From Melghirimyces profundicolus (lineage in GTDB: Bacteria; Bacillota; Bacilli; Thermoactinomycetales; DSM-45169): DNA of 64,000 bases. Positions 1 to 64,000 of this stretch are shown in pieces. The stretch is taken from positions 62,001 to 126,000 of the forward strand of contig NZ_QBKR01000004.1 in assembly GCF_003054245.1 (NCBI RefSeq). Direction: 5' to 3'. The position numbers were made by a program, and so were the translations under genes. Below the pieces are notes generated by a model. It did no database searches. It was given only the letters and a program-made list of their open reading frames with translations, and was not told the origin of the DNA. Numbering within the stretch: position 1 is the stretch's first letter; every line of letters begins with the position of its first letter.

Positions 1-1672
1 TCACAATCGCAAGTCCGAGACCCGTTCCGCCGGACTCGCGGGAGCGGGCCTTATCCACCCGGTAGAAACGTTCAAAGATCCGGGGGAGATCCTCTTCGGG
101 GATGCCAATGCCCGTATCCTCCACCTGAACCCACCAATGATCTTCCTTCTTCCCTGCCCGCAACCGGACATGCCCCCCGGCCGGAGTGTAGGCCATGGCA
201 TTGGAGAGGAGATTGATCAAAATCTGGGAAAAACGATCCTTGTCCACCCGGACCCGGAATTCCTCTTCCACCTCCACCCGGAAGGACAAATCCCGCTTGC
301 GCATCTGTTCTTCCACGGTTTTCCCGGTTCGGCGGATGAGCTCCCCAACGTTGACCTCTTCCAGATCCAGCCGCATTTTTCTCGACTCGATCCGGGAGAG
401 ATCCAAAAGGTCGCTGATCAGCCGCTCGAGGCGAAGGCTTTCCGTTTGGATGATCTTTAAAAATTCCTCTCTCATTTCGGGATCTTCCGCTGCCCCGTCC
501 AGGAGGGTCTCCGCAAACCCCCGGAGGGAAGTGACCGGGGTTTTCAATTCATGGGAGACATTGGCAACAAACTCCGTCCGCATCTTCTCCAGCCGGCGGA
601 TGGCGGTGATGTCGTGGAGCACCGCCACCACTCCCATACCACCTTTCTCTCCGTAAATCGGAGTCAGGTTGGCTTCCATGATCCGTTCTTCGGGGAAATA
701 GAGATGAATCTCATCCCGGACCCGTTCTCCCGAATCGAGACACTTTTTAACCAAGAGATGAAGGTCGTGAAAAATGGCCCGTTCCGGCAGGGGTTTGTTC
801 AACAGCTGGGGACTCTTCATGTTGAAAAAACGGTGGATCGCTTTGTTGGCCAAGGTGACTTTTTCCTCCGAATCCACCATCAAGAGACCGCTTTCCATCG
901 TTTCGATCACGCCGGTCAGCCGGCGTTCGTTCTTGCGGATGGTTTCCAGCTGGTAGCGGAGACCGGCGGCCATCCGGTTGATTGCGGTGGCCAGGCGGCC
1001 GATTTCATCCCGCTGTTTCACGGGAACCCGGCGGTGGAGTTTATTGCGGGCGATGTCCACCGCCACCTGGGTGATCTCTTCGATGGGGCGGGTGATCCTG
1101 TAAGCGATCCGGGAGCTCATGAATGCAGCAAAGATGAAGGACAACAAAAGCCCCCCCGTCAAGGAGACCCAGATCTGGCTCAGGCTCCGGTCAATCGTCT
1201 CCAGTTCGAGGGCCAGCCGAACGGCCCCCAGGACACGAGCGGTGTCCCCGTCCCCCTTCACAACCGGAATGAAGACATACAGTTTTCCGTCCGCTGTGAC
1301 ACTGTTATATTTTCCTTTCGACTCGGCGCGGAGGGCACGGGCCACCTCCGCGTGATGCTTCAAATTTCCCAGTTCCTGCGGGGGCTTGGAGGAGTCCCCC
1401 AATACATCCCCGTTCCGATTGATCAGGGTGACCCGGGCGTCAAGGGAACGGCTGAATTTGTCCGCCTGTTGCTGAAAAAGCGCCGGCTCATCCAGCGCTT
1501 CTTCCCAGTTCAGCGTATCCACCAGCAGTCTGCCCTCTTTCCCGAGGCGGTCCGTCAGCGAGTCCAGATAGGAGGATTTTAACAGAAGAGCGACAAAGAT
1601 CCCCGTCCCCAGTACCGATACGGCAATCACCAGCAGAGACATCAGGGTTAAGCGGTGACGAAGTGATCTCAT
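1..1672 (-). CDS. phoR: PhoR-type sensor histidine kinase (3' end cut by window)
   Basis: Membrane sensor kinase that should phosphorylate the PhoP regulator encoded just upstream. About 557 residues are visible and the frame runs off the window edge within the ATP-binding domain, at a GLGLAIV motif, so only the last few dozen residues are missing. Visible parts in order: N-terminal membrane segment (about residues 9-28), extracytoplasmic region, second membrane segment, HAMP linker, PAS-like region, HisKA with the phospho-acceptor in [10 protein letters not shown] (His near residue 374), then HATPase with an N-box (NLLSNA) and DTGIGI. The ATG overlaps the phoP stop codon (ATGA), so the pair is translationally coupled. 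The gene order mdh-(maoC)-phoP-phoR supports PhoR over WalK or ResE. Confidence 0.93.
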
Positions 1673-2379
1673 GAGTCCTTCGGGCCTTCAAATTTGTATC
1701 CGATCCCGCGAACGGTTTTGATGTAAACCGGATTGCGGGAATCCTCCTCCACTTTCTCCCTCAGGTGGCTGACGTGAACATCCACGATCCGGGTATCCCC
1801 GATGTAATCATAATCCCATACCGCATTGAGAAGCTGGTCACGGGACAACACCTTTCCCCGGTGGTTGGCCAGATAAATCAGGAGTTCAAACTCTTTGGGG
1901 GTCAGGTCCACCTGGGTCCCTTTTCGGAGGACCTCATACCCTTCCGTGTCGATCTCAAGGTCCCCCACGATCAGCTTCTTCTTCTCCCGGGGGGCTTCCC
2001 CCTCCCGAACGGCTTCCATCCGGCGGAAAATGGCTTTCACCCGGGCCACCAATTCCCGGGGGCTGAAGGGTTTCGTCATGTAATCGTCGGCCCCCAGTTC
2101 CAGGCCGAGCACCTTGTCAAACTCTTCGGTTTTAGCGGTGAGCATCAGGATCGGGAGGTGCCGGTTTTCCCTCCGCACCTGTTTGCAGACCTCCAATCCG
2201 TCCATCTTGGGGAGCATGAGATCCAGGACCAAGAGATCCGGATTTTCATTTTTCACTTTCTCCAACGCCATCTCCCCGTCTGTGGCCACTTCCACCTGAT
2301 ACCCTTCTTTTTCCAGGTTGAATTGGACCAGTTTGACAATGGAGGTCTCGTCGTCGACAACCAACACTTTTTTGTCCAT
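1669..2379 (-). CDS. phoP: PhoP-type OmpR-family response regulator
   Basis: DNA-binding response regulator of 236 residues. The receiver domain covers about residues 1-120, with the acidic pocket in VVDDE, the phospho-acceptor Asp in [10 protein letters not shown] and the conserved Lys in [11 protein letters not shown] winged-helix domain follows (about 135-233, ending in [10 protein letters not shown]). The chosen ATG begins [10 protein letters not shown] and has GGAGG eleven bases upstream; an in-frame extension of 33 residues exists but has no family similarity. Close likeness to B. subtilis PhoP and its position beyond mdh support a phosphate-starvation regulator; the actual signal is inferred. 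The gene runs directly into phoR with a 4-base overlap. Confidence 0.93.
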
Positions 2380-2487
2380 CTTCCATCCTCCGCTTCGATG
2401 GTTCTCCCATTCCGGCTTCATCCGGCCGGGATCAGGCGGATTCTTGACAATTATTCTTTCTTTCCGCCTGAGGTTCATACAAATCCC

Positions 2488-2515
2488 ATACTACACAAAC
2501 TGCCACTTTCGTAAA
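2488..2515 (-). promoter_or_regulatory. candidate sigma-A promoter of phoPR
   Basis: On the minus strand a TTTACG -35 (2510-2515) and TAGTAT -10 (2488-2493) are separated by 16 bases, about 110 bases upstream of the phoP start. Placement and spacing fit a vegetative promoter. No Pho-box repeat was recognised with confidence. Confidence 0.35.
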
Positions 2516-2540
2516 GTCCCCCCTGTTCCCTGTGCAATCG

Positions 2541-2564
2541 AAAAAGCGCCGCGGAATCGGCGCT
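2541..2564 (-). terminator. terminator after maoC-like gene
   Basis: A 7-bp perfect stem (AGCGCCG/CGGCGCT, loop of 6) at 2545-2564 is followed on the minus strand by a T run. It lies just downstream of the MaoC-like stop codon, separating that gene from phoPR. Confidence 0.75.
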
Positions 2565-2572
2565 GCAACCGG

Positions 2573-3049
2573 TTAAAAATTTTCGTAGGCGTGTTTCAAC
2601 CAATCGGTCCTCGGCTGGGGTGGAATCACGTCCACTTCTCCTTCCAACACCTTTCTCCCTTCCCCGTCCGTTCCCCGGACGGAGAAAGTGACCCACTTTT
2701 GTTCCCGGTCTTTGTACGTCAGTTCCAGTTCCAACCGAAGAGTGGAACCCAACCAGGCCGGTTTCGGGCAGGACAACCGCTGTTCACGCAATAAACTTCC
2801 GGCTCCCGGAAGTTTTTCCGAAAGAATGGATTCCACCCATCCAGTCAAAAGCCCCACAGGGACCAGGAGACGGCTGTAAGGGGTTTGTTCTGCATACTGG
2901 GATTGGAGAAAGAGGGGGTTGGTATTGTCGGTGGCACCCAGGTAAAGGAGGAGATCCTTGTCGTGAACCTTCCGCACCTCTTCCGTCCGGTCTCCCACCG
3001 ACAGCCGTTCCCACGTTCGACCCGGATCGGTTCGTTTCCCCAGAATCAT
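2573..3049 (-). CDS. MaoC-like hot-dog dehydratase family protein
   Basis: A 158-residue single-domain protein with MaoC/hot-dog features: a dehydratase-like segment containing DNTNPLFLQSQYA around residues 40-55 and the helix continuing PYSRLLVPVGLLTGW. Family members hydrate or dehydrate acyl-CoA or acyl-ACP thioesters. The usual catalytic D-x-x-x-x-H motif is not intact: the position expected to be His is Leu or Phe here, so a binding rather than catalytic role is possible. The start has a strong GGGGAGGTG site. It sits between mdh and phoP, where B. subtilis has no gene, with its own terminators on both sides, so it is an insertion in the conserved order. Confidence 0.7.
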   Translation of the reverse strand: MILGKRTDPGRTWERLSVGDRTEEVRKVHDKDLLLYLGATDNTNPLFLQSQYAEQTPYSRLLVPVGLLTGWVESILSEKLPGAGSLLREQRLSCPKPAWLGSTLRLELELTYKDREQKWVTFSVRGTDGEGRKVLEGEVDVIPPQPRTDWLKHAYENF

Positions 3050-3094
3050 CGCCCATCACCTCCCCGTATACGCTTACATTTCCATCCGGAGTAT

Positions 3095-3122
3095 GAAAAA
3101 GCCCGGGAAGGCCCGGGTTTTG
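3095..3122 (-). terminator. terminator after mdh
   Basis: Inverted repeat of CCCGGG separated by four bases, with A runs and T runs on both flanks; on the minus strand it ends in T5. It lies between the mdh stop codon and the MaoC-like gene. Confidence 0.6.
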
Positions 3123-3129
3123 GATGGAT

Positions 3130-4068
3130 TTATGAAAGAAGTTTCATCACACTGCGGACAGAATCCGCCGATTTGTCCAGTTGCTTTTTCTCTTCATCGG
3201 TCAGGTCCAGCTCGATGATTTGCTCCAGACCGTTGGCACCCAGGATCACCGGAACACCCAGGTAAATGTCATTGTATCCATATTCCCCCTCCAGGTAAGC
3301 GATGGCCGGGAGAATCCGCCGTTTATCCTTCAGGATGGCCTCCGCCATCTGAACCAGGGACGCCGCCGGGGCATAATAGGCGCTGCCGTTTCCGAGCAGG
3401 CTGACGATTTCCCCTCCGCCTTTGCGGGTGCGTTCCACGATCGCATCCAGCCGATCTTTGGAAAGCCACTTCTCCAGAGGAATTCCACCGGCGTAAGAAT
3501 AACGAACGAGGGGAACCATGTCGTCCCCGTGACCGCCGAGCACAAAACCGGTCACGTCTTCCACGGAAATGTTCAGTTCCTGAGCGATAAAGGTCCGGAA
3601 ACGGGCGGTGTCCAATACACCCGACTGGCCGATCACCCGGTTTTTCGGGAACCCGGAGGTGCGATACACCTCATAAGTCATGGCGTCCACCGGATTGGTC
3701 AACACCAGGATGGTGCACTCGGGGGAATACTTCACAACCTGTTCGGTCACCGAGCGCATCACTTTGGCGTTGGTGCTGACCAGATCATCCCGGCTCATGC
3801 CGGGTTTCCGTGCCACACCGGCGGTGATGATGACCAGATCGGAGTCCTTGGTGTCCTCGTAATCGACGGTTCCGGTGATTTGGGCATCAACACCCTGGAC
3901 CGGGGTGGACTCCAGCATGTCGAGCGCTTTTCCTTTGGTCGGGCCTTCGGCTTGCGGAATGTCCACCAAAACCACGTCGCCCAGTTCCTTCTGGGCCAGC
4001 ATCAACGCTGTGGTCGCACCGGTAAAGCCGCTTCCGATTATGGAAATTTTCCTTCTGCGGATGGACAT
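3130..4068 (-). CDS. mdh: Malate dehydrogenase
   Basis: NAD-dependent malate dehydrogenase of the TCA cycle, 312 residues, the usual length for the LDH-like bacterial enzyme. The N-terminal Rossmann motif is [11 protein letters not shown] (about residues 9-19), the substrate loop has an Arg in [13 protein letters not shown], and the catalytic His is in [12 protein letters not shown]. The start was set at the ATG with GGAGGTAGTTCC directly upstream; an in-frame extension of 57 codons lies over the icd 3' end and is not credible. It follows icd by about 20 bases, so citZ-icd-mdh is probably one operon, as in Bacillus. Confidence 0.97.
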
Positions 4069-4091
4069 GGAACTACCTCCGTTTCGGCACA

Positions 4092-5378
4092 TTATAGATT
4101 TTCGATGAGTTTGGTTGCGAATTCCGAGCACTTGAGCTCGGTGGCCCCTTCCATCAAGCGGGCAAAGTCGTACGTCACCGTTTTCTGACTGATGGTTTGA
4201 TCCATGGCACGGTATATCCGGTCCGCAGCTTCCTGCCAACCGAGGTGTTCCAGCATCAAGACACCGGAGAGGATGACGGAACCGGGGTTCACCTTGTCCA
4301 TTCCGGCATATTTGGGGGCGGTTCCGTGGGTCGCCTCAAAAATGGCGTGGCCGGTTTCAAAATTGATGTTGGCTCCCGGCGCGATTCCGATGCCTCCCAC
4401 CTGGGCGGCAAGGGCATCCGAGATGTAGTCCCCGTTCAGATTCAGAGTGGCAATAACGTCGTATTCCGCGGGACGGGTCAGGATCTGCTGCAGGAAGGCA
4501 TCGGCGATGGAGTCCTTCACGATCAATTTGCCTGCCGCTTCGGCTTCGGATTGGGCTTGGTTGGCCGCATCCAAACCGTGTTTCTCCTTGATCTCGTCAT
4601 ACTCCCACCAAGTGAACACCTTGTCGCCGAATTCCCGCTCAGCCAGTTCATAGCCCCAGTTCTTGAAGGAGCCTTCGGTGAACTTCATGATGTTTCCTTT
4701 GTGCACCAAAGTCACGCTCTTGCGCCCGTGATCGAGGGCGTATTGAATAGCCGCCCGCACCAGACGTTCCGTTCCTTCACGGGAGACCGGTTTGATCCCG
4801 ATTCCGGAGGTTTCAGGGAAGCGGATTTTTTTGACGCCCATCTCATCCTGAAGGAACCGGATCACTTTTTTGGCGTCCTCAGACTCCGCCTGCCACTCGA
4901 TCCCGGCATAGATATCCTCGGAGTTTTCCCGGAAAATCACCATATCCACCTGTTCGGGCTTTTTGACCGGGGACGGAACCCCGTTGAAGTAACGGACGGG
5001 TCGCAGACAAACAAACAGATCCAATTCCTGGCGCAGGGCCACGTTGAGAGAGCGGATCCCCCCGCCGACCGGGGTGGTCAACGGCCCTTTGATGGCGACA
5101 AAGTATTCCTCGATCGTCTTCAGAGTTTCTTCCGGAAGCCATTCCCCGTACTTCTTGTAAGCTTTTTCGCCGGCATAAATCTCAAACCATTCGATTTTCC
5201 GTTTCGATCCGTAGGCTTTTTCCACCGCGGAATCCAGAACACGCCGTGCGGCAGCCCAGATATCCGGACCGGTGCCGTCCCCTTCGATAAAGGGAATGAT
5301 CGGATGGTCCGGGACGCGGAGTCCCCCGTTTTCAAGAGTGATCTTTTCTCCGGTCTGAGGTGCTTCATACCGTGCCAT
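4092..5378 (-). CDS. icd: NADP-dependent isocitrate dehydrogenase
   Basis: TCA-cycle oxidative decarboxylation of isocitrate to 2-oxoglutarate, 428 residues. Family signatures are visible: [12 protein letters not shown] near the N-terminus, a substrate-binding loop around residues 105-130 that includes [28 protein letters not shown], and the metal/cofactor segment [17 protein letters not shown] followed by [13 protein letters not shown]. The ATG is preceded by AAAAGGAGTG. It lies between citZ and mdh on the same strand. Confidence 0.97.
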
Positions 5379-5435
5379 AAAAACACTCCTTTTCCTGTTT
5401 GGGGGGTGGACCGGATCGGATCCGGTCTCCCCATT

Positions 5436-6548
5436 TTATCTTTTTTCAACAGGGATGTAGGACTGGTTGACCGGCCCCGTGTACTCGGCGCGGGGACGGA
5501 TCAGACGGTTGTCGGCATACTGCTCCAGAATATGGGCGGTCCAACCCGAAACGCGGCTGATCGCAAAGATCGGGGTGAACAGCTTCCGGGGGATCCCGAG
5601 ATAATGGTAAGTGGAAGCGGAATAAAAGTCGACATTGGGTTTCAACCCTTTTTTCCGATCCATCAGGTCTTCAATGGCCACGGACATTTGGTACCAAGTT
5701 CGATCCCCGGTCGTGTCGGCCAGCTGGCGGGACATCTCCCGAAGGTGCTTGGCCCGCGGGTCGCCGTCTTTGTAGACGCGGTGACCGAAGCCCATGATCT
5801 TTTCTTTGTTTTCCAGCTTGCGTTGGATGGTCTCCTCCACTCTGTCCGTCGTGCCGATCTCTTCCAGCATGGCCATGACACGTTCGTTCGCGCCGCCGTG
5901 GAGGGGGCCTTTCAAGGTCCCGATTGCCGTGGTCACGGCCGAATACATATCGGAGAGAGTGGCCGTGGTCACACGGGCTGCAAAAGTGGATGCGTTCAAC
6001 TCATGGTCGGCATGCAGGATAAACGCTTTGTCGATGGCCTTGACAGCCGTCTTCTCCGGCTCTTCGCCATGAAGCATGTAAACAAAATTCCCGGCATAGC
6101 CGTATTCCGGACGCGGTGAGACCGGTTCCAACCCTTTGCTGAGACGGAAGAGGGCCGCAACGATGGTCGGCAGTTTGGCGGTCAGGCTGATCGCTTTCCG
6201 GATGTTGGCCTCCCCGCGGTTGTCATCCGCTTCCGGATCATACATGGCCAAGGCGGAAACCGACGTCCGGAGTGCCGCCATGGGGTGGATGTCCTTCGGA
6301 TAAGACTTCAGTTGTTCCAGAACGCCTTGAGGCAGCTCCGCCTGAGAACCCAAATCCTTTTTGAGTTCCTCCAGTTCATTTTTTTTGGGCAGGCGTCCGT
6401 TCCAGAGAAGGAACATCACTTCCTCGAAATTGGCCTGTTCGGCCAGCTCATCGATGTTGATGCCGCGATAGGTCAACACCCCGTCCACGATGGAGCTGAT
6501 CTTGGAAGTGAGAGCTACGACACCCTCCAATCCTTTCGCAACCGACAT
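5436..6548 (-). CDS. citZ: Citrate synthase
   Basis: Condenses acetyl-CoA and oxaloacetate to citrate, 370 residues, the usual length for the short Gram-positive type. Catalytic landmarks are visible: HADHELNASTF, GPLHGGANE and the signature IMGFGHRVYKDGDPRA. The start was placed at ATG (MSVAKGLEGV) with AAAGGAGCG upstream; the 20-codon in-frame extension lacks similarity. It is the first gene of the probable citZ-icd-mdh operon, with a 380-base divergent region to ytvI. Confidence 0.97.
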   Translation of the reverse strand: MSVAKGLEGVVALTSKISSIVDGVLTYRGINIDELAEQANFEEVMFLLWNGRLPKKNELEELKKDLGSQAELPQGVLEQLKSYPKDIHPMAALRTSVSALAMYDPEADDNRGEANIRKAISLTAKLPTIVAALFRLSKGLEPVSPRPEYGYAGNFVYMLHGEEPEKTAVKAIDKAFILHADHELNASTFAARVTTATLSDMYSAVTTAIGTLKGPLHGGANERVMAMLEEIGTTDRVEETIQRKLENKEKIMGFGHRVYKDGDPRAKHLREMSRQLADTTGDRTWYQMSVAIEDLMDRKKGLKPNVDFYSASTYHYLGIPRKLFTPIFAISRVSGWTAHILEQYADNRLIRPRAEYTGPVNQSYIPVEKR

Positions 6549-6927
6549 GGCAATCGCTCCTTTACGAATGAAAATAGTGCTCGGGCACGCTAGAAGGCCG
6601 GTCTTCACCCCCTCGAGAAATGAAGGGTTTAATGATGTGAATTTTTATTACATTAACATGAGCAAAGCATCCATCCCGCTCCGGCGCTCCGCTCCAATGA
6701 AGAATGAAAAGAACCGTCTGAACCTGTACGGCTTGGACCGGTTCCGTTAATGAAATGAAATTTTGCCTTTGGTGCCCCGATTCGCCTCTTTTAGTTTACC
6801 ATAAAAAAAAAACGTTATCATCACAGTGGTTTCCAATAAAACATGATACAATAAATGCGAAACGGGACGGGTCGGGATAAAGCGAGTGGGAAGACCGTCC
6901 CACGGTTTTGGAAAGGGGGTTCACGGT
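6549..6927. promoter_or_regulatory. divergent citZ/ytvI intergenic region
   Basis: About 380 bases without a convincing gene, between divergent citZ and ytvI. It should hold both promoters. An AT-rich stretch at about 6640-6660 precedes citZ, and GATACAATAA at about 6845 is a plausible -10 for ytvI. I could not recognise a full CcpA cre or CcpC box with confidence. Confidence 0.4.
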
Positions 6928-8070
6928 TTGGACCGCACAGCAGCCGTCAGCATCGCTCTCCGGGCTTCCCTGGTCGTGGGGGTGGCGATCTTGGCGTATT
7001 ATATCGTGATTTTTTCTTTCCCGTTGACCTATCCCTTTTTGATCGGTTGGTTGATCGCGATGATGGTGGAGCCCGCCGTCCGCTGGTTGGAAGCACGGAT
7101 CCGGCTCCCCCGCTGGGCGGGCGTCACTCTGACCCTCGTTCTGGTGATGGGCAGCCTTCTCACGCTGCTGGTCATACTCGCCTCCAGAATTGTCATTGAA
7201 TTGACAAAACTGGCGGAACGCCTTCCTGACATCTTCAACCGCTTCAACCAATATTTAATTGACACATTTGTTAATGAAAACAACGAATTGACCCGCATGA
7301 TCCACACCATTCAGGAATATATGCAGAAAAACCCGGAACAGAGCTCCGAAATCATGACCAGCATCCGCGACAACCTCGGGGTCATTACCGATAAAGGAAC
7401 GCAGATGATCACCGACATTCTGGCAGGGATCGGTATTTTCCTGGGAAATCTCCCCTATTACGCAACCGTTCTCGTATTCATCATCCTTGCCGCCTTTTTC
7501 ATCGGACTCGACTGGCCCCGTCTGAAAGAGGCGATTCTCCGCCTGATTCCCAAACGAATCCGGAGTACCGGGGGGGTGGTCTACTCGGATCTCCGGAAAG
7601 CCCTGCTCGGCTTTATCCGTGCACAGCTGACCTTGATTTTGATCACCGGAGTTCTGGTCTGGTTCGGCCTCACGCTGTTGGGGGTGGACTACGCCCTGGT
7701 GCTCGCCCTCATCATCGGAGCGGTGGACCTCCTTCCTTACTTCGGAGTGGGGGCGGTATTGGTTCCCTGGTGGGGGTACCTGATGTTGACCGGCGATTTC
7801 CGGTTCGGTCTGGGAATCGGCATTCTCTATGTGGTGATCGTCGTCGTCCGCCAATTCCTGGAACCGAAGCTGGTGGCCACGAATATCGGGTTGGATCCGC
7901 TATTCACCCTGGTCGCCCTGTTTGTGGGATTGAAGCTGATCGGGGTGATCGGCCTGATCATCGGACCCGTGGTGGCCGTCATCCTGATCGCCCTTTACCG
8001 GGCGGGAGTTTTCAGCGACTTGTGGAACTTCGTCATCCACGGAAGGACCGGCGGGCGTCCCGCCGGTTAA
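6928..8070 (+). CDS. ytvI: Sporulation integral membrane protein YtvI (AI-2E transporter family)
   Basis: Polytopic membrane protein of 380 residues in the AI-2E/UPF0118 family. Hydrophobic segments: two near the N-terminus (about 10-60), a soluble amphipathic middle (about 100-170), then five or so helices (about 180-370) containing the family-typical GAVDLLPYFGVGAVLVPW and FVGLKLIGVIGLIIGPV. The name comes from likeness to YtvI and its place beside citZ and fxsA, as in B. subtilis. The chosen TTG start (LDRTAAVS) has AAAGGGGG eight bases upstream; a GTG 14 codons earlier lacks a site. Transport substrate unknown; a sporulation role is by family. Confidence 0.85.
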   Translation: MDRTAAVSIALRASLVVGVAILAYYIVIFSFPLTYPFLIGWLIAMMVEPAVRWLEARIRLPRWAGVTLTLVLVMGSLLTLLVILASRIVIELTKLAERLPDIFNRFNQYLIDTFVNENNELTRMIHTIQEYMQKNPEQSSEIMTSIRDNLGVITDKGTQMITDILAGIGIFLGNLPYYATVLVFIILAAFFIGLDWPRLKEAILRLIPKRIRSTGGVVYSDLRKALLGFIRAQLTLILITGVLVWFGLTLLGVDYALVLALIIGAVDLLPYFGVGAVLVPWWGYLMLTGDFRFGLGIGILYVVIVVVRQFLEPKLVATNIGLDPLFTLVALFVGLKLIGVIGLIIGPVVAVILIALYRAGVFSDLWNFVIHGRTGGRPAG

Positions 8071-8072
8071 CA

Positions 8073-8107
8073 AACCAAAACCCGCCCATCCCGGGCGGGT
8101 TTTGGTT
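8073..8107. terminator. bidirectional terminator between ytvI and fxsA
   Basis: A perfect 15-bp stem with a 5-base loop, flanked by T/A-rich arms, between two convergent genes. The stem itself carries TTTTGGTT, so it works in both directions. Confidence 0.85.
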
Positions 8108-8509
8108 TTACCACCGGCGCCGTGAAATCCGGAACACACGTCCCTCCTCGATCATCCGGGTGAGCCGGCGCTTGATGAAAAGTTTCACCAGGCCCCGGGT
8201 GTAAGGAACCAACAGCAAGAATCCGACGGCATCGGTGAAAAATCCGGGCGTCAGAAGGAGGAGCCCGCCGGACAGGATACAAATCCCGTCCAGAAGGGCA
8301 TCTCCCGGAAGTTCGCCGTTGTTCAGTTGGATCTGCGTCAGCCGAAGGGTCTGCAAGCCCTGCCAGCGGGCCAAATACCCACCGGCCACTCCCGTGGCGA
8401 TCACCGCCAACACCGTGGGCCACGCCCCGATCACTTCACCCACAGTAACCAGGCCCCATATCTCCAAGGCGGGAACGAGGATCATGATCAACACCAATAT
8501 ACGAAACAC
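8108..8509 (-). CDS. fxsA: FxsA family membrane protein
   Basis: Small membrane protein of 133 residues in the FxsA family (B. subtilis YtwI). Hydrophobic segments at about residues 1-18, 25-45 and 70-100; the family-typical PALEIWGLVTVGEVIG lies near the N-terminus and LLLLTPGFFTDAVGFLLLVP in the middle, followed by a basic tail. E. coli FxsA overproduction relieves phage T7 exclusion by F; its normal role is unknown. The GTG start is chosen because GGGGG lies nine bases upstream and the family starts there; a longer frame extends into the thioesterase gene and is rejected. Converges with ytvI, as in Bacillus. Confidence 0.87.
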   Translation of the reverse strand: MFRILVLIMILVPALEIWGLVTVGEVIGAWPTVLAVIATGVAGGYLARWQGLQTLRLTQIQLNNGELPGDALLDGICILSGGLLLLTPGFFTDAVGFLLLVPYTRGLVKLFIKRRLTRMIEEGRVFRISRRRW

Positions 8510-8532
8510 GGTTTCATTCCCCCGTTTATTCC

Positions 8533-8958
8533 TTAATGGGTGTGGGCGAGGAGCAAGTGATACAGCTCCGGCTTTTGCCGCTTCAGATTGAAACGCTTCA
8601 TCCGGCGATCCGTCCACATATGAATCGTCTCACCCCGGGCCACCAATTCGTTATCGGACTTCCGGCGGACCTCATAACGGAAGGTGATCTTCGGTCCGCG
8701 CATCTCCCCCACCCGGGTCAAAACCCTCACTTCATCTTCATATCGGGCCGGGGAGTTGAAACGGCAATGGAGATCGACGACCGGGAGCAGGATTCCCTGC
8801 TCTTCCAGTTCTCCGTAAGAAACGCCGATCTCCCGGATGAAAGCCGTCCGGCCCACTTCAAACCAGACTGCATAGTTACTGTGATGAACCACGCCCATTT
8901 GGTCCGTTTCCTGGTACCTTACGCGTAAAACGGTTTCATGAACAGTGGGTTCTCCCAT
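8533..8958 (-). CDS. YbgC/4HBT-family acyl-CoA thioesterase
   Basis: Single hot-dog thioesterase of 141 residues. The catalytic signature RYQETDQMGVVHHSNYAVWF (about residues 14-33) contains the Asp and the GVVHH-x-x-Y pattern of the 4-hydroxybenzoyl-CoA thioesterase family. It should hydrolyse short or medium acyl-CoA thioesters in the cytoplasm; the substrate is not evident. A GGAGGTG site precedes the ATG. It lies between fxsA and pyk on the same strand, an addition relative to B. subtilis, near acetyl-CoA carboxylase and pyruvate kinase genes. Confidence 0.85.
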   Translation of the reverse strand: MGEPTVHETVLRVRYQETDQMGVVHHSNYAVWFEVGRTAFIREIGVSYGELEEQGILLPVVDLHCRFNSPARYEDEVRVLTRVGEMRGPKITFRYEVRRKSDNELVARGETIHMWTDRRMKRFNLKRQKPELYHLLLAHTH

Positions 8959-9160
8959 GGCGAATCCTTAAACACCTCCGATCGACCCCATTATACCACG
9001 GTATCGGAAAAAACCGCGTATTACCGGAAGCTGTGCGGCTCACTTTACATATTTCGGGAAAGGAACACACATAATGTGAATAGCCAAATCCACTTTGAAC
9101 AGATACAATAAGAATAAACAACAGGATTCGGAATCAGGATGATGAAAGGAGGTTCCCAAA

Positions 9161-9235
9161 GTGAAATTGCGGCGGCGCAAAAAACGGCGTAAAAAACTTC
9201 GCTGGTGGATCTATCCCCGGCTCCGTACGATCTGA
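9161..9235 (+). CDS. 24-residue arginine/lysine-rich peptide (putative)
   Basis: A short frame beginning GTG, with a near-perfect AAAGGAGG site nine bases upstream. It encodes VKLRRRKKRRKKLRWWIYPR plus LRTI: about half the residues are Arg or Lys, with two adjacent Trp. A good intrinsic terminator lies 58 bases after the stop, so a short transcription unit opposite to its neighbours is plausible. No known family was recognised. It could be a small basic nucleic-acid- or membrane-binding peptide, or a spurious frame; the strong ribosome site argues for translation. Confidence 0.5.
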   Translation: MKLRRRKKRRKKLRWWIYPRLRTI

Positions 9236-9292
9236 ACCGCCGTGACCCTGCGGAATGACAAAGGGCTCCTGCATTTTTCCGTTTTTTACACG

Positions 9293-9324
9293 ACAAGCGC
9301 TGGAAAAACCAGCGCTTGTTTTTT
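9293..9324 (+). terminator. terminator between the small basic ORF and pyk
   Basis: Perfect 11-bp stem (9293-9303 with 9309-9319), 5-base loop, followed on the plus strand by six T. The minus-strand side lacks a good T run, so it mainly terminates plus-strand transcription, that is, the 9161-9235 unit. Confidence 0.8.
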
Positions 9325-9329
9325 GTTCC

Positions 9330-11081
9330 TCAAAGGACATTGGCACGTCCGGAGTAAATGTGCCCCCGTTCCGGGTCAACGGTCAGCTCCATGCCGTCTT
9401 GAAAGAGACGGGTCGCCCCCTTCACCCCGACCACCACCGGGATTCCCAGACTTAAGCCCACCACTGCTGCATGGGAGGTGAGGCCGCCTTCTTCCACGAT
9501 CACCGCGGAAGCGCGTTCAAAGGAATCCATCATGTCCTTGTCCGTTCCCTGGGTGACCAGAATCGCCCCGTCCTTCATCTTGGAGCGCAGTTCCTCCGCG
9601 GTTTTGCCCACCACCACTTCACCGGTGAGCACCTTTTTTCCGACTCCCTGTCCGCTGGCAAACACGTCTCCGATCACATGCACTTTCATCAAATTGGTTG
9701 TGCCGGACTGTTTCACGGGAACACCGGCGGTGATGACCACCAGTTCCCCATGGCGGACCAAGCCGGCTTTCAGGGAAGACTGAATGGCGGTGCTGAGCAT
9801 TTCATCGGTGGATTCCACCCGGCCCCCTTCCACGGGGTAGATCCCCCAGACAAGGGTCAACTGCCGCATGACCTTATGATGGCGCGTCACCGCCACGATC
9901 GGGGCGCGGGGACGGTATTTGGAAACCATCCGGGCGGTCCGGCCGCTTTCGGTGGAAGTGATGATGGCGGAAGAATTCAACGCGCCGGCGGTGTGGACCA
10001 CCGCCTGACTGATGGAATCCGGAATGCTCACTTCCAGCTCCCGGATCCGCTCACGGAACAGGTCGGCGTATTGAAGGGAGTCCTCCGCTTTGGAAGCGAT
10101 CCGGTCCATGGTCTGCACCGCCTCGACGGGATATTTCCCGCTGGCTGTCTCCCCCGAGAGCATGATGGCATCGGTGCCGTCAAAGATCGCGTTGGCCACA
10201 TCGCTGGCCTCGGCACGGGTGGGACGCGGGTTTCGCTGCATGGAGTCCAGCATCTGGGTGGCGGTGATCACCGGTTTGCCCAGATGGTTGCATCTTTTGA
10301 TCATTTTTTTCTGCAGCACGGGAACTTCCTCGGCCGGAATTTCCACTCCCAAATCCCCGCGGGCCACCATCACCCCGTCGGAAACTTTCAGGATGGCGTC
10401 CAGGTTCTTCACGCCTTCCCGGTTTTCGATTTTGGAGATGATATGAATATCGGCCCCGTACTCCTCCAGAATCTTGCGGATCTCAAGAACATCGTCGGCC
10501 TTTCTCACAAATGAAGCGGCGATAAAATCCACATCCTGTTCAATGCCGAAACGGATATCGTCGGCATCCTTGCCCGTGATTCCGGGAAGATTGACGGAAA
10601 CCCCCGGAACATTGACCCCCTTGCGGTTCTTCAGAGGGCCTCCGTTCTCAATGCGGCAGCGGATGTCGCCCCCCTGCACCTCCTCCACCCTGAGGCTGAT
10701 GAGTCCATCGTCAACCAGAATCGTGGAGCCGGGGCGGATGTCGTCGGGCAGGCCCTTGTAAGAAACAGACACGCGGGAAGCATCCCCTTCGATTTCTTCG
10801 GTGGTGAGGGTGATGGTTTCCCCCGTCTTCAACTCCACTTCCCCTTCCCGGAGAAGACCCGTGCGGATTTCCGGCCCCTTCGTATCCAAAAGAATGGCCA
10901 CCTTGGTGCCCAACTCCCGTTCCACCTCTCGGATGCGTTCGATCCGGCGCAGATGTTCTTCATGGTTCCCATGGGAAAAATTGAGCCGCGCCACGTTCAT
11001 GCCGGCCCGGACCAGGCGCCGGAGCGTCTCCTTGTCCTCGCTGGCCGGGCCGATGGTGCATACGATCTTGGTCCTCCGCAT
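9330..11081 (-). CDS. pyk: Pyruvate kinase with C-terminal PEP-utilising mobile domain
   Basis: Glycolytic pyruvate kinase, 583 residues, the long form of Bacillus and relatives. The N-terminus [14 protein letters not shown], active-site segment around [10 protein letters not shown], and [12 protein letters not shown] with the following ATQMLDSM are visible. After about residue 480 comes the extra C-terminal domain like PEP synthase/PTS enzyme I, with the TSHAAVVG motif in which Thr and His are conserved. The start was set at the second ATG, eight bases after AAAGGAG and matching the family; the first ATG adds three residues. pfkA lies 16 bases upstream, so pfkA-pyk form an operon. Confidence 0.96.
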
Positions 11082-11097
11082 CCATTCCACTCCTTTT

Positions 11098-12063
<966 letters not shown>

Positions 12064-12147
12064 TCACCTCGTTCGTTGTAATCACCCGAATCCCCGTCGG
12101 GACTGTTATTGTCCCGCCGGGACAAAAAGAGAATACCGTGGGGTGAT

Positions 12148-13116
12148 TTATTCCACGGTATGGTATACCCCGATTTTCTCAAATTTTTTGTGCCGGTCAG
12201 ATACCAGCTGGTCACCGTCCATCTCACAGAGGGGTTCCAGCGCGTCCCGGATCGCCTCCTTGATCTGTTGTGCCTGAAAAGCCGGATCCCTGTGAGCCCC
12301 CCCTTTGGGTTCGGGGATAATCTGATCGATCACGCCCAGCTCTTTGAGATCCTGTGCCGTAATTTTCAGAGCTTCCGCCGCTTCCTGAGCCTTGGCCGCG
12401 TCACGCCACAGAATGGCTGCAGCACCCTCGGGGGAAATGACGGAATAATAGGCGTGCTCCAGCATCAAAAGGCGGTTGCCCACACTGATCGCAAGGGCGC
12501 CTCCACTGCCTCCTTCACCGGTGACGATACAGATGATCGGCACCCGGAAGCCGGCCATTTCCCGGAGGTTCCTCGCGATCGCCTCGGACTGCCCCCGTTC
12601 CTCCGCTTCCACGCCGGGATGGGCTCCTTGCGTATCAACAAAACAGATGATCGGCCTTCCGAACTTGTCCGCCTGCTGCATCAGGCGAAGGGCCTTCCGA
12701 TACCCTTCGGGATGGGGCAGACCGAAGTTGCGGGCAATTTTATCTTTTGTATCCTTCCCCCGTTCGTGTCCGATCACCGTTACCGGGCGGCCGTCCAGCT
12801 TGGCGATTCCGCCGACGATCGCCGGGTCGTCCCCGTAGAGCCGGTCACCGTGCAGTTCCATGAAATCCGTGAAGATATGTCGGATATAGTCCAGGGCGGT
12901 GGGACGGGAAGCATGGCGGGCAATCTGCACTTTTTGCCAGGTGGAGAGATTGCCGTAGATCTCTTTTTCCAGTCTCCGGGCTTTTTCCTCCAAGGTGGCG
13001 ATTTCGTCGGAAAGATCGATGGATTTTTCTTGGGTGAATTTCTGCAGTTCCTTGATCTTCTCCCTGAGTTCCACCAAGGGTTTTTCAAAGGGGAGTTGTC
13101 CGTTACCGGTTGCCAT
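12148..13116 (-). CDS. accA: Acetyl-CoA carboxylase carboxyltransferase subunit alpha
   Basis: Alpha subunit of the carboxyltransferase that makes malonyl-CoA for fatty acid synthesis; 322 residues. The N-terminal helical region [15 protein letters not shown], the [19 protein letters not shown] segment and the CoA-pocket region [14 protein letters not shown] are typical. It overlaps accD by 14 bases, so the two subunits are translationally coupled. GGGAGGGTG is the ribosome site. Confidence 0.97.
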
Positions 13117-13969
13117 CGTTCACCCTCCCGCTGTGCAAATCGAGAATCTTAATCAGGGTCTCCCTCAATTCCGAACGGTGCACCACCTGATCCAGTTGCC
13201 CATGCTTCAGCAGAAACTCCGCCGTTTGGAAGTCTTCCGGAAGCTTCTGCCGCACGGTCTGTTCGATGACCCGGCGTCCGGCAAAACCGATCAGGGCCTG
13301 GGGTTCGGCGATGTTGATATCCCCCAGGGAAGAGAAGCTCGCGGAAACGCCGCCGGTCGTCGGATTGGTCAGAACCGAAACAAAGAGGACCCGTTCCCGG
13401 TGCATCTTTTCCAGCGCCGCACTCGTCTTGGCCATCTGCATCAGGGAAAGCACGCCTTCCTGCATCCGGGCTCCGCCGGAGGCGGAAAAAAGGATGAAGG
13501 GGTATTTCTTCGTGGCGGCACGGTGAGCGGCACGGGCGATTTTTTCTCCGACAACGGATCCCATGCTGCCCATTCGAAACCGGGAATCCATCACACCGAT
13601 CACGGCGGGAAAGCCTCCCACGGTCCCCTCGCCGGTCACCACCGCTTCATTCAGCTTTGTCTTTTCCCGGTCCGCCTCCAGTTTTTTGGCGTAGTTGGGA
13701 AACGAGAGGGGATCCCCGGAGGTCAGTCCGGAATCGAATTCAAAAAAACGACCTTCGTCCACAATCATCCGGATTCGTTCCGGTGCGGACATGGAAAAAT
13801 GGTAACCGCATTTTTTGCAGACTTTCAGGTTTTTCTCCAGTTCTTTGACAAAACCGATGTCTCCGCACTGGGGACATTTCTGCATGATTCCTTCGGGAAT
13901 GTCTTTTTTCGCCTGCTCCGAGGGGATGGTGGCGTATTTTTTCTGTTTTCGAAACAAGTCCTTTAACAC
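13103..13969 (-). CDS. accD: Acetyl-CoA carboxylase carboxyltransferase subunit beta
   Basis: Beta subunit partner of AccA, 288 residues. The N-terminal zinc ribbon is visible as CPQCGD followed by CKKCGYH (about residues 32-58); the crotonase-like core includes [19 protein letters not shown] and [20 protein letters not shown] start with GAGGTG five bases upstream is used. It is the first gene of accD-accA; a GC-rich imperfect hairpin about 60 bases upstream has no T run and is not called as a terminator. Confidence 0.96.
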
Positions 13970-14168
13970 GGTAACACCTCATCCGTGTGCGTATTGGTTT
14001 TTGCGGCCGATTACACAACAGAGGGCCCGGCGCACCGGGCCTGACCGTTCCTGGACGGCCGAATGTTTATCCTTGTGAGCGGACCCGGGGGAACCCATCC
14101 GGTTTAATCGGAGTCATCATAGCACAGAACGGAAGGGAGAAGCAAAAACAAGCCGGTCGGGGCAGGGT

Positions 14169-14879
14169 TCAGATCCCGCCCTTGACTCCATCCCTGCCGG
14201 TACGGAAAAAACCCGCGGCGGTCAGGTGGGCTTCCAACCTCCGTTCCGCTTCGCGGGGATCCCGGTCCCGAATGGCATCCAGGATTTCACGGTGCTCCCG
14301 AAGGGCCTCAGCAGGACGGCCGCTCCGTTTAAGGGAGGATGTTCTCACCGTCTGTCCGTATTGAATCACCGGATACCAAACCCGGAGAAGCAAATGGTTC
14401 TGCGAGGCCCGCACCAGGCGGCGGTGAAACTCATAATCCTCCTCCACCGGCACGTTCCCTTCCAAGACCTGCTTCTCCATCTTTTTCCATATTCTTTCCA
14501 ACTCATCCATATCCTCCCGGTCTGCACGGAGAGCGGCGAGTCGGGCCGCCCCCCTTTCCAGGAGTCCCCGCATCTCCAGCAAGTTGTCCTTGGAAGGTTG
14601 GTCCCGAAGGATGTAAAAAGCGAGGAGGTCCACCAAACGATGGGCTCGGTGGGGTTGCAAAAAGGTGCCTTGCCCTCTCCGTGTGGTGATGATTCCCAAA
14701 AGCTCCAGCGCCCTGAGCGCTTCCCGGACCGTGGAACGACCCACTTCAAGCCGGGAAACCAGTTCCCGCTCGGAAGGCATCCGGTCGCCGGGTTTTAATC
14801 CCTCTTCCTCAATGACTTCCTGGATCCGGAGAAGGATGGATTGAAACTTTGTGGAGCCTGCTTCCGACAGCACGTTCAA
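14169..14879 (-). CDS. GntR/FadR-family transcriptional regulator
   Basis: Regulator of about 236 residues. Winged-helix domain at about residues 10-80 with the GntR signature PGDRMPSERELVSRL and GRSTVREALRALELLG; a C-terminal all-helical FCD ligand domain follows (about 95-225) with metal/ligand residues in EEDYEFHRRLVRAS and LREHREILDAI. The TTG start is set by a GAGG site seven bases upstream; an in-frame GTG six codons earlier is possible. It sits between ytsJ and accDA, so control of malate/pyruvate or fatty acid metabolism is likely, but the ligand (acyl-CoA or an organic acid) cannot be read from the sequence. Confidence 0.85.
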   Translation of the reverse strand: MNVLSEAGSTKFQSILLRIQEVIEEEGLKPGDRMPSERELVSRLEVGRSTVREALRALELLGIITTRRGQGTFLQPHRAHRLVDLLAFYILRDQPSKDNLLEMRGLLERGAARLAALRADREDMDELERIWKKMEKQVLEGNVPVEEDYEFHRRLVRASQNHLLLRVWYPVIQYGQTVRTSSLKRSGRPAEALREHREILDAIRDRDPREAERRLEAHLTAAGFFRTGRDGVKGGI

Positions 14880-14934
14880 CACCACACCTCGCTTCACCTG
14901 ACTTCAAAAGGGTGAGAATATGGAATGAATGGGA

Positions 14935-16170
14935 TTAAGATGAGATCTGGGTTAGCTGCAACGTCCGCTTGTACACTTCTTCCGGATCCACCTGGATACG
15001 GGCCACGCCCGTTTCCATCGCCGCACGGGCCACTTCCGCAGCCACCTTGGGGGCTACCCGCGGGTTGAAGGGAGCGGGGATCACATAATCGGGGGAGAGT
15101 TCGTCTTCCCCGATCAGATCCGCGATCGCGGAGGCTGCCGCCACTTTCATCTGTTCGTTGATCCCCCGGGCCCGGGCATCCAGAGCCCCGCGAAAAATTC
15201 CGGGGAAAGCGAGCACATTGTTCACTTGGTTGGGAAAATCGGAACGACCCGTTCCCACCACTCTGGCACCCGCCTCATAAGCCTCTTCCGGCATAATCTC
15301 GGGAACCGGGTTGGCCATGGCAAAAATGATCGGATCCCGTTTCATCGATCGGACCATTTCTTTGGTAACCGCTCCGGCCACCGACACCCCGATAAAAACG
15401 TCGGCATCTTCCATCGCGTCGGCCAGACTTCCTTTAACCCCTTCCCGGTTGGTCTCCTTGGCGATGGTTTCTTTGATGGTGTTCATCCCTTCCCTGCGGC
15501 CTTCATAGATGATCCCTTTGCTGTCGCACATGAGGACGTCTTTGACGCCCAGGGACAAGAGCAGCTTTATGATGGCAATCCCGGCCGCACCGGCCCCGTT
15601 GGCCACCACTCTCACTTCGTCCATCCTTTTGCCCACGACTTTCAGCGCGTTGATCAGCCCTGCCAGTGTGACGATGGCCGTCCCGTGCTGATCATCGTGG
15701 AAGACGGGAATGTCCACTTCCTTTTTCAATCGTTCTTCGATGATAAAGCACTTCGGTGCCGCGATATCTTCCAGATTGACTCCCCCGAACGTGGGGGCCA
15801 AGAGCTTCACTGTCTCCACGATCTTGTCCACTTCATTGGTATTGACGCAGAGGGGGAAGGCATCCACCCCCGCAAACGATTTGAACAAGACCGCCTTCCC
15901 TTCCATCACGGGCATGGCCGCGTGGGGACCGATGTTCCCAAGCCCGAGCACCGCCGTTCCGTCAGACACGACGGCCACCAGATTCCCTTTCATCGTATAG
16001 TCGAATACTTTGGCCGGATCGGTATGGATCTCCTTGCAAGGTTCAGCCACACCCGGTGAATAGGCCAGACTCAGATCTTCGGAACGCTTGACAGCCACTT
16101 TGGAACGAACCGTCAGTTTTCCCTGTTGTTCACGGTGCAGCTTGAGAGCTTCTTCGCGCAAAGAGGACAA
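14935..16170 (-). CDS. ytsJ: NAD(P)-dependent malic enzyme YtsJ
   Basis: Oxidative decarboxylation of malate to pyruvate; 411 residues. Substrate-binding and catalytic segments: LSLAYSPGVAEPCKEI, FKSFAGVDAFPLCVNT, VFHDDQHGTAIVTLAGL (metal ligand Asp), and the dinucleotide loop VANGAGAAGIAI. The TTG start (LSSLREEAL) lies eight bases after AAAGGAG and matches B. subtilis YtsJ; a GTG three codons earlier overlaps the ribosome site. YtsJ is the main NADP-linked malic enzyme of B. subtilis growing on malate, so it partners mdh and pyk nearby. The position next to accD is conserved. Confidence 0.95.
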   Translation of the reverse strand: MSSLREEALKLHREQQGKLTVRSKVAVKRSEDLSLAYSPGVAEPCKEIHTDPAKVFDYTMKGNLVAVVSDGTAVLGLGNIGPHAAMPVMEGKAVLFKSFAGVDAFPLCVNTNEVDKIVETVKLLAPTFGGVNLEDIAAPKCFIIEERLKKEVDIPVFHDDQHGTAIVTLAGLINALKVVGKRMDEVRVVANGAGAAGIAIIKLLLSLGVKDVLMCDSKGIIYEGRREGMNTIKETIAKETNREGVKGSLADAMEDADVFIGVSVAGAVTKEMVRSMKRDPIIFAMANPVPEIMPEEAYEAGARVVGTGRSDFPNQVNNVLAFPGIFRGALDARARGINEQMKVAAASAIADLIGEDELSPDYVIPAPFNPRVAPKVAAEVARAAMETGVARIQVDPEEVYKRTLQLTQISS

Positions 16171-16341
16171 TCCTTTCACTCCTTTGATATCCGGTCCCGG
16201 CGGTGGTCAGACCACTGAATGGAATATCCCCTATTATAGCAGATGCCGGGACCGGGAGGAAGAGTCCATCCCCCGAAGCATGCCCCCTCCCCTCTCCGCC
16301 CGGCCTCCCCCTGTTCCCGCGGGCGGTCCTGTTCCGACGTC

Positions 16342-17073
16342 TCAGTGCTTTAAAGGAGGGGGGGAAAGATCCCCGGTTTGGTTAAGGGAAACGGTCAGGT
16401 CACCGTTCGGTTTCACCGAAGCGAAAAACACCTCTTTTTCGCTGCTGATCCCCTGCTGTTTCAATCGCTGCCGCAGCCAGTCCCGGTCGAGCTTGAGAAA
16501 GGCGAGGACATCGGTCTCCACTTTCCCTTCGAGGATCACCGGGTGGGAGAAGTCGGTCACCGGCGGAGCGGGCAGATTCAGATCGCCTTTGGAGACGTTT
16601 TGCTTCTCAAATCTTTTTTGCACTGACAGATTCCCGTTAGGTTCAATCACCGCCATCTCCACTTCGTCCAAGTCGAAGATTTGCTGTTCCCGGAGCATGA
16701 CCAGAATGTTGTCCACCGAATAACGGATACTGCCGAGTGTTTTGGGAAGAAATTCTCCTTTCCATACCACGACGGCCGGCTCAAAGGTCAACAACCTTCC
16801 GATCTTCCTTCTGGAAACCGCCAAGCGGGAAACCAGGCGCTGAATAAGCCCGATCGCAAGGATAGTGGCGAAGGTCGGCAAATGGTGGATGTTCGGATCG
16901 GCGATATCCGCTCCGACCACGGCACCCATTACCACGATGATGAGGAAGTCGAAAACCGGCATCTCCCCAATGGACCTCCTCCCCATGAAAAGCGTGACAA
17001 AGAGAAGCAGAGGAAGGATCGTCACCACTCTTCCCAATATCAGCGGAATGTCCTTGATCATTTCCAGATCCAT
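16342..17073 (-). CDS. YetF-type DUF421 membrane protein
   Basis: Membrane protein of 243 residues: three N-terminal transmembrane helices (about 8-30, 40-58, 65-85) then two cytoplasmic repeats typical of YetF/DUF421, with LREQQIFDLDEVEMAVIEPN and LKQQGISSEKEVFFASVKPN about 80 residues apart. YetF proteins occur in spore-formers and two B. subtilis members are forespore-expressed, but their function is not settled. The ATG at 17073 follows a GGTGG site; a long upstream frame has no similarity to anything and is left out. No close operon partner. Confidence 0.85.
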   Translation of the reverse strand: MDLEMIKDIPLILGRVVTILPLLLFVTLFMGRRSIGEMPVFDFLIIVVMGAVVGADIADPNIHHLPTFATILAIGLIQRLVSRLAVSRRKIGRLLTFEPAVVVWKGEFLPKTLGSIRYSVDNILVMLREQQIFDLDEVEMAVIEPNGNLSVQKRFEKQNVSKGDLNLPAPPVTDFSHPVILEGKVETDVLAFLKLDRDWLRQRLKQQGISSEKEVFFASVKPNGDLTVSLNQTGDLSPPPLKH

Positions 17074-17441
17074 CACCAACCACCTTCCTTGGATATTTTT
17101 TCCGGTCTCTCGATCATAGATTGAAGCAACCATGGAGATCCCATGCATGCCGGGTTGGGTTCGCGGAAGAAACCGGGCCATAACGGTTGAAGAGTATGCC
17201 ATCGATCGGAGCCAAACGGACACCGGGGTGTCCGTCGGCGAAAACACGTCCGGCGAGTCCCCGCCGGACGGAAACAGCCCGTTTGTCTTCGGTGCATTCA
17301 AACCTGGTCCTCTGAACTTCCGTTTTGTCTCAACGGGAGGCCGATCATGGACAACGACGTCCCGCCGGGCACCCGGATTCTTTCCCCGTGAGAGCGGACG
17401 GCAAGTAAAACGGAACCCCCCCCTTGCTTTCAAGGGAGGGT
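17074..17441. other. gene-free stretch with two perfect hairpins
   Basis: No convincing gene. Two adjacent perfect inverted repeats are present: 217-234 past 17000 (CGGACAC/GTGTCCG) and 17247-17270 (CGTCCGGCG/CGCCGGACG, 6-base loop). On the minus strand they would form a structured leader 150 bases upstream of the YetF gene. A weaker hairpin at about 17411-17436 could end sirC transcription. No known riboswitch pattern was recognised. Confidence 0.45.
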
Positions 17442-17999
17442 TCAATCTTCCTCCGCCAGTCTCCTCAACCTTCTTCTTTTCTCTTCCTCACTCAGCCCTG
17501 AAGTCCTGATCTTCTCCCGTTCCCGATACAGCCGGTCCAGCTTCTCCCGCCAGCTCTCATCGTACTGCTCCGCCAACTCGTCCCGGATCATGCGGGCCAG
17601 AAACGGACTGGCCCCGCCGGTGGAGACGGACAACGTGAGCCGCCCCCGGTTCAACCGGACGGGAACATGGAAATTCCCCAACGACGGTCGATCCACTACA
17701 TTGACCAACTGTCGGGAGCCGGCCGCCTCCGCCACCTTCCGGTTGACTTCCGCCGAATCCGTCGCCGCCACCACCACCCAGGCATCATGGAGGTCCGCCG
17801 GCTCAAAGGCTTTTTTCCGCCAATGCAATTTTCCTTCCCCGGCCAACGTACGGATCTCCCCCCCGGCTTCCGGAGCCACCACCGTCACCCGGGCCCCCGC
17901 TTCCAGCAGCCACCGGGACCGGCGGGCGGCCACCTTCCCCGCCCCGATCACCACCGCCGGTCGGCCGTGAAGGTTGAGCATGATGGGAGTGTGGTTCAT
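17442..17999 (-). CDS. sirC: Precorrin-2 dehydrogenase / siroheme-pathway NAD-binding protein
   Basis: Oxidises precorrin-2 to sirohydrochlorin in siroheme biosynthesis; 185 residues, like SirC/YlnF/Met8-type single-function enzymes rather than full CysG. Rossmann motif VVIGAGKVAARR at about residues 14-25, conserved VVAATDSAEVNRKVAE and LVNVVDRPSLGNFHVPV, and the catalytic-region STGGASPFLARMIR. ATG with TAGGAGGG eight bases upstream. It supplies the cofactor of the sulfite reductase encoded 2 kb away, but DUF2164, a MITE and a terminator separate it from that operon. The ferrochelatase step gene (sirB/cbiX) is not in the window. Confidence 0.9.
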   Translation of the reverse strand: MNHTPIMLNLHGRPAVVIGAGKVAARRSRWLLEAGARVTVVAPEAGGEIRTLAGEGKLHWRKKAFEPADLHDAWVVVAATDSAEVNRKVAEAAGSRQLVNVVDRPSLGNFHVPVRLNRGRLTLSVSTGGASPFLARMIRDELAEQYDESWREKLDRLYREREKIRTSGLSEEEKRRRLRRLAEED

Positions 18000-18101
18000 C
18001 AAAAGCCCTCCTAATATTTCTCACAATCCCCCCTGAAAACCCGGGTGGAACACACAATGAATTCCCTGACGCAGCCTTAAAACCCTTGCCCCTGACTCCG
18101 A

Positions 18102-18350
18102 TCAGCGGCGGGTCATTCTTTGCAGGGATTGCAGATCTTCTTCCATAGCGGTGCATCGTTGGCCCACCAACTTTACCGCATCCCGGATGCCTTGGTTGTA
18201 CAGAACCGGGCCCAACTGATCGATAAAGAAATGAAGGAGGGTTTCTGCAGCAATGTTCCCGATTTCCTCGCCTCTCTCATCCAAACAGAAGCTTTTTATT
18301 TCGTCTATTAACACTTCTTTTTGCTCTCTGGGTAATTTCAGAACGTTCAT
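18102..18350 (-). CDS. DUF2164 family protein
   Basis: A small 82-residue protein. The central segment DERGEEIGNIAAETLLHFF and the following LGPVLYNQGIRDA match the DUF2164 family; function unknown. ATG preceded by GGAGAGGAC. A repeat element inserted only 22 bases upstream of the start codon has probably displaced or replaced the native promoter, so expression may depend on the element. Confidence 0.75.
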   Translation of the reverse strand: MNVLKLPREQKEVLIDEIKSFCLDERGEEIGNIAAETLLHFFIDQLGPVLYNQGIRDAVKLVGQRCTAMEEDLQSLQRMTRR

Positions 18351-18371
18351 GACTGTCCTCTCCTTCATTAG

Positions 18372-18621
18372 AAGCGTTGTGAAAAAGTGAGCGACAGCAT
18401 TTACCCAAAGCCGCTCCGGCTGCTGTCCTGCAGAGATGTAGGCACTGTCCGCTCCGAATCATCCTGCTGCGGGCAGGGGCAAACGCCTTCGGATGCAACA
18501 CAGAGAAGCTTTTGCCCTTAAACGCCCTTGCAGTCTGATTCTCCGCTGGGCAGGACAGCAAAGTCGCTATTTTGGGTAAACGCTCCCCTACTTCTGAGCC
18601 TAACCATAAATCACAACGCTT
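18372..18621. repeat. MITE-like repeat, copy 1
   Basis: A 250-base non-coding element with terminal inverted repeat AAGCGTTGTGA at one end and TCACAACGCTT at the other; inner TTTACCCAAA and TTTGGGTAAA also mirror each other. It is flanked by TTAG on both sides, a possible 4-base target duplication. It is about 90 percent identical to the copy at 27593-27843 and shares ends with 38472-38751 and 60494-60541. No transposase frame inside, so it would be mobilised in trans if mobile at all. Confidence 0.8.
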
Positions 18622-18876
18622 TTAGGTAATTGTACTTCAAATCATATCTCTAACCTTCGTTTTCCGTTCCTCTCTTTTCTATATCGTTTCCTTCCTTTCC
18701 TTGGATTAACTTATTCAAACTTCCTTAAAGTTGACTAACCGCCACTCAACAGCACGTGATCTGCACAGATGAGTGTGGACCCCTTTCGCCTGACCGTTTT
18801 TTCGCTTCCACGCCGCCCATCTTCACCGTGAATGGGTGTGGGTCGTCCTTTTTTCTTCAGTTCCTTCATCACCTGT

Positions 18877-18897
18877 AAAAAAAGCCGCTTTCGCGGC
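18877..18897 (-). terminator. terminator of the sulfate assimilation operon
   Basis: GCCGC/GCGGC stem with TTTC loop (18884-18897) followed on the minus strand by seven T, 54 bases after the sumT stop codon. Confidence 0.75.
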
Positions 18898-18950
18898 ACA
18901 AAATCAGTTGCAGGGATAATTTTTCAAGAGCACGTATTCCTTTCCTTCAC

Positions 18951-19739
18951 TTACACCCCCACCTTTTCCAGGCGGGCTCCTTCCCATTCTCCATCCAGTC
19001 GTTTCTCGAACCAAGCCAGTTTTTCCCGAAAAGCGACCACTTCCCCCACGAGAATCAGGGTGGGGTTTTTCACTTGGTGGCGGCGGGCAAGGTCGACCAG
19101 GTCCTCCAGCGTGCCCGTCACCGTTCGTTGATCGTGGGTGGTCCCCCAGTGGATCAGGGCGACGGGGGTGTGTGGAGGCTTACCGTGGGTGAGGAGACGC
19201 TCCCGGATATAGGGGAGATTTTTCACTCCCATGTAGATGGCCAGCGTGTCGATCCCCCGGGCCAGGTTTTCCCACTGCAGCTCCTCTTCCTCCCCTTTCT
19301 TCCGGTGTCCGGTGACGAAGGCGAAGGTGGAGGCGTGTGCCCGGTGGGTGACCGGGATGCCGGCGTAGGCCGGTGCGGCGATCCCGGCAGTGATACCGGG
19401 GACCACCTCGAAGTCCACCCCGTGGCGGACCAAAGCTTCCGCTTCCTCCCCGCCCCGTCCGTATACAAAAGGGTCGCCCCCCTTCAACCGGGTCACCGTC
19501 TTCCCCGCCAGGGCATGCTTCACGAGAAACCGGTTCATCGTCTCCTGTTTCATCGTGTGGAAGCCGGGGAGCTTGCCGCAATAGAGGAGCTCTGCCTCCG
19601 ACCGGGCGTAATCGAGCAATTTCGGATGGATCAGACGGTCATAGAGAATGATATCCGCCTCCCGGATGCAACGGACCCCCTTCACCGTGATCAGCTCCGG
19701 ATCGCCCGGTCCGGCTCCCACCAAATAAACTTTTCCCAT
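18951..19739 (-). CDS. sumT: Uroporphyrinogen-III C-methyltransferase
   Basis: Makes precorrin-2 by two SAM-dependent methylations, the branch to siroheme; 262 residues. SAM-binding start YLVGAGPGDPELIT, then LKGGDPFVYGRGGEEAEAL and VVPGITAGIAAPAYAGIPVTHR are classic CobA/SumT signatures. GGGAGGG precedes the ATG. Last gene of the operon begun at yezD; with sirC it provides siroheme for the sulfite reductase three genes upstream. A roughly 20-residue C-terminal extension rich in charged residues is present. Confidence 0.96.
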   Translation of the reverse strand: MGKVYLVGAGPGDPELITVKGVRCIREADIILYDRLIHPKLLDYARSEAELLYCGKLPGFHTMKQETMNRFLVKHALAGKTVTRLKGGDPFVYGRGGEEAEALVRHGVDFEVVPGITAGIAAPAYAGIPVTHRAHASTFAFVTGHRKKGEEEELQWENLARGIDTLAIYMGVKNLPYIRERLLTHGKPPHTPVALIHWGTTHDQRTVTGTLEDLVDLARRHQVKNPTLILVGEVVAFREKLAWFEKRLDGEWEGARLEKVGV

Positions 19740-19770
19740 GGCAAACCCTCCCGAATGTATTCGTTTCCTT

Positions 19771-19983
19771 TCAGAGGTTCTCCGATTCCCGCAGGACGAA
19801 ACCGCCCCCTTTTTGGATCCGCTTTTTCTCGTAAAGGGTCACGTCTTCCACCTCGGGCATCTTGAGATAGGTTTTTTCCAGTTCGGTATCGACAAGACAG
19901 AACGCCTGATCGTCATCCCCGGCAACCACCACCACGGGGACGGCTTCCTCTTTTAAAAGGACTTCGAAACGATAGAGATACAC
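19771..19983 (-). CDS. DUF3906 family small protein
   Basis: A 70-residue protein (VYLYRFEVLL at the N-terminus, GGGFVLRES near the end) that resembles the DUF3906 family known from Bacillus. Function unknown. GTG start with AAAGGGGG seven bases upstream; a 17-codon upstream extension overlaps the sulfite reductase end and is rejected. It lies 13 bases after the sulfite reductase gene and 31 before sumT, so a role in sulfite reduction or its redox supply is inferred from position only. Confidence 0.7.
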   Translation of the reverse strand: MYLYRFEVLLKEEAVPVVVVAGDDDQAFCLVDTELEKTYLKMPEVEDVTLYEKKRIQKGGGFVLRESENL

Positions 19984-19996
19984 CCGGCCACCCCCT

Positions 19997-21628
19997 TTAA
20001 GAAACCTTCGGATGGATCCGCTCCAGGATGTCATCCAACACCCGCTGCAGTTCTTCCAATCCGGTCCGGTGGAAGAAATCGTGGAAGGTTTCCCCGGGGT
20101 GCTTCTGTTCCCGGAAGTGGAGCAGAAACGCTTTCAGGACGGCGGGAAGATGCTCCCCGTCGATCTTCCCCTTCAGCTTCCGGTTCAGCTCTCCGCCTCC
20201 CTCCAGCGTCCCGCCCACGTGGATTTCAAAGGCTTCCACCAGCCCTTTTTTCTCCCTGGATTTCATCTTGATCCCCTGCAAACCGATATCCGCGATTTGG
20301 CGTTGGCCGCAGGAATTGGGGCAACCCACCATGTGGATCCGGACCGGGACGTCCACGTCCACCTCTTCATCCAGGTACTCGGCGATCCGGCGCATCCGTT
20401 CCTTGGTCTCCACCAGAGCCAGGTTGCAGTATTCGATACCGGTGCAGGAGACGGAGTAGCCGATGAACTTCGGCGGATCGACGGAAATCCGCCGGAAGAT
20501 CTCCTCATGGAGGAGCGGCTCCACGTTTTCGTCCGGAATATGGGGGAGGATCAGGTTCTGGGAGTTGCAGTTCCGGATCTCCCCCTTTCCGTACCGCTTG
20601 GAAATCCGGGCCAGCTCCAGCACCTCGTCGGCATGGAGACGGCCGACCGGCACATTGAAACCGATATAGTTGAGACCCTTTTGCTTCTGGGGATGCACCC
20701 CGTAAAAGTAGCCGGCGTTCCACTCCTTGACCGGTTCCTCTCCTTTTTCGGGGAGCGGTCCGATGTATTCCAGCAGTTTCTCTTTGAACTTTTCCGGTCC
20801 CCAGTCGGCCACCAGGAACTTGAGGCGGTTCCGGGTCCGCTTCTCCCGGTACCCGTAATCCCGGAAGATTGTCGTGACGGCGACGGCCACATCTTTCACC
20901 TGTTCCGGCCGGACGAAAACGTCCAGCGTCTCCGCCAGATACGGCCGGGACGACAGTCCGCCTCCCACTTTCAGGTGGAAGCCTTTCGTCTCCACCCCGT
21001 CGATCTTCTTCACCGCGGGAGTGAAGGAGACGCAGTTGATTTCCGCGTTGGAGGCATTTCTCAGATTGGCGCTGACGGACATCTTGTACTTCCGGGGCAG
21101 GTTGGAAAAGTCTTTGTTATGCTGAAAGAACCGGAACAGCTCCTCCACGATCGGAGTGGTGTCCAACAGCTCGTCAGGATCGATCCCGGCCAGGGGATTC
21201 CCCACGATGTTGCGGGTGATGTCGCCGCAGGCGCCGGCGGTGGAGAGCCCCATTTTCTCCAGCCGGGCGAAGATGTCGGGAATCTCTTCGATCCGGAGCC
21301 AGTGGAACTGGACCGCCTGACGGGTGGTGATATCATAGACCCCCCGCCCGTAGTCCCGGGCGATCCCCGCCAGGGTAACAACTTGGTCGTAATTCAGGAT
21401 CCCCGAAGGAATGCAGACTCGCATCATGAAGTAGCCGTCTTCCTTCGGCCGTTGCAGGTAGAGGCCGGCCCATTTGAACATGGGCCACATTTGCTTCGGG
21501 ATCGAATCAAACCCCTCTTTTGCGTATCGCGGAATGTGATCGAAGATTTCCAGTCCGTCCATCTCCAGTTTCTGCTTCTCGACGGCGTTGATCTTCTCAT
21601 TGTCCGCCCAGTGTTTTTCGTAAGCCAC
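19997..21628 (-). CDS. Ferredoxin-type sulfite/nitrite reductase (NirA/Sir family)
   Basis: Siroheme-[4Fe-4S] reductase of 543 residues that should reduce sulfite to sulfide in this operon. Two ferredoxin-like halves (about 40-120 and 310-390) each precede a siroheme-binding half. The cluster ligands are visible as C-x5-C in SCTGIEYCN and C-x3-C in GCPNSCGQ (about residues 410-455). The family contains both nitrite and sulfite reductases; the sulfate operon decides for sulfite. It replaces the CysIJ flavoprotein system of B. subtilis, so the electron donor is probably ferredoxin. GTG start after AAGGAGG. Confidence 0.9.
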   Translation of the reverse strand: MAYEKHWADNEKINAVEKQKLEMDGLEIFDHIPRYAKEGFDSIPKQMWPMFKWAGLYLQRPKEDGYFMMRVCIPSGILNYDQVVTLAGIARDYGRGVYDITTRQAVQFHWLRIEEIPDIFARLEKMGLSTAGACGDITRNIVGNPLAGIDPDELLDTTPIVEELFRFFQHNKDFSNLPRKYKMSVSANLRNASNAEINCVSFTPAVKKIDGVETKGFHLKVGGGLSSRPYLAETLDVFVRPEQVKDVAVAVTTIFRDYGYREKRTRNRLKFLVADWGPEKFKEKLLEYIGPLPEKGEEPVKEWNAGYFYGVHPQKQKGLNYIGFNVPVGRLHADEVLELARISKRYGKGEIRNCNSQNLILPHIPDENVEPLLHEEIFRRISVDPPKFIGYSVSCTGIEYCNLALVETKERMRRIAEYLDEEVDVDVPVRIHMVGCPNSCGQRQIADIGLQGIKMKSREKKGLVEAFEIHVGGTLEGGGELNRKLKGKIDGEHLPAVLKAFLLHFREQKHPGETFHDFFHRTGLEELQRVLDDILERIHPKVS

Positions 21629-21640
21629 GGCCCTTCCTCC

Positions 21641-22249
21641 TTATCGATTGATCCGGGGAATCAGTTCCCGTTTCTCAAGCAGATTCAATATTTCTTCGAC
21701 GGATTCTTCCACCGTCGCTTCAGCCGTATCGATCACCAGTTCCGGGGATTCCGGTTCCTCATAGGGAGCGCTCACGCCGGTGAATTCCGGGATTTCCCCC
21801 AGCCGGGCCCGGCGGTACAGCCCCTTCGGATCCCGGCGCTCGCATTCATCCAGGGGACACCGCACATAGATTTCGATAAACTCCCCCTCATCCAGGAGCT
21901 CCCTCACCTGCCGGCGGTCCTCCCGATACGGGGAGATAAAAGCTGTCAGAGCAAACTGCCCGCTGTCCACGAACAACTTTGCCACTTCCCCGATCCGGCG
22001 GATGTTCTCCTTCCGGTCTTCCGGAGAAAATCCCAGGTCCCGGTTGAGACCGTGGCGGATATTGTCCCCGTCCAGGACGTAACTGTTCAGCCCCAACCCG
22101 GCGAGCTGACGGTCCAGGGCGTTGGCCAGGGTGGATTTCCCCGAACCGGACAGCCCGGTGAACCAGAGAACGGCACTGCCGTGGCCGTTCTTCCTCCGTC
22201 GGTCCTCTTTGCGAACCGCGGTATCAAACCAGACGATGTTGGCGGTCAT
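21641..22249 (-). CDS. cysC: Adenylyl-sulfate kinase
   Basis: Phosphorylates APS to PAPS; 202 residues. P-loop [12 protein letters not shown] near residue 35, [22 protein letters not shown] and the FISPYREDR and [20 protein letters not shown] segments are standard. GGGAGGGAGAAGG site. It sits between sat and the sulfite reductase. As the adjacent CysH keeps the APS-reductase-type cysteines, CysC may serve sulfotransferase supply as well as assimilation. Confidence 0.96.
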
Positions 22250-22265
22250 CCTTCTCCCTCCCTCT

Positions 22266-23414
22266 TTAACCCGTGATGACGGTTTTTTCCCTCAGTCCCC
22301 GGATCAGGACGTCAGCCACTTCCGGTCGGCTGAAGGTGGCCGGCGGCCGTTCCCCGTTCCGGAGCATCTCCCGCACCTTGGTGCCGGACAGGGCCACGTG
22401 GTGGTCTTTCCCGTGGGGACAGGTTTTGGCCGAAGCCATGTTTTCGCACCGCCGGCAGTAGAAACTGTGTTCAAAGAACAGAGGGGTAATCCCCAATTCC
22501 CCGGGCCGGAATTCGGCGAAAATCTTTTGTGCATCGTAAGTGCCGTAATAGTCTCCCACCCCGGCATGGTCCCGTCCCACGATGAAATGGGTGCAACCGT
22601 AGTTCTTTCTCACCAAGGCGTGGAAAACCGCTTCACGGGGGCCGGCGTAGCGCATCGCCGCCGGAAAGACGGCGAGAAAAACCCGATCCTCCGGGTAGTA
22701 GTTTTGAAGCAAAACCCGGTAGCTTTCCATTCGGACCTCCGCCGGAATGTCATCCGCCTTGGTCTCCCCGACCAGGGGATTGAGAAACAGACCGTCCACG
22801 GTCTCCAATGCCGTCTTCTGGATGTATTCGTGGGCCCGGTGAACGGGGTTCCGGGTCTGGAAGCCCACCACGGTCTTCCACCCTTTTTTCCGGAACGTTT
22901 CCCGGGTCTCCACCGGATCCAGGTGATGGGAGGCAAACCGTTTTTCCGGTCTTCGGATCAGCTCAATGGGACCCGCCAGATACACGGGGGGTCTGTCGAA
23001 GAGTTTCTTCACGCCGGGATGGGCGGTCTGTGTCGTCCGATAGACTTGCTCCGCTTCCCGGATTTTGTCGGGGACGTACTTTTCCTCCAGCCAAAGCCGG
23101 CCATAGGTCACCCCGTCTTTCACCAGCCGGACCGCTTCCCCTTCTTTCAGGCTCTCCGCTTTTTTCCGGGAGACGGGGAGGGTGATGGGGATGGACCAAG
23201 GCAGGCCATCGGCCAGCCGCATGCTTTCCACCACCGAGGTGTAATCCGCTTCCCCGAGGAACCCCGTCAGCGGACTGTAGGCTCCGATGCCGATCAGTTC
23301 CAGGTCACTCAGGGAAAAGGCGTCCAGCTCCACTTCTTGGTCAACCGCGCCGATCTCCGCATCCGGATTCCACCGGTTGATCAGCTCTCCCCCGTGGGGA
23401 AGGCTCTCACTCAT
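22266..23414 (-). CDS. sat: Sulfate adenylyltransferase (ATP sulfurylase)
   Basis: Activates sulfate to APS with ATP; 382 residues, the monofunctional Bacillus type. Active-site motifs: [24 protein letters not shown] (catalytic His pair) and [15 protein letters not shown] zinc-type cluster is suggested by [17 protein letters not shown]. The ATG (MSESLPHGG) has GGAGAGG upstream; 23 in-frame codons before it are not conserved. Operon position: after cysP, before cysC. Confidence 0.96.
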
Positions 23415-23479
23415 GGGATCCTCTCCTCTCATTCCTGTGATGTCCGGTACAGGTGTGTCGTTGATTCGTATCTCCCCCT

Positions 23480-24556
23480 TCAAATGCCTTCGCCGTGTTC
23501 ATTCAGGGACTGCTTCTCCCGCCTGACGGAATGAAACAGGCTGATCGAGCCCAGCGTCGCCAGGAAGACACTGGCCACCGCGATCACAGAGTAAAGGTCG
23601 CCATGGGCCAACCCTTTGACCAGCCCGTAGGCAATCACCAGGGAAAAGACGGGGGAGACAGCCCAGACCTTGAGCATCCGTTTGATCAATCCCTTTTGCC
23701 AGAGGGAAAAGCCCTTTCGGGCCGTCCCAATCCCGATAATGGCCGAAGTGGTCACCTGGGTAAGAGGCACGGGGATTCCCAGAAGGGAGGCTCCGATCAC
23801 CAGTAACGCACCGGTCCCCGAGACGACGCTCCCCTCCAGTAAAGAAAGGTCCGTGATCCGCTTCCCGTTGGTTTCCAATACCCTGCCTCCGAGGAGAATG
23901 GCCCCCGCGGCGACGAACAGACCGCCGTACAGAATGCCGTCGGAAACCGTCATCAGTCCCGCCCCCACCAGAGGACCAACCGCATTCGCCACGTTGTTCA
24001 TACCTGCTGAGAAGGCCTCCATCAATCCCGCAAGGACCAAAAGGCCGGCCAACCAACGGCTCCGGTTCCCCCGACGGAGAGCGGAGAACCGACCTTCAGC
24101 AGCGATCACCGCCTTCCCCGACAGAAGGGCCAGACCGAAAGCGGCGAAAGGAACCAAAACCCAAAACGCCACGATGGCAGCCAGACTGGACAGGTAGACT
24201 TTCTGCAGAGCGACTCCCGCCCCCACCACGGCTCCCACTGTCACTTCGCTGGTGGACAGCGGAATCCCCAGACGATTGGCGATGGAGAGGGAAATGCAGG
24301 CGGAAGACAATACCATGATGGCGAGCCGCACCGTCATGATCGAGCTTGGGACGATCCCCTCCCCGATCGTCTTGGCCACCTCGCCGCCTCCCAGGGCTGC
24401 CCCGAGGAACACCCCGACGCCGCATATACAGAGAGCCGCATGGCGGCTTCTGACCGCCCCCGCGCCGTATGCCGCTCCCATCGAGGCGGCGGCCCCGCTG
24501 GCCCCGATATTCATGGCGAAGAAGAAGGCGATGGCCATACCCGTAAAAGTGATCAT
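23480..24556 (-). CDS. cysP: CysP-type sulfate permease (PiT family)
   Basis: Inorganic anion transporter of 358 residues with two homologous halves: [18 protein letters not shown]-like repeat at the N-terminus and [17 protein letters not shown] after residue 190, both with the PiT signature G(A/N)N-x-x-(A/G). About ten hydrophobic segments. In B. subtilis the homologous CysP in the cysH operon imports sulfate; location between cysH and sat makes sulfate rather than phosphate the likely substrate. It begins six bases after the cysH stop with a weak GGTAGAG site, suggesting coupling. Confidence 0.9.
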
Positions 24557-24562
24557 GATTCT

Positions 24563-25282
24563 CTACCGGGACGTGTGAAGACCGCACTCGGTCTTCCCCG
24601 TGCCGGCCCACCGACCCGCCCGCATGTCTTCCCCCTCCGCCACCGGCCGTGTGCAGGGGACGCAACCGATGCTGGGGTATCCCCGGTCGTGAAGGGGATT
24701 GTACGGGAGACTTCGGGAGCGAATGGTCTCCCACACCTCATCCCAGCTCCAGTGGATGAGCGGGCAGATTTTGACGGAACGGAAGCGTTCATCCTTGTTC
24801 AAAAATTGCGTCGACCGGCGGGTCGGGGATTGTTCCCGGCGCAGCCCGGAAATCCAGGCCGCCCTTCCCTTGAGGGCCCTCTCCAGCGGCACGATCTTCC
24901 GGAAGCGGCAACATTCATCCGCCTCCCGCTCCCACAGCCGGAACCCATACTCTCTGGCCTGCTCTTCCACGGTTTGCTCGGGACGCAAGAATTCCATCCT
25001 CAGTTCCGGGTACCGGTTTCTCACTTCATCGATCACCTGATACGTCTCCCGAAAGTGAAGCCCGGTATCCAGAAACACGAGACGGGCATCGGGACGGATG
25101 CGGGCAATCAGGTCGATCAGGACCATGCTCTCCGCTCCGAAACTGCAGGCATAAACCAGATCATCCCGATAATGATCGTAAGCCCACCGGAGCACCTCCA
25201 GGGCCCCTTTGGTCCCGTTGTCGATGGAAAAGACGGGTTTTTTCGCCGTCTCCCAGTGTTCATAGGTCAATTGAACGCCCAA
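24563..25282 (-). CDS. cysH: Phosphoadenylyl/adenylyl-sulfate reductase CysH
   Basis: Thioredoxin-dependent reductase giving sulfite; 239 residues. The family loop SFGAESMVLIDLI, LDTGLHFRETY and ISGLRREQSPTR are visible, and the catalytic C-terminal ECGLHTSR is intact. The extra DECCRFRK and GCVPCTR cysteine pairs are [4Fe-4S] ligands, which mark the subgroup able to use APS (and, in B. subtilis, also PAPS). A TTG start is chosen because AAGGAGG lies exactly eight bases upstream; the ATG 14 codons earlier has no site. First major gene behind yezD and the SAM riboswitch. Confidence 0.94.
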   Translation of the reverse strand: MGVQLTYEHWETAKKPVFSIDNGTKGALEVLRWAYDHYRDDLVYACSFGAESMVLIDLIARIRPDARLVFLDTGLHFRETYQVIDEVRNRYPELRMEFLRPEQTVEEQAREYGFRLWEREADECCRFRKIVPLERALKGRAAWISGLRREQSPTRRSTQFLNKDERFRSVKICPLIHWSWDEVWETIRSRSLPYNPLHDRGYPSIGCVPCTRPVAEGEDMRAGRWAGTGKTECGLHTSR

Positions 25283-25384
25283 CCGGGCCACCTCCTTTTT
25301 CCATGTAAAAACGGCCCGCACCATGGACGAAACACCGTGGCGGGGCCGCCTCCGGTTTGTCCGGTCAGCGGACCGTTTCCCTTT

Positions 25385-25540
25385 TCATTTAAGTCGGACT
25401 TTTTCGCTTTTTTCCAGTTGGATCACTTTTCCGTCCTGCACAACCAAGGTGATCGAGCCGTAACGCATTCCCTCAAGCATCTCCCGGATGTGCCCGGCCA
25501 CCGTGTCGTATCCGGTTTCGGACGGTTTTTCGTCGGACAC
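25385..25540 (-). CDS. yezD: YezD family small protein (DUF2292)
   Basis: A 51-residue protein; the C-terminal half GSITLVVQDGKVIQLEKSEK is the DUF2292/YezD signature. Function unknown, but the family regularly precedes sulfur-assimilation genes. The GTG start follows AAGGAGGG; the in-frame sequence upstream is riboswitch, not coding. It is the first gene of the operon controlled by the SAM riboswitch. Confidence 0.85.
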   Translation of the reverse strand: MSDEKPSETGYDTVAGHIREMLEGMRYGSITLVVQDGKVIQLEKSEKVRLK

Positions 25541-25563
25541 CTTTGAGTCCCTCCTTCCGCAAC

Positions 25564-25608
25564 AAAAAAAGCCTTCCCATTTTGGAGAGACTTCGAAGGT
25601 GAAAAGGT
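25564..25608 (-). terminator. riboswitch-controlled terminator
   Basis: On the minus strand CCTTTTC pairs (with G-T pairs) to GGGAAGG, followed by a run of seven T at 25564-25570, between the SAM aptamer and yezD. This is the expression platform that stops transcription when SAM is bound. Confidence 0.7.
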
Positions 25609-25619
25609 ATGCCCTTACC

Positions 25620-25730
25620 ATCTTATCTTCCAAAATGGTACCCATTTTGCTGGAATTGGCACCTTACATGTCATCCATGCAGGTTGCCGGGCTTCATCGG
25701 GCCAGTTCCCTCCGCCGCTCTGGATAAGAT
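25620..25730 (-). promoter_or_regulatory. SAM-I (S-box) riboswitch
   Basis: On the minus strand P1 is ATCTTATC pairing with GATAAGAT, followed by the conserved AGAG, GGAGGGAACTGGCCCGATGA, GCCCGGCAACC and AAGGTGCCAATTCC blocks of the S-box aptamer. It lies directly upstream of yezD-cysH-cysP-sat-cysC, so the operon is turned off by S-adenosylmethionine. In B. subtilis the cysH operon is likewise an S-box operon. Confidence 0.96.
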
Positions 25731-25738
25731 TTAGTATT

Positions 25739-25767
25739 ATCTTAGTGGGTGGATTACAGGAAGTCAA
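25739..25767 (-). promoter_or_regulatory. sigma-A promoter of the sulfate operon
   Basis: TTGACT (25762-25767) and TAAGAT (25739-25744) on the minus strand are exactly 17 bases apart and nine bases upstream of the riboswitch P1. Confidence 0.75.
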
Positions 25768-26061
25768 CCTTTTTTACCTAGTTTTTTGATCGGATTTTCC
25801 CGTTTTATTTTCATCCTGTTCTCTGCGGCTGAGACATCGTGAACGGTCAACGGATCAGCCGCCCTTTCATGACAGGTTTCGGATGATGTCGATGGGTTAC
25901 GGATCCGGTTTCCATGGTGATATCATTGGATTACTTTTTTTTAACGGCTCATTTATATTGAGTCACTTTACAAAAGTAATTGATGTGTTCTATCCTTAGA
26001 GATGGGGATATTTTTTCTGATTTACCCCATAACTAACAGAAAAGGAAAGGAGTGTTCTGGA
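25768..26061. other. intergenic region upstream of wrbA
   Basis: About 300 bases without a gene between the divergent sulfate operon and wrbA. A 9-base inverted repeat (ATTACTTTT near 25932 and AAAAGTAAT near 25972) flanks a TTGAGT that may be the wrbA -35 area; it could be a regulator site, unproven. Confidence 0.35.
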
Positions 26062-26676
26062 ATGTCCCAGATTAAACTGGCCGTCATTTACTACAGCTCC
26101 ACCGGAACCAACCATCAGCTCGCTCAATGGGCAGCCGAAGGGGGAAAAGAAGCCGGTGCCGAAGTCAAGATCGCCAAAGCCCCGGAACTGGCACCGGAAG
26201 CAGCCATCGCCCAGAATCCCGCTTGGAAAGCCCATATCGAAGCCACAAAAGACGTGCCGGAAGTCACCGTCGATGATCTCGTGTGGGCGGATGCCCTGAT
26301 CTTCAGCGTTCCAACCCGGTTCGGCAATGTCCCGGCCCAAATGAAACAGTTTCTGGATACGACCGGCGGGGCGTGGTTTGAGGGCAAATTGGCCAACAAA
26401 GTGGTCAGTGCCATGTCTTCGGCCAGCAACCCCCATGGCGGGCAGGAACAAACCATTCTGCAGCTGTACACCACGATGTACCACTGGGGGGCGATTGTGG
26501 CCGCACCCGGATATACAGATCCCTCGATCTTCCAGTCCGGCGGAAATCCCTACGGCACCAGCGTAACGGTGGATCAAGAAGGAAATATGAAAGAAAATGT
26601 CCGGGATGCGGTCATTCACCAGGCCAAACGGACGGTCACCGTGGCCGGCTGGGTGAAGAACGGACTGCAAGGTTGA
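26062..26676 (+). CDS. wrbA: WrbA-type NAD(P)H:quinone oxidoreductase
   Basis: Flavodoxin-like FMN enzyme of 204 residues that reduces quinones by two electrons. The FMN loop YYSSTGTNHQLA replaces the classic T/S-x-T-G-N/T at about residues 10-21; FSVPTRFGNVPAQMKQFLD and SASNPHGGQEQT are family signatures. The ATG has AAAGGAGTG nine bases before it. Monocistronic, flanked by gene-free DNA. Redox-stress control is common in the family but no known operator was recognised. Confidence 0.92.
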   Translation: MSQIKLAVIYYSSTGTNHQLAQWAAEGGKEAGAEVKIAKAPELAPEAAIAQNPAWKAHIEATKDVPEVTVDDLVWADALIFSVPTRFGNVPAQMKQFLDTTGGAWFEGKLANKVVSAMSSASNPHGGQEQTILQLYTTMYHWGAIVAAPGYTDPSIFQSGGNPYGTSVTVDQEGNMKENVRDAVIHQAKRTVTVAGWVKNGLQG

Positions 26677-26797
26677 CCCCCCGACCTGATTCACGACCGT
26701 CCAAAACCCGATAAGAGGGCGGAAGATCCGATACATAGGGCGAATCCCGATCCGCTCCAACCGATCGTCGGAAAACGCCCTGAACCATCATAAGACA

Positions 26798-26830
26798 AAG
26801 AAGCTGATTCCCTGCGGAAATCAGCTTCTT
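26798..26830 (+). terminator. terminator-like hairpin after wrbA
   Basis: Perfect 12-bp stem (AAGAAGCTGATT/AATCAGCTTCTT) with a 9-base loop, 120 bases past the wrbA stop. The following tract is only GGTTGTGTG, so termination would be weak. Confidence 0.5.
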
Positions 26831-26980
26831 GGTTGTGTGCGGAACAAAATGCGGATCTCTTGGATCGACACCTTCTGCACCGATCCCCTTTACCGAGAGC
26901 CTCAGTCCCTTGTCTCCATCGGGTAAAATGAATATTATGATAATATCTATTTTTTTAAAAATACACCAAGGAGGGTTATC

Positions 26981-27174
26981 ATGACCACCACGGAAACGCC
27001 GACTTCTCCTTCACCCCGTCCCCGCCCGGAGGGAAAGTTGCCTGTCCGGGCATTGATCGCGAGTCTGGCCGGGGCCCCTCGGCGGGCTGGTGTTCAGTCA
27101 TATCGGGGATCGGATCGACCGGTTCCACTCTTTTTGGTGTTTGTCTTTGTTCCTTATGTAAATATAAGGTTAAA
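26981..27174 (+). pseudogene. remnant of an MFS (MHS-type) transporter
   Basis: An ATG with AAGGAGGG upstream opens a frame reading MTTTETPTSPSPRPRPEGKL then PVRALIASLAG, like the cytoplasmic N-terminus and first helix of an MFS permease. The frame then becomes nonsense, while the +1 frame continues GPLGGLVFSHIGDRIDRF, which matches the loop 2-3 signature of metabolite:H+ symporters, until a stop. So roughly 40-50 residues (helices 1-2), the reading frame and nearly all of the rest are gone. Confidence 0.6.
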
Positions 27175-27592
27175 ATTTTGATATGGAGTGATTTTATATG
27201 AGGTCAACAAGTCTTGTATTTATATCACCGGGAACTTTTCTTTATGGGTTAAAAATGCTCTTTTTTGCTTTATTTACGGTTCAAAATCCCGTAGCACCAA
27301 CACCATATATTTATACATAAGTCTTTTTGGAAGTACAATATTTTTCTGGCAATGACATGGTTATATCTAATCGTAGGTTTCATCTTATTGATCGCTTCCT
27401 TTTTTAAAAGCAAAAAGTGACAACAAAAGTGGGTGAGCGAACAAGCTACGGCTTCAGTCGTGGAAATGCAGACGTCAAATATCGTACGCTTTTGGGCCTC
27501 CGTTTGGGCCGAAGCGACCGGAGGGCCCGAGAAAGTCCCCACCGGTTGGATGGAAACGATGGAGAGGCGTGGTGTGTGAATCCCTTCCCTAG
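27175..27592. other. AT-rich gene-free stretch
   Basis: About 420 bases between the transporter remnant and repeat copy 2, clearly more AT-rich at 27170-27420 than the surroundings. No supportable gene. A GGGCCTCCG/CGGAGGGCCC inverted repeat lies at about 27497-27533. Confidence 0.5.
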
Positions 27593-27843
27593 AAGAGTTG
27601 TGAAAAAGTGAGCGGCAGCATTTACCCAAAGCCGCTCCGGCTGCTGTCCTGCAGAGATGTAGTTACTGTCCGCTCCGAAACATCCTGCTGCGGGCAGGGG
27701 CAAACGCCTTCGGATGCAACACAGAGAAGCTTTTGCCCCTGAACGCCCTTGCAGGCTGATTCTCCGCTGGGTAGGACAGCAAAGTCGCTATTTTGGGTAA
27801 ACGCTTCCCCTTTTCTCGAAACAAACATTCAATCACAACGCTT
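27593..27843. repeat. MITE-like repeat, copy 2
   Basis: A 251-base copy, same orientation as 18372-18621 and about 90 percent identical over its length, including the inner block beginning CATCCTGCTGCGGGCAGG. One base of the left terminal repeat is changed (AAGAGTTGTGA). No target duplication is evident here. Confidence 0.8.
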
Positions 27844-27896
27844 GGGGAAGGGGTCTTTCACATCAAAATATCCCTAAGCTAAAAGGAGAAATTGTA

Positions 27897-28319
27897 GTGT
27901 GGAAAGAGTTTATAAATAATGTTGTGGAAGTGGCTGAATTTGACGAACCGGCAACCAACGAACAAATTCAAGCCGTCCAGAAAAAGTTCGATGTCGAGCT
28001 TCCTGATGAGTTGATCAGTCTACTGAAAGAATCCGATGGAGTCGACGGAAAATACGGATGTCCGATTGTTTTTTCCACTGGCCGAATCATCGAAGACAAT
28101 GTGCAATTGAGAAAATTGAATTACTGTATGCTCTTGAATTGTTTGTTGTTCGTGGCGGATGCAGGAAATGGGGATTATTTCGGCTACTCGATTGTAGGTG
28201 GATCCATTCAACGGAATCATATTTATGTTTGGAATCACGAGGATGACAGCCGAAAGTGCGTCGCCCCCTCCTTAAAGACCTTCATCGAGTGGTGGAATAG
28301 CGGGAAAATAAGGATTTGA
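27897..28319 (+). CDS. SMI1/KNR4 (SUKH) domain protein
   Basis: A 140-residue single-domain protein. The SUKH pattern is clear: ATNEQIQAVQKKFDVELPDE, LKESDGVDG, then the second half ADAGNGDYFGYSI and VWNHEDDSRKCVAPSLKTFI. SUKH proteins are mostly immunity proteins neutralising polymorphic toxins, but some are housekeeping. No toxin gene is visible beside it. GTG start with AAAAGGAG upstream. It begins 54 bases after the repeat element and is followed by a strong terminator, so it is a monocistronic unit in accessory DNA. Confidence 0.85.
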   Translation: MWKEFINNVVEVAEFDEPATNEQIQAVQKKFDVELPDELISLLKESDGVDGKYGCPIVFSTGRIIEDNVQLRKLNYCMLLNCLLFVADAGNGDYFGYSIVGGSIQRNHIYVWNHEDDSRKCVAPSLKTFIEWWNSGKIRI

Positions 28320-28370
28320 ATGGGTTGTATTCCCGGACAAATGGACAAAAACCGAAATTACCTTTCTAAC

Positions 28371-28403
28371 AACGAACCTTCCCCTACCCGGGGAAGGTTC
28401 GTT
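28371..28403. terminator. bidirectional terminator after SUKH gene
   Basis: Perfect 14-bp stem (AACGAACCTTCCCC and its complement) with a 5-base loop; GATCTTT follows on the plus strand. It separates the convergent SUKH gene and the small gene at 28428. Confidence 0.8.
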
Positions 28404-28427
28404 GATCTTTAGAAAGATCCCATGCTC

Positions 28428-28622
28428 TTATTCCGCACCTGTTGGATCCAGCAAATCCCGCCACTCACCGAAGATTTCGTCACACACCTTGGAAAGCGAT
28501 TCTTCCACTAACGCTTTGACTTCATGAAGGGTCTCTTCCGATGGCGTCCCATGACGAAAAAAGAGGTCGTCCGTGATCAGAGCGGTCTTTCCGTTGGAAA
28601 GCTCCACAATCCAATAACCCAT
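28428..28622 (-). CDS. Hypothetical 64-residue protein
   Basis: Starts MGYWIVELSNGKTALITDDL and is acidic, with a helix-rich C-terminal half. The ATG has AGGAGGACG six bases upstream, a strong site; the longer frame upstream crosses the terminator of the next operon and is rejected. No family recognised. It stands alone, about 70 bases downstream of that terminator. Confidence 0.6.
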   Translation of the reverse strand: MGYWIVELSNGKTALITDDLFFRHGTPSEETLHEVKALVEESLSKVCDEIFGEWRDLLDPTGAE

Positions 28623-28690
28623 ATGCGTCCTCCTGATGGATGGCCTTATATCCAGTATAGGAGGCGGATCACACAGTGAAACCTCGTCAA

Positions 28691-28722
28691 ACCAAAAAAA
28701 ACGCCGACAGATTATCCCATCG
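28691..28722 (-). terminator. terminator after the DoxX/small membrane protein pair
   Basis: GCCGA/TCGGC stem overlapping the stop codon of the small gene, followed on the minus strand by a run of eight T. Confidence 0.65.
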
Positions 28723-28834
28723 GCACCTGCTTTTCCGATGACGTCTTTTTCTCCTTGAGAAGCAGCTTCCGGTAATGCCAGGCGGTGGACAGCACGAAGA
28801 AGAAGGCCAGCAGCAAAAACATGAAAGGAGTCAT
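28712..28834 (-). CDS. 40-residue single-pass membrane protein
   Basis: A very short gene whose ATG overlaps the DoxX stop codon (ATGA). It encodes MTPFMFLLLAFFFVLSTAWH followed by YRKLLLKEKKTSSEKQVPMG: one hydrophobic helix and a basic tail (inside-positive). GGAAAGGG lies upstream within the DoxX gene and a terminator overlaps its own stop. The coupling to DoxX suggests a small partner subunit. No family recognised. Confidence 0.55.
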   Translation of the reverse strand: MTPFMFLLLAFFFVLSTAWHYRKLLLKEKKTSSEKQVPMG

Positions 28835-29286
28835 CCCAACCCCACCCTTTCCTGTGAGGTTCCGGTTTCTTCCCGGTCGAACAAGATCTCGAACTTCTTA
28901 CGGCCGATCCACAGGAGGTACACATTCATCGCCACCAACACGGTACTCAAATCCTGAACCCCGATGTTAAAACAGTAGTTCACCATCATCACGTTCAAGG
29001 CGATCGGAAAGCTGATCAACGCCCCCCATGTCCGGGTGAGCGGAATCAGCAGCAACAGCGCCGCCCCCACTTCCCCCAGCCCGATAAAGATCTCATAAGC
29101 TCTTGAATACCCGAAGAACGACCAGGCCGTCGCAAACCCTTCTCCCCTGGCTTCCAATATCTCCGGGCTTTCTCCGAACTGTCCCATTGTTAACTTGGCC
29201 ACCCCATAGATCAGAAAGTTGGTGGCCAAAAACAGTCGGAACGTCGTGGGTACCGCATCGATCATGGCCTTGAGCATTCGGTTCAT
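28831..29286 (-). CDS. DoxX family membrane protein
   Basis: Four-helix membrane protein of 151 residues, helices at about 12-30, 58-80, 85-105 and 112-130; FLIYGVAKL and GLGEVGAALLLLIP resemble DoxX/DoxD-like proteins. Roles in this family vary (thiosulfate:quinone oxidoreductase subunit, redox stress complexes), and none can be assigned here. The ATG (MNRMLK) has GGAAGGGG seven bases upstream; an in-frame start 15 codons earlier lacks a site. Upstream partner of the 40-residue membrane protein. Confidence 0.75.
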   Translation of the reverse strand: MNRMLKAMIDAVPTTFRLFLATNFLIYGVAKLTMGQFGESPEILEARGEGFATAWSFFGYSRAYEIFIGLGEVGAALLLLIPLTRTWGALISFPIALNVMMVNYCFNIGVQDLSTVLVAMNVYLLWIGRKKFEILFDREETGTSQERVGLG

Positions 29287-29399
29287 TCCAGACCCCTTCC
29301 TGTATGCGTCCAAAAATTTCCTCCCCGTCAAATGATATCATACATCCTCCCTCCAGCAGGCGGGAAAAGAGAAAACCCCCTGACGGGAAAGACGGATTT

Positions 29400-30539
29400 T
29401 CACCCTGTTCCACTCAGTTGCCACACCCTTGCAAAGCGGCGGGCGGCGGTTTCCAGGAGTTGTGGGCCTTGGTCCATCGCTTCCCCCAGGGAAAGGGGAC
29501 GGTTGACAATGGGGAAAACGACGGAGATGCCTTCCCCTGCCGCCTCCGTCAAATCCCCTTCCACACTGCCGGCAAAGACAACGACGGGGACACCGTGGCG
29601 GAGGGCGATGCGGGAAATGCCGACCGGAACCTTGCCGTAGAGGGATTGGTGGTCCACTTTTCCCTCTCCGGTGATGACGAGCCCCGCTTCCCGAATCCGC
29701 TCTTCCAGTCCCACCAGGTTGGCGATCCGTTCAAAACCACTCTCAAAACGGACATCGAGAAGCGATCGGAGGGAGAAGCCGAAGCCTCCCGCAGCTCCGC
29801 TGCCCGGGGAAGACCGGTGATCCCGGCCCGTGGCCCGGACCAGGGCCTCCGCATAATGCTCCATCCCCGCCTCAAACCGGTCCAAATCGTCTTTTCGGAC
29901 CCCTTTTTGAGGACCAAAGACGCGGACAGCCCCTTCCGGTCCCAGGAGCGGATTGGTCACATCCGAGGCGACGGTGAGCCGGACGCTCTTCAGCCCCGGA
30001 TTCATCCCCGAGAGGTCGACCTGTTCGATTTCACCCAACTTGCCCCCTGCCGGTTCGAGGAGATGGCCCTCCCGGTCGAGAAAGCGGACTCCGAGAGCGG
30101 TAAAAAAGCCCGTCCCCGCATCCACCGTGGCACTTCCCCCGAGTCCGAGGATCACTTCTTCGACCCCCAGATCCAAGGCGTGTTTCATCAGCTGACCGGT
30201 CCCGAAGGTGGAGGTGCGGACGGGGTCCAGCTCCCCCTCCTTGAGAAGGTCGAGCCCGGAGGCAGCCGCCGTTTCGATCACGGCCAGTTTCCGTTCTTCA
30301 CAATAGCCCAGTTCGGCCTCCACCTCCCGACCCAGGGGATCCTTCACCCGAACCGGGATTTTCCTTCCTCCGGTTCCGGCCAGGACGGCATCGACGGTTC
30401 CTTCTCCCCCGTCTGCCATCGGCAGGGCGGTGAATGTCCAGTCGGGAAACACTTGTCTGATCCCTTTTTGAATCCGTTCCGCCGCTTCCCGGCTCGTCAT
30501 CGACCCTTTAAAAGAATCCGGCGCCACCACCACCTTCAC
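29400..30539 (-). CDS. Glycerate kinase (GarK/GlxK family)
   Basis: Phosphorylates D-glycerate; 379 residues, normal for the GarK family. N-terminal VKVVVAPDSFKGSMTSREAA, MADGGEGTVDAVLAG, GLGGSATVDAGTGFFTALG and GSGAAGGFGFSLRSLL are family signatures. The GTG start is preferred because AAGGGGGAG lies eight bases upstream and the family begins there; an ATG 34 codons earlier (MKTNTQT) with AAAGGGG is a second possibility. Feeds 3-phosphoglycerate (or 2-phosphoglycerate) to glycolysis. A palindrome lies 130 bases upstream. Confidence 0.93.
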   Translation of the reverse strand: MKVVVAPDSFKGSMTSREAAERIQKGIRQVFPDWTFTALPMADGGEGTVDAVLAGTGGRKIPVRVKDPLGREVEAELGYCEERKLAVIETAAASGLDLLKEGELDPVRTSTFGTGQLMKHALDLGVEEVILGLGGSATVDAGTGFFTALGVRFLDREGHLLEPAGGKLGEIEQVDLSGMNPGLKSVRLTVASDVTNPLLGPEGAVRVFGPQKGVRKDDLDRFEAGMEHYAEALVRATGRDHRSSPGSGAAGGFGFSLRSLLDVRFESGFERIANLVGLEERIREAGLVITGEGKVDHQSLYGKVPVGISRIALRHGVPVVVFAGSVEGDLTEAAGEGISVVFPIVNRPLSLGEAMDQGPQLLETAARRFARVWQLSGTG

Positions 30540-30666
30540 AGACGAATCTCCCCCTTCTCCGGTTTCCATCCACGGGCCGGCTCCCCCCCCGTAAACCGAA
30601 GGGAGACGGCCCGGAATGATCGTTTGGGTGTTCGTTTTCATGATGAAAGCACCCCTTTCAAGAACA

Positions 30667-30687
30667 TGATAAACTTTACGTTTATCA
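30667..30687. promoter_or_regulatory. palindromic operator candidate upstream of glycerate kinase
   Basis: TGATAAAC-TTTAC-GTTTATCA is a perfect 8-base inverted repeat with a 5-base centre. It lies between glycerate kinase and the divergent small gene at 30847. It has the size of a dimeric regulator site; the regulator is unknown. Confidence 0.45.
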
Positions 30688-30846
30688 GGGTACAGAAACA
30701 AAAACGGATTCGGCCCCAAACGGGAACGAACCCTTGCCGAAAAAGGGATGCAACCACCCATTCTCCGATTTCGCGGCAACCATCCAATCAAAAGAGTCAA
30801 CCCCTTCATACCATGTTGCAGAAGTAGATTAGAAGGGGTGACAGAC

Positions 30847-31095
30847 TTGAAAAGAAAATTTGTTCCGAGCCACAGGATCAACAAAAAACAGATCGGAAAA
30901 CCGGCCATGATTCGTTTGCGAAACGGAGCGGTTCTGTTTGGTACGGTCAGGGAAGTCCGGAATAACGGGGTGATGTTTATCCCGGTTTCGGCGAAACACC
31001 CATTGACAGGCAAACAAGCAAAAACCAGCCTGTTTTTCTTCCCCATTATCTTCATCCCGTTCTTCTTTTTCCCCGGAATTTTCCTCTTTATCTGA
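30847..31095 (+). CDS. Hypothetical small membrane-tailed protein
   Basis: An 82-residue protein: basic N-terminus, a beta-rich segment IRLRNGAVLFGTVREVRNNG (about 20-40) that looks like a small barrel, and an extremely aromatic hydrophobic C-terminus FFFPIIFIPFFFFPGIFLFI that should anchor in the membrane. TTG start with GAAGGGG eight bases upstream. No family recognised. Followed by a hairpin at 31117. Confidence 0.6.
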   Translation: MKRKFVPSHRINKKQIGKPAMIRLRNGAVLFGTVREVRNNGVMFIPVSAKHPLTGKQAKTSLFFFPIIFIPFFFFPGIFLFI

Positions 31096-31116
31096 TGGGT
31101 GAAAAGGCGAACATCA

Positions 31117-31152
31117 ATAGCGACTGGATGCCTTGCGGCAAACAGTCGCTAT
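31117..31152. terminator. hairpin between convergent genes
   Basis: 10-bp perfect stem ATAGCGACTG/CAGTCGCTAT with an internal TGCC/GGCA mini-stem. It lies between the small gene and pgpA, which converge; no strong T run. Confidence 0.5.
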
Positions 31153-31184
31153 ATTCATATGAGGTGAGATCCGGGAAGGCCCGG

Positions 31185-31703
31185 TCATTCCACCGGACCT
31201 TGTTCATGGAGTTGAATGTCCGCCAGGTAGCGATCCATATCGGCATTCTCATGGGCGATCCGGGCCGATGCCGCCGCGGCGATGCCGGCGATCAGATCGT
31301 CGAGGAAAACATGAATCTTTCCGTTGTGGTTGTTCAATTTCCGGATGACGCCCTTCTTGGTTTTATCCAGGTATCCGAAACTGGTCAGCCCGATGGTACC
31401 GTAGATGTTGGTGATGGAGAGAGCCAGAATTTCGTCGATTCCATACAGCGGTTCATCCGCTTCCATCATCTTTTGCAACGGCGTGGGAAGGGTGCGATGT
31501 TCCGCCAGTTCATCCAGGGCCACCCCGGTGATGAGGGCATGCTGCACTTCCCGCTTGCGGAGCACCTGCTCCACACTCTGCAGGCAGGTTTTTCGTTTCA
31601 ATTTGTTGTTATAGGGACGTTGCAAGTCGCAGGCGATGTCCGCAATGTCCTCCAGGGTCACCCCCCGCCGGTTCAACAGGTTGACTACATGGCGGTAAAA
31701 CAA
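31185..31703 (-). CDS. PgpA-family phosphatidylglycerophosphatase (YutG-like)
   Basis: 172-residue protein of the PgpA/YutG family. The conserved HALITGVALDELAEHRTLP and DEILALSITNIYGTIGLTSFGYLDK with FLDDLIAGI carry the acidic metal ligands of the domain. In Gram-positives the family includes a short form without obvious transmembrane segments, as here. A TTG start with AAGGTGG seven bases upstream is used. It lies 37 bases downstream of dnaE on the same strand. PGP dephosphorylation is inferred from the family. Confidence 0.8.
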   Translation of the reverse strand: MFYRHVVNLLNRRGVTLEDIADIACDLQRPYNNKLKRKTCLQSVEQVLRKREVQHALITGVALDELAEHRTLPTPLQKMMEADEPLYGIDEILALSITNIYGTIGLTSFGYLDKTKKGVIRKLNNHNGKIHVFLDDLIAGIAAAASARIAHENADMDRYLADIQLHEQGPVE

Positions 31704-31739
31704 AGGGTACCACCTTCTTCATGCAAGTCATGAAACATC

Positions 31740-34700
31740 TTATGTTTCCCGAGCGTCCCGGGTGCGGGTGAGGGACGCTTTCACGTGAAAAGAGTGCGCT
31801 CCCATTATTTCCTCCACCTGCCGTTTCAATTCCTCCGTGACACGGATTCCGTACTTGTCCACGGGAAGTTCCATGACCCGGCGTGTCCGGTCGTAATAGA
31901 GGCGAACGGGAGTCTCCCCACGGCCCGATAACAAGACCCGCTTCAGCCTGCCCAGCCTTTCCGGGCCTTCCCGATCCGGAGGGATGCGGATGTAGACAAC
32001 CTGCGGTTGGGACGGATCCACTTCCTTGATCCGGTCCGTCTGTTGTTTTCCGCTGAATTCCACCGACAGCCGTTTCAAGTCTTCCACGGTGTCGGCGAGG
32101 AGTTTGGCTCCGTTTTCATGCCGGTTCACCCGCCCGGAAACCCGGATGGCGCGGTCTGTCTGCAGCAGGGTCCGGTACTGCCGGAGTGTGCGGGGGAAAA
32201 CCACCACCTCCACCTGCCGGGAGTAGTCCTCCAGCGTGACAAACGCCATCGGCTCCCCTTTCCGGGTGGTGATCGCCTTCACCTCCCGGATCAGGCCGGC
32301 CACGGACACCCGTTCTTCCTCCCGGCATTCCTCCAGCGACTCCAGGGTGTGAGAGACACGGGTAGCGATTGTATCCCGAAACTCGTCCAGCGGATGGCCG
32401 GAGAGATACAGACCCAGGAGCTCCCGCTCCATCTCCAGTGTTTCCCGCCGGTTGAACGGTTTCACCCCGTCATAGGAAAAACGGGTGGAAGAACGTTTGC
32501 CGACCTCATCAAACAGTTTCAACTGATTCTCCGAGCGGCGGCGCTGATAGTCCCCGCCTTGTTCCATCGCCTCGTCCAACATGGCCAACAGCCGGGCACG
32601 GTGACCCGGCAGACTGTCCATCGCCCCGCACTGAATCAGGGATTCGATCACCCGGCGGTTGCAGGTTCTGAGATCGACCCGGCGGCAGAAGTCGAACAAA
32701 TCCCGGTAGGGTCCTTCCTTCCGCTGCTCCAGAATGGAAGTGATCGCATGGGTCCCCACATTTTTGACGGCAGCCAGCCCCATCCGGATCCCCCCTTCCC
32801 GGACGGCAAATTGCCGCTCGCTTTCGTTCACGTCGGGGTGAAACACCCGGATCCCGTTTTGGCGGCAGTCCTCGATATACTCCGCCATCTTGCCGTGGCT
32901 TCCCATCACCGTGGTCAACAGGGAAGCCATGAACTGGAGCGGCCAGTTGGCCTTCAGATAGGCCGTTTGATAAGCCAGCACCGCATAGGCGGCGGAATGA
33001 CTCCGGTTGAAGCCGTAGTCGGCGAAGCGGACGATCAAGTCGTAAACTTTGCGCCCCGTTTCTTCACTGTACCCCTGGTTGACACAACCCGCAACAAAAG
33101 CCTCTCTTTGCTCATTCAAGACTTCGCGTTTTTTCTTGGAGACGGCCCGTCGCAAAATGTCCGCCTGGCCGAGGCTGAAACCCGCCATTCGGGCGGCGAT
33201 CTGCATAATCTGTTCCTGATAGACGATGATGCCGTAGGTATCCTTCAGGATCGGTTCCAGGTCGGGGTGGGGGTAATTCACCGCCTCCCGGCCATGCTTG
33301 GCCCGGATAAACCGGGGAATCTGCTCCATCGGTCCCGGACGGTAGAGAGCGAGAACGGCGGTCAGATCCTCGAAGCAGCTGGGTTTGAGGTCCCGGAGCA
33401 CTTTGCGCATCCCCGCGGATTCCAGCTGGAAAACCCCGGTGGTGTCCCCTTTGGAAAGCATGCGGTAGGTCGCGGGATCATCGTAGACGGAGCCGTTGAA
33501 ATCGATGTCCCTGCCTTCCGTCTTCCGTACGGACTCGATGGTCCGTTCAATCACCGTCAGGTTTCTCAACCCCAGGAAGTCCGCTTTCAACAGACCGATC
33601 TCCTCCAGCGCTTCCATGGGATACTGGGTCAGACGGATCCCCTCGCTCCCCCGCTCCAGGGGGACATGGTCCGTCAACTCGCTTTCGGAGATGACCACCC
33701 CGGCCGCATGGGTGGAGGTGTGACGCGGAAATCCTTCCACTTTGCGGACGGTCTCCATCAAACGGGCGATCCGGGGGTTTTCCCGGACTTTCTTTTCCAG
33801 TTCCGACCCTTCCCCCATCACCCGTTTCAGGTTCATGTCGGGGCCGGCCGGGATCATCTTGGCCACTTGATCCACTTCGGCATAGGGAAGTCCCATCACC
33901 CGGCCCACGTCACGGACGGCAGCCCGGGGGGCCATGGTGCCGAAGGTGATGATCTGAGCCACCCGATCCGGGCCGTATTTCCGGGTAACGTACTCGATCA
34001 CTTCATCCCGGCGTTCATAATTGAAGTCGATATCAATATCCGGCATGCTGACCCGTTCCGGGTTGAGGAAGCGCTCGAACAGCAACTTGTGACGGATCGG
34101 ATCGATATCGGTGATCCGGAGGACATAGGAGACCAGGCTGCCCGCGGCCGATCCCCTGCCGGGTCCCACGGCGATGCCTTCTTCCCGGGCAAAACGGACA
34201 AAGTCCCACACGATCAGGAAATAATCGCTGAATCCCATGTTCCCGATCACGGACAATTCATAATCCAGCCTCTCCTTCACTTCCCCGGAGAGGGAACCGT
34301 AACGCTCTTTCGCCCCGGCCAGGCACTGCGCCCTCAGGTATGAAGCGGCGGTGTGTCCCTCCGGCACCGGAAAACGGGGCAAGAGACGCCCTCCCAGGGG
34401 AATCTCCACCCGGCAGCGCCGGGCGATCCGGCGGGTGTTCTCCACCGCTTCCGGTACATGGGCAAACAGGCGCTCCATCTCCCGGGCCGATTTCAGATAA
34501 AACTCATCGGCGGGAAACCGCATTCGGTCTTCTTCGTCCAGCTTCCGGTTGGTTCCGATGCACAGCAAACAGTCCTGCATCTCATGGTCTTCCCGATCCA
34601 CATAATGGAGATCGTTGGTCGCCACCAGCGGCAGGTTCCGCTCCCGGGCAAGGGAGATCAGATGACGGTTTACCTTTTGCTGTTCCGGGATTCCATGATC

Positions 34701-35240
34701 CTGAAGCTCCAGAAAAAAGTTCCCCTCACCGAAGATTTCCCGGTACTCCTCCGCCAGACGACGAGCTTTCCCGAAATTGTCTTCCAGGATGGCCTGGGGA
34801 ATCTCCCCTGCCAGACAGGCGCTGGTGGCAATCAGACCCCGATGGTGCCGGCGCAGAAGCTCTTTGTCCACCCGGGGTTTATAATGGAAACCCTCCAGGT
34901 GGGCCTGCGTCACGATCTTCATCAGGTTCCGGTACCCTTCCTCCGTCTCCGCCAGGAGCAGCAGGTGATGGATCCGGTTTTCCCGCGGTGACGGTCGCTC
35001 TTCCAGCCTTCCCGAGGTCAGATACACTTCACATCCGATCACCGGATGGATCCCGGCTTTTTTGCAGGCTTGATAAAAAGGAATCACCCCGTACATCGCT
35101 CCGTGATCGGTGATGGCCAGCGAATCAAAACCGGCCTCTTTGGCCCGGGCGACCAATCGGTCAATCCGGGCCGCCCCGTCCAGGAGGCTGTATTCCGTGT
35201 GCACGTGGAGATGAACAAAGGATCCGTTCATTGTTTTCAC
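31740..35240 (-). CDS. dnaE: DNA polymerase III alpha subunit DnaE
   Basis: Replicative polymerase of 1166 residues. N-terminal PHP domain starts FVHLHVHTEYSLLDGAARID; the polymerase core carries GPGRGSAAGSLV, the catalytic MPDIDIDFNYERRDEVIEYV and later FNRSHSAAYAVLAYQTAYLK; helix-hairpin-helix and an OB-fold (about 960-1070) follow. This is the DnaE rather than the PolC type (no inserted exonuclease). In Bacillus DnaE extends lagging-strand primers before PolC takes over. GTG start with AAAGGG upstream. The neighbours pgpA-like, ytrH and ytrI; in B. subtilis ytsJ-accDA directly follow, but here 15 kb of sulfur and accessory genes intervene. Confidence 0.96.
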   Translation of the reverse strand: MKTMNGSFVHLHVHTEYSLLDGAARIDRLVARAKEAGFDSLAITDHGAMYGVIPFYQACKKAGIHPVIGCEVYLTSGRLEERPSPRENRIHHLLLLAETEEGYRNLMKIVTQAHLEGFHYKPRVDKELLRRHHRGLIATSACLAGEIPQAILEDNFGKARRLAEEYREIFGEGNFFLELQDHGIPEQQKVNRHLISLARERNLPLVATNDLHYVDREDHEMQDCLLCIGTNRKLDEEDRMRFPADEFYLKSAREMERLFAHVPEAVENTRRIARRCRVEIPLGGRLLPRFPVPEGHTAASYLRAQCLAGAKERYGSLSGEVKERLDYELSVIGNMGFSDYFLIVWDFVRFAREEGIAVGPGRGSAAGSLVSYVLRITDIDPIRHKLLFERFLNPERVSMPDIDIDFNYERRDEVIEYVTRKYGPDRVAQIITFGTMAPRAAVRDVGRVMGLPYAEVDQVAKMIPAGPDMNLKRVMGEGSELEKKVRENPRIARLMETVRKVEGFPRHTSTHAAGVVISESELTDHVPLERGSEGIRLTQYPMEALEEIGLLKADFLGLRNLTVIERTIESVRKTEGRDIDFNGSVYDDPATYRMLSKGDTTGVFQLESAGMRKVLRDLKPSCFEDLTAVLALYRPGPMEQIPRFIRAKHGREAVNYPHPDLEPILKDTYGIIVYQEQIMQIAARMAGFSLGQADILRRAVSKKKREVLNEQREAFVAGCVNQGYSEETGRKVYDLIVRFADYGFNRSHSAAYAVLAYQTAYLKANWPLQFMASLLTTVMGSHGKMAEYIEDCRQNGIRVFHPDVNESERQFAVREGGIRMGLAAVKNVGTHAITSILEQRKEGPYRDLFDFCRRVDLRTCNRRVIESLIQCGAMDSLPGHRARLLAMLDEAMEQGGDYQRRRSENQLKLFDEVGKRSSTRFSYDGVKPFNRRETLEMERELLGLYLSGHPLDEFRDTIATRVSHTLESLEECREEERVSVAGLIREVKAITTRKGEPMAFVTLEDYSRQVEVVVFPRTLRQYRTLLQTDRAIRVSGRVNRHENGAKLLADTVEDLKRLSVEFSGKQQTDRIKEVDPSQPQVVYIRIPPDREGPERLGRLKRVLLSGRGETPVRLYYDRTRRVMELPVDKYGIRVTEELKRQVEEIMGAHSFHVKASLTRTRDARET

Positions 35241-35330
35241 CCGGTTTTCCCTTTAAATTCTCTCTTTATTATACCCGATTGAACAAGAGGATACGAACAT
35301 ACCATCCCCCCATTTCCGAGCCTCGTCCAC

Positions 35331-35357
35331 ATAAACCGTTACACAGAATCATACAGT
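35331..35357 (+). promoter_or_regulatory. candidate sigma-E promoter of ytrHI
   Basis: ATAAAC (35331-35336) and CATACAGT (35350-35357) with a 13-base spacer, 40 bases upstream of ytrH. CATACAGT fits the sigma-E -10 pattern CATACAnT, and B. subtilis ytrHI is a sigma-E operon. Spacer is one or two bases short of ideal. Confidence 0.4.
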
Positions 35358-35396
35358 GGAACATAGGATATTTGTTTGGACAAAGGCGGTGTAGGG

Positions 35397-35723
35397 ATGG
35401 GAGAGTTCTGGTCAACCACGGTGCTGAACTATTGCATTGCTCTGGGTGTTGTACTCGGCGGTGCGATGCTGGGCGGAATCGGGGCTTTTTTCGGAAATGA
35501 ACCCCCCATGGATACCATGCTCCGGCTGTCGGAACATTTGAAAATATGGGCCCTGGTGGCCGCTCTCGGCGGAACGTTCGACACGATCAAATCCTTTGAA
35601 GTGCATATTCTCGGCGGGGAAATGAGTCAGGTGTTCCAACAGCTCGTCTTTATCCTGAGTGCATTTTTCGGAGCCCATTTCGGCACAGTGCTGATCCGGT
35701 GGCTGATCCAAGGGGATTTATGA
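35397..35723 (+). CDS. ytrH: Sporulation membrane protein YtrH
   Basis: 108-residue membrane protein with three hydrophobic segments (about 10-30, 45-62, 78-98); GGAMLGGIGAFFGNEPPMDT and TFDTIKSFEVHILGGEMSQV match YtrH. Needed for efficient sporulation in B. subtilis, made in the mother cell. ATG with AAAGGCGG upstream; a TTG seven codons earlier has no site. It runs into ytrI with one base between. Confidence 0.9.
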   Translation: MGEFWSTTVLNYCIALGVVLGGAMLGGIGAFFGNEPPMDTMLRLSEHLKIWALVAALGGTFDTIKSFEVHILGGEMSQVFQQLVFILSAFFGAHFGTVLIRWLIQGDL

Positions 35724-35724
35724 G

Positions 35725-36249
35725 ATGGCGAAACCGGTTCGGGTTCAGCTGATCCGGGTGTTGGTCACTTTCCTTTTCGGTGTCGTGGCGGGATTAACCG
35801 TTATGAACCTTCTCTACGGAGAAAAGCTGGACGCCCTTTACCTGGAACGGAACCACCTGTATTACCGGAACAATGAAAAGTACAAAAAGATCCAGGCGTT
35901 GGAGAAGGACCTGAACAAACACACGGACAATCTGACCATCGGACAGGACATCTCGGTGGAAGTAAAGCTTCCGGAAAACGAAAGCCGCTTTTATCAGGAT
36001 AAAATCCAACAGGAAGTCCAGTCGATCATGCATCCCTTCGTCGGAAAATCCGTTCATTGGGTAAGCGACAACCCCGAGGTGCTGGATTCTTTGTTGGAAA
36101 AACGGATCATTCAGATCCAGGATGAAAAGAAGCCGACCAATCCGCCGAAAATCTTCCACCTCAAGCTGCAATACCTGACCTTTGTCGGGTCCAAACTGAA
36201 AGTCTGGGTCGTGGCCCATGAGAAACCGAAGGAGATCGAGGAAGAATGA
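35725..36249 (+). CDS. ytrI: Sporulation membrane protein YtrI
   Basis: 174-residue protein: N-terminal transmembrane helix (about 8-27, LIRVLVTFLFGVVAGLTVMN), then a coiled coil (about 33-70, LYLERNHLYYRNNEKYKKIQ) and a soluble C-terminal domain ending in charged residues. This is the YtrI layout, and the gene follows ytrH as in B. subtilis, where loss of the pair delays sporulation. AAGGGGA lies upstream of the ATG within the ytrH end. Confidence 0.9.
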   Translation: MAKPVRVQLIRVLVTFLFGVVAGLTVMNLLYGEKLDALYLERNHLYYRNNEKYKKIQALEKDLNKHTDNLTIGQDISVEVKLPENESRFYQDKIQQEVQSIMHPFVGKSVHWVSDNPEVLDSLLEKRIIQIQDEKKPTNPPKIFHLKLQYLTFVGSKLKVWVVAHEKPKEIEEE

Positions 36250-36356
36250 GGTCCGCTTTTTTCACAAAAACTGAAAATGATATGTCCATTCATCTCAAGC
36301 GTTCGCAAAATGCGCCCCCAAGGTGTATCATAGAAACAGAAAGGGGGGGAATTCCT

Positions 36357-36590
36357 TTGATCATCAGCCGCAAAAAGCTGGCAAAGGCAAAGGTTGAAAA
36401 GCTGAAGCGCGGTTATTCCGCCTACGCTGAAACGGAAGAAGTCGCCGGGTTGATTGAGAAAGAGTTGGGTCGGATCGAGCTTCCGGTCTTCGTCGACCGG
36501 ACGCAACTGGGATATTGGTTCATCCCGGAAGACAATGGAACGACGGCACCGAACTGCCCCCCGGACAACCTCGACTCACCCTGTACCTGA
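36357..36590 (+). CDS. Hypothetical 77-residue protein
   Basis: Basic amphipathic N-terminal helix (ISRKKLAKAKVEKLKRGYSA) followed by a short acidic, beta-like region and GYWFIPEDNG. TTG start with AAAGGGGGG seven bases upstream, a very strong site; the upstream frame extends into ytrI and is rejected. No family recognised. In B. subtilis nrnA (ytqI) lies in this area; it is absent here. A terminator follows. Confidence 0.6.
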   Translation: MIISRKKLAKAKVEKLKRGYSAYAETEEVAGLIEKELGRIELPVFVDRTQLGYWFIPEDNGTTAPNCPPDNLDSPCT

Positions 36591-36605
36591 ACCATTCCCC
36601 ACAAG

Positions 36606-36639
36606 GCGCCCTCCGCCCTTTTGGCGGGGGCGATTTTAT
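36606..36639 (+). terminator. terminator before ytpI
   Basis: GC-rich stem (GCGCCCTCCGCC against GGCGGGGGCG) with a T-rich loop and GATTTTATT after it. Confidence 0.6.
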
Positions 36640-36680
36640 TATGTATACCGTCTGAATCCCTGTCGAAGGAGGATGAAACC

Positions 36681-36986
36681 ATGCAACTCTTTTTGATCCT
36701 GTTGATCGCCGTGATCGTCTTTACGGCGATCCGGACCTTTTCCAACAGCATCGCCAGACAAAAAGCGAAAGGCGCCGATCGTCTCAAACACCAGTCCGGC
36801 GTGAACATCCACATGGGGATCCTGTTTATCGCCGTGGCTGTGATGCAGGGGGTCTCCCTGGGAGGCGGTTGGATTTTCACCCTCCTGTGGGTCGGTATCG
36901 GGGCACTCGGGATTTATAACTTGATCTTCGGCCTCCGCACGAGGAAACACTACTTGGAAATCACCCGGGAACAAAACGACACCTGA
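36681..36986 (+). CDS. ytpI: YtpI family membrane protein
   Basis: 101-residue protein with three hydrophobic helices (about 2-18, 45-62, 67-85) and the YtpI-like FLILLIAVIVFTAIRTFSNS start. Function unknown; the gene neighbours ytoI in Bacillus too. ATG eight bases after GAAGGAGG. Convergent with ytoI across a strong shared terminator. Confidence 0.82.
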   Translation: MQLFLILLIAVIVFTAIRTFSNSIARQKAKGADRLKHQSGVNIHMGILFIAVAVMQGVSLGGGWIFTLLWVGIGALGIYNLIFGLRTRKHYLEITREQNDT

Positions 36987-37010
36987 ACCGCCTCCCTCCC
37001 CCGGCCGGAA

Positions 37011-37044
37011 AAGACCTCCTTCCCGGAAGGAAGGAGGTCTTTTT
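37011..37044. terminator. bidirectional terminator between ytpI and ytoI
   Basis: Perfect 13-bp stem (AAGACCTCCTTCC and its complement), loop CGGAA, followed on the plus strand by TTTG and on the minus strand by TTTTCCGG. Confidence 0.88.
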
Positions 37045-37049
37045 GCTTT

Positions 37050-38363
37050 TCAACGCTCGATCAGCTGCGCCGTGACCAGCGCTTTCGCAACCACTTGGCT
37101 GTCATGATAGACTTCCACATCCACTTTCCCCACTTTCCGGCCCAGTTCGATCACCCGGGGACGAATGTGGATCTCCCGTTCCAATTGAACCGGTTTCAGC
37201 GAGTACAGGGTCAGGTTATCCGTCACCATATCCCCCCGGTGTTGTCGCCGAAGGCGACGGTGGGCGGCTTCCGTAATCAGGGCGGTGAGCACACCGGTGG
37301 AGAGGTTGCCGAGTGGGTCGGTCATCTGCGGAGCCACAACTCCCCGGTACATCAGCTCTCCCCCCCTCTCCTTGACTTCCTCGAAACCTTTGACGATCAG
37401 GTCATTGATCGTTTCGCCGACCTGGGGCTGCTTTTGCATGTACTGAAGGGATTTGATCACGTCCTGGCGGCTGATTACCCCGAGCAGATGGTGTTGGGTG
37501 TTGACCACCGGGAGCAGTTCGATCCCCTCCCACACCATTTCATGTGCGGCGGCGGCCAGGGATGTTTTCGGTGTAACGGTGATCGGGTTTTTGGTCATCA
37601 CCCGTTCGATCCGTTCGTCCGACGAATGCCCGACCACGTCTTTGGCCGTCACCATTCCGTGCAGTTTTCCGTTGGCATCCACGACAGGGTACCGGCTGTG
37701 TTTGGTCTCCTGAACCGATTCGTGGAAGCGGGAGACTCGATCGTCGAGCCGCAGGAAGATGGGGGGCTTTTCGGGGTTGAGCATGTCTTCCACCAAGAGA
37801 ATTTCCTTTTTGATCAGGCGATCATAGATGGCACGGTTGATCATCGCGGCCACGGTAAAGGTGTCATAGGTACAGGAAATAACCGGAAGTTCCAGCTGGT
37901 CGGCCAATCGCTTGACTTCCTCGGTGGCGTCAAAGCCCCCGGTGATCAGAACGGCGGCACCCCGTTCCAGAGAGATGCGGTGGGCGTTGTCCCGGTTTCC
38001 GACGATCAGAAGGTTGCCCGGTTCCACATAACGAATCATCGCCTCCAGTTTCATCGCCCCGATCACGAATTTGTTCAGGGTTTTATGGAGCCCGGTGCTT
38101 CCCCCCACCACCTGCCCGTCCACAATGTTAACCACTTCAGCGAAGGTCAGGCGTTCAATTTTGGAACGGTGTTTCTTTTCGATCCGAACGGTACCCACGC
38201 GCTCCACCGTGGAGACCAGCCCCTGATTTTCCGCATCCTTGATCGCCCGGTAGGCCGTTCCCTCGCTTACTCCCAGCTCCCGGGCGATCTGGCGGACCGA
38301 TATCTTGTGCCCGATCTCCAGATTTTCTATGTATTCCAGGATCTTCTCATGTTTGGTGGCCAC
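37050..38363 (-). CDS. ytoI: YtoI: winged helix, DRTGG, CBS pair and hot-dog protein
   Basis: 437-residue multi-domain protein. N-terminal winged helix (about 1-60, VATKHEKILEYIENLEIG, with HTH segment RQIARELGVSEGTAYRAI), DRTGG domain (about 70-180), two CBS repeats (about 185-310: SRYPVVDANGKLHGMVTAKD and ELLPVVNTQHHLLGVISRQD), then a hot-dog/MaoC-like fold to the end. Probably a nucleotide-sensing regulator; ligand unknown. A GTG start eight bases after GGGGAG matches B. subtilis YtoI; a GTG three codons earlier overlaps that site. A repeat element with a tandem array is inserted about 110 bases upstream. Confidence 0.9.
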   Translation of the reverse strand: MATKHEKILEYIENLEIGHKISVRQIARELGVSEGTAYRAIKDAENQGLVSTVERVGTVRIEKKHRSKIERLTFAEVVNIVDGQVVGGSTGLHKTLNKFVIGAMKLEAMIRYVEPGNLLIVGNRDNAHRISLERGAAVLITGGFDATEEVKRLADQLELPVISCTYDTFTVAAMINRAIYDRLIKKEILLVEDMLNPEKPPIFLRLDDRVSRFHESVQETKHSRYPVVDANGKLHGMVTAKDVVGHSSDERIERVMTKNPITVTPKTSLAAAAHEMVWEGIELLPVVNTQHHLLGVISRQDVIKSLQYMQKQPQVGETINDLIVKGFEEVKERGGELMYRGVVAPQMTDPLGNLSTGVLTALITEAAHRRLRRQHRGDMVTDNLTLYSLKPVQLEREIHIRPRVIELGRKVGKVDVEVYHDSQVVAKALVTAQLIER

Positions 38364-38471
38364 TTTCTTCACTTCACTCCCCGATTTCTCTTCACACCGT
38401 TTTCTTCCACATTATACATGACGAAAGATGAGTTGACCAAATGGAGACGTCTCAAAAAATCCGGTTCCCTC

Positions 38472-38751
38472 CTACATCTCTGCAGGACAGCATAGCGCGA
38501 CCGGGAGTGAAGCGACCCAGGCGCGACTTGTGCTCTGTGAGTGCATAGCGCGACCGGGAGTGAAGCGACCCAGGCGCGACTTGTGCTCTGTGAGTGCATA
38601 GCGCGACCGGGAGTGAAGCGACCAGGCGCGACTTGTGCTCTGTGAGTGCATAGCGCGACCGGGAGTGAAGCGACCAGGCGCGACTTGTGCTCTGTGAGTA
38701 CAGCCGGAGCGGCTTTGGGTAAATACTGCCGCTCACTTTTTCACAACGCTT
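38472..38751. repeat. MITE-like repeat, copy 3 (inverted, truncated, with tandem insert)
   Basis: Inverted relative to copies 1 and 2. The right 51 bases (38701-38751, ending TCACAACGCTT) and the left 19 bases (38472-38490) are contiguous in copies 1 and 2, but here a 210-base tandem array sits exactly between them. The far end of the element is missing: sequence left of 38472 is unrelated. Confidence 0.75.
38491..38700. repeat. four-copy 53-bp tandem array inside repeat copy 3
   Basis: Units begin at 38491, 38544, 38597 and 38649 (53, 53, 52 and 52 bases). Each begins CATAGCGCGACCGGGAGTGA and ends TTGTGCTCTGTGAGTG; the last two have lost one C of a CCC run. Copies are otherwise practically identical, so the expansion is recent. 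Confidence 0.9.
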
Positions 38752-38850
38752 CCAAGAGGAAGACAAACAGCCTGAATCCCCGTTTGCTTACGGAATGAAG
38801 CGGATCCACCGCATTCGTGAACAAAAAAGGAAGAGGGTTTCCCCTCCCAT

Positions 38851-39135
38851 TTACCGTTTCCGCCGGCCCCCGCCGGACCAGGCCGTGGTTCTCCGGCGCT
38901 TTTGTACCTCCAGCCACCGGTCCCGCCGGCTTCGTTCATCCCGTCTTCGCTTGTCACGATCCAGCCGGAGCACCATCCGCCAATTGGCGGCAATCACCAG
39001 ATAGGCAAAGATCAGCCATGACCAGGCAAACAACGACGGCAACCCGAATTCCATCGATACCGGCAGGCGTGGGACCGCAATAAAGAGAAACGCCAGCGCC
39101 ACCACCAGAGCGATTCCGTTTTTGGTCCGAAACAA
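38851..39135 (-). CDS. Hypothetical small membrane protein
   Basis: 94-residue protein with two hydrophobic helices (about 7-25 and 32-50) and an extremely basic C-terminal half (LDRDKRRRDERSRRDRWLEV and on to the end). TTG start with GGGGGAAG seven bases upstream. Two-helix topology with a cationic cytoplasmic tail; no family recognised. Monocistronic. Confidence 0.6.
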   Translation of the reverse strand: MFRTKNGIALVVALAFLFIAVPRLPVSMEFGLPSLFAWSWLIFAYLVIAANWRMVLRLDRDKRRRDERSRRDRWLEVQKRRRTTAWSGGGRRKR

Positions 39136-39197
39136 TCCGATCTTCCCCCTTTTGTCCCCTCCTGTTCCATCCTACGGTACAAAGGGAGGAAAAATGC

Positions 39198-39228
39198 AAA
39201 AAAAAGAGGCGGTGGTAAACACCGTCTC
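39198..39228 (-). terminator. terminator downstream of ytkL
   Basis: GAGGCGGTG/CACCGTCTC stem with a 5-base loop, followed on the minus strand by a run of eight T. It lies between ytkL and the small membrane protein gene. Confidence 0.75.
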
Positions 39229-39323
39229 ACCATTAGGGGGTTTTCATCCTGGTTTTATATTACCGCTATTATATTACAAGCACGTTACACACGATTTACA
39301 TTCTCTTATCTCACCCAAAGCGT

Positions 39324-40016
39324 TTATAGATCAAAAGATTCACCCGGTTGGACGACCTGACCGTCCATGTTCTTTTCCTTCAGTTGACGGACAAAGGCGT
39401 CTGCATCCTGCTCGATCAAAGGAAAAGTGTTGTAATGCATGGGAACAACCTTCCGGGCGCCGACCCACTCGGCGGCGAGAAGGGCATCCTCCGGACCCAT
39501 GGTGAAATTGTCCCCGATGGGAAGCAATGCCAAGTCCACATCGTTCTGTGCTCCGATCAGTTTCATATCGGAGAAAAGGCCGGTGTCGCCGGCGTGATAG
39601 ATCGTTTTCCCGCCCAGAGTGAGAAGCAACCCGGCAGGCATCCCCAGATAAATGATTTCTTTCTTCTCTTCGTCGATAAAACCGGATCCGTGGAAGGCCT
39701 GGGTCAGTTTGACCCGACCAAAATCAAAGGAATGGGCACCCCCGATGTGCATCGGATGGACTTTCTCCACCCCTTGAAACCCGATCCAGTTGGCCAGCTC
39801 GAAGTTGGCAATGACCGTGGCATGATTGCGCTTGGCGATCTCAACGGTGTCCCCCACGTGGTCCCCGTGTCCGTGGGTCAGCAGGATATAATCGGTTTCG
39901 ATTTCCTCCGGTTTCGCTTTTGCAAGGGGATTATCCTTCAGAAACGGGTCGATGATCAGTTTGGTCCCCTCGTGATCAATTTCAAAACAGCTTTGTCCGT
40001 GAAAGGTGATATTCAT
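39324..40016 (-). CDS. ytkL: UPF0173 metal-dependent hydrolase YtkL
   Basis: Metallo-beta-lactamase-fold hydrolase of 230 residues. The metal motif [16 protein letters not shown], the [15 protein letters not shown] segment and [11 protein letters not shown] are those of the YtkL/UPF0173 group; substrate unknown. ATG follows GGAGGGATTCAC. The YlbF-like gene ends 33 bases upstream, so the two form a short operon. The gene is near ytoI and ytpI, as in B. subtilis. Confidence 0.92.
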
Positions 40017-40048
40017 GTGAATCCCTCCGTCCTGCAGGTTTGCGTTCG

Positions 40049-40396
40049 TCAATTTTTATAGATTTCTTCCACCGGACCGCCCAGAATCCGGTTGATGTCC
40101 GACATCAGTTGTCCGAACCGTCTTTCCGCCTCCAGGTACTCCCGAAGCTCCGGATTGGAACGCATCTCTTCCATGAGCCGGTTCAGTTCTTCTTCTTTTT
40201 CTTCCCCCGGTGTTCTTCCCTGCATCTGAAGCGTCTGCAGTTCCATGGAAAGTTCTCTGAACCGTTCCATGGTCTGCCGTTGTTCTGGATCGCGGCTGAT
40301 CTTCTCCCATGCTTTCGCCAGTGCCTTCATTTCATTGGAACGGCGGAGCGCCCGGGCCAACTCATACGCCTTGTCATATGGATGTTCCACAGACAC
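40049..40396 (-). CDS. YlbF/YmcA-family protein
   Basis: 115-residue all-helical protein; the [20 protein letters not shown] start and [20 protein letters not shown] segment fit the YlbF/YmcA/YheA family. YlbF and YmcA form the Y-complex with YaaT that controls RNase Y and competence/sporulation in B. subtilis; this gene is a paralogue and its exact role is not clear. GTG start after GGGAGGG. First gene of the pair with ytkL. Confidence 0.75.
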
Positions 40397-40549
40397 GTTT
40401 TACCCTCCCCCTTCCCTAATGCATATACCACGAATGAAAGAAAAAAACCTTCTTTTCAAAAGACGGTTCCGCATTCCAGTATAGCACGAATCCACCGGAG
40501 AAAAGCCATCCCCCCCGGCCTGAACGCTACGGTCGACGCCCCTTTTATT

Positions 40550-40578
40550 CACCGCAAAATACATGCCCACATACTCTA
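40550..40578 (+). promoter_or_regulatory. candidate sigma-K promoter of the YheC/YheD cluster
   Basis: CACC (40550-40553) and CATACTCTA (40570-40578) with exactly 16 bases between them match the sigma-K consensus mACm-(16-17)-CATAnnnTA. It is 32 bases before the first ATP-grasp gene. Late mother-cell expression would suit coat-associated enzymes. Confidence 0.5.
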
Positions 40579-40609
40579 TAGCAGTCACATTTCGCGGAAG
40601 GGGATCCCA

Positions 40610-42040
40610 ATGGGGCACGCAAGAGTTGTTATCCAAGTCATGTCAGAAAGCCACTTCCCCCCTCATGCCAACATGATCATGAGCCAGTCTCTCGCCGACC
40701 GCCTCCGTCTTCCCAACCAACCGGTGTGGGTCACTCTGGGGATCGCCACGGACACCGCCTTCATCCAGCTGAGCCGCAACCCGAGCCCTCTCATCCGGAT
40801 CAGCTCCCGTTTGGCAGAACGGTTGAAAATCCAAAACCAGAAAACCCTGAACGTCCGGTACGATTCCCGTAACCGGCGCCTCCATTTCGGTCCCCTTCTG
40901 GGCGTTCTGATCAACCGGAATGTAGAAGGAAGCAACAAACAGCTGTTCGGACTCATGGCCCGTTTTTTGGAAGAGTGTGCCCTGGCATCAACGCAGAAAG
41001 GGGTCTGTCTGGTTGTTTTTCCTCCCGAGAACATCCACCTCGCCAGGAAAACCGTTCGCGGATGGGAGTACCGGGGCAACCAATGGCTCCAAACCGAGTT
41101 CCCCCTGCCCGATGCCATCTACAACCGGATCACGTCCCGGCGGATCGAGCGGCAGCCGGAGCTGCAGCAAAAGCTCCGAACCCTGAAAAACACCTGTCGC
41201 ATCCCCTTCTTCAACGAAACCTTTCTCAACAAACGCGAGGTTCACGAGCTGTTGATCCAGGATGAGAAAATGCACCGTCTTCTGCCGGAAACCCAACCGT
41301 ACCATCCGGCGAGGTTACGGAATATGCTGGAGAAATACGGTGTGGTCTACCTGAAGCCGACCAACGGGAGCCTCGGGCAGGGGATTATCCGGGTCACCGT
41401 GGCGGGGGGGAGATGGGTCTGTCAATACCCGGAGGCCTCACGGACCGTGACCCGGATGTTCCACCGTCGAAAAGAAGCGCTCAGACATCTCCGGCGCCGG
41501 GTTTCCCCTCGATACATCATCCAAAGGGGGCTCAATCTGGTCACCTGCGACGGCCGTCCCGTCGATTTCCGCGTCCTGGTCCAGAAAAACGGCAAGGGGC
41601 AATGGGCAGTCACATCCATCGTGGGGCGGATCGCCAACGACCAGGATATCGTATCCAACCTGGCCCGCGGCGGTACCCTCCGGAAAGCCGCAGACGTCCT
41701 GTCCTCCGTACAAGCGATCAACAAACCAACGATCCAGCACCTGCGTCAACGGGCCTTGGAAATTTCGCAAACCTTTGAACAGCTCTCCCAAGGACACTTC
41801 GCCGAATTGGGGGTGGACCTGGTTCTGGACAAAACGGGACACCTGTGGTTGATCGAACTCAACTCCAAGCCTTCCAAAACGGACGAAACAGTAACCAACC
41901 CCTCGACAGCCATCCGGCCATCCGTCAACCGGCTGATCGAATACGTTACGTATATCACTGGTTGGGCTCCCTGTCTGACGGCTCCCAACGCCGTTCCGAA
42001 ACCCCGGCGACCCGACCGAACCAGGAGGAAAAGGCGATGA
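40610..42040 (+). CDS. YheC/YheD-family coat-associated ATP-grasp protein 1
   Basis: 476 residues. N-terminal beta-rich domain (about 1-90), a linker that begins LGVLINRN, then an ATP-grasp fold: nucleotide-binding Lys and glycine loop in YLKPTNGSLGQGII (near residue 246), DFRVLVQKNGKGQW and the Mg2+-binding LWLIELNSKPSK (near 418). YheC/YheD proteins localise to the forespore and coat in B. subtilis; the fold predicts carboxylate-amine ligation but no substrate is known. ATG after GGAAGGGG. Its stop overlaps the next start (ATGA). About 20 C-terminal residues are very basic. First gene of a five-gene operon. Confidence 0.88.
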   Translation: MGHARVVIQVMSESHFPPHANMIMSQSLADRLRLPNQPVWVTLGIATDTAFIQLSRNPSPLIRISSRLAERLKIQNQKTLNVRYDSRNRRLHFGPLLGVLINRNVEGSNKQLFGLMARFLEECALASTQKGVCLVVFPPENIHLARKTVRGWEYRGNQWLQTEFPLPDAIYNRITSRRIERQPELQQKLRTLKNTCRIPFFNETFLNKREVHELLIQDEKMHRLLPETQPYHPARLRNMLEKYGVVYLKPTNGSLGQGIIRVTVAGGRWVCQYPEASRTVTRMFHRRKEALRHLRRRVSPRYIIQRGLNLVTCDGRPVDFRVLVQKNGKGQWAVTSIVGRIANDQDIVSNLARGGTLRKAADVLSSVQAINKPTIQHLRQRALEISQTFEQLSQGHFAELGVDLVLDKTGHLWLIELNSKPSKTDETVTNPSTAIRPSVNRLIEYVTYITGWAPCLTAPNAVPKPRRPDRTRRKRR

Positions 42041-43155
42041 GTCCGACTGTCTATACATTGGGGGTGATCAGCTGCCGGTCTGCGCAAAAGACGCCTCCGT
42101 TTCAGGAGACGGAGTACCTGAGGGCACTTACCAAGGAGGGAAAACCCCAGGGGATCCGGCTCATCACCTTCACGCCGATGGAGGTGGACTGGAACACAAA
42201 AGTTGTAACCGCCTGGAGGTATGACCTTTCCTCCGGGAAGTGGAAAAAGGAACGGCATCCCTTGCCTCCTTTGATTTACGACCGTTGTTATTATCTGAAT
42301 ACCCGACAATACCTTGCTTACAAACCATACGTCTCCCGGATCGCCCAGTGTCCGGGGGTCCAGCTGTTGGGAAAACCCCTGGGAGGGAAATTGCAAACCC
42401 ACGAGATGCTCCAAAAAAACCGATCGTTGGTGCCATACCTCTCTCCCACTTTCCGTCTTCGGTCCCCGACGGACATTCTGCTCGCCCTGGAGAAAAACAC
42501 ATCGGTCCTGATCAAACCCAACGGGGGGAGTCACGGGAGAGGCGTGGCGGCGATCACCCCCGAAGGAAGCTCGTACCGGGTGCGGGGTCGCTCCATAGCC
42601 AACCGGTGCTTCCACCTCTTGCTTCCTAAAAAAAAGGCGCTCATTCAGTGGGCACGCCGGTTTACCGGGCAAACACGATACATCATCCAACCGTATCTCC
42701 AACTGACCACAGGGGACGGAAGACCCTTCGATCTCAGAATTCTGGTCCAGAAGGATCAAAACGGCAGCTGGACCACCACGGGAATGGCTGTACGGACAGG
42801 AAACCCAAACTCGTTGACCTCCAACCTTCACGGAGGAGGCAAAGCGGAAAAGGCCCTTCCTTTTCTGAAAAAGCATTATCCTCCGACCATGGTATCGAAG
42901 ATTCTGGATTCCATTCGTTTTCTTTCCACCCACATACCCAAAGAAATCGAGAGACAACACGGGAGACTGCTGGAACTTGGACTGGATGTGGGAATTGACC
43001 GCCAGGGGCGGGTATGGTTTTTGGAAGCCAACTCCAAGCCCGGTCGAAGCGTTTTTCTTCTGACCGGCGAAAAGGAAATCCGGCGGCGTTCCGTTCAAAT
43101 GCCGGTGCAGTATGCCCTGAGCCTGTTCCGCAGTCTGACAGGAGGGTCGGTATGA
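42037..43155 (+). CDS. YheC/YheD-family ATP-grasp protein 2
   Basis: 372 residues, shorter than its neighbours because it lacks the N-terminal beta domain and starts at the pre-ATP-grasp segment YTLGVISCRS. ATP-grasp signatures: LIKPNGGSHGRGVAAI, FDLRILVQKDQNGSW and VWFLEANSKPGRS. AGGAGG precedes the ATG, and both ends overlap neighbours by four bases (ATGA), so translation is coupled along the operon. It could pair with protein 1 as a heteromer; this is inference. Confidence 0.87.
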   Translation: MSPTVYTLGVISCRSAQKTPPFQETEYLRALTKEGKPQGIRLITFTPMEVDWNTKVVTAWRYDLSSGKWKKERHPLPPLIYDRCYYLNTRQYLAYKPYVSRIAQCPGVQLLGKPLGGKLQTHEMLQKNRSLVPYLSPTFRLRSPTDILLALEKNTSVLIKPNGGSHGRGVAAITPEGSSYRVRGRSIANRCFHLLLPKKKALIQWARRFTGQTRYIIQPYLQLTTGDGRPFDLRILVQKDQNGSWTTTGMAVRTGNPNSLTSNLHGGGKAEKALPFLKKHYPPTMVSKILDSIRFLSTHIPKEIERQHGRLLELGLDVGIDRQGRVWFLEANSKPGRSVFLLTGEKEIRRRSVQMPVQYALSLFRSLTGGSV

Positions 43156-44528
43156 GCTCTGTGATCTGCCGTATTCAACCATCGGCCTCCGGAAGTCAGC
43201 ATGCTGTCGGACTGTCGCAACTCCTGATGAAGGAATGGGGATGTCAAAACGGCCAGTCCATCAAGCTTCGGATCGGCAGCAAAAGCATGATCACCCGGGT
43301 CATCGGTCTTCGAAGAAAAAAGTGTGTCATCGTCCTCTCCCGTTCGATTGCGGCTCAACTGAACCTCCCCTTCTTCGGAGAAACACGGGCCGCCTACCGC
43401 AACAAAGAACTGCGCCTTGGCCCGGTCCTCGCCATCCTGACCACCGGTTTTTCCGGATCGGGGATCACTCCTTTCGGGGCCCGGTCCGCTTTGTTCCGAA
43501 ATTTTTTGCTCGCGTCCAGAGAAGAACGGCCCTTTTTTTACGTATTTACCCCGGAGATGGTCGACTGGACCAACCAGGTGGTCTCGGGTTGGTTTTACCG
43601 GAAGGATGGATCCGGCACCTACCGCTGGATGCGCAGACCAGCCCCTCTTCCGGATGTGGTCTACGAACGGGTCCCCAACCGGAAAGCAGAAGCCGGAACC
43701 CCGGTGAAAAATTGTAAGGCCCGCCTGCAAGCCATCGGAAAGACCCGGATCTTCAACCAGGGTTTTTTCAACAAGTGGCAGGTTCACGAAGCCCTTTACA
43801 ACCACCCGCTTACCTTGGAAAGCATTCCCGAGGCGCACCGCTCTCCCACTGTGGAAACCATCCGCGATATGCTGGAGCGCTATAAGATGGTGTATCTCAA
43901 GCCCAGCGGGGGAAGTCTCGGGCTGGGCATCTCACGGATCACCCAGAGTCCGGACGGGGGGTACTATTGCCGGTTCCGGAACGGGGATCAAAACATCCTC
44001 CGCAAGTTCCGCGCCTTGAGTCCGCTCATGAAGCAGATGTTCGGACCGCAGATGAAACGGCTCCCCAGCTACATCGTCCAGCAGGGCATCCGGCTGATCA
44101 AATATCGGGGAAGCCCCGTCGATTTTCGCGTCCATATGCACAAAGACAGAATGGGAATGTGGAAAGTGGTCGGTCTCGGGGCGAAAGGAGCTGGAGCCGG
44201 GTGCGTCACCACCCATGGACGGACCGGCGGTTCTCTCCTGTCCGCCCAGGAGGTCCTGGCATATTGCTTTCCGGGTCAGGAGAAGGAGATGGAACACCGG
44301 ATCCGGGAAACTTCGATTCGGATCTGCACCGCTTTGGAGAACCGGGTTGGAAAACCGCTGGGCGAACTGGGACTGGACATCGGTGTGGATCAGAACCGGA
44401 GAATCTGGCTGTTCGAGGTTAACGCCAAGCCCGGCCGACATATTTTCAAGCATCCGTCCTTGGCGGAATCGGGAAGGCAATCCGCCCGATGCATCACGGA
44501 ATACTGTCTGAAACTGGCGCAATTTTAG
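43152..44528 (+). CDS. YheC/YheD-family ATP-grasp protein 3
   Basis: 458 residues with the N-terminal domain (about 1-95, including GQSIKLRIGSKSMITRVIGL) and the ATP-grasp part: YLKPSGGSLGLGISRI, VDFRVHMHKDRMGMW and IWLFEVNAKPGRHI. The basic residue in the VHMHKD motif differs from VLVQK of its paralogues, so substrate or nucleotide handling may differ. ATGA overlap with protein 2; GGAGGG upstream. Confidence 0.87.
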   Translation: MSSVICRIQPSASGSQHAVGLSQLLMKEWGCQNGQSIKLRIGSKSMITRVIGLRRKKCVIVLSRSIAAQLNLPFFGETRAAYRNKELRLGPVLAILTTGFSGSGITPFGARSALFRNFLLASREERPFFYVFTPEMVDWTNQVVSGWFYRKDGSGTYRWMRRPAPLPDVVYERVPNRKAEAGTPVKNCKARLQAIGKTRIFNQGFFNKWQVHEALYNHPLTLESIPEAHRSPTVETIRDMLERYKMVYLKPSGGSLGLGISRITQSPDGGYYCRFRNGDQNILRKFRALSPLMKQMFGPQMKRLPSYIVQQGIRLIKYRGSPVDFRVHMHKDRMGMWKVVGLGAKGAGAGCVTTHGRTGGSLLSAQEVLAYCFPGQEKEMEHRIRETSIRICTALENRVGKPLGELGLDIGVDQNRRIWLFEVNAKPGRHIFKHPSLAESGRQSARCITEYCLKLAQF

Positions 44529-44545
44529 AAGGGGGGAATGAGATT

Positions 44546-45874
44546 TTGAACTCCTTCCCGAAAACGGGATGGCTGGTCTTTACACCGGATGGAAACGGAC
44601 CGGTTTTTATTCCGCGGCGGAGGATCACCGGTACGGACGCCGCTGCTCCGGTGACCATGAACCTCGGGGCCCGTTTGAAAAAAACCGTATCCATCCGGCG
44701 AGCGAATAAAAAGTTCGTCCATCGCCCCCTGATGTGCCCGGCACGGTTGAAGGAAATTCAAGGGGGGGAATGGAAAGCGGGTCCTTTCATCGGAATCCTG
44801 ACTTCGGGAACGTTGAAAGGGTTTATGGGCAACCGGTCCAACTTTATCGACCTGATCCGAACGGGGCGGCGAATGGGGGTTACGATTTTTGTCCTCACCC
44901 CCGAAGGGTTGAAAGAAGGGGCCCATACTGTGCAGGGATTCCTGCTGAACCCGGGTGTCAATGGAAACCGCTGGGTGCCGGCCACTCTCCCGATCCCCGA
45001 TGTCGTCTACAACCGCATCCCCAGCCGCAAGCTGGAAAGCCGGGCCCAGGAACAAAAAATACTGGCCACGCTTTCCAACATGACCGGTGTCAGTCTGTTC
45101 AACCCGTCCTTCTTCAACAAGTGGACCCTCCATCTCCACATGCAACGCTCCCCCCGCCTGGCCCGTCTCCTTCCGGACACGGCTCGGTGGAACGGTGGGA
45201 AACTCCTGAAGGAAATGGTGACAAAACATTCCACGCTCTTTCTGAAACCCGTGGAAGGGAAAGCAGGACATGGAATGATCCGGGTGACCCGGAAAAACCG
45301 GGGCTTTGAAATCGTCTTTCAAACGCTTCAGGGCAAATATCATTACTTCGCCGGAAACCTGCAACAACTGAAGAAACGACTGATCCCCCTCACCCGGGAA
45401 AGGAATTACGTCCTCCAGCAGGGCATCGATCTGGCACGCTACGGGGGAAGCCCCTTCGATCTCCGTGTGCTGATGCAGAAGGACGGAACCGGACAGTGGA
45501 GCAACACCGGAATCGGAATCCGCGTCGCCGGCAAAGACGCGATCAGCACTCATGTCCCCATGGGCGGTTCCATCGCCGGCTCCCCGGAGGTGCTGAGAAG
45601 CCTTTTCGGTTCACAGGCCCCGGCCATCACAGCAACCATCCAATCGACCTCCCTGGAGATCGCTTCCCATCTTGAACAGGAAGAAGGCAAAAATCTGGGG
45701 GAGATCTCGATGGACCTGGGGATGGAAAACGACGGCCGGCTCTGGTTTTTCGAAGCCAACGCCAAACCGATGAAGTTCGATGAACCGGATATCCGGAAAC
45801 GCTCCCTTCAGCGCCTGATCCAATATTTTCTGTACCTCAGCGGGTTTGCCGGCGACGACCGGAGAGGGGGCTGA
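44546..45874 (+). CDS. YheC/YheD-family ATP-grasp protein 4
   Basis: 442 residues, N-terminal domain then ATP-grasp signatures FLKPVEGKAGHGMIRV, FDLRVLMQKDGTGQW and LWFFEANAKPMK. A TTG start (LNSFPKTGW) nine bases after AAGGGGGG is chosen; an ATG 19 codons earlier overlaps protein 3. Sequence is diverged from the other three, so the cluster is an old duplication and not recent tandem amplification. Four bases separate it from the GNAT gene. Confidence 0.86.
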   Translation: MNSFPKTGWLVFTPDGNGPVFIPRRRITGTDAAAPVTMNLGARLKKTVSIRRANKKFVHRPLMCPARLKEIQGGEWKAGPFIGILTSGTLKGFMGNRSNFIDLIRTGRRMGVTIFVLTPEGLKEGAHTVQGFLLNPGVNGNRWVPATLPIPDVVYNRIPSRKLESRAQEQKILATLSNMTGVSLFNPSFFNKWTLHLHMQRSPRLARLLPDTARWNGGKLLKEMVTKHSTLFLKPVEGKAGHGMIRVTRKNRGFEIVFQTLQGKYHYFAGNLQQLKKRLIPLTRERNYVLQQGIDLARYGGSPFDLRVLMQKDGTGQWSNTGIGIRVAGKDAISTHVPMGGSIAGSPEVLRSLFGSQAPAITATIQSTSLEIASHLEQEEGKNLGEISMDLGMENDGRLWFFEANAKPMKFDEPDIRKRSLQRLIQYFLYLSGFAGDDRRGG

Positions 45875-45878
45875 TATC

Positions 45879-46361
45879 ATGGTCCGCGTCGTGTCGATCC
45901 ACCCCGCCCTCTTCCGTCGACTTCGACCGGCCATCGTCCGCTTTTCCCAACGGTACGGGGACCGGCGCATCACCCACCGCGCCCTGAGGTGGCTGAAAAA
46001 CCTGAACGCAAATCCTTTTCCGGAGGGGACCTGGATGGCGGCCGCCATTGACGGAAAAAAATTGGTGGGATTCATCCTTTTCGGCTCCTACGGCCTGGAG
46101 GAAGCTTACATCGTTGTCCATCCGGGCCACCGGAAGCGAAAAGTGGGCGAATCGTTGTTGGAGCAGGCATTGAGTTCCCTGGACCGGATCTACACCCGGG
46201 TCGCCTGCGACAATATCCCCAGTCTGAAACTCTGCTTCAAATCGGGGCTGGTGGCCTTCCACCTGATCACCGGCCCCACCGGTAAGCCCACCCTTTGTCT
46301 GGGGGGCGGCAACTGGAAGGCGGAAGAATTCCGCAAACACGGTGAAGTTGATGAACCATGA
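45879..46361 (+). CDS. GNAT-family acyltransferase
   Basis: 160-residue protein with the acetyl-CoA-binding beta4-alpha3 region EEAYIVVHPGHRKRKVGESL (about 75-94) and a beta5 bulge VACDNIPSLKLCFKSGLVAF, both GNAT features. Substrate unknown. It follows the four ATP-grasp genes by four bases and is followed by a terminator, so it belongs to their operon and may acylate the same amine acceptors. AGGGGG precedes the ATG. Confidence 0.83.
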   Translation: MVRVVSIHPALFRRLRPAIVRFSQRYGDRRITHRALRWLKNLNANPFPEGTWMAAAIDGKKLVGFILFGSYGLEEAYIVVHPGHRKRKVGESLLEQALSSLDRIYTRVACDNIPSLKLCFKSGLVAFHLITGPTGKPTLCLGGGNWKAEEFRKHGEVDEP

Positions 46362-46367
46362 TCTGCC

Positions 46368-46400
46368 TCCTTTCCCCTCCGACGGGAAAGGGGATTTTTT
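46368..46400 (+). terminator. terminator of the YheC/YheD-GNAT operon
   Basis: CCTTTCCC/GGGAAAGG stem with an 8-base loop, followed by GGATTTTTTA, just after the GNAT stop codon. Confidence 0.8.
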
Positions 46401-46770
46401 ATTTGGGGTTGAGCCGGCATTCACCAGCCGTCCGGTTGTGAATCGTCACCTTCTTCCTTTTCAATCTTTTCGAGCACTTTCCGGTATTGGTGTGTCTGTA
46501 CTCCACAACCCCGATGAACGGCAGAAAGGGAAACAGTATAAAAAATACAGTCATTCCGACCTTATGAAAAAAAAGTCCGATCTGACCGGGGATGACAAAG
46601 GACAGAATGATACACCCACCTGGAAATTCGCTTGTTCAGGAATGCTGATAATACGAATCCCCTCTGTGTCTACAGTAAGAAGCTTGCTTTTTCTGTGGAC
46701 TTAGAGGGGATAATATCCATCTTGAGGCTTGTATTCGAGTATATTCTCCAGGTCGCTAAAGGGCACTACA
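46401..46770. other. gene-poor stretch between operons
   Basis: No convincing gene. A 51-codon minus-strand frame at 46399-46554 (MTVFFILFPFLPFIGVVEYR) starts like a membrane helix, and the next frame continues like a charged helix (RKVLEKIEKEEGDDSQPDGW), so a small frameshifted gene is possible. The strong hairpin at 46657-46711 is listed separately. Confidence 0.4.
46657..46711. repeat. long imperfect hairpin
   Basis: A 55-base inverted repeat: outer ATCCCCTCT/AGAGGGGAT, then GTCTACAG/CTGTGGAC and AAGAAGC/GCTTTTT with G-T pairs, so one almost continuous stem. It has no T run and is not an ordinary terminator. It lies between a convergent pair. Confidence 0.65.
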
Positions 46771-47238
46771 TCAAATCTTTCCCCGTGCACGGATGGTTCG
46801 GATGAGGCCTTCACAGCCGGCCTCCACCAATCGATAGGTTTCTTCGAAGTGGCCGGTAAAGTAGGGGTCCGGCACTTTGGTATAGTTGGGATCACCGATG
46901 AAATCGGTTAACCGACAGAACCGCTTGTCCGTATACCCAGCCAGCTGTTCGATGGAAGCCATGTTCTTATCTTCCATCACTACGATGTATTCGAATCGGG
47001 TCAGGTCTTCATTGTTGATCTGCCGGGCTTTGATTCCTTCGTAGGAGATCCCTTGCCGGGCTAGAATGGCTCGTGTCCCGTGATGAGGGGGGGCCCCCAC
47101 ATGCCAATCCCCGGTACCGGCGGAGTCAACGTGAACCTTCTCCTCCAGACCCTGCTGACGGAGTTTGTGGCGTAGGACCGCCTCAGCCATCGGGGAGCGG
47201 CAGATGTTACCCAAACATACAAATAAAACCGATACCAA
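46771..47238 (-). CDS. Low-molecular-weight protein tyrosine phosphatase
   Basis: 155-residue arsenate-reductase/LMW-PTP fold protein. The catalytic loop VCLGNICRSPMAE contains C-x5-R-S at residues 8-15, and the general acid is in VPDPYFTG near residue 125. Such enzymes act on tyrosine kinases of polysaccharide synthesis or on spore resistance and germination targets. TTG start after AGAGGTG. It heads a minus-strand group with the glycosyltransferases downstream (32 bases to the next gene), so an envelope-glycan link is likely but unproven. Confidence 0.88.
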   Translation of the reverse strand: MVSVLFVCLGNICRSPMAEAVLRHKLRQQGLEEKVHVDSAGTGDWHVGAPPHHGTRAILARQGISYEGIKARQINNEDLTRFEYIVVMEDKNMASIEQLAGYTDKRFCRLTDFIGDPNYTKVPDPYFTGHFEETYRLVEAGCEGLIRTIRARGKI

Positions 47239-47270
47239 TCCTTAACACCTCTTTCTGGATTTCCTTCATC

Positions 47271-47951
47271 TTAGACATACGATCGGTAATTCTCGCTTCG
47301 AGCAATGATTTTGCAATATCTCAGCCCTTTTTCATCCTTTTCTTTCCAAGTGTGTGTCCGTTTGTTTTTTCGTCTGATGGAAACATAATAATATCTATCT
47401 GTTGAGTAAATCTTATATCCTTTCCTGCGAAGCCTTTGTTGAAATATGATGTCTTCACCCAGCGTTCGTGCTGGAAACTGTACATGAGGAAACACATTTT
47501 TTTTAAATACAAACGTGCCCCCGCCTACATGATTTGTATACCGGTTTTGTTTATGGGGTCTAAATACAGCGATCAGCTTTTTTCCTTCAAAATAGGTGGT
47601 ATGTGCGTCTTTCCCTACCAATGAAGCGCGTGTGGTTTTTAAAGCATGCACTGCCTGAGTTAAATATTTTGGTGCGTAGTAATCATCGTCATCAAATTTT
47701 GCGATGAAGGAATACCTGGCTTTTCTGATCCCGAAATTAAGACACACCCCCAAAGGGACCCCTGGTATTTGATAAACACGAACATTATTAAAATTTTTCG
47801 CCATCTGCAACCATCTGTGGAGGTCCATGTTTTTTCGGTTTAAGATAATGATCAGCTCTTTTTTCTTAAACATTTGTCTGGCATAGTTCTCGTAAACATT
47901 GTGTATTTGATTGGGCCTTATTGTACAGGTGATCACCGAAACGCCTTCCAT
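47271..47951 (-). CDS. Family 2 glycosyltransferase (intact duplicate)
   Basis: 226-residue short GT-A glycosyltransferase. N-terminal VSVITCTIRPNQIHNVYENY, the nucleotide-sugar/metal segment FIAKFDDDDYYAPKYL with its Asp run, and acceptor-domain VGGGTFVFKKNVFPHVQFPA, ending in a basic tail. ATG after AAGGAG. It is a tandem duplicate of the gene just upstream (about 75 percent identical by eye) and is the intact one. Low GC compared with the flanks suggests transfer. Confidence 0.88.
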   Translation of the reverse strand: MEGVSVITCTIRPNQIHNVYENYARQMFKKKELIIILNRKNMDLHRWLQMAKNFNNVRVYQIPGVPLGVCLNFGIRKARYSFIAKFDDDDYYAPKYLTQAVHALKTTRASLVGKDAHTTYFEGKKLIAVFRPHKQNRYTNHVGGGTFVFKKNVFPHVQFPARTLGEDIIFQQRLRRKGYKIYSTDRYYYVSIRRKNKRTHTWKEKDEKGLRYCKIIARSENYRSYV

Positions 47952-48669
47952 CTACATTAACTCCTTTTTTGCATAAGATTTGTAATCCACTGTGCGGGAA
48001 ATGATTTTACACTCTCTCAGCACTTTCTCATCCGTTCCTTTCCACGTGTGTGTCCGTTTGTTTTTTCGCCTGATGGAAACATAGTAATATCTGTTAGTTG
48101 AATAGATCTTATATCCTTTCTTGCGAAGCCTTTGTTGAAATATGATGTCCTCACATAGATTTCGATCTGGAAACATAACATAAGGAAAAACATTTTTTTT
48201 TGAATACCATTGTACCCCCGCCTAAATGAGGTCCAGGCATCTTAATCTCATACAAAAATTTGCTTTCATGATGGGGTTTCCTGATGGCGAGTGTTTTCAT
48301 ATTTTTGAAATAGGTGACAGTTCCCCCTTTCCCTACCATTGAAGCGTTCGTTGTTTTTAAAGCATGCACAGCTTGATTTAAATATTCTGGGGCATAGTAA
48401 TCATCATCATCAAATTTTGCGATGAAGGGGTATCTTGCTTTTCTGATCCCGAAATTGAGACAGGCTCCCAATGTAGCCCCAGGTATTTGATAAACACGAA
48501 CATTCTTATATTTTTTTGTTACCTGCTGCCATTGGAGGAGGCTCATGTTTTTTCGGTTTAAGATAATGATCAGCTCTTTTTTTCTAAACATTTGATTGAC
48601 GAAATTCCTGAGAATATTGTGTATCTGATTTGGCCTAATCGTACAAGTGATCACCGAAACACCTTCCAT
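47952..48669 (-). pseudogene. Family 2 glycosyltransferase, frameshifted duplicate
   Basis: Paralogue of the gene at 47271. The first 165 codons or so (48669 down to about 48190) read like the intact copy through GGGTMVFKKK, then the frame breaks; the rest (CEDIIFQQRLRKKGYKIYST to the end) continues in another frame. The break is in a run of nine A on the coding strand at about 48193-48201; the intact paralogue has eight A at the same place. So a one-base insertion, a slippage site, or a sequencing error. ATG after AAGGAG. Confidence 0.85.
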
Positions 48670-48809
48670 TTTATTTAACTCCTTCAGATGTTAGTTAATG
48701 GCTTCACACCCTCAGTATTATCGGATTGAATCTGTCGGTCCGGATTGCTCGCGCAGTATGCTGTTGGATAGTTGCCGGCAGAGAGCTGTGCGTATCGGAA
48801 ACAGCAGGT

Positions 48810-49889
48810 TCAGATTCCCCATTGTATCGGTAGACCCGCTTCACTCCAAAAGACCTCCTCCCAATACCTTGTCATCCTGGTTCCCCATTGAACACACAAC
48901 TCTGAGGAATGAATGGGAATCTCTTTTGCCACCTTTACTGCCAAATAAGGCAGGTTAACGCCGGCCGCTGTGCAATGTACAATGGTTCCTTGTATCCGGG
49001 GATTGATTTCGATAATTTTAGGTTGTGTGTCTTTATCCCTACATATTTGCACGCCGATATTCCCATGCAAACGAAGTTCTCTGACAATACGCGAAGCATA
49101 AGCAATCACATCATCTTCTTTAACGATTGTACTTTTGACGGAAATCCCGTTGACGATCGCTTCCCTCAACCTTGGAATCGCAATAATGACTTCCCCGTCT
49201 CTGGCCAATAGATCAATACTGTATTCTTCACGGGGAAGATATTCCATGACAATCGTCTCCGGAATCACCGAGCAATCGCTCAAAATACGAAAGAGTTCGT
49301 GATCACTGATATACGCGGAATTGGGCTTTTCATTGAAGAGTGGATTCAAACGATTTTTTTGCGTATCGAGAATGCGAAATCCCCTGCTTCCATCGGAAAC
49401 CACTGGTTTAAAACATACTGGATGATCAGGGTATCCCAATTCATACAGCGCTTTGCGTAATCCTTCCACTGAATTGACAATCACAGATCGGGGAGTAGGA
49501 ATCCCTTTCTTCTTCAGGGTGTGGATTAAGGTTCCTTTATTCATCACTTGCATCACACGATTGTATTCGGAAACGGAAACTACGGTCCCTATCTCCTTGA
49601 AACGGTGGAGATACTTTGCAAACCGGGGTAACTCCTTGGATACCAAAGGGAGAATGATATCCACGTTCTCAGCTGAACACAAACTTATAAGTCTTGGAAC
49701 AAAGTCAGGTTCCGCGGCCTCGGGGCCGATGAAAAATTTGTCAACCATGACCTGGCCGACCGCATGGGGATTTATATCGATCCCGATAATACGAAAATCA
49801 TATTCCTTGACGGCCCGCAGAGATTTAATCACTCCTGGAGCTCCTGGGGAACCCACCCCCGTCAGGAGAACCGTCATCGGTTTTGGCAT
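48810..49889 (-). CDS. PylC/CarB-like ATP-grasp enzyme
   Basis: 359-residue ATP-grasp protein: pre-ATP-grasp Rossmann part with VLLTGVGSPGAPGVIKSLRA at the start, an ATP-binding Lys in CFKPVVSDGSRGF (near 165), and the metal ligand segment PKIIEINPRIQGTIVHCTAA. This layout is that of carbamoyl-phosphate synthase large-chain-like and PylC-like ligases, often in spore or capsule glycan loci. It is unrelated in detail to the YheC/YheD proteins. ATG (MPKPMTVL) with AGGGGGA upstream. It is the first gene of the minus-strand group that leads to the glycosyltransferases and phosphatase. Confidence 0.82.
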   Translation of the reverse strand: MPKPMTVLLTGVGSPGAPGVIKSLRAVKEYDFRIIGIDINPHAVGQVMVDKFFIGPEAAEPDFVPRLISLCSAENVDIILPLVSKELPRFAKYLHRFKEIGTVVSVSEYNRVMQVMNKGTLIHTLKKKGIPTPRSVIVNSVEGLRKALYELGYPDHPVCFKPVVSDGSRGFRILDTQKNRLNPLFNEKPNSAYISDHELFRILSDCSVIPETIVMEYLPREEYSIDLLARDGEVIIAIPRLREAIVNGISVKSTIVKEDDVIAYASRIVRELRLHGNIGVQICRDKDTQPKIIEINPRIQGTIVHCTAAGVNLPYLAVKVAKEIPIHSSELCVQWGTRMTRYWEEVFWSEAGLPIQWGI

Positions 49890-50058
49890 TTGCAATATCC
49901 CCCTGTTCGGCTCATAGTACATACTCATGGTACATAATAGAAAAAATATCAGATGTTGATTGGACTACAGTTAATTTGGTTTATTAACCAGGGCATTTCT
50001 AACACACCATACCCTCGTATTCGCAATATATTATTGTAATAGAATCGGGGGTGAAAAG

Positions 50059-50757
50059 ATGGGAGCAATCCAATACAACCAACAAAAAGTGCTTATTTTA
50101 GCCCCTCATGCAGATGATGAAATCATCGGATGTGGGGGAGTGATTCAAAAATATTTAAAGAGTAACAGTATCGTCCGGATCGTTATTGCGTCGTTCGTTA
50201 AAGGGAAAAGCCAAAAGTATGATACAGATACAAATAAATATGTAATTTATGATGGCAATGTCCGTTTAAATGAATTGAACAAATCACATGCCATATTGGG
50301 GATTAAAGATTACTGCTTTTTATATACAGATGAGGAAACAGAACAGTATCACAGTCGGTTGGATATGATTCCCAGAGTTGAATTGGCATCCAAGATAGAA
50401 AAAGAAATCGAAAGCTTTCATCCCACTGTGGTTTATATCCCCAGCAAAACAAAACATCAGGACCATACCGCTCTTCATCGAGCTGCCTTGACGGCAACCC
50501 GACCCTATTATTGGAACGGATCGGTCATTATTTATGAAACGGACGGAGAGATTGGTTTCCAACCTCATCTGTACATCCCGATGAGTTCAGAGGAAGCAGA
50601 AAAAAAAGCAGACGCATTAAATATATATAAAACTCAATTGGGAACCAAGCGACATCCCATCAATCCGGAGTCTCTACTGACCAAAGCGAAGTTCAGGGGA
50701 CAGTCGATTTACCGTGATTATGCGGAAGCATTCCAAATTTTCAGGCTGCATGGATAA
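50059..50757 (+). CDS. PIG-L/LmbE-family deacetylase
   Basis: 232-residue zinc amidase fold. The metal motif LAPHADDEIIGCGG (Pro-His-x-Asp-Asp at about residues 15-19) and the HQDHTALHRAALTA third ligand region are clear. Family members remove acetyl from N-acetylglucosamine-type sugars in glycolipids, mycothiol and bacillithiol precursors. Placed between an ATP-grasp enzyme and a glycosyltransferase it may deacetylate a sugar, giving an amine for ligation. GGGGGTG precedes the ATG. Low-GC codon use, like the island around it. Confidence 0.9.
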   Translation: MGAIQYNQQKVLILAPHADDEIIGCGGVIQKYLKSNSIVRIVIASFVKGKSQKYDTDTNKYVIYDGNVRLNELNKSHAILGIKDYCFLYTDEETEQYHSRLDMIPRVELASKIEKEIESFHPTVVYIPSKTKHQDHTALHRAALTATRPYYWNGSVIIYETDGEIGFQPHLYIPMSSEEAEKKADALNIYKTQLGTKRHPINPESLLTKAKFRGQSIYRDYAEAFQIFRLHG

Positions 50758-50980
50758 CCAAGAGCACACTTAATATACTGAAAGATTTAAGCCTTCAGGG
50801 GGTAATGGAGTGAACAGCCGCGTGTTCCTCGAAACATATGCTAATGTCCACCTTTAATCCAAAGGGCTGTTCCGACATCTCTCTAGCAGAGGGTTGGGTG
50901 TACCGTGGGGCACATTGGCTGGCCAACTCCACCACGGTCGCGATGTCCCCCTTCGAAATGGGAACCAGCAGGGATCATTT

Positions 50981-52144
50981 TTAAGTGCGTCCTTTGCTTG
51001 ACGAATGGATTCGGTAATAGAATCTGGCGTACTGACGGGCGGTATGATCCCATGAAAAACTGCGTTCAGCCAAAAGACGGCCATTTCTGCCCAGCCGCTC
51101 TCTTAAAGCGGAGTTCGCCGAAAGATGCAGGATGGCGTCTGTTAACTCATGTTTTAAACGAGAGGGTTTGATCAGGATGCCGTTCACTCCTGTTTTTACC
51201 GTTTCCCGAATACCGCCGATGGCGGTGGAGATGACGGGCTGGCCCGAAGCCATCGCCTCCAAATTCACCAATCCCAAAGCTTCCGGTCCGATTGAGGGAG
51301 TGACCACCAGGTCCGCCAATGCGTAATACCGGGGCATCTTCGTTGGATGGATGGTTCCGGTGAACCGGACGTGCGGGTGGATCGACCGCGCCATCTGTTT
51401 CAATTTCCTCACATACCGCGTTTCCCTGTTTGAACCATATCGGCTCCCGCCGGCCACCATGCAGAGAATCCGTGGATCCTGTTTTACCGCTTTGATGATG
51501 GATTCCAGCAATAGGTGGACGCCCTTGATCGGAATCAGCCGGCCCGCGAACAGAATCACGGTCCGACCCGTTACAACGAAGCGGGAACGGAGGCGGCAGC
51601 GAATGCGTTTTCCCTTCTCGCTCCAACGAGATATATAATCTCCTGTGTCCACCCCCAGATGCACGGGGCGGACGGGGGTGGACGTCCTGTAACGGGACAA
51701 GAGGAGTGACCGGAGATAATGGCTGTTGGTCAGGATGAGATCGGCGCTGTTCAGACAGTCTTGTGGTTTCCGACCTCCCAACGCGAGGGGATTCAAAAAC
51801 AATAGGGAATGCATACCGAGCAAAACGGGGCAGGGCAACCGTTTTTTGAGAAGAGGGACGAACGCAGGCCGGTTCTCCACCTGGACGATGTCATGGGGGA
51901 ACTTTTTCAGATACCGAATGCAGGAATGAAGATAACTTCTTTGCGAGGTGTCTTCCAACCGGATATACGTGACGCGATTCCTTGTCTCCTTGTCTTTCAA
52001 CCCGGGAAAACGTTTTCCCAGTACCGTTACGTTCCAGTGTGCAGGCAATCTGCCCGCAATATTCGTGATCGCCGTTTCCACTGAACCACCGCCATATTGA
52101 ACCGGGACGGGGAAACTTCCCGGACTGATGAAAGCGATCCGCAT
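50981..52144 (-). CDS. CotSA-like family 4 glycosyltransferase
   Basis: 387-residue GT-B glycosyltransferase. N-terminal MRIAFISPGSFPVPVQYGGG, then the acceptor domain and the donor domain with LFAGRLIPIKGVHLLLESI and the donor-binding signature PSIGPEALGLVNLEAMASGQ, where the EALG-x6-E pattern is seen. The overall pattern resembles the B. subtilis spore-coat protein CotSA. ATG after GGGAGGAG; a long in-frame upstream extension is not coding. Divergent from the fifth YheC/YheD gene. Confidence 0.87.
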   Translation of the reverse strand: MRIAFISPGSFPVPVQYGGGSVETAITNIAGRLPAHWNVTVLGKRFPGLKDKETRNRVTYIRLEDTSQRSYLHSCIRYLKKFPHDIVQVENRPAFVPLLKKRLPCPVLLGMHSLLFLNPLALGGRKPQDCLNSADLILTNSHYLRSLLLSRYRTSTPVRPVHLGVDTGDYISRWSEKGKRIRCRLRSRFVVTGRTVILFAGRLIPIKGVHLLLESIIKAVKQDPRILCMVAGGSRYGSNRETRYVRKLKQMARSIHPHVRFTGTIHPTKMPRYYALADLVVTPSIGPEALGLVNLEAMASGQPVISTAIGGIRETVKTGVNGILIKPSRLKHELTDAILHLSANSALRERLGRNGRLLAERSFSWDHTARQYARFYYRIHSSSKGRT

Positions 52145-52325
52145 ATAGCCGTCTCCTCCCCCTGGGAATTTCCTGTATTGTATGTGGCGACCAAATCGGT
52201 TGTTCACACCGGCGAATCCCCCAATTGAACGGCCATTCTCCCTTTTTTGGACGGAAGTCCAGGCATCCTCCCTCCCTGGTAATATAATAAGTATCAATTT
52301 AGTCTGATGGGGAGAGGGTACTGGA

Positions 52326-53390
52326 ATGAACCGTTCAAAAAACGTGGGAATTTTGTTGTCGTCACAACTATTGCACCGCATTCGCGCCGATCTTGCCACG
52401 CATGAACGGGCGAAACTCTATTTTCAGTTCGGGAAGCGGCTAGGGTTGCAGCCCATACTCTTTGACCTCAGGGGTCTTGACCTGACGAACCGCCGGATCA
52501 GGGGCTATGTCTGGCATCCGACTTTCCGGAGTTATATTCCTGTTCACCGTCCTCTTCCCCCTGTTGTGCACAGCCGTGTGCTGGGGTATTCGCGGAAGTT
52601 GACCCGTCTCTCACAGAAGATGGGGAAGCGGTTGTTCAACCCACCGGTCCGACGCGATAAAGTATTCATTCATCGATTACTGTCCCGAAATACAACGGTT
52701 CGGCCCCATCTACCAGCTATGATACCGTTAACGGAAACCACGAAAGCAGTCACGTGGATCGATAAGTACCCTGTGGTTTTTATCAAGCCTGTGATCGGCT
52801 CACTGGGTCATCACATCATCCGGATCGAAAATATGGGGAAGAAATCCTTTCTTGTTCATCCATATAGAGGCAAGAAAACCCGGATGTCCGCCTCCGGATT
52901 GGCCCGATACCTGGGAACCCTCAAACAACGACGCTACTATATTCAGCAGGGTATACCGCTGGCCCGTTTCAACGGGGCTCCTTTTGACTTTCGGGTTTCT
53001 GTTCAGAAAGGGCGTTTCGGAAGATGGGAAATCAGCGGGATCGCGGCGAAAGTGGCCAGGGAACAAAGCCATATGACTAACATAGCCCAAAACGGGAAAG
53101 CGATGAGGGCCTGGACCGCGCTCAACCGTTGCTTTCCTAAGCAACGAATCCAAGCCATCCTCAATCGGATTTCCCACCTCTCCATAGCAACCTGCCAAGA
53201 GTTGGAGAAAACCTGGCCCGCATTCGCTGATGCCGGGTTAGACGTCGGGATCGATCAAAAGGGGCGCCCCTGGTTAATCGAAGTCAATTTTCGTGATTTA
53301 CGCATCATTTTCCCATTAGCCGGTGACAAAAAAATGTTTCATAGGACGTATCTTAATCCCCTTTATTATGCTGCCTTCCTCCGCCATTAA
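52326..53390 (+). CDS. YheC/YheD-family ATP-grasp protein 5
   Basis: 354 residues, the short form without the N-terminal beta domain. Starts VGILLSSQLLHRIRADLATH. ATP-grasp signatures: FIKPVIGSLGHHIIRI, FDFRVSVQKGRFGRW and PWLIEVNFRDLR. The loop has His-His in place of the second glycine, and the usual N-(S/A)-K-P after the metal Glu is N-F-R-D, so activity or substrate may differ from the four clustered copies. GGGGAGAGG precedes the ATG. It is monocistronic and divergent from the CotSA-like gene. Confidence 0.86.
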   Translation: MNRSKNVGILLSSQLLHRIRADLATHERAKLYFQFGKRLGLQPILFDLRGLDLTNRRIRGYVWHPTFRSYIPVHRPLPPVVHSRVLGYSRKLTRLSQKMGKRLFNPPVRRDKVFIHRLLSRNTTVRPHLPAMIPLTETTKAVTWIDKYPVVFIKPVIGSLGHHIIRIENMGKKSFLVHPYRGKKTRMSASGLARYLGTLKQRRYYIQQGIPLARFNGAPFDFRVSVQKGRFGRWEISGIAAKVAREQSHMTNIAQNGKAMRAWTALNRCFPKQRIQAILNRISHLSIATCQELEKTWPAFADAGLDVGIDQKGRPWLIEVNFRDLRIIFPLAGDKKMFHRTYLNPLYYAAFLRH

Positions 53391-53586
53391 GCGGCTAGCT
53401 CGGAGTCAGTACAGACCCACAGCTTGATTAACACCAAACTGGAAAACCTACTGCCCATGATCGACAGCTAGACCTCTTCTGTCATCAAATCCATGATGGA
53501 ACCGGTATTTTACCCCAGTGCAAGAGTCCTTTGTACCACCATGGTGGATTTTTGGACAAAACGGATGAATCCTCTTGAAAAAACAG
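53391..53586. other. degenerate coding remnant, unidentified
   Basis: One plus-strand frame reads SVQTHSLINTKLENLLPMID, a stop, then SSVIKSMMEPVFYPSARVLC and on to about 53606. It looks like the worn end of a lost gene. No family recognised. Confidence 0.25.
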
Positions 53587-53618
53587 CACCCCCGACAAGG
53601 TTTTAGTCTTGTCGGGGG
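53587..53618. terminator. terminator between YheC/YheD 5 and the desaturase
   Basis: Perfect 12-bp stem (ACCCCCGACAAG and its complement) with an 8-base loop; the following GATTGTTCTT is only moderately T-rich. Confidence 0.6.
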
Positions 53619-53725
53619 TCGATTGTTCTTCTGTGTTTTTCAAATATCGGTTCGTACGTACCGCATTCTTGGCCCTTCTCTCAAAAAGGGATCATTCGTT
53701 CTTAGTACTCCGCTTCGTTTCATAT

Positions 53726-54754
53726 TTATCCCGTTGTCCTGTTTTCTTCGGCTTTCAGGAAACGCTTGATGTACCCGAATCCCATCAACTTCTTGCGATT
53801 TTCGTCCCATATGCGGAAGTTGAGAGATTTCAGACTGGATAAAAGCGTAATAGAATTCACACTCTGGAACATCGTATTCTTTTTGTGAACATGGTGCAGG
53901 TAGTAGTTCGGAACCCGGGGGCTCAAATGGTGAATATGGTGGAAGCCGATGTTTCCCGTGAACCAATGCAGGATCTTCGGCAGCTTATAGAAAGAGCTCC
54001 CGCGGAGCGCCGCCTCCACGTAATCCCATTTTTCGTCTTTCTCGAAATAGGTCCCTTCAAACTGATGTTGAACGTAGAAGAGCCAGACACCGGCCAAACC
54101 CGAAATCAGAAAGATGGGTCCCTGAATCAACAGGAACTCTTTCCAACCGATGCTCCAACAAAGCAACCCGGCGACAGCGGCGATTCCGAGATTGGTGATA
54201 TAGGTGTTCATCCGTTCCTTCCTCCGGGCTCCCTTTCGGTTGAACCGGTATTCAATGAGGAAAAGATATGTGGGCCCGAGACCGAACATCACCAACGGGT
54301 TCCGGTACATGCGGTAAGCCATTCGCTTCAGCCGCGGCAATGCCAGATATTCCTCGACTGTCAACGTCCAAATATCCCCCGTGCCGTGCCGATCCAGGTT
54401 ACCGCTGGTAGCGTGGTGGACGGAATGACTGTGCCGCCATTGATGAAACGGACAGCAGGTCAATATTCCGGTAAGCGTTCCCAACACCTCGTTCGCCTTC
54501 CGGTTCGGGAAGAAGGAACCGTGACAGCAGTCATGAAAGATGATAAAAATCCGGACCAACAAACCGGCTGCCAAGCAGACCGGGACCAAGGTAAGCCAAT
54601 AGGACACCGAAAGACTCAAATATGCAAGATACCAAAGCAGAAAGAAGGGAACGATGGTATTGATCACTTGCCAAACACTTCGCTTCACATCGGGCCTCAT
54701 GTAAGGAGCGATGATTTTCCGCCAGTTTTCATTCCGGTTGTTTTCTTTATCCAA
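53726..54754 (-). CDS. Membrane fatty acid desaturase
   Basis: 342-residue integral membrane diiron enzyme. Three histidine boxes are intact: HDCCHGS (about 74-80), HSVHH (about 110-114) and HHIHH (about 272-276). Several hydrophobic segments lie between them. Introduces double bonds into phospholipid acyl chains, like Bacillus Des. A TTG start eight bases after GGAG is chosen; another TTG seven codons upstream has no site. Expressed opposite to its neighbours; cold or membrane-fluidity control is usual in the family but no DesR-like site was seen. Confidence 0.9.
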   Translation of the reverse strand: MDKENNRNENWRKIIAPYMRPDVKRSVWQVINTIVPFFLLWYLAYLSLSVSYWLTLVPVCLAAGLLVRIFIIFHDCCHGSFFPNRKANEVLGTLTGILTCCPFHQWRHSHSVHHATSGNLDRHGTGDIWTLTVEEYLALPRLKRMAYRMYRNPLVMFGLGPTYLFLIEYRFNRKGARRKERMNTYITNLGIAAVAGLLCWSIGWKEFLLIQGPIFLISGLAGVWLFYVQHQFEGTYFEKDEKWDYVEAALRGSSFYKLPKILHWFTGNIGFHHIHHLSPRVPNYYLHHVHKKNTMFQSVNSITLLSSLKSLNFRIWDENRKKLMGFGYIKRFLKAEENRTTG

Positions 54755-55036
54755 AAAATCCTCTCCCTGATTCAATGATGGAATCTATTTCCATCTTTTC
54801 TTTTTTCTCGCAGCTGGATGACCGTTAACCCAGTGAACAGGGACAGTATAGCACAAATCGCGGTATCTACCCATCCCGCGTTCACTTTTTGTGGGTCGTC
54901 ACTTTCCCTTCGACTCCCCCCGACTGAGCTTCACTCCCTCTTTTCCCTGCCTTCAGCAGAAGCCCAGTTTCGCTTCTTCGGGTTTCCGCTTTTATGCATG
55001 ATGAATATACCTATTCAGAGAGCACATAGGAAAGGG

Positions 55037-58000
55037 ATGATATCCTTGCATCGAAGAAAAAGGGGGTACCGGAAACCTCCAAAAAACCGTCAACCGGCAG
55101 ATGAACGAATTCTGGATCAACTCTCGGCGGATGAACGAATTCTGGATCAACTCTCGGCGGATGAACGAACCCTGGATCAACACTTTCATAAAGAGGAACA
55201 AAAACTGAAGAACCTTGAAACAGAAAAGCCGGCCGTAGATCACCCGCCTCAAGCGGAAGAAAATATTTCCACAGAAAAAGACGGGGGATCAGCGGTCCAC
55301 CCGGAAGATCCCGACCGTCAAAGCGCCGGGCCTGTCCAAAACAACAAGACAAAGACACCAGCGGCCGCCAAACAACGGCAATCCGACTCCAAAGGTGACA
55401 AACCGGGGTCCCGTTCATCCGGTGAGTGGAAGAAATTGAAGGAGAACCGTCTCCATGGCCGTTCCAGTAAAGCATTCATCCATACCGGGGACCTGGCGGA
55501 CGGGTTGATCACCCACGAAAAACTGGGGAAAAACTCCGTTGACAGCACCAATCTGCAGCCGGGGGCGGTGGAATCCAAACACCTGAAAAACCAGGCGGTT
55601 GACTCTTCCAAGCTGGTCTGGCACGCGGTCACCTCCTCCAAACTGGCGGAAAAATCCGTGAAAAAACATCATCTGACGGAAGGTTGCATCGGACCCGAAC
55701 ACATCGGGAACGAAGCCATCCAAGGTCATCATTTCGGCGAAAACAGCATTGACGGAACCCGCCTCAAAGACGACAGCATCGACGGTGCCAAATTGAAAGA
55801 TCATTCGGTGCAGGCCTGGCACCTCGCCCCCGAGCAGATTACCGAAAAACACCTGGCCGATGAGTCCATCGACGGAGATAAGCTTAAAAGCGGATCCGTC
55901 CACACCCGCCATTTGGCCAACAAAGCCGTCGACCACTCCAAGCTGGGGCCCGGGGCAGTGAGCACCGACAACCTGCAGGATGAATCGATCACGGAAGACC
56001 AACTGGCCGAAAACGCCGTCACCTCCGACAAGATCGCCCCGAATACCATTCAGGGCACGCACATCGAAGAAAATGCAATCGGGGAACACCACCTTGAACC
56101 GGAATCCGTCACAAGGGAAAAACTGGCTCCGGAATCCGTGGAAAACGATCATATTCGTCCAGGTACCGTTGGAGAAAGACATCTGAGTCCTTCCTCCATC
56201 AACACGCAGCATCTCCAGGATCACAGCATCACGGCGGAAAAGATGGCCGTTGATTCAGTCGGGGGTTCGATCATCCGGCCACAATCCATCGACGGTTCGC
56301 ACTTGATCAACGATACGGTGGAAGAAGAACACCTGAAGGATGGGGCCGTGACCCGGAAAAAAATCGCCCCGCGCTCGGTTCAGGCGAGGATGCTGGACCT
56401 GGACAGCGTCCGCCCGGAACATTTGACAGAACAATCCGTGCAGGAACAGCACCTTGCATACCAATCCATTCACAGCAGACACCTGCGGGACGGTTCGGTA
56501 AAAGAGCAACATCTCGCTGATTCCTCCATCAACGGGAACAAATTGGCCGACCGTTCCGTGACCACATCCAAACTCTCCCCGGAAAGCATCTCAACGGACA
56601 AATTAACGGACTTTGCCGTTCAGTCCCCGAAGCTGGGAAACAAATCCGTTACCGGGGAAAAGTTGGCTCCCCGCAGCGTGGACAGTCATCACCTGAGGGA
56701 GGATGCCGTGACGGAAACCCACCTGGCCGATGGTTCCGTTTTTTCGGGCCATATTCGTGACGGGCAAATCCTGCGGAACCACCTGGCCAATCAGGCGGTC
56801 CATTCCCGGCAGCTGGCCGATGAAGCGGTCAGGGAAGCCCACCTGAAGAAAGGCTCCGTCAACGGGGATCACCTGAAAGAGAACAGCGTCAAGGGCTCCC
56901 ATCTCTCCCATGACTCCGTTTCTTCCTCCCACCTCCGGGAGCACGCGGTGCAGAACCGTCATCTTGAAGAGGAGTCTGTCACGTCGGAGAAAATCGCCAA
57001 TGCATCGGTTCACTCCCGGCATATTGAGGTGGATCAGGTGAACGGGTCCCACTTGGCAGAAGGCTCCGTCGTCTCCAGCCACCTCGCTCCCGGCAGTGTC
57101 AACGGAGAGAAAATCCAAGAAGAAGCCATTTCCTCCCATCATATCGGTGAAGGGCAAATCAAGCAAAATCATCTGGATGATCAGGCGGTTCATTCCCAAC
57201 ACCTGGCCGATGAGTCCGTAAATGAATCCCATCTGAAAAAAGGTTCCGTCAACGGGGATCATTTGAGAGAAAACAGTATCAACAGCCCTCATCTTGCAAC
57301 TGATTCCGTCGCCCCCACCCACCTTCGCAACTACTCGGTGCAGAGTCGTCACTTGGAAGATGAATCCATCACATCGGAAAAGATTGCCGATGCGTCGATC
57401 CACTCCCAACACATCGACTCGGCACAGATCACGGGGTCCCATCTGCAGGAAGGATCGGTTACCTCCGGTCACCTTGCCTCCGGCAGCGTCAACGGGGAAA
57501 AACTCGGAGAGGGAGCCGTTTCTTCCCGTCATATCGGTGACGGGCAAATCAGGCGGAATCATCTATCCGACCAAGCGGTGTATTCCCACCATCTGGCCAA
57601 TGAATCCATCGAAGCATCCCATCTGAAAAAAGGCACCGTCAATGGGGGGCATATAAAAGAAAAAAGTGTCAACGACACCCACCTCACAACCGAATCCGTC
57701 GCCTCCACCCACCTTCGCAATCATGCGGTGCAAAGTCGTCACCTGGAAAATGAATCCGTCACATCGGAGAAAATCGCTGAGGAATCGGTCCAATCCCGCC
57801 ACATCGACTCGGCACAGATCACGGGAGCCCATCTGCAGGATGGGTCGGTTGCCTCCGACCACCTTACCTCCGGCAGCGTCACCGAAGATAAGATCGGGAA
57901 CGGAGCGGTTTCCTCCCGCCATATCGGCGAGGAGCAGATCATGCGGAATCATTTGTCCGACCAGAGCGTGCATTCCCGGCAATTGGCAGACGACTCCGTC

Positions 58001-58960
58001 GGGGAGTCCCACCTGAAAAAAGGGTCTGTCAACGGAATTCATTTGAAAGAGAACACAGTCAACTCCAACCATCTCGAACACGATTCCATCTCTTCCTCCC
58101 ACATCCGCGAGCGGGCAGTGGAACACCGCCATCTGCAGGACGAAAGCGTCACCTCCGAAAAAATCGCCGACGGTTCCATCGGATTGGAGAAGTTGGCCTT
58201 CCATCTCTCCGACGAGGTGGCTGTCCCTGCCATCCGCTCCGGGGTCCGTCCTTTTCACCTGACGGGAGATCCGTTGGAAACCATCGTCACCATTCCGATG
58301 AGTGACTCCGGTTTGAATCAGCCCTACTTGCCGATGGCCATGACTAATCACCCGGATTGCCATGTCAGTCTGGAGAGTCGTTCGGCAGAATCCTTCTCCC
58401 TGAGAGTGCGACGGATGAACGGCTCCTCTGACACGGGGACGATGGGATTCCTGTTCTGGATCACGGTTCCCTTCGATGGAGAGTGGGGGGAGTTCCCCGA
58501 AATGGAAGCGGAGTGTTCCGAATCCATCTGGAACCAATCCCCTGCCCACATGGGAGAAGCTTGGAGCGGCGCTTCCAAAGATGAAACCTCCCTTTCTCAC
58601 GAGGCCGAAAGTTGGGACGGCGATTCCGCCGACAGCGAAACCCGCTTTGTTGAGGAAGAAAGAACAGAGGCTGCCGGAGAGACCGAAGGCCCATCCATGG
58701 AAGAGGAAGCTGAATCCGCAGAAGAAACCGGAACCCGTTTCCGTGAAAGTGAACCTGCCCCCGTTGCCAGTGAGGATGTATCGGAAAAGGAAGCGGATCG
58801 GTCCACGATGAACCCAAGCGAAGTCGATTCCACACCGGAAGAGGAAAACTTATCCAACGGAAGCGATCCCTCCGGCGGGGAAGACTCCCAGGATGGGGAG
58901 CCGCCTGTCTGGCCGTTTGGTGAAAATCCAGCCGAGTCTGTCTTTCAAAACCGGAAATAA
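55037..58960 (+). CDS. Giant decapeptide-repeat protein (spore-surface candidate)
   Basis: 1307 residues. Basic N-terminus with three copies of ADERILDQLS (residues about 25-55), a charged low-complexity linker, then about 90 consecutive decapeptides (about 154-1054) of pattern (S/A)(V/I)xxx(H/K)(L/I)xxx, for example SVNGDHLKEN. A beta-rich domain (about 1067-1148) ends GFLFWITVPF, somewhat like the WIAG-tail group, then a 150-residue Glu/Ser-rich acidic tail. No signal peptide. The repeat regularity suggests a beta-solenoid or fibre. The ATG at 55037 follows GGAAAGGG closely; TTG at 55046 is better spaced. Codon use and GC are normal for the genome. Function not known; spore or exosporium structural role inferred from neighbours. 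Confidence 0.8.
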   Translation: MISLHRRKRGYRKPPKNRQPADERILDQLSADERILDQLSADERTLDQHFHKEEQKLKNLETEKPAVDHPPQAEENISTEKDGGSAVHPEDPDRQSAGPVQNNKTKTPAAAKQRQSDSKGDKPGSRSSGEWKKLKENRLHGRSSKAFIHTGDLADGLITHEKLGKNSVDSTNLQPGAVESKHLKNQAVDSSKLVWHAVTSSKLAEKSVKKHHLTEGCIGPEHIGNEAIQGHHFGENSIDGTRLKDDSIDGAKLKDHSVQAWHLAPEQITEKHLADESIDGDKLKSGSVHTRHLANKAVDHSKLGPGAVSTDNLQDESITEDQLAENAVTSDKIAPNTIQGTHIEENAIGEHHLEPESVTREKLAPESVENDHIRPGTVGERHLSPSSINTQHLQDHSITAEKMAVDSVGGSIIRPQSIDGSHLINDTVEEEHLKDGAVTRKKIAPRSVQARMLDLDSVRPEHLTEQSVQEQHLAYQSIHSRHLRDGSVKEQHLADSSINGNKLADRSVTTSKLSPESISTDKLTDFAVQSPKLGNKSVTGEKLAPRSVDSHHLREDAVTETHLADGSVFSGHIRDGQILRNHLANQAVHSRQLADEAVREAHLKKGSVNGDHLKENSVKGSHLSHDSVSSSHLREHAVQNRHLEEESVTSEKIANASVHSRHIEVDQVNGSHLAEGSVVSSHLAPGSVNGEKIQEEAISSHHIGEGQIKQNHLDDQAVHSQHLADESVNESHLKKGSVNGDHLRENSINSPHLATDSVAPTHLRNYSVQSRHLEDESITSEKIADASIHSQHIDSAQITGSHLQEGSVTSGHLASGSVNGEKLGEGAVSSRHIGDGQIRRNHLSDQAVYSHHLANESIEASHLKKGTVNGGHIKEKSVNDTHLTTESVASTHLRNHAVQSRHLENESVTSEKIAEESVQSRHIDSAQITGAHLQDGSVASDHLTSGSVTEDKIGNGAVSSRHIGEEQIMRNHLSDQSVHSRQLADDSVGESHLKKGSVNGIHLKENTVNSNHLEHDSISSSHIRERAVEHRHLQDESVTSEKIADGSIGLEKLAFHLSDEVAVPAIRSGVRPFHLTGDPLETIVTIPMSDSGLNQPYLPMAMTNHPDCHVSLESRSAESFSLRVRRMNGSSDTGTMGFLFWITVPFDGEWGEFPEMEAECSESIWNQSPAHMGEAWSGASKDETSLSHEAESWDGDSADSETRFVEEERTEAAGETEGPSMEEEAESAEETGTRFRESEPAPVASEDVSEKEADRSTMNPSEVDSTPEEENLSNGSDPSGGEDSQDGEPPVWPFGENPAESVFQNRK
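56840..58200 (+). repeat. 390-bp higher-order tandem repeats within the decapeptide gene
   Basis: The phrase encoding HLKKG(S/T)VNG recurs at 56840, 57230, 57620 and 58010, spaced exactly 390 bases, that is 13 decapeptides or 130 residues. The units align throughout, for example VTSEKIA and RHIG-x-x-QI recur at the same offset. The last unit is partial. Confidence 0.92.
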
Positions 58961-58969
58961 CCCATCTTG

Positions 58970-58998
58970 AAAAAAGGCACCTGCTTTTGCAGGTGCCT
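58970..58998 (-). terminator. terminator of spoVR
   Basis: Perfect 10-bp stem (58975-58984 with 58989-58998) and TTTT loop, followed on the minus strand by T6. Convergent end of the repeat gene and spoVR; the plus-strand side has no T run. Confidence 0.82.
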
Positions 58999-59004
58999 CT
59001 CCTG

Positions 59005-60405
59005 TTACAGAAAGCGGCGGGTGCATTTCTTTCCGTTACAGGTGAACAGGACCGGTTTGTTCTCGATCACCGTCTCAATGTGGGCCGTCCTCCCCCACAG
59101 GGATTGCACGTGGGGAAGCGTCTTTTCGAGGTACTTGATATCCAGCTCCAACCCTTCATAGCAATGTTTCAGGTAGAGCTCCCCGTTACCCTTGTAATCC
59201 CCGTCTTCCACCACGATATACGGATGACCGCCGTTCACACGGCTGGCAATCAGTTGATCCCGCACTTCTTTCCAGTCTTTGTCGGTCACCGTCCATTCGT
59301 TGCCGGAACGCTGGAAGATGAAGAGATCCAAATCTTCCACCAGCTCCTTGGTCAGGTAGTTCCGGATAAACGAGGTATCCATATCCATTTCCCGCACTTC
59401 AAAGATTTTGTCCCTTCCCTTTCCGGGCACCCGGCCGTAGCGTTCCCGCTCTTCCTCCGTGGGATGGTCCCACCGACTTTCGATATCCTCAAACAGTTTC
59501 AGACCCAGATAGTAAGGGTTGATCGAGGTGGTCGAGGGTTGGATCACGGAAGCGTTCAGTTTGGCGAATTCCAGGGTCTCTTCATCTGTCAGATCCATTT
59601 CCCTTAAGATACGGATATGCCAGTAGGAGGCCCAACCTTCATTCATGATCTTCGTTTCCATCTGGGGCCAGAAGTAGAGCATTTCATCCCGGAGAACCGT
59701 CATAACGTCTTGTTGCCATTTCTCCAGCACCCGGCTGTGCTCCATCAGGAACAGCAACAGATCTTTCTCCGGTTTTTCCGGGATTTTCGTTTTTGGAGCC
59801 CGTGGAGCTTCTTTGACACCGGAATCGTCCAGTTCCCAAAGATCATCATAGGGAGTGGTGCGTCGGTTTTTTCTCACCGGTTCCCGCTCCTTGCGGCGAG
59901 GTGGTCGGATCAGGCTGGGATCGATATGCTCCTGGATGGACAGGACACTGTCCAAAAACCGCTCCACCTCTTCTTGCCCGTACTTCAGCTCGTATTGCCG
60001 GATGCGTTCCGCACTGGCGGCCATTTTTTCCACCATGTCGCGGGAGGTATTGGAGAAGCGGATGTTATTCTTGAAGAAATCACAGTGAGCCAAAACATGG
60101 GCAGCGATCAGTTTGTTTTGAATCAAGCTGTTTCCCTTCAGAAGAAAAGCGTAGCAGGGATTGGAGTTGATCACCAGCTCGTAAATCCGGCTCAGGTTCA
60201 AATCATACTGCAGTTTCATCTTGTGAAAGGTTTTGCCGAAACTCCAATGGGAAAAGCGGGTCGGCATTCCGTAGGCCCCGAAGGTATAGATGATGTCCGC
60301 TGGACAGATTTCATAGCGCATGGGATAAAAATCCAGGCCGAATCCCTTTGCAATTTCCGTGATTTCCCCGATCGCACGGTTCAGTTCCTTGAGCTCATCG
60401 GTCAT
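59005..60405 (-). CDS. spoVR: SpoVR family protein
   Basis: 466 residues, close to the usual SpoVR length. Typical segments: [60 protein letters not shown] and [16 protein letters not shown]. SpoVR is needed for normal spore cortex formation in B. subtilis; its chemistry is unknown. ATG (MTDELKEL) seven bases after GGGAGGGAG; a six-codon longer start is possible. No operon partner; a repeat fragment lies about 90 bases upstream. Confidence 0.95.
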
Positions 60406-60493
60406 CCGAAACTCCCTCCCCATCTCTTTCCAACATCATACGCCTGAAGCCGTCAAAGGTTGTTATCGACAGACCCGATGCGGCTTCCGCCCT

Positions 60494-60541
60494 GGAAGCG
60501 TTTTGGGCAAATGCTGCCGCTCACTTTTTCACAACGCTTCC
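60494..60541. repeat. MITE-like repeat, copy 4 (48-bp mini-copy)
   Basis: Reads GGAAGCGTT at one end and AACGCTTCC at the other, with the inverted terminal block GCCGCTCACTTTTTCACAAC in between. It is the left terminus of the family joined to its own inverted end after loss of the interior. Confidence 0.7.
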
Positions 60542-60631
60542 AGTGTCTTCAATACAACCTTATGTAGGAGAAGATCTGCCTATCTCCTCCCGGGTCAAAA
60601 TCGTAAAAAAAGCCCCTTGAACATGGAAGGC

Positions 60632-60661
60632 CCCCGTTGAGTATCCGATTCCTCAACGGGG
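60632..60661. terminator. hairpin downstream of the MBL-fold hydrolase
   Basis: Perfect 10-bp stem CCCCGTTGAG/CTCAACGGGG with a 10-base loop, 14 bases past the hydrolase stop codon; no T run on the minus strand. Confidence 0.45.
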
Positions 60662-60674
60662 CCCGGAAATGGGA

Positions 60675-61697
60675 CTATTGTTTGTGACGTTCGGTCAGCG
60701 GCTTGGACGCTTCATCCCCTTCGCCGGGAGCCTCGTCCAAGGTTCCAAACCGGAAGACCTCCCCCTGCTCACGGATCACCACATCCTTCCTTCGGTCCCC
60801 GGCGGCGGTAAGAAAACGTTGGATCGGCTCCCCGACGGGTTCCTTGGACAAAACGAACGTATTCCAGTGGATCGGCACGATCCAGCGGGCTCCGGCTTCC
60901 ACCGCCATCCGCCAGCCCTGCTCCGGCGTACAGTGATAGGCGGTCAAAGCGTCGGGTTGATAGGCGCCGATCGGCATGAAGAGAAGATCGACCCCTCCCT
61001 GTTCCTTCAGACGGGCAAACGTGGATGTGTAGGCCGTATCCCCCGGGAAAACCACCTTCCTTCCTTCTTTCTCCAATATGTACCCTGTCCACCCGAAGTC
61101 CGTGTTCCAGGGAAATCGACTCCCCCAATGACGCACGGGAAAGGCCTTCACGGTGAGGCCGTCCGGCAACCGCAAAGGATCGGTCCCGCTCAGCTCCACC
61201 ACCTTTCCAACGGGAAGCCCCTTCAGAAGGCGTCCCATTTTCGCCGCCGTCACCACCGTCATTCCCGGGTGCGCCAGTTTCTTCAGGGTGGGAAGATCCA
61301 GATGGTCCATATGGGCGTGGGAAAGGAGAATCAGATCCGTATCCTTCAGAGACTCCAGACTCAATGCCGGCGGAACGAATCTTCGCGGACCGATTTTCAG
61401 CCCCGGAAAGAGCTCCAACCCCACTCTTTCCTCCAGCACGGGATCCGTCAGGATGCGGGTGCCGTAAAAATGGAGGTAACAGGTGGCGTGGCCCACCCAA
61501 GTGACCGTCACCTCCCGGTCTTTCCACGTTTCCGGCTCGGGACGGTTGGGAGCGGGACGGCGGACCGGATGCGGCATCTCTTTCCGGTTCTTTCGATACC
61601 GGATGCCCAACCACAGGGCCGGCACCGTCAGGGCGGCCAAAAGAAAAGGAACGTACCAGATCATGTGGGGTGTGTTCGCCTCCCGTCGTTTGATCAA
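60675..61697 (-). CDS. Membrane-anchored MBL-fold hydrolase (NAPE-PLD-like)
   Basis: 340 residues. N-terminal membrane helix (PFLLAALTVPALWLGIRY) then a metallo-beta-lactamase domain: WVGHATCYLHFYGTRILTDP, metal ligands in LLSHAHMDHLDLPTL, VVFPGDTAY and PIHWNTFVLSKEP. The TWVGHAT and FAWxG-like arrangement resembles the N-acyl-phosphatidylethanolamine phospholipase D group; substrate unknown. Either the TTG at 61697 (GGTGG four bases before) or the ATG at 61664 (GGGAGG 14 bases before) can be the start. It precedes no clear operon partner; the EamA gene ends 47 bases upstream. Confidence 0.85.
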   Translation of the reverse strand: MIKRREANTPHMIWYVPFLLAALTVPALWLGIRYRKNRKEMPHPVRRPAPNRPEPETWKDREVTVTWVGHATCYLHFYGTRILTDPVLEERVGLELFPGLKIGPRRFVPPALSLESLKDTDLILLSHAHMDHLDLPTLKKLAHPGMTVVTAAKMGRLLKGLPVGKVVELSGTDPLRLPDGLTVKAFPVRHWGSRFPWNTDFGWTGYILEKEGRKVVFPGDTAYTSTFARLKEQGGVDLLFMPIGAYQPDALTAYHCTPEQGWRMAVEAGARWIVPIHWNTFVLSKEPVGEPIQRFLTAAGDRRKDVVIREQGEVFRFGTLDEAPGEGDEASKPLTERHKQ

Positions 61698-61744
61698 GTA
61701 TCCACCAGTCTACCCGAAAGAAAACGATCCAACGCATATCCCGG

Positions 61745-62668
61745 TTATCTTCCGTCAGCCGCCTTCTCTGCCGTATCCTTTCGTTCTTCCGGAAGAGCCT
61801 GTCCCTTCTTTTGCACCAGACCGACGCCGGTCAGCACCAGAACCGTTCCCGCCGCCTGAATCCAGCCGATCTCTTCTCCCAGCTGCAACCAACCGAAGAC
61901 GAGGGCGAGCACGGGGACCAAGAGCACTGAAACCGCCGCTTCCCCCGCACCCAAAGCGGAGACGGCGAAAAACCACGCGACAAAGGCGAAGGCGGAGGAG
62001 AAAAGACCGGTGAAAAGCAGATTGGCCACCAGGTCGAGGCTCCAGCGATCCGGCGAGAAACCCGGTTCAAACCACAAGGTCAACGCTGCCAATCCCACAG
62101 TTCCCACCGTCATCTGGAAAGCGGTCAGGGAGATCTTGTCTTTTCCGGAAAACCGGGCCCGGACCAGGATATTGCTTCCCGCCCAACAGATGGATCCCAC
62201 CAGCACCAGACCCATTGCCTTCCACGCCGACATCCCGCCGACGGCTTCCGGGCCGGCCACTCCAACCAATCCCGCCAATCCCAAGAGAAGCCCCGCCAGC
62301 TTCCCCGAGTTCGGCCGTTCCGACAGGAAGAACACGGCCAAAAGGTACGTCCACAACGGCATCGTATAGGCCAGGATGGAAGAAGTGCCGGCGGGTAACC
62401 GCTCCATCCCCGCCATCCAGAAACCGAAGGTGGCAGTGGTCTGCAACAGTCCCAGCAGGACCAACCAACCGACCTCCCCTCGCTCCAGCCGCAACCGTCC
62501 GGAGAAGTAAGCGATCGACAGGAGAACAACGGAACCGATCAGAAACCGGTAAAAGGAGAAGGAAAAAGGCCCCAAATGATTCAGGCCCGTTTTCATCGGA
62601 ATCCAGGTGTATCCCCAAATCACGGTAATCCCCGTCAGGAGTATCCAGGCTTGACGTCGGCTTCCCAT
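61745..62668 (-). CDS. EamA/DMT-family transporter
   Basis: 307-residue permease with ten hydrophobic helices in two EamA repeats; repeat 1 begins WILLTGITVIWGYTWIPMKT and repeat 2 MGLVLVGSICWAGSNILVRA. Probably exports a small metabolite or drug; substrate unknown. ATG after AAAGGG. The SdpI-like gene ends 100 bases upstream on the same strand. Confidence 0.9.
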   Translation of the reverse strand: MGSRRQAWILLTGITVIWGYTWIPMKTGLNHLGPFSFSFYRFLIGSVVLLSIAYFSGRLRLERGEVGWLVLLGLLQTTATFGFWMAGMERLPAGTSSILAYTMPLWTYLLAVFFLSERPNSGKLAGLLLGLAGLVGVAGPEAVGGMSAWKAMGLVLVGSICWAGSNILVRARFSGKDKISLTAFQMTVGTVGLAALTLWFEPGFSPDRWSLDLVANLLFTGLFSSAFAFVAWFFAVSALGAGEAAVSVLLVPVLALVFGWLQLGEEIGWIQAAGTVLVLTGVGLVQKKGQALPEERKDTAEKAADGR

Positions 62669-62768
62669 CCACTCATCCCTTTCTTCTGCTTCCTTTCATT
62701 TTTCGCATGTTCGCAAAAAACACCCCGAGTCCTTTTTCCCGGAAGGGGTGTGATTGAAGCCGGCGGGC

Positions 62769-63425
62769 TCAGGAATCGCCGGACAGTTTCCGGTAAACCG
62801 CGTAAGCGTACACCATCGGCAGCAGGGAGGACAAGATCAGGATAGGAAGCACCACCCAGAAGGTCATACCCGCTGGCAGAAGCGCCGTGAAAAGAATCAG
62901 AATCCCGGCCCCCACCCACAGCGGACCGGTGAACCGGTGCGTCCGACGCCACACCTCTTCGTTTTCCAGCGTCCAAGGAAGGCGGATGCCGAAAAACCAA
63001 TTGGGTCGCACCTGACCCATGAAGTTGCCGAGGACGATCCAAAGGAGTCCCAATCCCACGGGCATGATTTTGGACAGGTTTACCGGATAACCCAGGGTAT
63101 ATAACAGCGTTGCCACAAAGACCCCTCCGAGGAACAGCGTGAGAACAAGGCGGAAGATTTCATAAAACCGGGTGAACTTCCGATAGTTCTCGCGTCTGGG
63201 ATCGATGAAGGGGAGCCACTTGATGAAGAAAGGCAACGACAGGATCAATCCCGACATCATCGGGATGAACACCTCCTTGTCACTGTAGTCATCCGGTTTT
63301 CCCGACGGGCCGAAATGACTCGGTACCCGATCCGGCAACCGATCATAGACCGCCCAGGCAAAAACTCCGGGAAGCAAAGCAAGAACCAAAATGACCGTAT
63401 CCCAACGGTTCCAGCGAAACTTCAT
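62769..63425 (-). CDS. sdpI: SdpI-family immunity-like membrane protein
   Basis: 218 residues, six to seven hydrophobic segments. The DUF1648/SdpI features are clear: the Pro-rich DRLPDRVPSHFGPSGKPDDY after the first helix, then MGQVRPNWFFGIRLPWTLEN and WRRTHRFTGPLWVGAGILIL. In B. subtilis SdpI gives immunity to the SdpC toxin and also sequesters its regulator SdpR; no sdpC homologue is in the window, so this may be an orphan. Its ATG overlaps the stop codon of the regulator gene (ATGA). Confidence 0.88.
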   Translation of the reverse strand: MKFRWNRWDTVILVLALLPGVFAWAVYDRLPDRVPSHFGPSGKPDDYSDKEVFIPMMSGLILSLPFFIKWLPFIDPRRENYRKFTRFYEIFRLVLTLFLGGVFVATLLYTLGYPVNLSKIMPVGLGLLWIVLGNFMGQVRPNWFFGIRLPWTLENEEVWRRTHRFTGPLWVGAGILILFTALLPAGMTFWVVLPILILSSLLPMVYAYAVYRKLSGDS

Positions 63426-63703
63426 TCTTTTTCCTCCTCCCGGAATGAATTATCCGTAAAATCGAGAAACCAACGCATCACTTCCTGAAGAACCGTCGTA
63501 TTCAAAGAATAAACGATATGCTGACCCTTCCGTTCCCGAAGTACCAGCTGAGCTTGTTTCAGGACATTCAGGTGATGGGAGAGACTTGGTTTGGACATGG
63601 AAAAGGATCCGGCGATCTCTCCCGCGGTCCGGTCCCCCGCCCGGAGTATGCGAAGAATCTTGCGTCGGGTCGGGTTGGACAGAGCTTTAAACGCTTCGTT
63701 CAG
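63422..63703 (-). CDS. sdpR: SdpR-type ArsR-family repressor, CTG start
   Basis: 93 residues, winged helix: LNEAFKALSNPTRRKILRIL, TAGEIAGSFSMSKPSLSHHL and LVLRERKGQHIVYSLNTTVL match SdpR. No ATG, GTG or TTG lies upstream in frame near the conserved N-terminus, but a CTG sits seven bases after a GGGGGG run (the minus strand reads AAAGGGGGG before it), exactly where SdpR begins. CTG starts are rare but known. The stop overlaps sdpI by four bases, as in B. subtilis sdpRI. A palindromic operator lies just upstream, indicating autoregulation. Confidence 0.85.
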   Translation of the reverse strand: MNEAFKALSNPTRRKILRILRAGDRTAGEIAGSFSMSKPSLSHHLNVLKQAQLVLRERKGQHIVYSLNTTVLQEVMRWFLDFTDNSFREEEKE

Positions 63704-63737
63704 ATGGCATCCCCCCTTTGCAAAAGCGCTTCGATAT

Positions 63738-63761
63738 TTAGATTATATTCTAATAATCTAA
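63738..63761 (-). promoter_or_regulatory. palindromic operator upstream of sdpRI
   Basis: TTAGATTAT and ATAATCTAA are perfect 9-base inverted arms with a 6-base centre, 35 bases before the sdpR start. AT-rich palindromes like this are usual ArsR-family repressor sites and this one overlaps the likely promoter. Confidence 0.6.
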
Positions 63762-64000
63762 TGAAGTGCCGGCTTTTGGCAAGAAAAAAGCCCCCGCCCG
63801 GTTAAACGGGACAGTCTGAACTCCTTCCCAGGCTCTTTCACCACACCAAATATTCCGCAGATCGAATCATGGGCCGTCATAACTTCCAAATCCCGGGAGA
63901 TGATAAACAACACATCTCATCCGGCTGTCCGAAAAATGGGGCCTCCCTCACATAGAGAGGATTTCATCATCGATGAAGGAACCGAACCACTCCAAGCGAA
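63762..64000. other. window end, no gene seen
   Basis: No supportable frame or site; a short CCCGCCCGGTTAAACGGG hairpin at 63794-63811 is the only structure noticed. Confidence 0.4.

Follow-up and report, generated by a model that had tools for sequence, protein, structure and literature searches.

Bacillus subtilis carries two genes of the YheC/YheD type, yheC and yheD, in a locus with yheA and yheB as neighbours. A role in the spore wall was reportedly predicted for this family of ATP-grasp enzymes by Iyer et al. in 2009 (Mol Biosyst). In the parts of the published reports drawn on here, YheC is counted among the spore coat proteins and described as ATP-binding (PMC7352945), and YheD is localised to the coat, where it surrounds the spore as a shell and interacts strongly with itself; its only partner in a two-hybrid study was YheD, and its function was termed unknown (PMC7911427). 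According to the sections used of a further report, yheC and yheD are sigma-E genes activated by SpoIIID (PMC517825). A literature search over titles and the openings of abstracts gave no mention of a four-gene set of such ligases, and the literature so covered yielded no substrate, product or activity for them.

The window analysed here is a stretch of 64,000 nucleotides from Melghirimyces profundicolus, in which positions 40610 to 46361 hold an operon of four PF14398 (YheC/YheD-type) ATP-grasp ligase genes, A to D, and a GNAT gene (Table 1). A first-pass annotation had described ligase genes that overlap by ATGA or lie less than 20 bases apart, with the GNAT gene last, and the gene coordinates confirm this: ATGA overlaps are found at A/B and B/C, and the gaps are 17 bases between C and D and 4 bases between D and the GNAT gene. 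The stem behind the operon was the first of 10 sites in a terminator scan, and because 8.8 such sites are expected in shuffled sequences, it is credible by its position alone.

Table 1. Coordinates of the operon and adjacent features in the window
Feature	Position	Strand	Description
ytkL-type metal-dependent hydrolase	39324..40016	-	NCBIfam NF001911/PRK00685, E 3.5e-98; flanking, outside the operon
yheA-type YlbF/YmcA-family gene	40049..40396	-	PF06133, E 6.8e-28; divergent neighbour of A
Sigma-K-like promoter	40550..40578	+	CACC 40550-40553, 16 bases, CATACTCTA 40570-40578
Ligase A	40610..42040	+	476 aa; PF14398; predicted N-terminal double-psi-barrel-type domain, about residues 1-100
Ligase B	42037..43155	+	372 aa; PF14398; without N-terminal domain
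Ligase C	43152..44528	+	458 aa; PF14398; predicted N-terminal double-psi barrel, residues 1-90
Ligase D	44546..45874	+	TTG start, 442 aa; PF14398; N-terminal domain diverged or partial
GNAT acyltransferase	45879..46361	+	160 aa; last gene of the operon; PF00583, E 1e-07, above cut-off
Terminator-like stem	46367..46393	+	10 pairs and a T run; directly 3' of the GNAT gene

All four ligases match PF14398 with E-values from 1.4e-71 to 4.3e-77 and 241-259 bits (curated cut-off 26.8), and the GNAT protein passes the cut-off of PF13508 as well as that of PF00583. Ligase A also lies above the Pfam cut-off for TTL (PF03133). The profile of sugar-transfer-associated ATP-grasp proteins, PF14397, is a weak second match that passes its cut-off in A only. 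A search with the NCBIfam profiles, including the models for RimK, LysX and GshB, gave no name above cut-off for A-D or the GNAT protein. The ATP-binding Lys-Gly loop and the Glu-x-Asn motif, which the first-pass annotation held to be kept in all four ligases, are invariant in an alignment of A-D, and the catalytic residues are invariant or nearly so within each orthologous group. Residues K208, K249, Q305, D319, R321, D403, N418 and P421 (A numbering) do not vary across the 233 rows of the four groups; aspartate takes the place of E399 in 2 of 50 C rows and of E416 in 3 of 67 B rows. Judged by these residues, the four diverged ligases have intact active sites. The N-terminal domain stands out in A and C (probability 99.5 in a profile comparison) and is missing from B, whereas D matches the domain of C with a probability of 93 over 54 columns. 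Because the domain of D is diverged or partial, the suggested alternation of subtypes with and without an N-terminal beta domain is only approximate.

A structure model was made of one operon protein, ligase C, with a pLDDT of 93.2. Although searching the PDB with the C sequence gave no credible relative, residues 91-458 of the model compared best with RimK (5zct; Z 22.6, rmsd 3.1 over 276 residues), followed by LysX/ArgX (Z 20.5), GshB (20.4), PsnB (18.2) and TTLL6 (18.1); Foldseek places the model near Ddl too. The N-terminal domain is similar to a designed double-psi barrel (7dvh; Z 10.3, rmsd 2.1 over 82 residues) and to Cdc48 (8das; Z 10.2, rmsd 2.3 over 82). The model therefore predicts for C a fold resembling RimK, LysX/ArgX and TTL, to which a double-psi barrel is added. 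Identity to RimK and LysX/ArgX is about 15-18%, and since the RimK, LysX/ArgX and TTL chains start at model residue 90-92, they are without the N-terminal barrel of C. Graspetide (microviridin-type) ligases such as PsnB, predicted from the same comparison to share the fold of C, act on a peptide carrier. No graspetide-style precursor peptide gene was recognised among the recurring neighbours of at least 80 aa at 60 array loci, and a word search of the main text of a graspetide survey (PMC8939145) found no mention of YheC or YheD.

The co-conservation that had been predicted for the four-gene set turned out wider than expected, extending over the family, much of a sample of the class and three genomes outside it. 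The order A-B-C-D-GNAT occurs in 10 of 10 family genomes; in each of them a GNAT orthologue adjoins the array, with 62-74% identity in the nine relatives. Among 80 named loci, in which C is present by construction, A-B-C-D are directly consecutive in 77; of the remaining three, one shows two B frames, and contig ends interrupt the other two. The test for A-B-C-D was passed by 45 of 60 chosen class loci, window included, whereas 15 failed it, some of them holding only two or three ligases. Outside the class, all five genes are found in order at three loci (L290, L294 and L295; A-B gap about 1.4 kb), and 9 of the 12 arrays fetched there have other make-ups. The GNAT gene, found in 38 of the 80 named loci, is less constant than the ligases. 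This conservation of gene order excludes chance for the operon.

In a tree of whole proteins from 16 chosen cassettes, A, B, C and D each form one clade, with supports of 99/96, 100/100, 99/93 and 100/99, respectively. The well-supported positional clades indicate that A-D are ancient, separately kept enzymes, and the window cassette is neither recent nor peculiar to the M. profundicolus genome. The whole-protein tree was used in place of one built from profile-cut ATP-grasp domains, where two branches were very long, four rows had less than half of the columns filled and the groups needed 2-3 changes. In the first tree, where group B was weakly supported (71), five wrong-strand rows with X at stops (own_L008, L009, L012, L015 and L018) and a 118-aa fragment (own_L016) were not counted as orthologues, and own_L005 (27 aa) dropped out. 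The long-kept order suggests that the four ligases and the acyltransferase jointly build or modify some spore component.

By its yheA- and ytkL-type neighbours, the window operon appears to correspond to the B. subtilis yheCD locus. In profile searches a ytkL-type gene was found near the array in 28 of 60 loci and a yheA-type gene in 26. A yheB-type group, one checked member of which is DUF445, lies near 22 of the 60 arrays; none was seen in the window. In one reduced locus (L123), a pair of B-type and C-type genes adjoins yheA. Thus YheC and YheD share with the arrays both the Pfam family and the kinds of neighbours (yheA and yheB types), but B. subtilis has two genes where the window has four and a GNAT gene. 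Further downstream in the window, at 47271-53387, a glycosyltransferase gene, a PIG-L gene and additional ATP-grasp genes are found.

Promoters of the sigma-K type have an AC-type -35 element and a CATAnnnTA -10 element, and the window promoter fits this pattern in both elements and in spacing. The promoter claimed by the first-pass annotation is real as a conserved motif: the block is conserved within the family, and with upstream regions anchored on the ATP-grasp domain, 31 of 59 loci, the window counted, show the motif ahead of A with a spacer of 16, loci of other families among them. The same motif at other spacers occurred in 0 to 2 loci, except for 5 at spacer 21; a second set of loci gave 19 of 78. 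Sigma-E-type patterns occurred in 1 and 3 of 60 loci (shuffled means 0.18 and 0.61), and a sigma-70 promoter scan of the window gave nothing relevant. Upstream of own-genome paralogues the sigma-K-like motif was seen in 1 of 15 regions, and the promoter claim is therefore restricted to the array. The window spacing also agrees with the promoter gap of 15 +/- 1 bp given in the part used of PMC517825, but the sigma-E and SpoIIID control described there for B. subtilis yheC and yheD differs from the sigma-K-like promoter of the window. The proposed late-sporulation timing may hence fail for the family as a whole.

SpoIVA is present in 86 of 87 PF14398-positive genomes of the class, compared with 8 of 34 without PF14398. 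This co-occurrence, together with the coat localisation published for YheD in the part of that report used here, supports a link of the ligase set to the spore. Little is understood of the spore coat, a chemically resistant structure, and a ligase set that is kept in order beyond one class with its active sites intact points to an undescribed covalent spore modification.

On balance, we consider it probable that the operon encodes a mother-cell ligase set which attaches amino acids or amines to a carrier in the spore envelope, with the GNAT enzyme modifying the product or the carrier. For the carrier, the product, the amines and their order, as for the role of the GNAT enzyme, we infer the following. 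Ligases A-D would be four ATP-grasp carboxylate-amine ligases produced in the mother cell at sporulation; each would convert a carboxylate with ATP to an acyl phosphate and couple it with the amino group of an amino acid or of a small amine, as in RimK, LysX/ArgX and TTL. The most likely acceptor would be a spore-envelope protein or peptide, in the coat. The carrier or a partner may be held by the double-psi barrel of A and C and possibly by its remnant in D, B would act without a barrel, and the GNAT enzyme could acylate a free amine on product or carrier. Because four lineages have been kept separately, they probably serve different groups or positions rather than being spare copies. No carrier gene was recognised among the genes of at least 80 aa in the operon or its constant neighbours at the 60 loci. 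A free small molecule or short non-ribosomal peptide, such as a spore pigment, protectant or metal ligand N-acylated by the GNAT enzyme, would need no protein carrier, and several ligases and a GNAT gene in one operon would suit such a pathway, as would the nearness of the C model to GshB and Ddl, makers of free peptides. However, the top-ranked folds, RimK and LysX/ArgX, are those of enzymes whose substrate is a protein or carrier protein. The array neighbours that recur, few groups of which are named by Pfam, included no conspicuous gene for a transporter or for amino-acid modification, and YheD, in the part used of PMC7911427, remains on the spore as a shell; we regard a free product as rather unlikely.

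It is very unlikely that the target of the ligases is a spore-surface polysaccharide whose uronic or other acid groups they would amidate with amino acids or amines. The PF14397 match and the sugar genes near the operon would fit such a target, but those genes are absent from the groups recurring at 6 or more array loci, and a coat layer of YheD would suit a protein better than the outermost sugar layer. The self-interaction of YheD and its lack of other two-hybrid partners, as described in the same part of PMC7911427, make a structural role possible, in which the proteins would mainly be self-assembling shell parts of the coat with ATP-grasp chemistry used or lost. Since a purely structural role fails to explain why nearly all members of the four groups across the class sample retain their catalytic residues, this appears the least probable of the readings considered. 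The spore-envelope ligase set also has a more elaborate form: an ancient ordered machine might attach amino acids or small beta-type amines to a coat carrier as a defined chain, capped by the GNAT enzyme, as part of a spore-specific, family-wide amine coating. As a whole this is improbable; if true, spores would carry non-protein groups that have not been looked for, and family members would use beta-alanine, 2-aminoethylphosphonate and other amines made by dedicated enzymes encoded nearby.

Neither the 139 array loci nor the surroundings of the window operon contained a gene matching PanD or the phosphonate proteins AepX, Y and Z at E <= 1e-10, so the clue to the amines comes from paralogues and not from the operon. 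Lysine-aminomutase-type genes lie beside 2 of 10 non-canonical copies (G007 and G003), and no link is claimed. Short PF14398 paralogues repeatedly adjoin genes for the biosynthesis of beta-alanine and 2-aminoethylphosphonate, a setting that would also suit a free product and that makes the substrate question of YheC/YheD-type enzymes assayable with named amines.

The five-gene operon of four PF14398 (YheC/YheD-type) ATP-grasp ligases, A to D, and a GNAT acyltransferase spans window positions 40610-46361, with all genes on the plus strand. The A/B and B/C junctions are ATGA overlaps, and the remaining intergenic gaps are 17 bases (C/D) and 4 bases (D/GNAT). In a profile search the ligases scored 241-259 bits against PF14398 (ATPgrasp_YheCD; cut-off 26.8), and the GNAT passed the cut-offs of both PF00583 and PF13508. 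Over the alignment, identity to A is 28-31% for the other three ligases, B to D. The first-pass annotation had located and described the operon correctly apart from one domain: its division of the ligases into those with and without an N-terminal beta domain is only approximate, as D has a diverged or partial one.

Features of the operon and of related loci (L, fetched loci; G, sampled genomes; others, window positions)
Feature	Position	Strand	Family
Ligase A gene	40610-42040	+	PF14398
Ligase B gene	42037-43155	+	PF14398
Ligase C gene	43152-44528	+	PF14398
Ligase D gene, TTG start	44546-45874	+	PF14398
GNAT gene	45879-46361	+	PF00583, PF13508
Terminator-like stem, 3' of GNAT gene	46367-46393		
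Ligase beside extra panD	L232:9417-10593; L235:6596-7700; L237:6769-7931; L238:12654-14149		PF14398
Further ligase-beside-panD loci	L250, L251, L253, L254, L255, L264, L266, L269		PF14398
PF14398-flanked genes for 2-aminoethylphosphonate synthesis	L228:388-8008; L238:3554-9088; PEP mutase with downstream ligase also in G001, G003, G004		
KamA-like gene	L238:10797-11915		
KamA-like gene, split between frames	G003:C1:2833612-2834497		

In 10/10 family genomes, four consecutive PF14398 genes stand at near-constant spacing beside a GNAT gene, the GNAT identity being 62-74% in the nine relatives. Among the best 80 matches to query C (the named loci, where C is present by construction), 77 have the direct order A-B-C-D and 38 have a GNAT; the three non-conforming loci are one with two B frames and two cut by contig ends (L148 and L205). 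Genera represented include Marinithermofilum, Thermoflavimicrobium, Seinonella, Shimazuella, Polycladospora, Baia, Thermoactinomyces, Brevibacillus, Ammoniphilus, Paenibacillus and Cohnella, and many Paenibacillus-type loci have an additional B-type ligase that follows either D or the GNAT. A set of 60 closely read loci comprised the window, nine family relatives and 50 loci hand-picked from strong matches. Here the order A-B-C-D occurs at 45, with the GNAT directly after D at 35 of them (window included in both counts), and the remaining 15 have shorter or different ligase sets. Of 12 arrays fetched from outside the class, 3 (L290, L294 and L295) have the order A-B-C-D-GNAT, with an A-to-B distance of about 1.4 kb, and the other nine have other gene combinations, one of them consisting of about ten tandem PF14398 genes (L296, G164:C3:94500-114000).

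In a 247-row tree the ligases group largely by position, with clade supports of 84 (A), 71 (B), 99 (C) and 90 (D). A second tree, built on the 64 proteins of 16 chosen cassettes, of which three come from beyond the class, gave one clade per position (A 99/96, B 100/100, C 99/93, D 100/99). Thus, A to D are old paralogues whose separateness and order have been maintained, an argument for four distinct functions. Catalytic residues K208, K249, Q305, D319, R321, D403, N418 and P421 (A numbering) are identical in 233/233 rows of the four groups, while E399 is replaced by Asp in 2/50 C rows and E416 in 3/67 B rows.

The predicted structure of C (33 sequences; mean pLDDT 93.2, pTM 0.89) has RimK as the closest fold to residues 91-458 (Z 22.6, rmsd 3.1, 276 residues), followed by LysX/ArgX, GshB, PsnB, TTLL6 and TTL. 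In RimK, LysX and TTL, it is established that ATP phosphorylates a carboxylate, which is attacked by an amine to form an amide. Residues 1-96, predicted as a separate model (pLDDT 88), resemble the designed double-psi barrel 7dvh (Z 10.3, rmsd 2.1, 82 residues) and the Cdc48/VCP N-domain (8das; Z 10.2, rmsd 2.3, 82 residues), and a profile comparison places the same domain in A (probability 99.5). Because the Cdc48 N-domain docks partners, a docking role for the N-terminal double-psi barrel of C is a fair inference.

Upstream of the operon lie two divergent genes, one of the YlbF/YmcA type (yheA type) and one for a PRK00685-type hydrolase. Among the 60 array loci, a yheA-type neighbour recurs at 26 and a YtkL-type neighbour at 28, and a yheB-type group, whose one checked member is DUF445, is near 22. 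The operon therefore corresponds to the B. subtilis yheCD locus, judging by the gene order there. In one relative (L123), the locus is reduced to one B-type and one C-type gene beside yheA. Elsewhere in the window, two alike family-2 glycosyltransferase genes stand in tandem on the minus strand (47271-47951 and 48151-48669, the shorter latter one apparently truncated), adjoining an ATP-grasp_Ter gene (48810-49928) and a PIG-L gene (50059-50757). A candidate open frame of 1380 codons (54818-58960, plus strand) has no Pfam match; similar frames occur at 11/60 array loci, window counted.

The sigma-K-like motif [AC]AC[AC]-N16-CATAnnnTA starts 60 bases upstream of A. When the spacer was varied from 10 to 23 over 59 loci and 78 named loci, sets with partly common genomes, spacer 16 was found at 31 and 19 loci, respectively. 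Other spacers gave 0-2 loci each except spacer 21 (5 and 3), where at least some loci have an overlapping second AC. A similar scan found 30/60, against a mean of 0.38/60 in Markov-shuffled regions. Upstream of a fifth PF14398 gene (52326-53390, plus strand, 354 aa), which lies outside the operon and the four lineages, the motif was not found. A 16-base gap fits the spacing that PMC517825 reports for sigma-K. That paper also lists B. subtilis yheC and yheD as sigma-E genes activated by SpoIIID, which counts against the sigma-K reading.

The class sample of 121 genomes contains PF14398 (E <= 1e-45) in 87 and SpoIVA (E <= 0.001) in 94. SpoIVA is present in 86/87 PF14398 genomes versus 8/34 others (Fisher p 2e-18, kinship not corrected), one of these eight having it only as weak pieces. 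In the phylum sample, the counts are 29/31 with PF14398 (E <= 1e-30) versus 58/70 without. PF14398 is thus nearly limited to SpoIVA genomes in these samples, yet dispensable for some of them. According to PMC7911427 and PMC7769602, YheD is SpoIVA-dependent, forms rings and then a shell, and interacts with itself.

It is somewhat more likely than not that A to D modify a carrier in the spore envelope, differing in amine or site, and that the GNAT then acylates the modified product. ATP would phosphorylate a carboxylate, and amine attack would then yield the amide. A free small molecule as the product appears rather unlikely; that the ligases modify a polysaccharide is improbable, and a structural role marginally more so. 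The PF14398 family, its fold and the coat location of relatives are already known. In the literature searched, which did not include the key earlier analysis of Iyer et al. 2009, neither the conserved cassette of four ligase slots plus GNAT nor its promoter footprint was mentioned, and the same holds for the barrel domain and the links to amine genes.

A clue to the amine comes from paralogues, the window's genome having 18 PF14398 matches at E <= 1e-40. Short PF14398 paralogues adjoin panD, whose product, aspartate decarboxylase, makes beta-alanine. Within the family, a PF14398 match lies within 80 bases of 7/9 extra panD copies versus 0/10 canonical ones (Fisher p 7e-4); two of these seven have a stop inside. 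The panD copies of L237 and L238 are frame-broken, and G050, G086 and G096, genomes whose panD is fragmented or frame-broken, were excluded from the counts. Outside the family, PF14398 lies within 500 bases of 7/17 second panD copies and at 1452 bases from one more, while the other nine, eight of them from family f10, have none in about 3 kb. Nor was any found within about 3 kb of 20 canonical copies, including 13 from outside the family (second versus canonical, p 0.002, kinship not corrected). At L269 the genome's sole panD is 59 bases from a PF14398 gene. The panD-adjacent ligases are mostly short, with two instances in the window's genome, and their placement strongly hints that beta-alanine is a substrate.

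In five family genomes, a gene for PEP mutase (E 1e-61 to 1e-63) is followed, some 2.4 kb downstream, by a PF14398 gene in the same orientation, which accounts for 5/5 of the family's PEP mutases of this type; no PF14398 was found near six other members of the PEP mutase Pfam with E < 1e-40. The intervening genes, read in G000 and G007, belong to the phosphonopyruvate decarboxylase and 2-aminoethylphosphonate aminotransferase types, the G000 copies being named by NCBIfam. Neither panD nor 2-aminoethylphosphonate genes were found in the arrays, so they are evidence for PF14398 family chemistry and not directly for A to D. KamA-like (lysine or glutamate aminomutase-type) radical SAM genes also occur among PF14398 paralogues in two genomes.
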